From an uncultured Pelagibacteraceae bacterium (GTDB lineage: Bacteria; Pseudomonadota; Alphaproteobacteria; Pelagibacterales; Pelagibacteraceae), in contig CACPJP010000010.1 of the NCBI GenBank assembly GCA_902634325.1, positions 1 to 34,289 on the forward strand: a DNA stretch of 34,289 nt, written 5' to 3'. The stretch's first letter is position 1. Every line of letters starts with the position of its first letter. The position numbers and the translations under genes were made by a program. This document shows positions 1-34,289 of the stretch, piece by piece. The notes below the pieces were generated by a model. It saw only the letters and a program-made list of their open reading frames with translations, had not been told where the DNA came from and made no database searches.

Positions 1-789
1 TATTTACCCACTAGCATCTCTTCACCTGTTTCTAAAAAACCAGTTAGCTACGCCCTTTCTATTATAGATAAGTTAGACACTCTGGTAGGTTTTTATTTAA
101 TAAGTGAGAAACCAACAAGCTCTAAAGATCCGTTTGCACTAAGAAGAGCAGCCATTGGTTTATTGAGAACTGTGATTGAAAATAATCTTGTAATTAAAAT
201 ATCCGACTTAATTGATTATTCTATAAAAATTTATTTGGACCAAGGTGTTAAAGAATCAAATAGGGAAGTTCTAAAAGATTTAATTATGTTTTTTAGAGAA
301 AGAATGAAGAATATTCTTAAGGAAAGAAAAATTAGAACAGATATTATCGAAGCTTCGGTCAGCTCACACTTAAATGACAACTTCCTAGAACTTTATAAAA
401 AAACTTTAATTATGAATAAATTTATTTCAAAAGATCTTGGAAAAAATGCTGTTTCAACCTACAAAAGGGCTTCAAATATTTTGGAACAAGAAAAGTTAAT
501 TTCTAAAAATGGACCTGACGCAGTTCTTTTTAGACATGAAGAAGAAAAAGAACTTTTTGAAAGGATCAATACAATTCGAAAGGCTTTTACACTTAAAGAA
601 GAAAAGAAAAATTATGAAAATCATCTTAAGCTTTTATCTGATACCAAATTATCAACAGACAAGTTTTTTGATAATGTTAAGGTTAATGATGAAAATAAGG
701 ATCTTAAAAATAATCGTTTAGAACTCTTGCAAATCTTATGTACTACGTTTAATAGTTTTGTAGATTTCTCAAAATTAGAGGGAACTTAA
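1..789 (+). CDS. glyS: Glycyl-tRNA synthetase beta subunit, 3' part (partial)
   Basis: This is the C-terminal 262 residues of the beta subunit of the heterotetrameric (alpha2beta2) bacterial glycyl-tRNA synthetase, which charges tRNA-Gly in the cytoplasm. The reading frame is open from base 1, so the gene starts before the window; the first in-frame start-like codon inside the window is internal. The signature near residue 43 (KDPFALRRAAIGLLRTVIEN) is characteristic of GlyS, and the remainder is the helical, lysine-rich C-terminal domain that contacts the tRNA anticodon. The stop codon TAA shares its last base with the ATG of ppdK, so the two genes are probably co-transcribed and translationally coupled. 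glyQ is expected just upstream, outside the window. The identification is secure; only the 5' part is missing because of the window edge. Confidence 0.93.
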   Translation, partial: YLPTSISSPVSKKPVSYALSIIDKLDTLVGFYLISEKPTSSKDPFALRRAAIGLLRTVIENNLVIKISDLIDYSIKIYLDQGVKESNREVLKDLIMFFRERMKNILKERKIRTDIIEASVSSHLNDNFLELYKKTLIMNKFISKDLGKNAVSTYKRASNILEQEKLISKNGPDAVLFRHEEEKELFERINTIRKAFTLKEEKKNYENHLKLLSDTKLSTDKFFDNVKVNDENKDLKNNRLELLQILCTTFNSFVDFSKLEGT

Positions 790-3449
790 TGTCAAAATAT
801 ATATTCAGTTTTGGAGACAAGAAAAGCAAAAAGGTAGCAAACTCTAGAAACATCTTGGGAGGCAAGGGAACCAATCTAGCCGAGATGGCAAGATTGGGTT
901 TACCAGTTCCTCCAGGATTTACAATTTCAACAAAAATGTGTGAAATTTTCTATAATAATAAAAAAAAACTAGATTCAAAAATAAGCAATGAAATTAAGAA
1001 AGAATTAAAGAAAATTGAGTCAAAAACTAAAAAAAAATTTGGCGATAATAAAAATCCATTATTAATATCAGTAAGATCTGGATCAAGGGTATCTATGCCA
1101 GGAATGATGGATACTATTCTCAACCTAGGTCTAAACGATAAGACAGTTGAGGCATTATCAAAAAAAACTTCAAACGAAAGATTTGCTAAAGATAGCTACA
1201 GAAGATTCATTCAAATGTATGGCAATGTAGTTCTTGGAGTAGAGAGTCATTTATTTGAAGAAATGATTGATAATTATAAATTAACAAAAGGTGTTTTATT
1301 AGATACAGAACTAAATGCTGATGATTGGGATGGTCTTATAAAAAATTTCAAAGAACTGATATTGGAAAAAACTAAGAAAAATTTTCCCCAAGATGTTCAC
1401 GAACAATTGTTCGGAGCTATCAAGGCTGTATTTTTATCCTGGGAAAGTAAGAGAGCCAGAACTTACAGAAAGTTTAATCATATACCAGGAGATTGGGGAA
1501 CGGCAGTGAATATTCAATCAATGGTATTTGGAAATATGGGTGATAACTGTGCTACTGGAGTGGCGTTCACAAGAAACCCATCAACCGGAGAAAATAAGTT
1601 TTTTGGAGAATATTTAATTAATGCTCAAGGAGAAGATGTTGTCGCAGGAAGTAGAACCCCGAGGTATATAACAAAAAAAGCAAAAGAAGATGCTGGGGCA
1701 AAAGAAGAATCTATGGAAGAAACTATGCCAAAAGTTTTTAAAGAACTAAAAAATGTATTCGTAAAATTAGAAAGACACTATCGAGATATGCAGGATATTG
1801 AATTTACAGTAGAGAACAATAAACTTTGGATGTTACAAACCAGAATCGGAAAACGGACAGCTAAAGCTGCAATCAAAATTGCTGTTGATATGGTCAAAGA
1901 AAAATTAATTTCAAAAAAGGAAGCTATTTTAAGAATAGATCCAAATATTTTGGATACACTTTTACATCCAACTTTAGATGAAAAAGTAAAAAAAGAAGTA
2001 ATTGCAAAAGGTTTGCCAGCTTCACCAGGTGCAGCAAGCGGAAAAGTAGTTTTTAGTGCTGACGATGCTGAAAACATGAATAATCAAAAAGAAGATACAA
2101 TATTAGTAAGAGTTGAAACTTCACCCGAAGATATTCATGGTATGCATGCAGCCAAAGGAATATTGACCGCTAGAGGAGGAATGACAAGCCATGCTGCGGT
2201 AGTTGCCAGAGGAATGGGAAGACCATGTGTTTCTGGTTCTGGAGAAATTAATATTGATTATGAATCCAAAGAATTTAAAGTTGGCGATCTTACCATCAAA
2301 GAAGGAGACATAATCACTATTGACGGTGGAACAGGCAGAGTAATGAAAGGCTTAGTTCCAACAGTTAAGCCAGACATTTCGGGTTACTTCTCAACAATAA
2401 TGAAGTGGGCAGATGAATTCAGAAAACTAAAAGTAAGAACAAATGCTGAAACACCACAAGATACGAAAATGGCAAGAAACTTTGGTGCAGAAGGTATTGG
2501 TTTATGTAGAACTGAGCACATGTTTTTTGACGACGAAAGAATTCTTTCTGTTAGACAAATGATTTTATCAAAACATTTGGACGATAGAAAAATGGCATTA
2601 GACAAATTACTTCCCTATCAAAAAAATGATTTTAAAGAGATTTTTAAAATTATGAAGGGGTTGCCTGTAACAGTTAGACTTTTAGATCCACCGTTACATG
2701 AGTTTTTGCCCAAAACCGATAAAGATATGGAAGAAGTAGCTAGGTCGTTAAATTTAGGTGCTAAAGAAATAAAAAATAGAGTATCAGAATTGCACGAATT
2801 AAATCCTATGTTGGGCCATAGAGGATGTAGACTTGGTATTTCTTTTCCTGAAATTTATGAAATGCAATGCAAAGCAATTTTTACTGCACTGATAGAGTGC
2901 AAAAAAGAAAAGATACAATCTATAATACCTGAAATAATGATACCTCTAGTTTCAACCGAAGATGAACTTGGAATAATGAGAAAGCTAGTTAATAGGGTGG
3001 CTGATGAACTTCAGAAGGAGCATAAAGTAAAAATTAATTATTTTGTTGGCACCATGATTGAGTTACCAAGAGCAGCATTGAGAGCAGCACCCATATCAAA
3101 ATATGCTGACTTCTTTAGTTTTGGAACAAATGATTTAACACAAACCACATTTGGTATTAGCCGTGATGACTCTGGGAAATTTTTAGACGATTATATAGAC
3201 CATAAAATTTTTGAGAACGACCCATTTGTTAGTATTGATAAAGATGGTGTAGGGGAGCTAGTTAAAATCGCTTCTCAAAGAGGAAAAAAACAGAATAAAA
3301 AACTTAAACTAGGAATTTGTGGTGAACATGGTGGTGATCCAAAAAGTATAGAATTCTGTTCTAAAGCAGGATTGAATTATGTGTCTTGCTCACCATTTAG
3401 AGTTCCAATTGCAAGACTAGCAGCAGCACAAGCTGAACTTAGGAGATAA
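789..3449 (+). CDS. ppdK: Pyruvate, phosphate dikinase
   Basis: This 886-residue cytoplasmic enzyme interconverts pyruvate + ATP + Pi and phosphoenolpyruvate + AMP + PPi. The length matches the family (about 880). In order it shows an N-terminal ATP-grasp domain (GGKGTNLAEM near residue 24, SVRSGSRVSMPGMMDT near 96), a central phosphohistidine domain with GGMTSHAAVVARGMG near residue 462 carrying the swivelling catalytic His, and a C-terminal PEP/pyruvate TIM barrel (GAEGIGLCRTEHMFF, FGTNDLTQTTFG, and the active-site Cys in LGICGEHGGDP near 843). The ATG overlaps the glyS stop by one base. Its 3' end overlaps the convergent nadC stop by 11 bases, so there is no room for a dedicated terminator. 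Many cells with this enzyme use it in either direction; an anaplerotic or gluconeogenic role here is inference. Confidence 0.97.
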   Translation: MSKYIFSFGDKKSKKVANSRNILGGKGTNLAEMARLGLPVPPGFTISTKMCEIFYNNKKKLDSKISNEIKKELKKIESKTKKKFGDNKNPLLISVRSGSRVSMPGMMDTILNLGLNDKTVEALSKKTSNERFAKDSYRRFIQMYGNVVLGVESHLFEEMIDNYKLTKGVLLDTELNADDWDGLIKNFKELILEKTKKNFPQDVHEQLFGAIKAVFLSWESKRARTYRKFNHIPGDWGTAVNIQSMVFGNMGDNCATGVAFTRNPSTGENKFFGEYLINAQGEDVVAGSRTPRYITKKAKEDAGAKEESMEETMPKVFKELKNVFVKLERHYRDMQDIEFTVENNKLWMLQTRIGKRTAKAAIKIAVDMVKEKLISKKEAILRIDPNILDTLLHPTLDEKVKKEVIAKGLPASPGAASGKVVFSADDAENMNNQKEDTILVRVETSPEDIHGMHAAKGILTARGGMTSHAAVVARGMGRPCVSGSGEINIDYESKEFKVGDLTIKEGDIITIDGGTGRVMKGLVPTVKPDISGYFSTIMKWADEFRKLKVRTNAETPQDTKMARNFGAEGIGLCRTEHMFFDDERILSVRQMILSKHLDDRKMALDKLLPYQKNDFKEIFKIMKGLPVTVRLLDPPLHEFLPKTDKDMEEVARSLNLGAKEIKNRVSELHELNPMLGHRGCRLGISFPEIYEMQCKAIFTALIECKKEKIQSIIPEIMIPLVSTEDELGIMRKLVNRVADELQKEHKVKINYFVGTMIELPRAALRAAPISKYADFFSFGTNDLTQTTFGISRDDSGKFLDDYIDHKIFENDPFVSIDKDGVGELVKIASQRGKKQNKKLKLGICGEHGGDPKSIEFCSKAGLNYVSCSPFRVPIARLAAAQAELRR

Positions 3450-4275
3450 AATCTAATTTAAAATCTACAGCAGGTACGCTGTGGGTTATCTGACCTATAG
3501 AAATTCTTCTGACTCCAGTTCTAGCAATCCTTCTTACATTGCCAAGTGTTACTCCACCTGAGGCTTCAGTTTCATAAAATCTTTTTGACATTTTAACTGC
3601 CTTTCTAAGATTTTTAGGATTCATATTGTCAAACAATACTCTGTTAAATTTTAGACCCATAATTTTTTTTAACTGGCTTAGGTTATCCACCTCTACAGTT
3701 ATTTTCTTTCCTCTTCTATTCTTTATGGCCCTTTTGATTAGATCATGAATATTTTTGTTAACAGAGATATGATTGTCTTTTATTAGAATTTCATCACTTA
3801 AATTAAACCTATGATTAATTCCTCCTCCTAGCCTTACTCCATATTTTTGCATTAATCTTAAATTTGGCAGTGTTTTTCTGGTACAACATATTTTACAGGA
3901 TTTACCTTTTACTTTTTTTACAAATTGATTAGTGATTGTTGCTACACCTGAAATTAATCCTAGAAAATTGAGAGCAACTCTTTCACTTTTAAGAATACCC
4001 GAGGCCTTGCCTTTTAATACAGCTATCACTTTACCTCTATTTACTTTTCGTCCATCCTTTGTTTTGGCTTTGAAAGTGATTTTTTTATCTGAAATTTTGA
4101 AAGCTTCCTTTGCAAAACTTAACCCTCCAACTATACAGTTTTGTCCAGCAATTATTTTTGCAATAACTTTTTTATTTTTAACAATTCTAGTTGTGATGTC
4201 ACCAGAAGGTCTGAGATCTTCTCGAAGCGATTGTTGTACAATTGTTTTGATATATTTTTGATTTATTTTTTGCAC
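3439..4275 (-). CDS. nadC: Nicotinate-nucleotide pyrophosphorylase (quinolinate phosphoribosyltransferase)
   Basis: NadC (278 aa) converts quinolinate and PRPP to nicotinate mononucleotide, CO2 and PPi in de novo NAD synthesis. The family signature CTRKTLPNLRLMQKYGVRLG followed by GGGINHRFNLSDEILIKDNH (around residues 131-170) and the C-terminal EASGGVTLGNVRRIARTGVRRISIG are clear, and the length is standard. The start used is GTG at 4275-4273, six bases after the nadA stop; no upstream in-frame ATG fits better because the nadA gene occupies that space. It forms a two-gene operon nadA-nadC. The usual third gene, nadB (L-aspartate oxidase), is not adjacent. The 3' end overlaps ppdK on the opposite strand by 11 bases. 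Confidence 0.95.
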   Translation of the reverse strand: MQKINQKYIKTIVQQSLREDLRPSGDITTRIVKNKKVIAKIIAGQNCIVGGLSFAKEAFKISDKKITFKAKTKDGRKVNRGKVIAVLKGKASGILKSERVALNFLGLISGVATITNQFVKKVKGKSCKICCTRKTLPNLRLMQKYGVRLGGGINHRFNLSDEILIKDNHISVNKNIHDLIKRAIKNRRGKKITVEVDNLSQLKKIMGLKFNRVLFDNMNPKNLRKAVKMSKRFYETEASGGVTLGNVRRIARTGVRRISIGQITHSVPAVDFKLDFIS

Positions 4276-4281
4276 TAAAAA

Positions 4282-5271
4282 TTATCTGCTAATTTCAGCC
4301 ATTCTCAGAACAGATTTTCTCGCCATCTCGGCTATATTATGACCAATTTTAATTTCATTAGTTTCATTTTTTAAGCAGTCATAAATTTTATTTAGTGTAA
4401 TCTTATTCATGTGAGGGCAAAGATTACAGGGTTTTATAAATTGAACATTAGGATTATCAACCTGAACATTATCACTCATTGTGCATTCGGTTACTAACAA
4501 AACTTTTTTAGGCTTGTTTTCTTTAACATATTTTACCATGCTCGAAGTGGATCCTGCAAAGTCAGAAGCGCTTATAACATCAGGTGGACATTCTGGATGA
4601 GCTATAATTTTAATATCTGGATTGTCTTTTCTTATGTCCTCTACTTCTTTTGATGTAAATTTTTCATGAACCATACAAGTACCTTGCCATGAAATAATTT
4701 TAACTTTTGTGTTTTTTTGAACATAATTAGCTAGGTAGTGGTCAGGAAGGAAAATTACTTTATCTACACCAAGAGATTCCACAACTTTTACTGCGTTTGC
4801 AGAAGTACAACAGATATCAGACTCTGCTTTAACTTCCGCAGAAGTGTTTACATAGGATACAACCGGAATGCCTGGATATTTTTCTTTAAGCATCCTTACA
4901 TCTTCGCCAGTTATTGACTCTGCAAGAGAACAACCAGCTTGCATGTCAGGTATTAAAACTTTTTTACTTGGATTCATCAATTTTGCAGTTTCAGCCATGA
5001 AATGTACTCCGCATAGAACAATAATTTTAGCTTCGGTTTTCGCCGCTTCCAAAGCAAGCGCAAGAGAGTCAGTGGATATGTCTGCTACACCATGATAAAT
5101 TTCTGGAGTTTGGTAATTATGAGCAAGTATGACCGCATCTTTTTCTTTTTTTAACTTGTTGATTTTTTCAATTAATGGCGCATGAAACTTCCATTCAACC
5201 TCAGGAACTACTGAGGAAATTTTCTTATAAATCTCACTTAGAGATTTGTCTGCTAAATTTTGTGTAGACAT
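4282..5271 (-). CDS. nadA: Quinolinate synthase A
   Basis: NadA (329 aa) condenses iminoaspartate with dihydroxyacetone phosphate to quinolinate using a [4Fe-4S] cluster. The sequence shows the family landmarks ILAHNYQTPEIYHGVADISTDS near residue 48, the cluster cysteines in MQAGCSLAES, QGTCMVHEKF and PCNLCPHMNK, and ECPPDVISASDFAGSTS near 228. Length agrees with the longer (proteobacterial) NadA class. The gene starts 64 bases from the divergently transcribed tRNA-Leu, so its promoter must lie within 5272-5335. It is followed closely by nadC. Confidence is high for identity; start choice is the first ATG that keeps the N-terminal helix. Confidence 0.96.
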   Translation of the reverse strand: MSTQNLADKSLSEIYKKISSVVPEVEWKFHAPLIEKINKLKKEKDAVILAHNYQTPEIYHGVADISTDSLALALEAAKTEAKIIVLCGVHFMAETAKLMNPSKKVLIPDMQAGCSLAESITGEDVRMLKEKYPGIPVVSYVNTSAEVKAESDICCTSANAVKVVESLGVDKVIFLPDHYLANYVQKNTKVKIISWQGTCMVHEKFTSKEVEDIRKDNPDIKIIAHPECPPDVISASDFAGSTSSMVKYVKENKPKKVLLVTECTMSDNVQVDNPNVQFIKPCNLCPHMNKITLNKIYDCLKNETNEIKIGHNIAEMARKSVLRMAEISR

Positions 5272-5321
5272 ACAAATAATTTATCAACTTGAAGATAAAA
5301 AGTCATTCATTTATTGTCGCA

Positions 5322-5327
5322 TATAAT
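5322..5327 (+). promoter_or_regulatory. Putative -10 box of the tRNA-Leu promoter
   Basis: A perfect TATAAT hexamer sits 8 bases before the mature 5' end of tRNA-Leu, at the right distance for a short leader that RNase P would remove. No good -35 hexamer is visible 17 bases upstream. The same 64-bp gap must hold the divergent nadA promoter. Confidence 0.5.
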
Positions 5328-5335
5328 AAGGTGAC

Positions 5336-5419
5336 GCGGTCGTGCTGAAATTGGTAGACAGGCACGCTTGAGGGGCGTGTGGGTTTCCCGTGAGAGTTCG
5401 AGTCTCTCCGACCGCACCA
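5336..5419 (+). tRNA. tRNA-Leu(GAG)
   Basis: A complete class II tRNA is visible: acceptor arms GCGGTCG and CGACCGC, discriminator A, an encoded CCA end, D-arm with TTGGTAGA, anticodon stem CACGC/GCGTG around loop TTGAGGG giving anticodon GAG (reads CUC and CUU), a long variable arm (TGGGTTTCCC region) typical of leucine tRNAs, and T-arm GAGAG-TTCGAGT-CTCTC. Its 3' 28 bases plus the next three bases recur exactly 613 bp downstream, so the gene seems to serve as an attachment site for integrating DNA. The antisense reading frame over this gene is not a real protein. Confidence 0.96.
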
Positions 5420-5422
5420 AAA
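5392..5422 (+). repeat. att-like direct repeat, left copy (inside tRNA-Leu)
   Basis: This copy covers the T-arm, 3' acceptor strand, CCA and the first As after the tRNA. It is identical over 31 bases to 6005-6035. The identity stops exactly at 5423, where the downstream spacers of the two copies diverge. Confidence 0.75.
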
Positions 5423-5449
5423 ATTAAGATAAATCAATAATTTTTTTTC

Positions 5450-5537
5450 TAAAAAACTAATATTTTTGGATCCAATTGCGCTCAAATTGCGCTCAAAAAA
5501 ACGAGCGCAAAAGTGAGCGCAAATAGTATATGATTTT
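5450..5537 (+). repeat. Octamer-rich leader repeat, copy A (upstream of HNH gene)
   Basis: This 88-bp stretch is repeated at 6061-6137 with a single 11-bp difference (one extra TTGCGCTC unit here). It contains TTGCGCTC at 5476 and 5487 (11 bp apart) and the complement GAGCGCAA at 5503 and 5515 (12 bp apart), so each pair is spaced by about one helical turn and the two pairs face each other. The inner pair forms a perfect hairpin, 8-bp stem and 8-nt loop (5487-5510). The AT-rich end (TAGTATATGAT) directly precedes the ATG of the HNH gene and could hold its -10 box. A promoter with protein-binding sites is the simplest reading; integrase arm sites or iterons are alternatives. Confidence 0.6.
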
Positions 5538-5540
5538 TGT

Positions 5541-5912
5541 ATGAAAAAAATTATAGCAAAAGGTTTTGATATATCTAAACAAAATTTAAAGGGAATGACT
5601 CCTGATCAATATATAACTTTAATGGAGCACCAAAAGTTTTTGTGTCCTTTAAGCGGTAAAAAATTTGAATACTCATCTAAAGATAAAAAATTCATTGATG
5701 TTGAAGGAAGACAAACTAGGATAATAGCACCTCCCGTTGACCATGATCATGCTACAGGATTTATAAGAGGAATTTTAAGTGAGAAGCTAAATTTACTTTT
5801 AGATCAATGGGAAAAACAAACTTACGGTAAATTATCAAAACCAAAAGAATTAACTGATTATCAAAATGATCCTCCTGCTTATAAATGTATTGGAAAAGTT
5901 AAATATAAATAA
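5541..5912 (+). CDS. Endonuclease VII-like HNH nuclease, degenerate zinc site
   Basis: The 123-aa product resembles the recombination endonuclease VII type of HNH (beta-beta-alpha-metal) nucleases common in phages. The active-site segment VDHDHATGFIRGIL (residues 66-79) matches the family pattern DHDHxTGxxRGLL, with the two catalytic-type His at 68 and 70, and the C-terminal part (PKELTDYQNDPPA) fits the typical tail. The usual zinc-binding cysteines are mostly lost: the first pair is reduced to Cys35 (KFLCPLSGKKF), and the second CxxC is replaced by SEKLN. It may therefore be a zinc-independent variant or a decaying gene. The ATG follows the octamer-rich leader with no visible Shine-Dalgarno, so leaderless or weak initiation is possible. 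It lies inside the tRNA-bounded element, supporting a mobile origin. Confidence 0.6.
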   Translation: MKKIIAKGFDISKQNLKGMTPDQYITLMEHQKFLCPLSGKKFEYSSKDKKFIDVEGRQTRIIAPPVDHDHATGFIRGILSEKLNLLLDQWEKQTYGKLSKPKELTDYQNDPPAYKCIGKVKYK

Positions 5913-5922
5913 AAGAAATGAA

Positions 5923-5953
5923 TTCCAATTGCGCTCAGATTGCGCTCACTTTT
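5923..5953 (+). repeat. Additional TTGCGCTC pair at the distal end of the element
   Basis: TTGCGCTC occurs at 5929 and 5940, again 11 bp apart and preceded by the same TCCAA as in the leader copies, followed by ACTTTT, which matches the complement of the other half of the leader. It lies just after the HNH stop, so the 613-bp unit has octamer arrays at both ends. Confidence 0.5.
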
Positions 5954-6004
5954 ATTCAAACGGAGAATTTGTTAAGCTCTAGGCGGTTGTTTTGTTTCAG
6001 GATG

Positions 6005-6035
6005 GAGAGTTCGAGTCTCTCCGACCGCACCAAAA
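6005..6035 (+). repeat. att-like direct repeat, right copy (tRNA-Leu tail without tRNA)
   Basis: Exact 31-bp copy of the tRNA-Leu 3' end. The 5' part of a tRNA is absent upstream (5953-6004 does not fold into or align with the tRNA), so this is a tail fragment, the expected distal attachment scar of an insertion. Confidence 0.75.
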
Positions 6036-6060
6036 CGTAAAGAAAACGAGAGTAAATTTT

Positions 6061-6137
6061 TAAAAAACTAATATTTTTGGATCCAATTGCGCTCAAAAAA
6101 ACGAGCGCAAAAGTGAGCGCAAATAGTATATGATTTT
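6061..6137 (+). repeat. Octamer-rich leader repeat, copy B
   Basis: Second copy of the leader, outside the right att-like repeat: TTGCGCTC at 6087 and GAGCGCAA at 6103 and 6115, with the same 8-bp/8-nt hairpin at 6087-6110. Its position behind a tRNA tail at nearly the same distance as in copy A (25 versus 27 bp spacer of unrelated sequence) suggests it is the left end of an earlier element inserted at the same site. Confidence 0.6.
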
Positions 6138-6190
6138 GATATGGAAATATTTGAAGAGTTTGAAAATAAAGATAAATGAAACCAGTGAGT
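6138..6190. other. Short stretch after leader copy B; only a 12-codon frame
   Basis: Directly after the second leader a frame begins ATG at 6141 and ends at TGA 6177-6179 (MEIFEEFENKDK). In copy A the same position starts the HNH gene. This may be the stub of a cargo gene lost from the older element, or chance. The 3' end of the opposite-strand helicase gene follows at 6191. Confidence 0.25.
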
Positions 6191-8152
6191 TCAATTAATT
6201 TTCCAAAGCTTATTTGAAAACAGATTTGAATTATTTTGATAAAATTTTTTATACCTTTCAGAAAGGTTAATTATAAATATTTTTTCTCTAACCCTAGTTA
6301 AAGATGTATACATTTCATAATCATAAGTCTGTATTTGGTCATTAACTATATTTTTATCCCTTGTAGTTAAGATTATAATATTTCTTCTTTCCCAACCTTT
6401 AAAACTTTTAATTGTACACATTTTTAATTTGTTTGTTCTTACAGTGAATAATTTTTTCTTTTCTTTTTCTTTTACCATGACTCTTGGATCTTTAGATTTT
6501 CCTTTAAAAACATCTGAAATTTTAATTTTATTTTTAAACTTATTTAAAATATTTTCTTTTAAGTTTATTCCTTCACTGTGTTCTGATACTAAAATTGTTG
6601 TATCGGAAAATTCATTTTTTTTTTCGCGATCTAAATAATTTAGAACTTCTATAATTTTATCATTACCTTCAACGATATTACTTACATTTACCCATTCAGC
6701 TTCTGGATCAGGATCAAATGGAAGAGAATGCTGTTTATCTTTATTTTCTTCTATATAATATGGGGTTTCAGCATCAGTGTTTGTTTCTCCCAGAAAACTT
6801 TTAGAAAAGCTATTTGCTATTTTAATATGAAGATTATTTAATCTATATCCGATATTCAATTGACCCCATTTACCACCACCAACACCCTTTAATTCAGTTT
6901 TTTTTCTTCCGTAAACATTTTGTTTAGAGTCTATAGCAATTAGAGCTTCTTTATTATTATTTAAAAAAGATCTTACGAACTTAAACCATTCTTCTTTAAA
7001 GTCTTGACCCTCATCTATAAGGATTGCATCATAATTATTTGTTTCATTAGGATATTGCTCTTTATCTCTTATATATTTAAGTATCGTTTCTTTTTCTACA
7101 TCCTCATCATTTTCATCAAAATGATAAGGCATGCCTCTTTCGTCAGCATATAATTTGATAAACTCATGAAAATGAACAATATCAATGTTAGGTGGTAAAT
7201 CTTTAGATTTATGAATATTTATAATTTCAGACTCTATATAATTTTTTAATGTTATATTAAAACAAACAATTAAAACCTGTTTACCTAAGCTTGCTAATTT
7301 AGCGGCTCTCCAAGATATAACTTTGGTCTTTCCACTACCTGCTACACCAGATAATTTTTGAATTACCCTAGGTTCGGGTATTGTATAACGTCTTTGTTTT
7401 AAATCTAAATCTTTTTCTGAAGCAATAATTTTGCTTTCAACAAAATGTAAGGGATCAGATATCCAATTTTTAAATTTATTGGTCCAATCAAATTTACTTT
7501 GAATCTTATCTTTATTTAAAAGCAATGGAATTAAATTATGAAGAGGCGTTTTATCATTTAACATGTCTTTTGCAAAAATATTGCATCGATAAGTTTTAAG
7601 AAAATCTGGGTATCCTACGAATTCTTTCGCTTCAACTGTTGAATGTTCATTATGAAAATAGACACCACACTTTATCAGATTCAATTTATTAGTATTTTCG
7701 CTAATTTCTTCAATTATTTCTTTAATACCATCTCTCATTCTCCACATATAATCTTCGACTTGCTTAACAGGATTAATATTTTTTGATCTGCCTTTATTAT
7801 CTTTATAAAAAATATCTAAAAATTTTCCATTTCGAGTTTTTACTATTTCTTTTTTGAAGTTATTAAAATCTGAATAATCTTTTACTTCTATTATCATGAT
7901 TCCAAATTTCTTGTGTGCAATGACAATATCTGGTGTTTTTTTTGTCATATGTAGTCCCCATTTTTTTAATGTTGGCTTTGTATGTATCAACCATTCCTTA
8001 GGAAGTTTTCTGTCTAAAAAATTTGCTAAATGATACTCGCCTTCTGTAAAGTTATAATTGCCTTTTAATTCTTTTTTTTGATATTTTTGCAGGATTCCTT
8101 TAGGTAAAACTCTATCTGCGAGTGTCATAATTCTATCTAATTTAGTATACAT
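6191..8152 (-). CDS. NERD-domain superfamily 1 helicase/nuclease
   Basis: The 653-aa protein fuses an N-terminal NERD (nuclease-related) domain to a UvrD/PcrA-type helicase. NERD is seen as GEYHLANFLDRKLP (about residue 38), then PDIVIAHKKFGIMIIEVKDYS (about 80-100), with the D...ExK arrangement of PD-(D/E)xK nucleases. Walker A GVAGSGKTK lies near 267, Walker B AILIDEGQDF near 377, and the C-terminal motifs TIKSFKGWER and YTSLTRVREKIFI close the helicase. The ATG at 8152 was chosen over an upstream frame to 8248 because the extra 32 residues overlap the divergent gene and lack conservation-like character. It sits alone on the minus strand in the tRNA-associated accessory region. Proteins of this architecture occur in mobile and defence islands; a role in DNA defence or repair is inference. 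Confidence 0.8.
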   Translation of the reverse strand: MYTKLDRIMTLADRVLPKGILQKYQKKELKGNYNFTEGEYHLANFLDRKLPKEWLIHTKPTLKKWGLHMTKKTPDIVIAHKKFGIMIIEVKDYSDFNNFKKEIVKTRNGKFLDIFYKDNKGRSKNINPVKQVEDYMWRMRDGIKEIIEEISENTNKLNLIKCGVYFHNEHSTVEAKEFVGYPDFLKTYRCNIFAKDMLNDKTPLHNLIPLLLNKDKIQSKFDWTNKFKNWISDPLHFVESKIIASEKDLDLKQRRYTIPEPRVIQKLSGVAGSGKTKVISWRAAKLASLGKQVLIVCFNITLKNYIESEIINIHKSKDLPPNIDIVHFHEFIKLYADERGMPYHFDENDEDVEKETILKYIRDKEQYPNETNNYDAILIDEGQDFKEEWFKFVRSFLNNNKEALIAIDSKQNVYGRKKTELKGVGGGKWGQLNIGYRLNNLHIKIANSFSKSFLGETNTDAETPYYIEENKDKQHSLPFDPDPEAEWVNVSNIVEGNDKIIEVLNYLDREKKNEFSDTTILVSEHSEGINLKENILNKFKNKIKISDVFKGKSKDPRVMVKEKEKKKLFTVRTNKLKMCTIKSFKGWERRNIIILTTRDKNIVNDQIQTYDYEMYTSLTRVREKIFIINLSERYKKFYQNNSNLFSNKLWKIN

Positions 8153-8173
8153 ATTAACTAATTGTTTTAAAAT

Positions 8174-8189
8174 TTTTAACTTGTTAAAA
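8174..8189. promoter_or_regulatory. 16-bp palindrome in a divergent promoter gap
   Basis: TTTTAAC and its exact complement GTTAAAA flank TT within the 46-bp gap between the helicase start (8152) and the small + strand gene start (8199). A dyad in such a gap is operator-like, but the sequence is AT-rich, so chance is not excluded. It might also overlap the promoter elements of both genes. Confidence 0.35.
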
Positions 8190-8198
8190 TATAAAAAA

Positions 8199-8507
8199 AT
8201 GCTTGATAAAATTAAAAAAGGAGCACAGGTCTCAATAGATGTTGGCAAAAAAGCCGCTGAAGCTTCAATAGATGCTGGTATGAAAGCTAAAGATCAATCA
8301 GTAAAATATGGAAAAAAATTTATACGAAAGAAAGCCTTAGAAAGTATAAAAGAAAAACTTGAGTTTGCCCAAAAAAAAGAAACTGATTTTACCAAAGAAG
8401 AAATGAGAAACATGATAGCTCGTGAAGAAAAAAAGATTATTAAAAGTCTTGGAACAACGGGTGCCGTAACAACTATTTTAGCTCTTTTTGGAATTACAAA
8501 TATCTAA
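8199..8507 (+). CDS. Unrecognised small basic protein, repeat-like N-terminus
   Basis: The 102-aa product is not recognised. Its N-terminal half is an amphipathic, Lys/Ala-rich helix with a repeating pattern (ASIDxGxKAxxxS-like: VSIDVGKKAAEA, ASIDAGMKAKDQ), the middle is charged (LEFAQKKETDFTKEEM), and the end is a short hydrophobic stretch (TTGAVTTILALFGITNI) that could insert into or lie on a membrane. ATG 8199 is preferred over TTG 8181 because it leaves the palindromic gap free. The stop overlaps the next start (TAATG), beginning a chain of coupled small genes that reaches selO. Confidence 0.6.
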   Translation: MLDKIKKGAQVSIDVGKKAAEASIDAGMKAKDQSVKYGKKFIRKKALESIKEKLEFAQKKETDFTKEEMRNMIAREEKKIIKSLGTTGAVTTILALFGITNI

Positions 8508-8872
8508 TGTTTAAATTTTTAACAAAACAATTTTTGTATGGGCGTCTTTATCTATGGTTAAAAGAAAGAATAGGTGGAATATTATTTCTATTTATTGCTA
8601 TATTTTTAGTCATTTATTTTCATAACGAGTATTTAAATTATGTTGAATACAGAAGTAAATTTGAAGGAGGTTATATTGGTTTGTCTTTTATTATAAAAAA
8701 CACATTAATTCTTTTAATAGCCTCTGGTTATTTCTATTTTTATTTATTTTTAGACAAAGCAAGAGAATTAATTAAGAAAAATGAAGAAAAAAACAAAGAA
8801 GAAAAAAACAGCGAAATGGTTGATAGTTTAGATCAATTTTTACAAGACGATGAGATTGATAGAAAGAATTAA
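8507..8872 (+). CDS. Small membrane protein, two transmembrane segments
   Basis: The 121-aa product has two hydrophobic segments, about residues 24-42 (GGILFLFIAIFLVIYFH region) and 66-86 (NTLILLIASGYFYFYLF region), and a charged C-terminal tail rich in Lys, Asn and Glu that should be cytoplasmic. No family is recognised. Its ATG shares the last base of the preceding stop, so translation is probably coupled. The stop is immediately followed by a GTG that opens a 22-codon frame. Confidence 0.6.
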   Translation: MFKFLTKQFLYGRLYLWLKERIGGILFLFIAIFLVIYFHNEYLNYVEYRSKFEGGYIGLSFIIKNTLILLIASGYFYFYLFLDKARELIKKNEEKNKEEKNSEMVDSLDQFLQDDEIDRKN

Positions 8873-8941
8873 GTGCTTGAAACAATAATAATTATCGAAC
8901 TAGCAGGATTAGCCTACGCGCTGTATAATATGAATCAATGA
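8873..8941 (+). CDS. Possible 22-aa hydrophobic peptide
   Basis: GTG directly abuts the preceding TAA, and the TGA stop overlaps the next ATG (ATGA). The peptide (MLETIIIIELAGLAYALYNMNQ) is hydrophobic enough for a single membrane helix. The perfect packing between two genes is the only support; no Shine-Dalgarno of its own is visible. It may be a translated micro-gene or a coupling leader. Confidence 0.35.
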   Translation: MLETIIIIELAGLAYALYNMNQ

Positions 8942-9339
8942 ATAAAGTTCATTATTTAAACAGCCATATACAAAAATTCAGAGAAAATAAAAAAAAATTC
9001 AAAATAGATTTAAAAGATGTTGAGGGCCTTGCAGCAGGGTATGACAACATGGGTTCAGAAGATAAAAAAATAGTTAAAGTTTTCATGAAGTCTTTCAAAA
9101 ACAAAGAAGACTACAAGTCTTTTTTAAGCAAACTGCCTAAAAATATTTATCGTCCTGCTCTTCACTATTTAGTCACAGCATATTGGATAGCTTATGTTTG
9201 TTATTATTATAACGATAAATTTGCTGAAACCATGGGAGAATGTTTGGAAAGTATAGATGAAAATTTAGTTCTTTTAGACAGCATTCGTTTTTGCAAAAAA
9301 ACATACTATTATTTAAATCCTATTGAGACTATTAAATGA
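8938..9339 (+). CDS. Unrecognised 133-aa protein
   Basis: The product has a basic N-terminus (HIQKFRENKKKFKIDLKD), a helical middle and an aromatic-rich segment near residues 78-92 (ALHYLVTAYWIAYVCYYY) that could be a single membrane helix or a buried helix, followed by an acidic stretch (MGECLESIDENLVLL) and a short tail with Cys and several Tyr. No known family is recognised. It is part of the overlapping + strand gene chain; its ATG overlaps the stop of the preceding 22-codon frame. Confidence 0.6.
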   Translation: MNKVHYLNSHIQKFRENKKKFKIDLKDVEGLAAGYDNMGSEDKKIVKVFMKSFKNKEDYKSFLSKLPKNIYRPALHYLVTAYWIAYVCYYYNDKFAETMGECLESIDENLVLLDSIRFCKKTYYYLNPIETIK

Positions 9340-9372
9340 AAAAACTTTTAAGGATCGTGGTAGAATAAGAAT

Positions 9373-9438
9373 ATGCAGCATTTCTTTATTCCTATAATTG
9401 GTTTGATTATATTCATACTTATCTTGATGCTGGTCTGA
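9373..9438 (+). CDS. Possible 21-aa transmembrane micro-protein
   Basis: An ATG at 9373 opens a frame coding for MQHFFIPIIGLIIFILILMLV, almost entirely a membrane helix, ending TGA five bases before the next gene start at 9443. An additional 10-codon frame (9336-9368) overlaps the preceding stop. The length and composition resemble small integral membrane peptides, but nothing beyond position and hydrophobicity supports translation. Confidence 0.35.
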   Translation: MQHFFIPIIGLIIFILILMLV

Positions 9439-9442
9439 AAAA

Positions 9443-9625
9443 ATGAAAAATAAAATTTTAACAATTATTTCAGCGATAGTTATAATAACAATTCTTTTTT
9501 TAGCTCGAACCATATATAGTGAACATAATTTAAAAAAAGCTATTAGTGCATGTGTCTTGGGTAAAAAACAAACTCATAGTATAGAAGAAGCTAAACAAAT
9601 TTGCGCAGATAAGTTTAAAAAATGA
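9443..9625 (+). CDS. Small anchored protein with paired cysteines
   Basis: The 60-aa product has an N-terminal membrane anchor or signal (residues 5-22, ILTIISAIVIITILFLA) and a short soluble part with two Cys (ACVLGKKQTHSIEEAKQICADKF) spaced 16 residues apart on what look like two helices, which could form a periplasmic disulfide hairpin. No family is recognised. Its TGA overlaps the selO ATG (ATGA), so the two are likely coupled. Confidence 0.6.
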   Translation: MKNKILTIISAIVIITILFLARTIYSEHNLKKAISACVLGKKQTHSIEEAKQICADKFKK

Positions 9626-11079
9626 AAAAAATTGGTTGGCAATTTGATAACACTTACTCGAAATTGCCCAAAAACTTGTTATCAAAATTAAATCCAACAC
9701 CAGTAAAATCTCCAGAGGTTGTTCTTTTCAATCATTCTTTGTCGAAAGAAATTGGATTAGATTTTTCTGAAATAGATAACGAGAAATTAGCTTTAACTTT
9801 TTCAGGAAATCAATTACCTGATGGATCAGAGACAATTGCACAAGCTTATGCAGGGCATCAATTTGGGCATTTTACATTATTGGGAGATGGGCGAGCACTT
9901 GTTATTGGAGAACATGTCGATAAAAATAAAAAAAGATACGATATACAATTTAAAGGATCTGGTAAAACGCCATATTCAAGAAATGGTGACGGTAGAGCCG
10001 CGTTGGGTCCAATGCTTAGAGAATATATTGTAAGTGAGGCTATACATAATCTTAAAATTCCAACAACAAGAAGTTTAGCTGTTGTAAAAACTGGAGAAAA
10101 TGTAATTCGCGAAAAAAATTTAGAAGGGGCGGTATTAACTCGTATTGCCTCAAGTCACATTAGAATTGGAACTTTTCAGTATGCTTGTATATCTAAAGAT
10201 AAAAATGATTTAAAAGCTTTGTTTGATTACACTATTGAACGTCATTATCCTCATATTAGAAATTTTAAATTTCCTGCCATAGAGCTTTTGAATATCGTTA
10301 CAGAAAAACAGATTGATTTAATTATAGATTGGATGCGAGTTGGTTTTGTTCATGGGGTAATGAATACTGACAACGTAGCTATTTCAGGAGAAACAATTGA
10401 TTACGGACCTTGTGCTTTTATGGATACATATGATCCCAGAACTGTATTTAGTTCAATAGATTACTACGGTCGTTACGCTTTTTCTAATCAACCAAGTATT
10501 ATCAAATGGAATTTAGAAAAATTTGCAGAAGTTTTAATTCCTTTAATCGATACTGACAGCAATAGGTCAATAGAAATGGCCAAGGAGGTATTAAAAGATT
10601 TCGATACAAAATTTAAAAAAGGTTGGTTTAAAATGATGAGAAAAAAATTAGGTTTAAAAGGAGAAGAATCAAAAGATGAAAATTTAATTACAAAACTATT
10701 ATCATGGATGAAACAAAATAAAGCCGATTATACAAATACTTTTTGTTATTTAATGGATGATCTTATTCAAAAAAATAAGACTTTTGAAAATGAAGAATTT
10801 AATCATTGGAAACAACAATGGAAAAACCGTTCTAAGTTGTACGGTAATTCTCCAGAAAATTCATTACAAATAATGCATGAAGCAAACCCTTTAGTTATTC
10901 CAAGAAATCATTTGGTAGAAGGAGCATTAAATGTTGCTACAGAAAATAATGATTTAACAAAAGTTAAAGAGTTATTGAAAATTCTAAAAGATCCTTATAA
11001 AAATAAAACTAATATTGATTACTATCAATCCACTCCAATTCCTGGAAAAGAAAGATATAAAACCTATTGTGGTACCTAA
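9622..11079 (+). CDS. selO: Protein AMPylase SelO (YdiU/UPF0061 family)
   Basis: SelO is a pseudokinase-fold enzyme that transfers AMP from ATP to Ser/Thr/Tyr of redox proteins. The 485-aa length is usual. Family motifs are present in order: QAYAGHQFGHFTLLGDGRA (about 74-92), QFKGSGKTPYSRNGDGRAALG with the nucleotide-binding Lys (109-129), VLTRIASSHIRIGTF (171-185), HGVMNTDNVAISGETIDYGP with the metal-binding Asn and Asp (244-263), and a C-terminal ERYKTYCGT. The penultimate-region Cys (residue 483) takes the place of the selenocysteine of eukaryotic SelO and is coded by an ordinary TGT. It ends the chain of small overlapping genes starting at 8199; no terminator stronger than a weak hairpin follows. 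Confidence 0.93.
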   Translation: MKKIGWQFDNTYSKLPKNLLSKLNPTPVKSPEVVLFNHSLSKEIGLDFSEIDNEKLALTFSGNQLPDGSETIAQAYAGHQFGHFTLLGDGRALVIGEHVDKNKKRYDIQFKGSGKTPYSRNGDGRAALGPMLREYIVSEAIHNLKIPTTRSLAVVKTGENVIREKNLEGAVLTRIASSHIRIGTFQYACISKDKNDLKALFDYTIERHYPHIRNFKFPAIELLNIVTEKQIDLIIDWMRVGFVHGVMNTDNVAISGETIDYGPCAFMDTYDPRTVFSSIDYYGRYAFSNQPSIIKWNLEKFAEVLIPLIDTDSNRSIEMAKEVLKDFDTKFKKGWFKMMRKKLGLKGEESKDENLITKLLSWMKQNKADYTNTFCYLMDDLIQKNKTFENEEFNHWKQQWKNRSKLYGNSPENSLQIMHEANPLVIPRNHLVEGALNVATENNDLTKVKELLKILKDPYKNKTNIDYYQSTPIPGKERYKTYCGT

Positions 11080-11086
11080 TAATGAT

Positions 11087-11117
11087 GAGCTACTTGTTTT
11101 TTGTACAATAAAAGCTC
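11087..11117. terminator. Weak hairpin between convergent selO and amidotransferase genes
   Basis: GAGCT and AGCTC, with inner TTGT/ACAA, form an interrupted inverted repeat with a T-rich loop between the selO stop and the convergent gene end. It could act as a weak bidirectional terminator; the short stem makes this uncertain. Confidence 0.3.
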
Positions 11118-11910
11118 AAGATTTTTTAATATAATCCAACCAGTTTTTTAGTTCCAAGGTTCGACTATTATCATTTGTTTTCTGATCTTCTCTAGCAATT
11201 AAATCAATATGTTTGTTGAGTTCATTTTCATTTTTAAAACTTTTGTTATCTATTAATCTTTTTTTTCGGTGTTTTAATAATCTAATCATATAAGAGTATG
11301 GAATTTCAGGGTGATATTGGAGGCCCCATACTTCTGATTTACCTGCTGTAAAATGTAGGGCCGCAAATTTATTAATATTTGTACTTGCTAATAAAACAGA
11401 ATTTTTTGGCGGAACCTCGACTTCGTCAAAATTAAAACCTGGTGCATTAAATTTTTTTGGTTTGGATTTGTAGAGATTATGTTTTGTTCCTGAGTCTGTT
11501 AAAATAACATCTCGAGCAATACCGGTATTTGCTCCTTTTGGCGAAACTCTGCACTTTCCTCCAGCCGCTGCTACACTTACTTGTAGTCCCCAGCAGGCAG
11601 CATAAATATAATTTGTGTGTTCAAAACACCTTCTTGTAAACTCTATATGTTTTTTTACTTCTTCTGAATCGTCATTAATTCTTAGAGTGCTTCCTGTTAA
11701 AATAATACCATTATATTTTTTTAATGACGAAATAATTTTTTCCATGGAAGAATCATCAGCTGGTTCAATGATGTCTACTTCACAGTTGGGTTCATGCATT
11801 TTAATATGCTCACTGAAATTTTCTGACTGGGATGCACACCCGGCCTGATTGAAATTAACGTTTTCTTCTTTTGTGTTACCTTCAACCACTAGTATTTTTA
11901 ATTTGTTCAT
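11116..11910 (-). CDS. Class I glutamine amidotransferase-like protein
   Basis: A stand-alone type 1 glutamine amidotransferase domain protein of 264 aa. It shows the nucleophile elbow YAACWGLQVSVAAAGG (Cys at about 106) and the His/Glu pair in WGLQYHPEIP (about 199), resembling the GuaA amidotransferase domain; an oxyanion-strand motif ILTGSTLRI precedes the Cys. The extra C-terminal 50 residues are charged and helical. The substrate is unknown; family members hydrolyse gamma-glutamyl bonds or act on free glutamine. It is transcribed divergently from a second member of the family, with about 33-44 bp between starts, next to a locus that makes gamma-glutamylmethylamide, so a role in handling gamma-glutamyl compounds is conceivable but unproven. 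Confidence 0.8.
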   Translation of the reverse strand: MNKLKILVVEGNTKEENVNFNQAGCASQSENFSEHIKMHEPNCEVDIIEPADDSSMEKIISSLKKYNGIILTGSTLRINDDSEEVKKHIEFTRRCFEHTNYIYAACWGLQVSVAAAGGKCRVSPKGANTGIARDVILTDSGTKHNLYKSKPKKFNAPGFNFDEVEVPPKNSVLLASTNINKFAALHFTAGKSEVWGLQYHPEIPYSYMIRLLKHRKKRLIDNKSFKNENELNKHIDLIAREDQKTNDNSRTLELKNWLDYIKKS

Positions 11911-11954
11911 ATTTAATTAATGAATTTATTTTTTCTTTGTGTATGATTCAAGAC

Positions 11955-12653
11955 ATGAAATTTTTAGTATTACAGCATATTAATATTGAGCATCCTGGTA
12001 TTTTTTTAGATTTTATGAAAAAAGATAAAATTCATATTGATACTGTTGAGCTAGATGAGGGAGAAAAAATATCAAAATTAGATTCCTATGATGCCATGAT
12101 TGTAATGGGTGGACCCATGGATACCTGGCAAGAAGAAACCTATCCTTGGCTAAAGACCGAGAAGGAAGAAATTCATAAATTTGTATCTGTAATGAAAAAA
12201 CCTTTTCTGGGCTTATGTCTTGGTGCTCAGCTTCTAAGCGAAGTTGTTGGCGGGAAGGTAAGAAAAATGAAAACTCCAGAAATTGGTGTGATGGATATAT
12301 CCATAACAAATAACAGTTCGATATTTAGTGGTATGAACAAAAATTTAAAAGTTCTTCAATGGCACTCTTATGAGGTATGTGATTTACCTAAAAACACAGA
12401 GCTATTAGCATCTTCTCCGCTATGTGGTGTACAAGCTTTTTCTTCTGGAAATGCATTTGGTTTACAGTTTCATGTTGAGCAAACAAATGAAACAGTTCCT
12501 CAATGGGCCTGTGTTCCTGAATATAAGTCTGCTTTAGAAAAAACACTAGGTCCAAACGCGCTTGAAAAATTTAGAAAAGAAGTTGAGGTAAATCTTAAGA
12601 TATTTAACGGTAGTGCTAGAACAATTTACGATAATTTTAAGAAAATAGTTTAA
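11955..12653 (+). CDS. Class I glutamine amidotransferase-like protein (YebE/GMP synthase-type domain)
   Basis: The 232-aa product is a second stand-alone type 1 amidotransferase domain: IVMGGPMDTWQEETYPWL (about 48-65), nucleophile elbow FLGLCLGAQLLSEVVGG (Cys near 88), LQWHSYEV, and the His-x-Glu pair in GLQFHVEQT. It matches uncharacterised GMP-synthase-like amidotransferases. Two ATG codons are possible (11943 or 11955); 11955 starts directly at the first beta strand MKFLVLQHI and is preferred, while a TTG at 11871 would overlap the divergent gene. The TAA stop overlaps the convergent tmoW stop by four bases. Function is unknown. Confidence 0.78.
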   Translation: MKFLVLQHINIEHPGIFLDFMKKDKIHIDTVELDEGEKISKLDSYDAMIVMGGPMDTWQEETYPWLKTEKEEIHKFVSVMKKPFLGLCLGAQLLSEVVGGKVRKMKTPEIGVMDISITNNSSIFSGMNKNLKVLQWHSYEVCDLPKNTELLASSPLCGVQAFSSGNAFGLQFHVEQTNETVPQWACVPEYKSALEKTLGPNALEKFRKEVEVNLKIFNGSARTIYDNFKKIV

Positions 12654-14809
12654 TATTCTTCTAATCCCAATAATTTTTTTCTTCTGTTTGCCCAAGTACG
12701 AATTAAATTATCAACAGCCAAACCAATAAATGCTACACAGAGACCAAGGATCAGCGCTTTACCTCCTCCTTTTAAGTCTGATAAAGCTTTCATAATATAT
12801 TGCCCTAAATCTTCTGTTCCAATAAAAGCTCCAATAATTACCATAAACAATGCAAAGACAACGGTTTGATTGATTCCAAGCATGATATGAGGAAACGCTA
12901 AAGGAAATTCAATCTTAAGCAATCTTTGTAAGCGTGTTACGCCCGACATCGAAGCTGCATCGTGTAAAGCTGGTGGAACACTACGAAGTCCTTCAATAGT
13001 GTAACGCGTTGCAGGAATAGTTGCATATACGATCACAGCAATTAAAACCGAAGTGTCTGTAACTCCAAAAAGCATCATTACTGGAATTAAATAAACAAAA
13101 GATGGAAATGTTTGAAGGGTATCACAAACTCCTAAAGCAATTTTTGTACTAGTTTTATTTTGTGCAGATAAGGAACCAACAATTACTCCAATTATGCCTG
13201 ATGCAATTACACCAAAAGTTGCCATGTAAGCTGTAACCAATGCTCTATCCCACCATGGACTTAGAGCAATAAATAATGTGAATGCACCAACTATAAGAGC
13301 TGATCGAACCCCGCCAATGATATAACCAGCTCCCATGACCAGAACAAAGGTTGCAACAACTGGCATTCTTAAATAAGCAGCTCTCATTGGTTGTAACACG
13401 TCTTGGATCAACCATGTATTAAAAACTTTTAATGTATAAAAGAAAGTGTCCCATATCCAATCAACACCCGCATTCCAAAAAGGTTCGCCTGATATTCCTT
13501 TATTATGAGGAACTTCATACAGGTAGTTATAACCTTCTTTAAAAACGAAAGATCCAACAGAGGCAAGTAGTAATCCAACTCCCACTGCTCCAACAAAAAA
13601 TAATCCATATTTGTTACGCTGAACAAAGTTAAGGTTTGCAAAATAATCCGTTTGTTTATTTGCCCAAGCCAAAGACATTTTGTCTAATAGGACAGCGATT
13701 AAACTAATACAAACTCCAGCTTCTAAAGCTAAACCAATTCTCAATTGATTTAGGGCTAACAATAGATTCCAACCCAATCCCTTGGCGCCTATAAAGGATG
13801 CAATAACTGCCATAGCTAAACACTGCATGATGACTTGGTTAACGCCAATTAAAATATCTCGTCTTGCGGTTGGAATTAATACTTTAAATAAAAGTTGAAA
13901 TTCGTTACAACCGCTCATCTTTCCGGCTTGTACAACTTCTGGAGATACCTTTCTCAATCCTAACAAAGTCAAACGCACCATGGGTGGTGTTGCAAAAATT
14001 ATAGTTGCAATTGCTCCAGCATGATCTCCAACTCCAAACATTACCATTATCACAACTATGTAAGAATAGTGGGGCATGGTCTGCATTACATTGAGTATAG
14101 GATTTAATGCTGTCTCAACTCTTTTGCTTTTATATGACCAAATTCCAAAAACTAAACCAAGAAAAAAAGAAATTGGTGCAGCAATCAATATGAACGAAAG
14201 TGTTTCCATAGAAGGTTTCCATTGACCAAATACAGAAATATAAATCATGGTGATACCCGCAAGTATTGCAAGGCCTCTTCCATTCAGTTTGTAACCTAAT
14301 ATAATTGCTCCAGCGGTAACTATAGTCCAAGGAAGTCCAGGCAATTCTGCCCATGGATTTGCATCAATCCAATCCCAACTTGTAAATGCAACAACAGTCT
14401 TAACTCCTCCAATTAAAATTTCACGAATAAATTCAATTAAAAAAAGCATAACAGTTGAAATCGTTCTAGTAATTTGTAAAACGAGTGGTCGTGTTGTAGT
14501 TTCTTGAAGATCAGCGTCCCAAATTTCAATCGGCATCCAATCTTCTAATAAAAAAAACAATGAATCATTTACCCAAATCGGAAGCCATCCTAGTAATGGT
14601 GGCAATCTCCAAAGAGCATCATATCCATAATATCTAACCTCTATACCAAAAAGCTTATAAGACGTTAGATTTGGATCTTTTGAATATTCAGCTACAGATC
14701 TTATAAATTTATAACCTTCTGGAATATCTATGGCAAAACACAAACCAAAGAAAACGATCAATAAAAAAAGCCACTGAAATGATTTTGGATATTTTTTTAA
14801 AATTTCCAT
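12650..14809 (-). CDS. tmoW: TMAO/betaine-type ABC transporter, fused double permease
   Basis: The 719-aa integral membrane protein contains two ProW-type permease domains in tandem. Each has an EAA loop that docks the ATPase: GKMSGCNEFQLLFKVLIPTARRD near residue 293 and SMSGVTRLQRLLKIEFPLAFPH near 620, each followed by INQ-VIMQCLAMAVIASFIGAKGLG or INQ-TVVFALFMVIIGAFIGTEDLG. Fusion of the two halves is the arrangement known for the TMAO transporter of marine alphaproteobacteria. It lies three bases after tmoV and in the same minus-strand operon as tmoX. Together with the flanking tdm gene the substrate is most likely TMAO, although glycine betaine or choline transporters have the same fold. 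Its stop overlaps the convergent amidotransferase by four bases. Confidence 0.85.
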   Translation of the reverse strand: MEILKKYPKSFQWLFLLIVFFGLCFAIDIPEGYKFIRSVAEYSKDPNLTSYKLFGIEVRYYGYDALWRLPPLLGWLPIWVNDSLFFLLEDWMPIEIWDADLQETTTRPLVLQITRTISTVMLFLIEFIREILIGGVKTVVAFTSWDWIDANPWAELPGLPWTIVTAGAIILGYKLNGRGLAILAGITMIYISVFGQWKPSMETLSFILIAAPISFFLGLVFGIWSYKSKRVETALNPILNVMQTMPHYSYIVVIMVMFGVGDHAGAIATIIFATPPMVRLTLLGLRKVSPEVVQAGKMSGCNEFQLLFKVLIPTARRDILIGVNQVIMQCLAMAVIASFIGAKGLGWNLLLALNQLRIGLALEAGVCISLIAVLLDKMSLAWANKQTDYFANLNFVQRNKYGLFFVGAVGVGLLLASVGSFVFKEGYNYLYEVPHNKGISGEPFWNAGVDWIWDTFFYTLKVFNTWLIQDVLQPMRAAYLRMPVVATFVLVMGAGYIIGGVRSALIVGAFTLFIALSPWWDRALVTAYMATFGVIASGIIGVIVGSLSAQNKTSTKIALGVCDTLQTFPSFVYLIPVMMLFGVTDTSVLIAVIVYATIPATRYTIEGLRSVPPALHDAASMSGVTRLQRLLKIEFPLAFPHIMLGINQTVVFALFMVIIGAFIGTEDLGQYIMKALSDLKGGGKALILGLCVAFIGLAVDNLIRTWANRRKKLLGLEEY

Positions 14810-14812
14810 AGA

Positions 14813-15850
14813 TTAAGAATTTTCTTTTTTTTCACCAAATACAGTATGAATAACTTTGGACGGCTTAACGACCCCAACAACTTTATTATTAGAATCAATA
14901 ACTGCCACAGGTTTTTCTTGAGCTAAAATTTTTTCAGCAACGGTTTCTATAATTGCATCCTTCGAAACCTTTAAATCACTCAAATTTTTACTATCACTCA
15001 TTGGTTCCATTACAGATTCTATTCTCAACACCTTTTCTCTTGGAACTTCTTGAGTAAATTTTCTGACGTATTCTGTGGCTGGATTTAAAACTATATTGGC
15101 AGGAGTATCTAATTGTTCAATGATTCCATCTTTCATTATTGCTATTCGATCTGCTAGTCTAAGCGCTTCGTCAAAATCATGTGTAACAAACATAATTGTT
15201 TTTTTCAAAGTGCCCTGAAGTCTTAAGAATTCATCTTGCATTTCTTTTCTGATTAAAGGATCAAGAGCAGAAAAAGGTTCATCCAAAAACCAAATATCAG
15301 GCTCAACAGCTAAAGATCTAGCGATTCCAACTCTTTGTTGTTGTCCACCAGATAGCTCTCTTGGAAAATAATTCTCTCTTCCATCAAGACCCACAAGCTT
15401 GACCATTTCCATTGCTTTGGAAACACTTTCTTCGGTTTTCATTCCTTTTATCTGCAAAGGAAAAGCAATATTTTCTAAAACCGTTTTGTGTGGAAGAAGG
15501 GCAAAACTTTGAAACACCATTCCCATTTTATTTCGTCTTAAATCAATCAACTCTTTGTTTTTTAAAGCTAATAAATCTTGACCTTCAATATAAATTTTAC
15601 CTGCCGTAGCATCAGTTAATCTTGATATGCATCGAAGTAAAGTTGATTTTCCAGAACCAGACAATCCCATTACAACAAGCATTTCTCCTTTTGAAACTTC
15701 AAAAGAAGCATTGTTAACACCTACGATACAGCCAGCTTCTTGGAAAGTTTTCGCATCCACATTACCACTGACATCTTGAAGCATTTTTTTTGCATTTGCT
15801 CCAAAAATTTTATAAACGGATTGACATTTAATTACTGGTTTAGAAGACAT
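14813..15850 (-). CDS. tmoV: TMAO/betaine-type ABC transporter, ATP-binding protein
   Basis: The 345-aa ATPase of the ProV/OpuAA type shows Walker A GLSGSGKST (62-70), Q-loop MGMVFQSFALLPH, signature LSGGQQQR near 165, Walker B DIWFLDEPFSALDP near 187 and switch His in FVTHDFDEAL. The region after about residue 250 carries a CBS-like segment (PVAVIDSNNKVVGVVKPSKV), usually a regulatory domain in osmoprotectant transporters; only about one CBS unit is present. An N-terminal 45-residue extension precedes the Walker A, typical for this subgroup. It lies between an anchored periplasmic protein gene (7 bp upstream) and tmoW (3 bp downstream). Confidence 0.87.
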   Translation of the reverse strand: MSSKPVIKCQSVYKIFGANAKKMLQDVSGNVDAKTFQEAGCIVGVNNASFEVSKGEMLVVMGLSGSGKSTLLRCISRLTDATAGKIYIEGQDLLALKNKELIDLRRNKMGMVFQSFALLPHKTVLENIAFPLQIKGMKTEESVSKAMEMVKLVGLDGRENYFPRELSGGQQQRVGIARSLAVEPDIWFLDEPFSALDPLIRKEMQDEFLRLQGTLKKTIMFVTHDFDEALRLADRIAIMKDGIIEQLDTPANIVLNPATEYVRKFTQEVPREKVLRIESVMEPMSDSKNLSDLKVSKDAIIETVAEKILAQEKPVAVIDSNNKVVGVVKPSKVIHTVFGEKKENS

Positions 15851-15857
15851 ATTCTCC

Positions 15858-16385
15858 TTAAAAATTTTTAATATAATATACTCTAGTATCTATACTTGTT
15901 TTTAAAAAACCTTTGGCTTCGCCTGACACTGTAATTGTTTCAGTCGTACCTTGCAAAGCTCTTATTGTATATTCTGCAAGACATTTATTTGTAGAACCAT
16001 CCCATTTTACTGAAAATTTATCAATTTTATTTCCATTATCGGAATATAATTTCTTTGCTTCGTAGTCTGTAAGGTTTGCTCCTATCATTGCACGTTGGGT
16101 CACAATTTTAGTATTTTTACATACCGCCTCATATTCACTCTGTGATAACTTATGGCCTTCGTTCCCTTCAAAAAAATTTAATCTACCTTTAGGAAGTGAA
16201 GCAATAACTGTTTCATTGTTTTCTCCAGTTTTGTTATCCTTTGTGGACTTATCGCTTACTCCAAAAAAAATATTTAAAATCATAAATGTTACAATTATTA
16301 TTATTGTTAAACCAACAAGGCCAACTATTTGCTTAAATTCTTCAGGAGATTCTTTATATTTTTTTAAATTATTTTCTAGCAACAT
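15858..16385 (-). CDS. Membrane-anchored protein of unknown function in the tmo operon
   Basis: The 175-aa product has one transmembrane segment at about residues 20-42 (VGLVGLTIIIIVTFMILNIFF) after a charged 18-residue cytoplasmic start, followed by a roughly 130-residue soluble part, presumably periplasmic, with two cysteines (EAVCKNTK and TNKCLAEY) that could pair. No family is recognised. It lies 8 bp after the MORN gene and 7 bp before tmoV, so it is transcribed with the transporter ATPase and permease. A helper role for uptake is possible, but the sequence does not show one. Confidence 0.7.
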   Translation of the reverse strand: MLLENNLKKYKESPEEFKQIVGLVGLTIIIIVTFMILNIFFGVSDKSTKDNKTGENNETVIASLPKGRLNFFEGNEGHKLSQSEYEAVCKNTKIVTQRAMIGANLTDYEAKKLYSDNGNKIDKFSVKWDGSTNKCLAEYTIRALQGTTETITVSGEAKGFLKTSIDTRVYYIKNF

Positions 16386-16393
16386 TGTTCTGT

Positions 16394-16777
16394 CTAATTC
16401 GGTTCAACTAATTTTCCGTTTTTCCAAATACCTTTTCTAACTGTTCCATCTGCTGAAGTAAAAGCACCTTGTCCGTTCATTTCACCGTCATTCCACGTGC
16501 CTACATATGTAGATCCATCAGGAAAAGTTAAAGTTCCTTGACCATGCCATTTGCTTTTTTGAAATTCTCCCTTGTATATGAATCCATTTGGCCAAGTTTC
16601 AGTCCCTTGTCCATGTTTATTACTACCGCTCCATTGTCCTGTGTATGAAGTTAAATCTGTATAATTCCAAGTCCCAACTCCATTTTCACAGTCACCATCG
16701 GTACATCCGGTTGAACGTGTAAATCCCGTATTACAAAGCATTAAACCTACAAATATATATAGAAACAATTTTTTCAT
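16394..16777 (-). CDS. Exported MORN-repeat protein
   Basis: The 127-aa product begins with a signal peptide (MKKLFLYIFVGLMLCNTGF), then a short Cys-x4-Cys segment (GCTDGDCENGVGTW) typical of small exported MORN proteins, then about four MORN units, each roughly YxGxWxxxxxHGQGTxTxPDG (residues 43-127). Such repeats form elongated beta hairpins and often mediate membrane or protein contacts. It is separated from tmoX by a strong terminator and is followed 8 bp later by the anchored protein. Its function in a transport operon is unknown. Confidence 0.75.
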   Translation of the reverse strand: MKKLFLYIFVGLMLCNTGFTRSTGCTDGDCENGVGTWNYTDLTSYTGQWSGSNKHGQGTETWPNGFIYKGEFQKSKWHGQGTLTFPDGSTYVGTWNDGEMNGQGAFTSADGTVRKGIWKNGKLVEPN

Positions 16778-16804
16778 ATTTCTTGTCTATAAATTACACC
16801 AAAA

Positions 16805-16843
16805 CTAAAAAAAAATCTCCCCTAGTTATTACCAGGGGAGATT
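16805..16843 (-). terminator. Strong intrinsic terminator after tmoX
   Basis: Read on the minus strand, a perfect 10-bp stem (AATCTCCCCT paired with AGGGGAGATT) with a 10-nt loop is followed by a run of Ts. It lies 26 bp after the tmoX stop and upstream of the MORN gene, so tmoX can be made in large excess over the downstream MORN-anchored protein-tmoV-tmoW genes, which need readthrough or their own promoter. Confidence 0.9.
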
Positions 16844-16868
16844 ATCAAAGTTTAAGCTTTACAAATAA

Positions 16869-17810
16869 TTATTTTATAAACTTTTTCCAAACTTTTTTGT
16901 TTTTCTTCAACCATGTTTTTGCAGCATCTTCGTGAGACATTTTATCAACATCTACATAAGCTGCCATTGCACCAATTTGTGCTGTGTTAAACGATAGTTT
17001 TTTAAACATAGCTGCTGCGTCTGGATGAGTTTTAGTCCACTTTTCGTTAACTGCTTTTTTCAGATAACCGTCAGGTGAACCACATTTTCCATCTCCACCG
17101 TCAGCTGGTCTGCAACCGTCAAAGTACGGAGGAAATTTAATAAATGTAAAACCAGCACCATCTGTAAAGTTTGGTGTCCAGTTAAAAATTATAGTTCCTC
17201 TTTTTTCTTTTTTAGCTGCCGCTAATTCTGCCCATAGTGCATCAGCACCACCAGCAAATTTAACCATCCAATTATCGCTAAGTCCTAAAGCTTCTAAACG
17301 CTGAGGCATTAAGTCTTGGTGCCAACTTTGTGGCCCTTCTAACCAACGACCTTTTCCACCAGAGTCTGGGGTTACGAAATTTTTCCAACACTTTTCGTCT
17401 TTCAAAGCTTCCCAATTTGGTAAGCCTGGACAATATTCTGCTACCCAGTTTGGATATCCCATGTCTTCTAAAGTTCTTGCTTCATGGTCACCCCAATCTA
17501 GCAAGCCACCTTTATCACGAGCTGTGTCGAATGATTTACCGAAAGCAGATTGCCAAACTTCGTGTGATATATCGATATCACCGATACGAATTGATTCATA
17601 TACTTTTTGAGAGTCTGCTGGAACGTATTCTACGTTACCACCCATTTCTTTTATAATTCCACCAATCACATGGGCCATTACCACTTGGCTTGACCAATTG
17701 TGAACCGGAATTCTAGTTGGCTTTTTGCTGTCAGCTGCATATGCGTGCATACTGAATGCCGATATGATTGCAGCAACTACCAATCCTTTTAACATTTTAA
17801 TTATGTTCAT
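16869..17810 (-). CDS. tmoX: Periplasmic TMAO-binding protein of ABC transporter
   Basis: The 313-aa substrate-binding protein belongs to the ProX/OpuAC type (betaine/choline/TMAO). A signal peptide ends after AYA at residue 25. The mature part has many exposed tryptophans in positions expected for a quaternary-amine cage: HNWSSQ (W39), SHEVWQSAFG, GRWLEGPQSWHQD and FNWTPNF. Several Cys occur (PGLPNW..DEKCW, DGCRPADGGDGKC) and could form disulfides. The ATG is preceded by a strong GGGGAGG Shine-Dalgarno. It is divergent from tdm with 72 bp between starts, and its own terminator follows. TMAO is the best-supported substrate by neighbourhood; glycine betaine cannot be ruled out by sequence alone. 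Confidence 0.86.
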   Translation of the reverse strand: MNIIKMLKGLVVAAIISAFSMHAYAADSKKPTRIPVHNWSSQVVMAHVIGGIIKEMGGNVEYVPADSQKVYESIRIGDIDISHEVWQSAFGKSFDTARDKGGLLDWGDHEARTLEDMGYPNWVAEYCPGLPNWEALKDEKCWKNFVTPDSGGKGRWLEGPQSWHQDLMPQRLEALGLSDNWMVKFAGGADALWAELAAAKKEKRGTIIFNWTPNFTDGAGFTFIKFPPYFDGCRPADGGDGKCGSPDGYLKKAVNEKWTKTHPDAAAMFKKLSFNTAQIGAMAAYVDVDKMSHEDAAKTWLKKNKKVWKKFIK

Positions 17811-17825
17811 AGTTTTTCCTCCCCA

Positions 17826-17855
17826 TTAACATTAATTAATTAAAGTTACTTTAAT
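17826..17855 (+). promoter_or_regulatory. Putative tdm promoter
   Basis: TTAACA at 17826 and TTTAAT at 17850, each one mismatch from consensus, are spaced 18 bp and would start transcription about 20 bp before the tdm GTG. The -10 box lies inside the right arm of the palindrome. On the other strand a weaker pair (TTTACC at 17863-17858, ATTAAT at 17840-17835, 17-bp spacer) could serve tmoX. Confidence 0.5.
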
Positions 17856-17857
17856 TA
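17837..17857. promoter_or_regulatory. 21-bp palindromic operator candidate between tmoX and tdm
   Basis: Perfect 9-bp arms, TAATTAAAG and its complement, flank a 3-bp centre (TTA). The dyad centre (17847) is 37 bp from the tmoX start and 36 bp from the tdm start, almost exactly midway, and it overlaps the predicted promoter elements of both directions. There is no T-run, so it is unlikely to be a terminator. A dimeric regulator binding here could co-control uptake and demethylation of TMAO. Confidence 0.6.
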
Positions 17858-17882
17858 GGTAAAGTCTACGATCTGTTATTTT

Positions 17883-20270
17883 GTGAGTCAATCTGAATTG
17901 CATACTTTTGTCACACCTAGTATAGTTATTAAGCATATGGATAAAATTTTCACTAGTTTGGACATACGTGATCCAGGTCTTAGAACGTTACCACCAGGAG
18001 TTGAAAGATATTTTGTTGAAGGCGGAGGTTTGTCAGTTTTAGAAATTTTACCAGAAGATAAGTTAGAAATTGTTAATGACGAAGGTAAACAAACCTGTGA
18101 AGTTATAGCTTTTAATTCTAAAGGTAAATGTGACCTGTCGATTTTAAATTTAAAAGAAAACGCTGATGCTAGTTTTTCAAAAAAAACAATTTCACAAGAT
18201 GAAAAAATTTCAAAATTATTTAAACGTAAAAACATAGATCTCAATAAAGCAAAATCATCAATAATATTTGATAAAGATTGTCCCGTTGGTGAAAAAATAA
18301 CCTTAGAGTCAAAAGATAAATGTACAGTAATGATAGCAGCTCCTGGTGAAGCTATGAATGTACATAATCAAAATCCACCAACAGATCTTACTATTTTCTT
18401 AAATAAATCTAAATTTGAAGACAAAGAAGAACAATTTGTTTTACCCGATCCTCTCGGCGACCCTTCTTATGAAAAATTAATTAAAAGACGTACAGTTGAA
18501 GCTTATGAAGTAAAAAAAGGAGAATACATTCAAATTATAGATACCGCTGGAAGACAGTGTTCAGATTTTTTGGCTTTTGATAAAGCAAAATTAGATAAAA
18601 GAATTGAAAGCATAATTGATTCTACAGGGACTCGTACATTTATGGGTTCTGCTTATCCTGGTCCTGGCTTGTTTTCTAAGTTTCTTGATGCATACCATGA
18701 CCCAATGGTAGAGGTTATTCGAGATACCGTTGGTAGACATGATACTTTTAATTACGCATGTACAGCAAAATACTATGAGGATCTAGGTTACTTTGGCCAC
18801 ATCAATTGTTCAGATAATTTCAATAAAGCTTTAAAAAAATATGAGGTAAAGCCAAGAAAGGGCTGGACTGCTATTAATCTTTTTTTTAATACAAATATTA
18901 ATCAACTAAACGTTGCGTCTTTCGATGAACCATGGTCAAGACCGGGAGATTATGTGTTATTTAGAGCAGCAAAAGATTTAGTTTGTCTTTCCTCAGCTTG
19001 TCCCTGTGATGTTGATCCAGCAAATGGATGGAATCCAACCGACATATTTGTTAGAACTTATCCTAAAGAACAAAAATACTCGAGAGCTATAGCGTTTAGA
19101 ATGAAAGAAGACTCAAAACCTAAGTTGACCAAAGAAACTGGATTTCACAAGAAAACATCCAAACTTACTAGAAATTTTATTGATTACAATGGTTACTGGC
19201 TAGCTAACAATTATACAAACTACGGTACTATTAATGAATACACAGCCTGTAGAGAAAAAGCTATTGCTATTGATCTTTCTCCATTAAGAAAATTTGAAAT
19301 TGTGGGTCCGGACTCTGAAAATTTAATGCAGTATGCACTTACTCGTAATGTAAAAAAACTTTCAATAGGACAAGTAAGTTATTCAGCCATGTGTTACGAA
19401 AACGGATGTATGATTGATGATGGAACAATTTTTCGTTTAGGCAAAGATAATTTTCGATGGATTGGCGGACAAGAGTATGGCGGCACATGGTTAAGAGAAT
19501 TAGCCAAAAAGAAAAAATACAAAGTTTGGATAAAATCTTCGACAGATCAAATTCATAATATTTCGGTTCAAGGTCCAAATAGCAGAAAGATTTTAGAAAA
19601 ATTTGTTTGGACAGCCCCTGCACAACCAAAATTAAGTGAGCTTCAGTGGTTTAGATTTGCTATAGCCAGAATTGACGATCATATAGGAACTCCAATTATA
19701 GTATCTAGAACAGGATACACAGGTGAATTAGGATTTGAATTATGGTGCCATCCTAAAGACGCTCCTAAAGTTTGGGACAAAGTTTGGGAACATGGAAAAG
19801 ATTTAGGTATAACACCAATGGGTCTAGAAGGTTTAGACATGGTAAGAATTGAAGCTGGACTTATTTTTTATGGATATGAATTTAATGATCAAGTAGATCC
19901 CTTCGAAGCAGGAATTGGGTTTGCTGTACCACTAAAAACAAAAGAAGATGACTTTTGTGGTAAGGATGCACTGAAAAAAAGAAAAGAATCTCCACAGAAA
20001 AAACTAGTTGGTTTGGAATTAATAGGAAAAGAGCAAGCTGTTAATAGCGACGGAGTACACGTAGGAAGAGCCACCGTAGGAGTAATAACAAGTGGAATGA
20101 TATCCCCTGTGCTAAATAAGAACATTGCTCTTTGTAGAATGGATGTTAAATATTGTGATATAGGAACAGAAGTTGAGGTAGGTAAAATTGACGGTCATCA
20201 AAAAAGAATTGGAGCAAAAGTTGTAAAGTTTCCTTTTTATGATCCAGAAAAATTAAGGGTTAAATCATAA
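17883..20270 (+). CDS. tdm: Trimethylamine N-oxide demethylase (TMAO aldolase)
   Basis: Tdm splits TMAO into dimethylamine and formaldehyde; the known enzyme joins a metal-dependent DUF1989-type N-terminal part to a GcvT-like tetrahydrofolate-binding C-terminal part that can capture formaldehyde. Both are visible in this 795-aa protein: the DUF1989-type region with LVCLSSACPCDVDPANGWNPT (Cys373 and Cys375, likely metal ligands) and GRQCSDFLAFD near residue 226, and from about 430 the GcvT fold (SRTGYTGELGFELW, GLEGLDMVRIEAG, DPFEAGIGFAV). A further divergent domain occupies residues 1-150. The start is GTG at 17883; ATG at 17937 is an alternative that shortens it by 18 residues. No Shine-Dalgarno is evident. 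One base separates it from the next gene. The fusion architecture plus the tmo neighbours makes this call strong. Confidence 0.9.
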   Translation: MSQSELHTFVTPSIVIKHMDKIFTSLDIRDPGLRTLPPGVERYFVEGGGLSVLEILPEDKLEIVNDEGKQTCEVIAFNSKGKCDLSILNLKENADASFSKKTISQDEKISKLFKRKNIDLNKAKSSIIFDKDCPVGEKITLESKDKCTVMIAAPGEAMNVHNQNPPTDLTIFLNKSKFEDKEEQFVLPDPLGDPSYEKLIKRRTVEAYEVKKGEYIQIIDTAGRQCSDFLAFDKAKLDKRIESIIDSTGTRTFMGSAYPGPGLFSKFLDAYHDPMVEVIRDTVGRHDTFNYACTAKYYEDLGYFGHINCSDNFNKALKKYEVKPRKGWTAINLFFNTNINQLNVASFDEPWSRPGDYVLFRAAKDLVCLSSACPCDVDPANGWNPTDIFVRTYPKEQKYSRAIAFRMKEDSKPKLTKETGFHKKTSKLTRNFIDYNGYWLANNYTNYGTINEYTACREKAIAIDLSPLRKFEIVGPDSENLMQYALTRNVKKLSIGQVSYSAMCYENGCMIDDGTIFRLGKDNFRWIGGQEYGGTWLRELAKKKKYKVWIKSSTDQIHNISVQGPNSRKILEKFVWTAPAQPKLSELQWFRFAIARIDDHIGTPIIVSRTGYTGELGFELWCHPKDAPKVWDKVWEHGKDLGITPMGLEGLDMVRIEAGLIFYGYEFNDQVDPFEAGIGFAVPLKTKEDDFCGKDALKKRKESPQKKLVGLELIGKEQAVNSDGVHVGRATVGVITSGMISPVLNKNIALCRMDVKYCDIGTEVEVGKIDGHQKRIGAKVVKFPFYDPEKLRVKS

Positions 20271-20271
20271 T

Positions 20272-21618
20272 ATGGCATTTCCTAAAAAAGCAAGATTTGT
20301 AGTTATTGGAGCAGGCATGCATGGACTGAGTACTGCTTGGCATTTAGCACAAAAAATTAAGAAAAAAAATGGCAACGGCTCAAACAACGATATAGTAGTT
20401 ATCGACAAAGGTGGAATAGCCTCAGGTGCGAGCGGTGTTGCTTGTGGTGTAGTTAGAAATAATTATTTTCAACCAGCTATGAGAGAACTGATGATGCACA
20501 GTGTTAAAATTTGGGAAAGTGATCCAAAAAACTTTAGCTATCATCCAGTTGGTTATATGCAAATAAGCCCCGAGAGTATGCACAAAGATGTTGCAAGTAT
20601 CTATAAACAACAAAAAGATATTGGTTATGAATCTACATTTATTGAGGGAAAAAAAGATTCAAGTAAATATATGAAAGATATGTTTCATGATTGGCAAGCC
20701 AAGGGTATTACTTCTGTACTACATGAAAAAAGAGGAGGGTATGCAAATAACACTGCCTCTATTTATGCATTGGCAAAAAAAGCAGAAAGTTTTGGTGTTA
20801 GAATAATAACTGGAACCGAAGTTACAGGTTTTAAAAGAGGAAGTAATAGCAAAGCTGTAACAGGCGTTGTGACCGCAAAAGGAACTATCGATTGTGAACA
20901 AGTAATTGTAGGTGCTGGTCCATGGGTAAAAAGAATATGGGACAGGCTTGAACTTCCTAAAAAAATTTCAATCAAAGATGAAAAAGGCAAAATACACAAT
21001 GATTATCCAATGTGGATATACTGGATGTTAACTGAAGGAGTATTGGGTGTTGATCCTAATCTGCAAAAAACTAATGATGGCAAAATGCCACCGGTAATCC
21101 ATGTAGATAGTGATGCGCACTTATATTCTGATGTCGATGGATCTTTAATAACCGATAAAATGTGGGGCATATATTACAAACCAGATTTTAATTTTAAAGG
21201 AGTCCAAGGAGGATCTGCTCCTTATAAAATAATTAGGCCAGTTGATGAAGTAAAAGTAGACCCTTATGGACCAGATTCTCCAGAGTATCAAACGACAGAT
21301 GAATTTGCTCATATGTGGTGCTCTGCTTTGGCTCATTGTCAAAAAAGATTTAAAGGTAAAATTAAATTTTATCACAAAGGTCCGTCTGGAGGACTTGGAT
21401 GTTTCACACCAGATTCTTTCCCTATATTTGATAGATTTTGTGAGAACGTTTATATAATTGCTGACTCTAACCATGGCTATAAAATGATTGGAGTTGGAGA
21501 TTTAGTTTCTGACGAGCTTTTAGGCAAAGAAAGTTCACTTCTTAAACCATTTAGATACAATCGATACGCGAAAGGTCAATTACACCCTGTTTCTAGTAGC
21601 CCTTTTCCTTGGAGCTAA
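20272..21618 (+). CDS. FAD-dependent oxidoreductase of DAO family (candidate secondary-amine oxidising enzyme)
   Basis: The 448-aa protein is a D-amino-acid-oxidase-fold flavoprotein related to sarcosine oxidase beta and dimethylglycine dehydrogenases. The dinucleotide-binding VVIGAGMHGLSTAWHLA sits at residues 11-27, a second FAD-contact segment GASGVACGVVRNNYFQPAMREL near 49-70, and the C-terminal SNHGYKMIGVGDLVSDEL closes the fold. Such enzymes oxidise N-methyl groups of secondary and tertiary amines. The gene begins one base after tdm, whose product is dimethylamine, and precedes genes for monomethylamine use, so conversion of dimethylamine to methylamine is an attractive but untested role. 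Alternatives are sarcosine or N-methylated amino acid oxidation. Confidence 0.8.
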   Translation: MAFPKKARFVVIGAGMHGLSTAWHLAQKIKKKNGNGSNNDIVVIDKGGIASGASGVACGVVRNNYFQPAMRELMMHSVKIWESDPKNFSYHPVGYMQISPESMHKDVASIYKQQKDIGYESTFIEGKKDSSKYMKDMFHDWQAKGITSVLHEKRGGYANNTASIYALAKKAESFGVRIITGTEVTGFKRGSNSKAVTGVVTAKGTIDCEQVIVGAGPWVKRIWDRLELPKKISIKDEKGKIHNDYPMWIYWMLTEGVLGVDPNLQKTNDGKMPPVIHVDSDAHLYSDVDGSLITDKMWGIYYKPDFNFKGVQGGSAPYKIIRPVDEVKVDPYGPDSPEYQTTDEFAHMWCSALAHCQKRFKGKIKFYHKGPSGGLGCFTPDSFPIFDRFCENVYIIADSNHGYKMIGVGDLVSDELLGKESSLLKPFRYNRYAKGQLHPVSSSPFPWS

Positions 21619-21689
21619 ATCTAGACGAGTATTTATTTTTCAGCTAACATATTTCAAATTTTATTAATCTTTGGGGGGAGGGATTAGTC

Positions 21690-23159
21690 ATGACGGATCT
21701 AGAAAAGCACGTTAACCAACCAGGACGTGACAAATTAGTCAAAAAAGTTAGAGAAAAAATTAACGAATTAGGAATTACATACATTTATTACCAATTTATA
21801 TCTGTAACAGGACGTGTTGTTGGTAAAGGAATTCCCGCAGACCATTGGGAAAGGACCGCAGAAAAAGGTTTTCAATTAGTTTATGGATCTACTGCCAACT
21901 TATTTGTAGATAGACACAAAAATTATATCGGTTACGGCCCTGAAGCTATGGAACTTGTTGGTATACCTGACCCTGAAACTTTCTGTCAGTTACCTTGGGA
22001 TAAAAGAGTTGGAAGAGTTTTTGTTACATGTTTTAGAAACAGAGAAGAAAGAGAAAATCCAGGAGGACATTTAACATCTGACTGTCGAGGAAATCTCAGA
22101 ATATTTATGGATGAATTTCAGAAAAAACATGGATTAGAATTGAGAGTTGGAACTGAACCTGAAATGATGTGGTTGACAAAAAATCCTGACGGAACTCCTA
22201 CTGGATCAGGTTTTTCTAAACCATACTGTTATCACATTGATCAATTTGAATCATTGAGACCTGTGTTTATGAAAGTAATTGAATACGCTTCAGCCATGGG
22301 TTTAGATATGATCCAAGGTGACCATGAAGATGCTCCGGGACAATTAGAATTAAACTGGACATACGATAATGTTTTAAGGAACGCTGATAGACTTTCTACT
22401 TACAGACAAATTTGTGCTCAAGTAGCAAGGGAACATAATTTAATAGCATGCTTTATGACAAAACCATTTATGGGTGTATCTGCAAGTGGTTGCCATACAA
22501 ACATGTCTTTGTGGAAAGGTGGAAAAGTTGTAATAAACAAATTAGGTAATAAAAAATTACCTGGAGTAGAGGAAGTGTTTGGTTATGTGCAAGGGGGAAC
22601 AAATACTTTTATGCCTGATACTAAAGATATGCAGCTACCAGGTAAAATTGGTTTACAGTCCATTGCTGGAATAATGGAACACTTACCAGCGTTAACTGCT
22701 TTAGGATCTTCAACAGTTAATTCTTACAGAAGACTTTGGGATCAAGGTTTCTGGGCTCCAGTTTATGCTGATTGGGGATATCAAAACAGAACTTGCGGTC
22801 TAAGAGTATCAGCTCCTGGAAGATTTGAGTATAGATCAGTTGACTCTATGCATAATCCATATCTTTTAGGTGCAGCTTTATTAAAAGCGTGTGATCATGG
22901 TATTTCAAAAAAACTAACACCATCTAAACCTGAATCTAGAAGCATGTATGAAGCCAAGAAAGCTGGTAAAGATGTTAAAAAACTTCCATTAAGCCTAGGA
23001 GAAGCTCTAGATAGATTAGCTGAAGACGAAGTTATTAAATCATCAATGCCAGATGAAATGTATAAAGTTTTTCATTGGTATAAAAATGACGAATGGGAAA
23101 AATTCTTAGGTGCTACAACTCAATGGGATCTTGATACCTATTTGGATTGTTTACCATAG
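21690..23159 (+). CDS. Glutamine synthetase-like ligase (GlnT type)
   Basis: The 489-aa protein belongs to the glutamine synthetase superfamily (gamma-glutamyl-amine ligases). Visible landmarks are the metal-binding GTEPEMMWL, GDHEDAPGQLELNW, the SASGCHTNMSLW segment, NSYRRLWD and PGRFEYRSVDSMHNPYLL. It heads the operon glnT-like-mgsA-mgsB-mgsC, an order also known in rhizobia as glnT next to glxBCD. A very strong GGGGGGAGGG Shine-Dalgarno precedes the ATG. It is only distantly similar to the GmaS at 28731 and has an extra N-terminal segment. It could make gamma-glutamylmethylamide, gamma-glutamyl-dimethylamide or another amide, or supply glutamine to the amidotransferase encoded next; the sequence does not decide. 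Confidence 0.82.
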   Translation: MTDLEKHVNQPGRDKLVKKVREKINELGITYIYYQFISVTGRVVGKGIPADHWERTAEKGFQLVYGSTANLFVDRHKNYIGYGPEAMELVGIPDPETFCQLPWDKRVGRVFVTCFRNREERENPGGHLTSDCRGNLRIFMDEFQKKHGLELRVGTEPEMMWLTKNPDGTPTGSGFSKPYCYHIDQFESLRPVFMKVIEYASAMGLDMIQGDHEDAPGQLELNWTYDNVLRNADRLSTYRQICAQVAREHNLIACFMTKPFMGVSASGCHTNMSLWKGGKVVINKLGNKKLPGVEEVFGYVQGGTNTFMPDTKDMQLPGKIGLQSIAGIMEHLPALTALGSSTVNSYRRLWDQGFWAPVYADWGYQNRTCGLRVSAPGRFEYRSVDSMHNPYLLGAALLKACDHGISKKLTPSKPESRSMYEAKKAGKDVKKLPLSLGEALDRLAEDEVIKSSMPDEMYKVFHWYKNDEWEKFLGATTQWDLDTYLDCLP

Positions 23160-23179
23160 TCTTAAGAGGAAAATAAATT

Positions 23180-24124
23180 ATGTGTGGAATAGCAGGACTA
23201 ATTCATAGAGGAAAATCTTCAGATGTAGGAAAAGAACTACAAGATATGCTTCAAGCATTAAAGCATAGAGGTCCGGATTCTACAGGATATGCATTATATG
23301 GCGAAGGTAATAACCAAGGAGATTACATAATGCGTTTTAAGGTTGGAGAAAACGTTGCTGAGGGAAGTTCTGCAGTCAAAGAAGATAAATCTGTATATGA
23401 CCAAAGAAGAAAACAAGTAGATCAACATATTAGAGATCTTGGGGGAGACATTGTTAACGATCAACAGTTAACACCTTACTCATTTAGATATGTCATTAAA
23501 TACGACAAGGACTTGATGGAATTTTCAAAAAAAATTGAAAGTGTTGAAATGGTTGAAATACTATCTATTGGAAAATCATTAGAACTTATAAAAGATCTCG
23601 GCGATGCGAAAGTGGTATCAAAAAGATATGGACTTGATAAAGTTAAAGGAACTCATGGTATAGGACATGCTAGGATGGCTACAGAGTCTGGTGTGGATAT
23701 ACGTTCAGCGCACCCTTTTTGGGGGTATCCTTTCAGCGATGTATCTGTAGTCCATAATGGGCAATTAACAAATTATTGGAACAATAGAAGAGTACTAGAA
23801 AATAAAGGCATGCGATTTATGTCAGAATGCGATTCTGAATTGATTGCTGTTTTTCTTGCAGAAAAAATGAGAAAAGGCGCATCGCTAGAAGAAGGAATGA
23901 AAGAATCTCTATCAGGCCTTGATGGAGTTTTTACTTACTTTGTTGCGACAAAAGACTCACTAGGTATGGCTAAAGATACAATGGCTGCAAAACCTTTAGT
24001 ATTATATGAGTCGGATGATTTAGTGGCCATGGGTTCAGAAGAAATTGCAATTAGATCTATATTGCCGCAAGAAATAGACACCTATGATCCATTTGATGGC
24101 GAGGTAAAAGTATGGCAAATTTAA
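23180..24124 (+). CDS. mgsA: N-methylglutamate synthase subunit A (class II glutamine amidotransferase)
   Basis: The 314-aa product starts MCGIAGLIHRG, where Cys2 becomes the N-terminal nucleophile after Met removal, and has the glutamine-site segments LKHRGPDSTGY, GIGHARMATES and VVHNGQLTNYW typical of Ntn amidotransferases of the GltB type. In MgsABC it works with the GxGxG subunit and the FMN subunit to make N-methylglutamate from glutamate and methylamine (or from gamma-glutamylmethylamide). An AGAGGAAA Shine-Dalgarno lies before the ATG, 20 bp after the ligase gene. The 3' end overlaps mgsB by 13 bases. It is also equivalent to GlxB of rhizobia. Confidence 0.88.
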   Translation: MCGIAGLIHRGKSSDVGKELQDMLQALKHRGPDSTGYALYGEGNNQGDYIMRFKVGENVAEGSSAVKEDKSVYDQRRKQVDQHIRDLGGDIVNDQQLTPYSFRYVIKYDKDLMEFSKKIESVEMVEILSIGKSLELIKDLGDAKVVSKRYGLDKVKGTHGIGHARMATESGVDIRSAHPFWGYPFSDVSVVHNGQLTNYWNNRRVLENKGMRFMSECDSELIAVFLAEKMRKGASLEEGMKESLSGLDGVFTYFVATKDSLGMAKDTMAAKPLVLYESDDLVAMGSEEIAIRSILPQEIDTYDPFDGEVKVWQI

Positions 24125-24966
24125 AAACATCTAAAAAAAAAACAAAAGCCCAATCAATGGGTATGCACACAGAAACTCTAACTGGAAAAACTCAGCAGAA
24201 ATTTTTTAATCCGGACGAAGCAGAAAATTTCTTTTATTGGGGAACCCACGACGTAGATTTTAATAAAAGAACAGAAATTGACGTGAAAGATATGGACTGT
24301 AATGAAGCCAATAAAAAAATAGATTCTTTGATGAGTGAAGGTTATGGAACGATTGTAATTAAAAATCCTCAAGGAAAGCATAGTTTGGGTGTTGGAATAT
24401 TAAATAAACTTAATTTGATTTTTGAGGGAAGTTTAGGTTATTTCGGAATTGGTTCAATAGATGGACCTATGGTCAGAGTTAATGGGCGTGTCGGATGGTC
24501 GTGTGCTGAAAATATGATGGCCGGCAAAGTAGTAATAGAAAAAAATGCTGGATCATGCTTCGGTGCTGCTATTAGGGGTGGAGATTTAATTTGTAAAGGA
24601 AGCGTGGGCGCAAGAACTGGCATTGATCAGAAAGGTGGTTCAATAATTGTTGGTGGAGATGCTGGTGCATTTACAGGTTTTATGATGCAAAGAGGCAGAA
24701 TAGTTATTTTGGGTGATGTTGGTATCAACCTTGGTGACTCAATGTATGATGGAACTATATATGTAGGTGGAAAAATTGGTTCTTTTGGTAGTGATGCTGT
24801 AAAAGCTCCTATGACAAAAAATGACACAGACTGGCTAAAAAGAAAACTTAAAGTAGCGGAAATTGGTAGTGATTTTGATATTTCAAAAATGACAAAAATA
24901 GTAGCTGGTAAAAAACTTTGGAACTATGACGCTTTGGAACCAACAGAAAAAAAAGGAGCTATATAA
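24112..24966 (+). CDS. mgsB: N-methylglutamate synthase subunit B (GltB GxGxG-domain protein)
   Basis: The 284-aa product corresponds to the C-terminal structural domain of glutamate synthase: a right-handed beta helix with glycine-rich turns (VRVNGRVGWSCAENMMAGKVVIEKNAG, GGDLICKGSVGARTGIDQKGGSIIVGGDAGAFTGFMMQRGRIVILGDVG; residues 120-230). It has no catalytic residues of its own and probably frames the other two subunits. The start overlaps mgsA by 13 bases and its stop shares a base with mgsC, so the three subunits are translationally coupled. The first 20 residues are Lys-rich. Confidence 0.88.
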   Translation: MANLKTSKKKTKAQSMGMHTETLTGKTQQKFFNPDEAENFFYWGTHDVDFNKRTEIDVKDMDCNEANKKIDSLMSEGYGTIVIKNPQGKHSLGVGILNKLNLIFEGSLGYFGIGSIDGPMVRVNGRVGWSCAENMMAGKVVIEKNAGSCFGAAIRGGDLICKGSVGARTGIDQKGGSIIVGGDAGAFTGFMMQRGRIVILGDVGINLGDSMYDGTIYVGGKIGSFGSDAVKAPMTKNDTDWLKRKLKVAEIGSDFDISKMTKIVAGKKLWNYDALEPTEKKGAI

Positions 24967-26345
24967 TGGCAAAGAAAAAAGTTAATGACAAAACAAATGG
25001 AAAAAGTCAGTTTGCAAAAAGAAACAAAAGTTTATTAGGTTATAATTCAATTTTTACACCTGAAGTTATTGACGACATACATATTAAAGCTCAATTAGGA
25101 AGATACAGAATGCGTGGAATGGCATTAATGAAAAAAATTCCAACATTCGATGATTTGGTTTTTTTACCAGGAACGCTAACAAGATTTGTAATTGAAGGTT
25201 ACAGAGAAAAATGTGAAACAAAAACTATAATAGGACCAAGATGTGAGAATCCTATTGAATTAGATATTCCTGTTTATATTACTGGAATGAGTTTCGGTGC
25301 TCTTTCTTATGAAGCAAAAACTGCGCTTGCAAGAGGAGCTACTATGGCGGGTTCAGCAACTTGTTCTGGCGAAGGTGGAATGATACCCGATGAAAGAAGA
25401 TATTCGGAAAAATGGTTTTATCAGTGTATTCAATCAAGATATGGATTTAATCCTCATCACGCTCAGTTAGCTGATGGGATAGAAGTGTTTATTGGACAAG
25501 GCCAAAAAGTTGGTATGGGTGGACATTTAATGGGTCAAAAAGTTACTGACCAAGTTGCAGAAATGAGATCTTTGCCGGCTGGTATTGATCAAAGATCACC
25601 GGCTCGACACCCCGATTGGTTAGGTCCTGATGATTTAGCATTGAAAGTTCAAGAACTAAGAGAATTAACTAAAAATAAAGTACCAATACAATTAAAACTT
25701 GGAGCAGCAAAAGTTTATGATGATGTGCGTATGGCCGCTAAGTGTGATCCAGATTCTATCTATTTAGATGGGATGGAAGGTTCAACCGGTGCAGGACCAC
25801 ATATTGCTGCAGCTAATACTGGAATACCTGGAATAGCAGCAATTAGAGAAGCTAGAAGAGCTCTTGATGACGTAGGCAAAACAGGGAAAGTAACTCTTAT
25901 TTATGCTGGCGGTGTTAGAGATGGCGCTGATATGGCAAAAGCTCTTGCATTAGGAGCAGATGCAATCGCAATAGGTACAGGTGCCATGATTGCTCTAAAC
26001 TGTAATAAAGAAATTCCTGAATCTAATTTTGAAAAAGAAATGGGAGTTCCCGCAGGTCATTGTTATCATTGTCATACAGGTCGTTGCCCTGTTGGTGTTG
26101 CGACTCAAGATCCGAAATTAAGAAAAAGGTTAAATCCTGATGATGCCGCACTAAGAGTTTACAATTATTTACATACAATGACTTTGGAAGCTCAATTGTT
26201 AGCAAGAGCATGTGGAAAAACAAATATACATTCGTTAGAACCAGAAGATATGGCTGCATTAACTATGGAAGCTTCTGCGCTTGCGAAAGTTCCTTTATCA
26301 GGAACAAATCATACTGTAGGAGTTGACGACTTCCATAAAATTTAA
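24966..26345 (+). CDS. mgsC: N-methylglutamate synthase subunit C (glutamate synthase-like FMN subunit)
   Basis: The 459-aa product is the FMN-binding alpha/beta barrel of the glutamate synthase family (GltB central domain). It shows ITGMSFGALSYEAKTALARGA, CSGEGGMIPDER, IQLKLGAAKVYDDV, the FMN-site LDGMEGSTGAGPHIAA, YAGGVRDGADMAKALALGADAIAIGTGAM, and the iron-sulfur cysteines in GHCYHCHTGRCPVGVATQDP (about 360-380). In MgsABC this subunit performs the reductive step that transfers the methylamine nitrogen to a 2-oxoglutarate-derived carbon. Equivalent to GlxD of rhizobia. It is followed by a small gene of unknown function 10 bp downstream. Confidence 0.9.
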   Translation: MAKKKVNDKTNGKSQFAKRNKSLLGYNSIFTPEVIDDIHIKAQLGRYRMRGMALMKKIPTFDDLVFLPGTLTRFVIEGYREKCETKTIIGPRCENPIELDIPVYITGMSFGALSYEAKTALARGATMAGSATCSGEGGMIPDERRYSEKWFYQCIQSRYGFNPHHAQLADGIEVFIGQGQKVGMGGHLMGQKVTDQVAEMRSLPAGIDQRSPARHPDWLGPDDLALKVQELRELTKNKVPIQLKLGAAKVYDDVRMAAKCDPDSIYLDGMEGSTGAGPHIAAANTGIPGIAAIREARRALDDVGKTGKVTLIYAGGVRDGADMAKALALGADAIAIGTGAMIALNCNKEIPESNFEKEMGVPAGHCYHCHTGRCPVGVATQDPKLRKRLNPDDAALRVYNYLHTMTLEAQLLARACGKTNIHSLEPEDMAALTMEASALAKVPLSGTNHTVGVDDFHKI

Positions 26346-26355
26346 AGGATCAGAT

Positions 26356-26757
26356 ATGACAAAAAAAAAGAAGAAAAACAAACAAACTACCAAAGGTCAG
26401 CTCGGTAAAAAAAAAGAAACGGCTAGAGAAAAAATGATAGGCCAAACTATCGGATATCGATATGATGTAAACTTATTGCCTGATTATAAAAAACTTACTC
26501 CTTTTTTAAAAAAATACATTGAACATATGGGTTGGGATGATCTTAATTGGTTAGAAGATGTACATATGGGTTATGAAGAAAATAGACCTGCTGTCTTTGA
26601 TAGAAATGCTAATGGCTGGGTAACTATACCTAAAAAAATTAAATTGCCAGACAATCAACAAGATAGAGATATGATTGCACGAGAGTTGCTAGTTAAGTTT
26701 CAAATGTCTCCAAATCATCCTCTTGTAGATTTAAAAAAAGCATACAGAAAATTTTAG
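26356..26757 (+). CDS. Unrecognised small basic protein following mgsC
   Basis: The 133-aa product starts with a strongly basic tail (MTKKKKKNKQ, then more Lys to residue 30), followed by a compact domain with several aromatics (GYRYDVNLLPDYKKL, HMGWDDLNWLEDVHMGYEENRPAVFD, NGWVTIPKKIKLPDNQQDRDM). No family is recognised. ATG 26356 with AAGGA a few bases upstream is preferred over 26323, which would overlap the end of mgsC. It is the last gene of the glnT-like-mgsABC unit; whether it binds nucleic acid, as the basic tail may suggest, or the synthase complex cannot be told. Confidence 0.65.
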   Translation: MTKKKKKNKQTTKGQLGKKKETAREKMIGQTIGYRYDVNLLPDYKKLTPFLKKYIEHMGWDDLNWLEDVHMGYEENRPAVFDRNANGWVTIPKKIKLPDNQQDRDMIARELLVKFQMSPNHPLVDLKKAYRKF

Positions 26758-26796
26758 TATTTACACAATCCTTGGTTGAAGCAAAAAACTAAAAAC

Positions 26797-26812
26797 ATTG
26801 TTATACAACAAT
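26797..26812. promoter_or_regulatory. Inverted repeat in the amt upstream region
   Basis: ATTGTT and AACAAT flank ATAC 61 bp before the amt ATG, inside a 115-bp intergenic gap. A plausible -35 (TTGAAG, 26775) and -10 (TGTTAT, 26799) overlap it with 18-bp spacing. It could be an operator over the amt promoter; the arms are short and AT-rich, so this is tentative. Nothing else is evident in 26758-26872. Confidence 0.3.
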
Positions 26813-26872
26813 TCTGCATGGTTGTACTGCTTGTCGCACCCAATACAATATTAAACAACAAGAGGAGGGAAT

Positions 26873-28252
26873 ATGACTGACGGATTAGATGCCTTAACTG
26901 TCATATTTACGGAATTTTACTACTGGATCACAGTAGTACTCATGTTTTTAATTCACGTGGGATTCTGTATGTATGAAGTAGGGGCTTCACGTTATAAACA
27001 CCACCAACATACCCTAATGAAAAACACTATGCTGATACCTCTGGTAACAGTGACGTGGTTTTTCTTTGGTTGGTGGATCTATTGGGCTTTTCCAACTGGA
27101 CCAGGTATTGCACCATCAATAATGACGGAGAGTTCTGGTTTAATTTTAGGTGGGGGATTTGGAGCAAATGATGTTGCAAACCCTATGAGTTCAATAATGG
27201 CGATAAACTTAAACGATCATATCAATGGAGTGTTCTGGGCTGCGTTCTTACTGTTTTCTTGGACAGCAGCTTCAATCGTTTCAGGAGCAATAATTGAAAG
27301 AATTACAACTTTTGCATTTGGTATTTTAGCAATTGCAATCGGTTCAGTATTTTGGACAATCGATGCTGCTTGGGGCTGGCACTTTGATGGTTGGATGGTC
27401 AAACTTTTAGGTTATCATGATGCGTATGCATCAGGTGTAATCCACGCAGTTGCTGGAGGTTTTGCTTTAGGTGTGCTTGCTGTTTTGGGCCCACGTATTG
27501 GAAAATTTTCATCTAGCGGAGAACCAAGAAACATTGGACCAAGAAACCCTTGGTTAGTTTCTATAGGACTGTTCTTAATTTATACAGGCTTCTGGGGATT
27601 CTACGCAGCGTGTAATATACCAATATTTGATCTTGGACCTGAGTACGGAATGGAAGGAGTAACATTCTATACTGCAACCAATATTTATATAACACCAACA
27701 ACGCTTAGTGGTGTAACCATGAACTTCTTAATGTCTTTAGCTGGCGGTTTGTTAGCGGGATATTGGATTTCAAAAGGCGATCCATTCTGGACTTATTCAA
27801 GTGGACTAGCTGGTATCATCACCGCTTCTGCAGGTAACGATCTTTATCACCCAATACAATCAATGATTATTGCATCGATTGGAGTATGGGTTGCGTACAA
27901 AATGCATTACTGGGTTGAACGTAAGTTCAAAATTGATGATGCAGTTGGCGCAGTTGCTGTTCACGGATACGCAGGAGTTGTCGGACTTGTAATATGCGGT
28001 TTCGTTCTATGGGGATATCCTTCATCAGGATATGGAGACGCTTACGCAGCGATCAACCCAATGGGAATGATTATTGGAGCTGTTATAATGTTCGGAGTTC
28101 TTGGTTTCTTACCAGGTTGGATCCTAGCTAAAATACTTCATGCATCAGGTAAATTACGTATACCTCGTGCAGTAGAGTTAGCTGGATTAGACTATAATAT
28201 CCTGGAGGCTGCTAAAAAAGATGAAAAAGCAGTTTCTTCAGCAAGTAGATAG
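26873..28252 (+). CDS. amt: Amt-family ammonium/methylammonium channel
   Basis: The 459-aa protein has about 11 membrane segments and typical Amt features: ERITTFAFGILA, GVIHAVAGGFALGVLAVLGPR with the first pore His (about 191), the second pore His in AVAVHGYAGVVGLV (about 363), and a C-terminal tail of about 30 residues (RIPRAVELAGLDYN). AGGAGGG precedes the ATG. Amt proteins pass ammonium and methylammonium; the flanking mgs and gmaS genes suggest a preference for methylammonium, which is inference. No glnK (PII) gene adjoins, though an 81-aa membrane protein follows 16 bp later. Confidence 0.92.
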   Translation: MTDGLDALTVIFTEFYYWITVVLMFLIHVGFCMYEVGASRYKHHQHTLMKNTMLIPLVTVTWFFFGWWIYWAFPTGPGIAPSIMTESSGLILGGGFGANDVANPMSSIMAINLNDHINGVFWAAFLLFSWTAASIVSGAIIERITTFAFGILAIAIGSVFWTIDAAWGWHFDGWMVKLLGYHDAYASGVIHAVAGGFALGVLAVLGPRIGKFSSSGEPRNIGPRNPWLVSIGLFLIYTGFWGFYAACNIPIFDLGPEYGMEGVTFYTATNIYITPTTLSGVTMNFLMSLAGGLLAGYWISKGDPFWTYSSGLAGIITASAGNDLYHPIQSMIIASIGVWVAYKMHYWVERKFKIDDAVGAVAVHGYAGVVGLVICGFVLWGYPSSGYGDAYAAINPMGMIIGAVIMFGVLGFLPGWILAKILHASGKLRIPRAVELAGLDYNILEAAKKDEKAVSSASR

Positions 28253-28268
28253 AAAGGAGAAATGACTT

Positions 28269-28514
28269 ATGGCTACATTAACTAATTGGGTAGAACATCT
28301 AACAACTGATGTTGACCCAGCGACGGATGGAATACAAGTTGCCGGGGAAATTTATCCTATGGTTGGAACCGAAGGATGGTTGCTTTTGATTGGTATCATT
28401 TTCTGGTTAGCATGGCATTTTGCAACTGGCTCTGGAGAGGCAGAGGAGCAAAGCAAGTTAGCCAAGAAATCACCGGGACCAAACGCTCACAAGAGCAATA
28501 TTACCGAGTGGTAA
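28269..28514 (+). CDS. Small single-pass membrane protein paired with amt
   Basis: The 81-aa product has one hydrophobic segment at about residues 35-51 (GWLLLIGIIFWLAWHFATG) between a short acidic N-terminal part and a Lys/Asn-rich tail (EEQSKLAKKSPGPNAHKSNITEW). A clear AAAGGAG Shine-Dalgarno precedes the ATG. It follows amt by 16 bp and is closed by a strong terminator, so both are one transcript. No family is recognised; a partner or regulator of the channel is one possibility. Confidence 0.75.
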   Translation: MATLTNWVEHLTTDVDPATDGIQVAGEIYPMVGTEGWLLLIGIIFWLAWHFATGSGEAEEQSKLAKKSPGPNAHKSNITEW

Positions 28515-28533
28515 CTTGAAATATTAAAAAATT

Positions 28534-28567
28534 GGGCGCTAATTTATTTAGCGCCCTTTTTTATTTT
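28534..28567 (+). terminator. Intrinsic terminator after amt and its partner
   Basis: A 9-bp stem GGGCGCTAA paired with TTAGCGCCC around a 5-nt loop (28534-28556) is followed by a T-rich tract. It lies 20 bp after the 81-aa gene stop and is the strongest GC-rich hairpin in the region, ending the amt transcript before gmaS. Confidence 0.93.
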
Positions 28568-28574
28568 AGAAGTT

Positions 28575-28718
28575 ATGGAAAACGAAGATAAAAATAAAAA
28601 TCAAAGACCATCTAGAATGATTAATATAGCTTTTCCCAAAGCTAAGTACGGTTTTTATATAGCTATATTTATTATTGCTATGGTTTTATTAATACTTTAC
28701 GGAAATTTAATATTATAA
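28575..28718 (+). CDS. Possible 47-aa single-pass membrane protein before gmaS
   Basis: An ATG at 28575 opens a frame of 47 codons: a charged, Asn/Lys-rich first 20 residues (MENEDKNKNQRPSRM) and a membrane helix at about 27-46 (FYIAIFIIAMVLLILYG). It ends 12 bp before gmaS and starts 8 bp after the terminator T-tract. The polar-then-hydrophobic layout is like a real tail-anchored or single-pass protein. It is below the usual length cut-off for gene calling and has no strong Shine-Dalgarno. Confidence 0.45.
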   Translation: MENEDKNKNQRPSRMINIAFPKAKYGFYIAIFIIAMVLLILYGNLIL

Positions 28719-28730
28719 ATAATAAATTTT

Positions 28731-30056
28731 ATGGCTAAAGATTTATCAAAAATAGCAAAACAAAAAAAAATTAAATATTTTTTAATTAGTTTTGTTGATT
28801 TATTTGGAGTTTTAAGATCAAAATTGGTTCCAACAGAAGCAATCAAAGATATGCAAACAAGCGGAGCAGGTTTTGCAGGTTTTGCTACATGGTTAGATAT
28901 GACTCCGGCAGACTCAGATATGTTTGCTATTCCAGATCCTGAAAGTTTAATTCAACTTCCCTGGAATAAAGAAGTTGGTTGGTTGGCATCAGATTTATGG
29001 ATGGAGGGCAAGCCTGTTGATGCATCACCAAGAGTAATGTTAAAAAAACAAATTAGTAGATTGTCCAAAAAAAATATGGTTTTAAAATCTGGTGTGGAAT
29101 CCGAATATTTCTTAATTAATTCTGAAGGAACTGCTATATCAGATTCGCGAGATACACAATCTAAGCCTTGTTACGATCAATCTGCATTAATGCGCCAATA
29201 CTCTTTGATAAAAGAGATTTGTGATTCAATGATTAAATTAGGTTGGGGTCCTTATCAAAACGATCATGAGGATGCCAATGGGCAATTTGAGATGAATTGG
29301 AATTATAGTGACAGTCTTACTACAGCTGACCGTCATGTATTTTTTAAATTTATGGTTAAAACAATTGCAGAGAAACATGGTTTAAGAGCCACTTTTATGC
29401 CTAAACCTTTTGAAAATCTAACTGGAAACGGTTGTCATGCACACGTATCTCTATGGAGTGGAAATAAAAATTTATTTTTAGACAAAGGAGACAGGTTAGG
29501 ACTCACAAAATTAGCTTATAATTTTTTAGGAGGTGTCTTATATTCTGCAGAAGCATTGAGTGCTTTTTTTAATCCTTCAATTAATAGCTATCGTAGAATA
29601 GATGCACCTGCTCCTACTTCAGGAGCATCTTGGTCACCAAGCAAAATATCTTATACAGGAAACAATAGAACTCACATGATTAGAATACCGGATCCCGGAC
29701 GTTTTGAACTACGTTTGATGGATGGATCAGCCAATCCATATCTTCTTCAAGCTGGAATCATAGCTTCAGGAATTGACGGAATGGAACAAAAACGTGATCC
29801 TGGCCAACCTTTATTTATCAATATGTATACAGAAGGAGACAAGTATCCAAACTTAAAAAAACTGCCATCAAACTTAGAACAAGCCTTGGAACATCTCAGT
29901 AACAGTGAAATTTTATTGTCAGCTTTTGGCAAGAAAAACATAGAAAGTTATTTAAAATTAAAAGACCAGGAATTGAAAGATTTTAATTCCAAAGAAAGTT
30001 TCTCAAAAAAAGATTCAATAACTGAGTGGGAAAAATTAAATACTTTAGATTGTTAG
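28731..30056 (+). CDS. gmaS: Gamma-glutamylmethylamide synthetase
   Basis: GmaS (441 aa) is the glutamine-synthetase-like ligase that joins glutamate and methylamine with ATP to gamma-glutamylmethylamide, the first step of the N-methylglutamate pathway. The start KYFLISFVDLFGVLRSKLVP and GAGFAGFATWLDMTPADSDMFAIPDPESL are typical of the GmaS (type III) group, and the ligase core is intact: SGVESEYFLI, NDHEDANGQFEMNW, GNGCHAHVSLW, NSYRRIDAPAP and DPGRFELRLMDGSANPY. It stands on the + strand, converging on mgdD with a four-base stop overlap, so mgd and gmaS transcripts run into each other. A weak TATTAT-like -10 lies just upstream; it may be co-transcribed with the 47-aa gene. Confidence 0.92.
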   Translation: MAKDLSKIAKQKKIKYFLISFVDLFGVLRSKLVPTEAIKDMQTSGAGFAGFATWLDMTPADSDMFAIPDPESLIQLPWNKEVGWLASDLWMEGKPVDASPRVMLKKQISRLSKKNMVLKSGVESEYFLINSEGTAISDSRDTQSKPCYDQSALMRQYSLIKEICDSMIKLGWGPYQNDHEDANGQFEMNWNYSDSLTTADRHVFFKFMVKTIAEKHGLRATFMPKPFENLTGNGCHAHVSLWSGNKNLFLDKGDRLGLTKLAYNFLGGVLYSAEALSAFFNPSINSYRRIDAPAPTSGASWSPSKISYTGNNRTHMIRIPDPGRFELRLMDGSANPYLLQAGIIASGIDGMEQKRDPGQPLFINMYTEGDKYPNLKKLPSNLEQALEHLSNSEILLSAFGKKNIESYLKLKDQELKDFNSKESFSKKDSITEWEKLNTLDC

Positions 30057-30640
30057 ACACCAAAGTATCCAAATTCCAAGGCAGAATCAGTTATATGATG
30101 ATAAAAAGTTTCACCAAAACTTCTTAAAGCTAACAAATTGAATGTATCCGGATTATTATTAACAAAATCAACCATAACAGTAATTCCATTAAAAACTGTT
30201 CCAGCACAACTATTTACTTGAATTTCATTAATATTAATTGGGCATCCTTTTTTTAAAACTTCCTTTGCTTGAATACCTTTTATTTGTATTACAGCTCTTG
30301 AGTGCGAAATATCTGTAACAGCGAAATTTTTATCATCACATTTATCTTTGATAGTACTAATAATATTTTTTTTACTGGATATAACCAACCAAGTTCTTGG
30401 GGCATTCCACAGAATTCTTGTTTCTTTATCTGTTGTTACTTTTGGGCTTTTTAAAGGTAAATCTAAATCTCCTATCTTTATAGTACCAGGTTCAATTTTT
30501 GATTTTTTATATTGTACCAACTGAATTATTGCTAAATTTTTTACTTCAGAAATTTGAAGTAAATTTTTTCCACCTTTTTTATTGGAATCTCCAAAACGAC
30601 CTTTCTTATGAATATATTGTAATGAAGTCATAGCTGTCAT
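30053..30640 (-). CDS. mgdD: N-methylglutamate dehydrogenase subunit D (SoxG-like)
   Basis: The 195-aa product resembles the gamma subunit of heterotetrameric sarcosine oxidase: LPLKSPKVTTDKETRILWNAPRTWLVIS, FAVTDISHSRAVIQIKG, VLKKGCPININ, and the C-terminal ALRSFGETFYHHITDSALEFGY. It is thought to be a structural folate-side subunit; no cofactor motif is seen. Its ATG overlaps the mgdC stop (four bases), so it is translated with the large subunit. The stop overlaps gmaS on the other strand. Confidence 0.85.
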   Translation of the reverse strand: MTAMTSLQYIHKKGRFGDSNKKGGKNLLQISEVKNLAIIQLVQYKKSKIEPGTIKIGDLDLPLKSPKVTTDKETRILWNAPRTWLVISSKKNIISTIKDKCDDKNFAVTDISHSRAVIQIKGIQAKEVLKKGCPININEIQVNSCAGTVFNGITVMVDFVNNNPDTFNLLALRSFGETFYHHITDSALEFGYFGV

Positions 30641-33633
30641 GATCTTACCCTTTCCCCTTTGGGATCGACATAATGCGAGGAAACCACTTCTACTTCGATA
30701 CTTTTATTCTTTAATGGCGAAAGAGCGTAAAGTTTTTCTCCTATTCTTTTTTTTCCTTCTTTAAGAATAGCTAAAGAAAAAGGATTATTATATTCAACGC
30801 TCCAACAGGAAGCTGATATATGTCCAAGTTTTGGGTTAGGTAAAGCAGCATTTTTATCTTTAACCAAATGAGATCCTTCTGGAATCATAGTTTTTTTATC
30901 CACAGGTATTACGCCAACAACTTTCTCTCTATCAGGATTTAAAAACGCCTCTCTGTTTAAAGATCTTTTTCCAACAAAATCTTTTTTCTTGCTTAACATA
31001 CCTTCAAGAGAAAGATCAGAAGGAATTGTCCTACCATCAATTTCTGATCCTGCTACGTGCCCCATTTCTATTCTTAATGTTGAAAGAGCTTCCGTACCAT
31101 ACGGCTGTATACCCATGTTTTTTCCTAAGCTCATTATTTTTTCCCACATAAAAACTCCATGGTTAGATTCAACATTAATTTCATAAGCTAATTCACCAGA
31201 AAATGAAATTCTGAAAACTCTTGCTGGAATCCCTGATAAATTTTCTTCTTTGAAACCCATAAACGGAAAACCTTCACTTGAAACATCCATTTCAGGAAAA
31301 AGTTTTTTTAATAATTCTCTTGATTTAGGACCAGCTACAGCTGCGCCTGCCCATTGTTCGGTTGTTGATAAGACATTTACATCTAATTCAGGCCAAACTA
31401 CTTGCAGATAATATTCCAAATGTGCCAAAACATTTACTGCTTGAGCCGTTGTTGTTGTCATATGAAAATGATTCTCTGAAATTCTAGTTGTTGTTCCATC
31501 ATCAAAAACCATTCCGTCTTCTCTTAACATTACACCATACCTTGCTTTTCCAACCGGTAGTTTCATCCAAGCATTCGTATAAATTCTATTTAAAAATTCT
31601 GCTGAATCAGGACCTTTGATGTCTATTTTACCTAACGAAGTAACATCGCAAATTCCAACATTTTTTCTTACGTTTGCACCTTCTCTTTTTGCAGCTTGTT
31701 GCAAAGTTTCATTTCCTTGTTTGTAGTATCGAGGCCTTAACCAAAGACCGGCATCAACAAATACGGCATTATTTTTTTCATGCCATGAATGCATCGGAGA
31801 TTTTCTCGTGGGTCGGTAATGCTTTCCTACTTCTCTTCCTACAATTGTTCCAATTGTAACTGGCGTATAAGGAGGTCTAAAAGTAGTATGTCCAACCTCA
31901 GGCACAATTTTGTTTTCTATATTTGACACTAATTGCAGTCCATTTAGGTTACTTGTTTTTCCTTGATCTGTGGCCATGCCAAGCGTTGTATATCTCTTTA
32001 CATGTTCAATAGATCTAAATCCTTCTCTTATAGCTAACTCTATGTCCGAAACGTAAACATCGTTTTGAAAATCCACACATCTTTTGTATTGTTTGTTTTC
32101 TGGTAACGGCATACACCAAAATTTTTCATAGTTATCATAACTTTTTTCATTTGAGGTTGGAGGATCACTTTTTATATTTTTTTTAGTTAGTTTATTTGAT
32201 ACTTCAAATCCTTTATTGAAACCGTCCTCTAAAGATTTTTTCAAAGTGAAAGACCCGTTTGCAGATCCTATCGTAGTTTCATTTTGGCGTGATTGATTAG
32301 GTATAAATGCACTAATGATTTCATCAAATTTTAATTTATTTCCAGACTGTGATGCAAGATGTACTGTAGGAGTCCAATTTCCAGAAACACATATACAGTC
32401 GCAAGGAATATTTTCTAAACTTTCATAACCAGATTTATCATTATTTAATTTGCCGACTATAGCTGAGTTTACTTTCAAATAACCTTTTGTGTTAGCTACT
32501 GCATGAGAAAACTTAATATTGATACCTAAACCTCTTGCTTCTTTGACTGCTGCGCCCTCCGAATTTTTTCTAATATCAACAACTAATGGGCTAATTCCAT
32601 TTTTTTTAAATTCTATTGCTGTATCATAGGCGCTATCATTGTTAGTAAAAATAACTGGTTTTTTTCCAACTAAAACACCATATTTTTTTATGTATTCTTT
32701 TGCTGCTGACGCTAATAATATTCCCGGTCTATCATTGTTTCCAAAAATTAAAGGTCGTTCTATCGATCCCGTCGAAACCAAAACCTCTTTTGCTCTTATG
32801 TACCAAAGTTTTTGTCTAGGTATATATTTGTTTGGAGATTCAATATGGTCTTTTGTTCTCTCAAACATTACCATCATATTGTGATCATAATATCCAAAAA
32901 CTTGTGATCTATTTTTTATAACTACATTGGGCAATGATTTTAACTGCTCCACTGTTTCATCAGCCCATTCTTTTCCTGTTTTATTTCCGATAGTAACTTG
33001 ATCAGTAAGTAAGCTTCCTCCAAATTTTGATTTATCTTCTGCCAAAATTACCCGAGCTCCATTTTTTGCTGCAGCTAAAGCGCTTCCTAATCCAGAAGGA
33101 CCTGACCCCACAACTAAAACATCACAATGTTCAAACTTGTGTTCATATCTATCAGGATCTGGTTTTAAAGGAGCCACACCTAAACCAGCAGTTTTTCTTA
33201 TAATAGGTTCGTAAATCCTATACCAAAAGCTTTTTGGCCACATAAAGGTCTTGTAATAAAAACCAGCTGGAAAAAATCTACTTAAAAAATTGTTTATTGC
33301 ACCAAAATCAAAAGATACAGACGGCCAACAATTTTGGCTTTTTGCAACTAACCCTTCCACTAGTTCAATTTCTGTTGCAACAGCATTAGGTTCAGTTTTT
33401 GCTCCTTTATATAATTGAACTTTGGCATTAGGCTCATCTTCTTTGGCCCCTATAAATCCTCTTGGTCTATGATATTTAAAACTACGACCAACTAAATGAA
33501 TTCCATTTGCTAGCAAAGCTGATGCTAATGTATCACCCTGATAACCAAAGTACTTTTTTCCATTGAATTTAAATGAAATACTTTTTTCTCTATTGATGTA
33601 GCCTTCTTTATCTAATCTATATTTTTGTGTCAT
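30637..33633 (-). CDS. mgdC: N-methylglutamate dehydrogenase subunit C (SoxA-like)
   Basis: The 998-aa subunit corresponds to sarcosine oxidase alpha. It has an N-terminal ferredoxin-like domain (FNGKKYFGYQGDTLASALLANG, residues 24-45, then GRSFKYHRPRGF), a dinucleotide-binding domain with VLVVGSGPSGLGSALAAAKNGA near 173, and from about 610 a GcvT-like tetrahydrofolate-binding domain (DVTSLGKIDIKGPDS, RISFSGELAYEINV, GTEALSTLRIEMGHV) that accepts the methyl-derived one-carbon unit as methylene-THF. Length matches SoxA (about 1,000). With MgdA, B and D it oxidises N-methylglutamate to glutamate. Related sarcosine oxidases have the same layout; the gmaS and mgs neighbours favour N-methylglutamate. 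Confidence 0.9.
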   Translation of the reverse strand: MTQKYRLDKEGYINREKSISFKFNGKKYFGYQGDTLASALLANGIHLVGRSFKYHRPRGFIGAKEDEPNAKVQLYKGAKTEPNAVATEIELVEGLVAKSQNCWPSVSFDFGAINNFLSRFFPAGFYYKTFMWPKSFWYRIYEPIIRKTAGLGVAPLKPDPDRYEHKFEHCDVLVVGSGPSGLGSALAAAKNGARVILAEDKSKFGGSLLTDQVTIGNKTGKEWADETVEQLKSLPNVVIKNRSQVFGYYDHNMMVMFERTKDHIESPNKYIPRQKLWYIRAKEVLVSTGSIERPLIFGNNDRPGILLASAAKEYIKKYGVLVGKKPVIFTNNDSAYDTAIEFKKNGISPLVVDIRKNSEGAAVKEARGLGINIKFSHAVANTKGYLKVNSAIVGKLNNDKSGYESLENIPCDCICVSGNWTPTVHLASQSGNKLKFDEIISAFIPNQSRQNETTIGSANGSFTLKKSLEDGFNKGFEVSNKLTKKNIKSDPPTSNEKSYDNYEKFWCMPLPENKQYKRCVDFQNDVYVSDIELAIREGFRSIEHVKRYTTLGMATDQGKTSNLNGLQLVSNIENKIVPEVGHTTFRPPYTPVTIGTIVGREVGKHYRPTRKSPMHSWHEKNNAVFVDAGLWLRPRYYKQGNETLQQAAKREGANVRKNVGICDVTSLGKIDIKGPDSAEFLNRIYTNAWMKLPVGKARYGVMLREDGMVFDDGTTTRISENHFHMTTTTAQAVNVLAHLEYYLQVVWPELDVNVLSTTEQWAGAAVAGPKSRELLKKLFPEMDVSSEGFPFMGFKEENLSGIPARVFRISFSGELAYEINVESNHGVFMWEKIMSLGKNMGIQPYGTEALSTLRIEMGHVAGSEIDGRTIPSDLSLEGMLSKKKDFVGKRSLNREAFLNPDREKVVGVIPVDKKTMIPEGSHLVKDKNAALPNPKLGHISASCWSVEYNNPFSLAILKEGKKRIGEKLYALSPLKNKSIEVEVVSSHYVDPKGERVRS

Positions 33634-33641
33634 GAAAAGAA

Positions 33642-33908
33642 TTATAATTCGTCAGTTAATTTAGCCGTTTTAAAAATTTCATGAGTTGATGTATCTCTTA
33701 AAACTTTAAACCATTGTCTACACCCAGCCACATGATGCCACAACTCAGAATGCTTACCTCTTGGATTCTTTCTAAGATAAATAAAATTATCCCAATCTTT
33801 ATCTGAAACTTCTTTTCCCAGTTCTGGTCTTTTTGCATTTGAATCTCCTCCGTAAGAAAATTCATTTTGAGATCTTGATCCACAATAAGGACATTTAATT
33901 TCTAACAT
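33642..33908 (-). CDS. mgdB: N-methylglutamate dehydrogenase subunit B (SoxD-like zinc subunit)
   Basis: The 88-aa product is the small delta-type subunit: a zinc-binding motif IKCPYCGSR at residues 4-12 and the second half HHVAGCRQWFKVLRDT (58-73), as in sarcosine oxidase delta. Length is standard (about 90). It lies 3 bp after mgdA and 8 bp before mgdC in the minus-strand operon. Confidence 0.9.
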   Translation of the reverse strand: MLEIKCPYCGSRSQNEFSYGGDSNAKRPELGKEVSDKDWDNFIYLRKNPRGKHSELWHHVAGCRQWFKVLRDTSTHEIFKTAKLTDEL

Positions 33909-33911
33909 CTA

Positions 33912-34289
33912 TCATCCTATCCAAGTTTTTGTTCCTAAACCTTTTTCATCAATAAGATGGCCTGTATTAAATCTATCAAGCCTATATTTTGAATTTAATT
34001 CATGAACTTGATCTTTTGCAATTGTGTGTGCAAAAGTCCACCCCGAAACTGGTGTTGCTTTAAATCCTCCATAACACCATCCACAATTTAAATAAACGCC
34101 CTCAATATGAGTTTTATCTATGATGGGGGAACCATCCATGGACATATCCATAATACCACCCCATGTCCTTAACATTTTTAATCTACTTAAATTAGGAAAC
34201 ATAGCCACACCTTCTGTTAAAACATGTTGAAGGGTAGGTAGATTTCCTCTTTGAGCATAACTATTATAACCATCTAAATCCCCACCCAT
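33912..34289 (-). CDS. mgdA: N-methylglutamate dehydrogenase subunit A (SoxB-like), C-terminal part
   Basis: Only the last 125 residues are in the window; the frame is open to the right edge. The segment LKMLRTWGGIMDMSMDGSPI and LNCGWCYGGFKATPVSGWTFAH match the C-terminus of sarcosine oxidase beta, the FAD/FMN subunit that carries out the amine oxidation. The first gene of the mgdABCD operon lies to the right, so its promoter is outside the window. Confidence 0.88.
   Translation of the reverse strand: MGGDLDGYNSYAQRGNLPTLQHVLTEGVAMFPNLSRLKMLRTWGGIMDMSMDGSPIIDKTHIEGVYLNCGWCYGGFKATPVSGWTFAHTIAKDQVHELNSKYRLDRFNTGHLIDEKGLGTKTWIG

Follow-up and report, generated by a model that had tools for sequence, protein, structure and literature searches.

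Probable serial insertion of integrase-less elements with conserved ends and exchangeable cargo at tRNA-Leu(GAG) in SAR11 bacteria

INTRODUCTION

Cassettes bounded by direct repeats of a tRNA gene have been described in the additive flexible genomic islands of Candidatus Actinomarinales (PMC7771536) and Candidatus Methylopumilus (PMC10872708). According to the parts of these reports that deal with the islands, the cargo in Methylopumilus is mostly of unknown function and the islands there go down to 330 bp and one CDS (PMC10872708), and transfer of Actinomarinales cassettes between genera has been reported (PMC7771536); the same parts describe no conserved ends, arm-type sites, or recombinase source (PMC7771536, PMC10872708). 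CIMEs related to ICESt1 are ICE or IME derivatives that are moved in cis by an accreted element (PMC5704250). Moreover, the tRNA-Leu(TAG) gene next to the trigger-factor gene is the integration site of the HTVC019P-group III phages (PMC6811365).

Here, we describe a locus in a 34,289-nucleotide stretch of DNA from an uncultured Pelagibacteraceae bacterium (contig CACPJP010000010.1 of assembly GCA_902634325.1; hereafter, the window), in which the 3' tail of tRNA-Leu(GAG) is repeated and inserted DNA follows both copies (units 1 and 2). Cassettes of the tRNA-tail type and integrase-less elements flanked by att sites are of an already known kind. What appears to be new, in that we did not find it described in the open-access literature, is the occurrence in SAR11 of conserved ends with arm-like sites around freely exchanged cargo, down to one gene in 613 bp. 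The original prediction, made from the letters of the window, knew of no described family with this layout; this holds for these ends around swapped cargo, but not for the general plan, for which the "additive" tRNA-tail cassettes (PMC7771536, PMC10872708) and CIMEs (PMC5704250) are precedents.

Like the additive cassettes, the SAR11 elements show repeated insertions, with empty and filled variants among relatives; in contrast to what is described for those cassettes, both of their ends are defined, conserved across genomes, and placed at a fixed spacing relative to the core. As in CIMEs (PMC5704250), attL and attR flank cargo without an integrase and tandem accretion occurs at the same site, which applies to unit 1 and, for unit 2, to the left end only. 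However, no ICE, IME, or conjugation genes were seen in the elements, and the smallest unit is a single-gene cassette of 613 bp. An ICE or IME ancestry of the CIME type may or may not apply; no integrase-bearing relative was found at tRNA-Leu(GAG) in 200 genomes. With tycheposons, as outlined in PMC10872708, the elements have in common that they carry flexible cargo at tRNA genes of streamlined marine bacteria, but those reported there measure 4-200 kb and possess a tyrosine recombinase, whereas the present elements span 0.6-5 kb, and the tyrosine recombinase that characterizes tycheposons is absent from every complete element examined. The cargo also lacks an integrase of its own and the packaging or replication genes that are typical of PICI/PICMI-like satellites. 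Temperate pelagiphages of the HTVC019P type (PMC6811365) likewise have SAR11 hosts and a tRNA-Leu attB, and repeats lie beside att in SAR11 elements at tRNA-Leu(TAG); the phages differ in that they use tRNA-Leu(TAG) and carry an integrase, and the repeats at that site are others (GATACGATT). Finally, CALINs and MITEs (PMC11389934) are mobile units with recombination sites only and an enzyme supplied in trans, but neither attC nor an integron integrase was noted here, and the predicted recombination core is the T-arm of the tRNA.

RESULTS

Two units behind tRNA-Leu(GAG)

The tRNA-Leu(GAG) gene, which would be the attB target, was identified by ARAGORN at positions 5336-5419 of the forward strand and is intact. 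Its last 28 bases plus AAA make up a 31-bp core (5392-5422, forward strand; the putative left att of unit 1), and an exact second copy at 6005-6035 on the same strand, at a spacing of 613 bp, would serve as both the right att of unit 1 and the left att of unit 2. The core repeat contains the T-arm and T-loop (GAGAG-TTCGAGT-CTCTC). A 24-mer of the core occurs twice in the window versus a mean of 0 in dinucleotide shuffles, even with three mismatches allowed. Leader copies follow at 5446-5545 and 6057-6150 and share 98% identity in a 41-bp block and 92% in one of 71 bp; one 11-bp unit, ATTGCGCTCAA, is present in copy 1 and missing from copy 2. The spacers between tail and leader are AT-rich and show no clear likeness between the two units. 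The exact repeat and the aligned leaders confirm what had been read from the window alone, namely, a tRNA-Leu tail repeated 613 bp on and followed each time by the same leader, and the claim that the spacers differ stands as well.

Unit 1 is 613 bp long, has the core and arm-like sites at both ends, and hosts a single gene (5541-5912, forward strand) that encodes an Endonuclease VII-like HNH protein of 123 aa (PF02945, Endonuclease_7, E = 1.6e-6; phrog_423). The homologues of this protein are viral proteins with 31-39% identity, and comparison with them revealed that the DHDHATGF..RG motif is retained and most of the zinc cysteines are replaced. Matches to solved structures were spurious repeat proteins only and were rejected as relatives.

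In unit 2, a 12-codon ORF (6141-6179, forward strand), at the place where the cargo begins in unit 1, is probably a remnant. The inserted DNA behind the left end of this unit carries a reverse-strand gene (6191-8248) for a protein with a NERD nuclease and a UvrD-like helicase (PF08378/PF00580), which matches PADLOC candidate C3a187 (E = 2.8e-57). Since no homologue was found in any of the compared tRNA loci, we regard it as a strain-specific candidate defence gene. Three small forward-strand genes (8199-8507, 8507-8872, and 8938-9339) also occur in a leader-bearing insert of G400, which belongs to another genus: window positions 8214-9438 share 87% DNA identity with G400, and the three proteins are 82-93% identical (tblastn). 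The insert passes at 9340-9363 into a native flank (AATATGCAGCATTTC...) that directly follows the tRNA in G388 and G274. A search with the core found no third tRNA tail in the window, and unit 2 is thus without a right tail, indicating that its right att or right end has been lost. The window and G400 have this cargo and the junction into the native flank in common, but their left arms are of different types. In our reconstruction of the order and number of insertion events at the window locus, an old insertion would have lost its right end before one or two later insertions of the TTGCGCTCA-arm type took place at the tRNA. A recent insertion, as originally suggested, could therefore apply to unit 1 at most and not to unit 2 with its lost right end.

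Arm-like sites at the ends of the units

The leader is built of 9-bp sites of the TTGCGCTCA type, a feature absent from the original prediction. At up to one mismatch, 14 such sites are present in the window versus 4.3 ± 2.0 expected. The site search located TTGCGCTCA at 5476 and 5487 of the forward strand in the left end of unit 1 (5423-5535, forward strand), which is P'-arm-like and resembles left ends in nine other genomes; CGAGCGCAA, with one change relative to the inverse of TTGCGCTCA, and TGAGCGCAA follow on the reverse strand at 5502 and 5514, respectively. This end terminates in the promoter-like AAATAGTATATGAT ahead of the cargo ATG. The left end of unit 2 (6036-6135, forward strand) has TTGCGCTCA at 6087 (forward), CGAGCGCAA at 6102, and TGAGCGCAA at 6114 (both reverse), that is, one 11-bp site fewer than unit 1.

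Sites of the TTGCGCTCA type are found at both ends of unit 1. More specifically, its P-arm-like right end (5913-6004, forward strand) carries a direct TTGCGCTCA pair upstream of the second tail, also absent from the original prediction, at 5929 and 5940, 11 bp apart and at -80 and -69 from the core GTTCGAG. Overall, TTGYGCTCA sites (~9 bp) lie 78-118 bp inside the core at the left ends and 69-80 bp outside the core at the right end of unit 1. Short repeated sites that flank a core at a fixed distance are the attP layout of lambda-type tyrosine integrases. Unit 1 displays such an attP-like layout, with short repeated sites on both sides of the core (-69/-80 and +80/+91). Given the TTGCGCTCA pair before the second tail, it can be read as attL plus attR with integrase arm-type sites, and the predicted attP core sequence is AGTTCGAGTCTCTCCGACCGCACCA. 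From this geometry, we infer that the repeats bind an integrase. In shuffled versions of the window right end, a site at -69 ± 1 arises with P = 0.0003; apart from the arm-like sites, this end has little in common with the right ends of relatives. Rfam gave no match to the leader except weak look-alikes below the gathering score, and no intrinsic terminator was found.

Occupied and empty tRNA sites within the genus

The assemblies compared in this and the following sections are drafts, several of them from single cells; any one of them might be chimeric, but this is unlikely where several share a junction. In most of 31 genomes of the same genus, the nadA-like gene remains linked to tRNA-Leu(GAG), and the sequence after the tRNA varies. 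In G015, 1.13 kb lie between two tail copies, and the sequence to the right of the second copy is found immediately after the tRNA in G056 and G148. Likewise, 3.05 kb separate the tail copies of G086, and G041, G133, G136, G125, and G091 have its right flank next to the tRNA. These filled and empty pairs indicate that the tRNA is an insertion site at which a tail copy is left. Recognisable TTGYGCTCA arms are absent from the inserts of G015 and G086.

The window flank from ~9364 adjoins the tRNA directly in G388 and G274 (L102 and L104), from which it follows that 5420-9363 has been inserted. In G001, the closest relative (98% over nadA-tRNA), 5441-9363 is missing, and 22 bp from the left end of unit 1 are retained; this remnant suggests that G001 once had the left end of unit 1 too. 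In G077 (L043), AAATAGTATATGATTTTTTATG, which is the last part of the window leader, comes directly after the tRNA and is accompanied by a thermonuclease-like gene; here, the promoter-like part and a cargo gene are kept, and the arm sites have apparently been deleted. A SelO (YdiU)-like gene (9622-11079) adjoins the island in the window; it is not at this place in G001 but lies behind the insert in G077.

Conserved ends around different cargo in another genus

A query of tail plus leader against 397 genomes of the family gave alignments of the tail and ~75 bp of the leader in G099, G013, G244, G242, G206, and G204, and shorter ones in G330 and G196; a further search of 169 genomes of genus g4 added G400 and G228. 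Recent insertion had been said to lose its support if the leader were widespread without tRNA tails or if empty-site variants were lacking. In fact, no leader copy lay away from a tRNA tail among the strong matches listed for the 397 genomes, the leader was seen only next to tRNA-Leu(GAG) among the matches listed, and empty-site variants exist.

Complete elements are present in three g4 genomes (G244, 2.3 kb; G242, 5.1 kb; G330, 3.1 kb), each with a left end of ~100 bp, a near-identical right end of ~85 bp, a second tail, and a different cargo. Empty g4 genomes have the right flank of G244 and G330 immediately next to the tRNA. In G228, a right end was found around a DEAD-box helicase gene, and the two ends of the G206 element lie on separate contigs. 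Duplication of the tail at the tRNA is established by the same tail segment around the inserts of G015, G086, G244, G242, G330, and G228. The ends of the g4 elements are mostly 88-99% conserved between genomes, the cargo is largely unrelated, and tblastx among the inserts revealed consistent similarity confined to the ends, which establishes, at the level of sequence, that the ends are conserved and the cargo is exchanged. With the G of GTTCGAG as the reference point, the window, G244, G242, and G330 have their right-end site at -69, whereas it is at -68 in G206 and at -70 in G228; in the five relatives it reads TTGTGCTC[AG]. The main left-end site falls between +89 and +91 in window unit 1 and its relatives, with +90/91 in the three complete g4 elements. 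The inverted arrangement of sites in the window leader is not kept in other genomes, but the distance to the tRNA core is. Repeated insertion at one attB with exchangeable cargo, as originally proposed, is well supported by the empty sites and by these conserved ends around different cargo in another genus. The proposed common left end was also recovered, but not as the only one, since a matching right end exists.

In most elements, the cargo reads away from the tRNA and starts right behind the left arm. It comprises a large helicase resembling Mokosh-, PDC-S37-, and Hhe-type models in G242, a PrsW protease and a ligand-gated channel homologue in G330, a MORN protein in G244, and a methyltransferase in G015. 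Defence-like cargo recurs among the elements but is not the rule. A SAR11 tRNA-Leu insert (L114:2016-3200) encodes a pentameric ligand-gated ion channel homologue (Neur_chan_LBD plus membrane part).

Searches for an integrase and a helper

No integrase was found at tRNA-Leu(GAG) in 200 SAR11 genomes of two genera (incomplete assemblies), and ORF and Pfam analysis detected no integrase or transfer genes in the cargo of the window, G244, G242, and G330. Judging from the assembled sequences, the absence of an integrase is established for all six elements in which both ends, or at least a clear right end, can be recognised (window unit 1, G244, G242, G330, G206, and G228). The examined part of the window's own genome, which is 61% complete, contains no PF00589 domain, and searches of IMG/VR, INPHARED, and the SAR11 genomes of two genera yielded neither a helper integrase nor an attP. 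Since the elements have no integrase and none was found at the tRNA, the recombinase would have to come in trans. The cargo contains no packaging or replication genes, phage relatives exist for the EndoVII-like cargo gene only, and a helper phage was not found; the originally suggested minimal satellite is thus not supported.

Several candidate sources were rejected. The 23-25-bp tail matches in IMG/VR were not taken as phage attP sites, because the contigs carry tRNA genes ending in the tail, complete wherever ARAGORN was run. Viral contigs L007-L011 and L200-L214 contain tRNA genes, mostly tRNA-Leu, with a final stretch of ~24 bases that matches the tail of the SAR11 tRNA-Leu or a variant of it. 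Comparison of attP-like junctions with INPHARED yielded, among the matches listed, tRNA-core matches only, and HTVC200P was dismissed as an attP carrier because it has a whole tRNA-Leu with anticodon TAA. Pairs of TTGCGCTCA in viral contigs L004-L006 and of TTGTGCTCA in L065-L068 are on apparently unrelated phage contigs without the tRNA tail. In L065-L068, which are AT-rich, the TTGTGCTCA repeats have an 11-bp spacing just upstream of a gene start and are possibly replication iterons. A neighbouring integrase was discarded as a source, as the non-Xer integrases of g4 are on contigs other than that of tRNA-Leu(GAG), where its position is known; several of them adjoin tRNA-Leu(TAG), Leu(CAA), Val, or Pro, and no TTGYGCTCA clusters were found beside them. 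As a positive control, integrase-bearing SAR11 elements at tRNA-Leu(TAG) (L188, L192, and L196) have GATACGATT/ATGGATACA repeats with 9-12 bp spacing beside att. We did not find these repeats described in the papers examined and consider them candidate arm sites.

DISCUSSION

Collectively, we consider it likely, with a probability of about 0.75, that at least two integrative elements are stacked at the locus, having been integrated serially at the 3' end of tRNA-Leu(GAG) through site-specific recombination, with an integrase acting in trans. A lambda-type tyrosine integrase from a phage or another element would bind the TTGYGCTCA repeats as arm-type sites, with crossover in the T-loop; each insertion leaves a copy of the tRNA tail. 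New arrivals would recombine with the tRNA and displace older elements away from it, and the right end of unit 2 would have been lost later by deletion. With the cargo beginning immediately after the left arm in most elements, whatever gene is bounded by two ends of this type could be carried along, and the elements may still be mobile.

The best reading of the elements is as serial, trans-mobilised, integrase-less insertions, or as remnants that have kept working ends. A stricter version of decay, in which the units are remnants (CIMEs) of autonomous prophages or islands that lost the integrase and kept attL and attR, would leave no distinct cassette class. CIMEs have by definition lost integration and transfer genes and kept attL and attR, their tandem accretion is known (PMC5704250), and the lost right ends of unit 2 and G400 fit such decay. 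Independent events, however, should leave fragments of integrase or phage genes and eroded ends, whereas none of the six elements has an integrase and the g4 ends are mostly conserved around largely unrelated cargo; we therefore regard decay of this kind as unlikely.

Far less probable still is that the leader is unrelated to integration and belongs to the cargo gene as its regulatory region, either an operator with a leaderless promoter or a hairpin in the RNA. TTGCGCTC-AAAAAAAC-GAGCGCAA does form a perfect inverted repeat, and an AT-rich, promoter-like stretch ends the leader before the ATG; the leader may have an additional promoter role. But it is the distance to the tRNA core and not the inverted arrangement that is conserved elsewhere, the same sites recur between the gene and the second tail, where their distance is likewise conserved, and Rfam offers no convincing match. 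As for a tandem duplication of tail, leader, and cargo with subsequent cargo replacement and spacer divergence, the original prediction already judged simple duplication a poor fit, and we agree that it is extremely improbable: the tail and leader have the same order and nearly the same offsets in both units, yet spacers and cargo are unrelated next to leaders that are 92-98% alike, the arm sites at the right end of unit 1 match unrelated elements in position, and other genomes have empty sites and single elements with similar ends.

Serial insertion with an integrase in trans might further define a dedicated SAR11 class of minimal cassettes, a proposal that we make tentatively and at somewhat less than even odds. 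Such cassettes would be 0.6-5 kb long, hold any gene or operon between two conserved attP-arm ends of ~100 bp, lack a recombinase, and be inserted serially at tRNA-Leu(GAG) by the integrase of a phage or island. SAR11 bacteria are among the most abundant cell groups of the ocean and have very small genomes with few known mobile elements. If the proposal is true, the cassettes work much like integron cassettes, with the tRNA as the platform, and provide a route of gene gain for a streamlined genome. Short conserved ends at one tRNA would be a searchable signature for the gain of defence and other accessory genes, and the predicted arm sites point to a missing helper integrase with TTGYGCTCA-type arm specificity, which can be searched for in metagenomes.

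Elsewhere in the window, positions 17883-33633 hold a catabolic cluster of the methylated-amine/sarcosine type, whose contents we take, from the translations, to be GcvT-like, sarcosine-oxidase-like subunit, glutamine-synthetase-like, and glutamate-synthase-like genes and an ammonium transporter.
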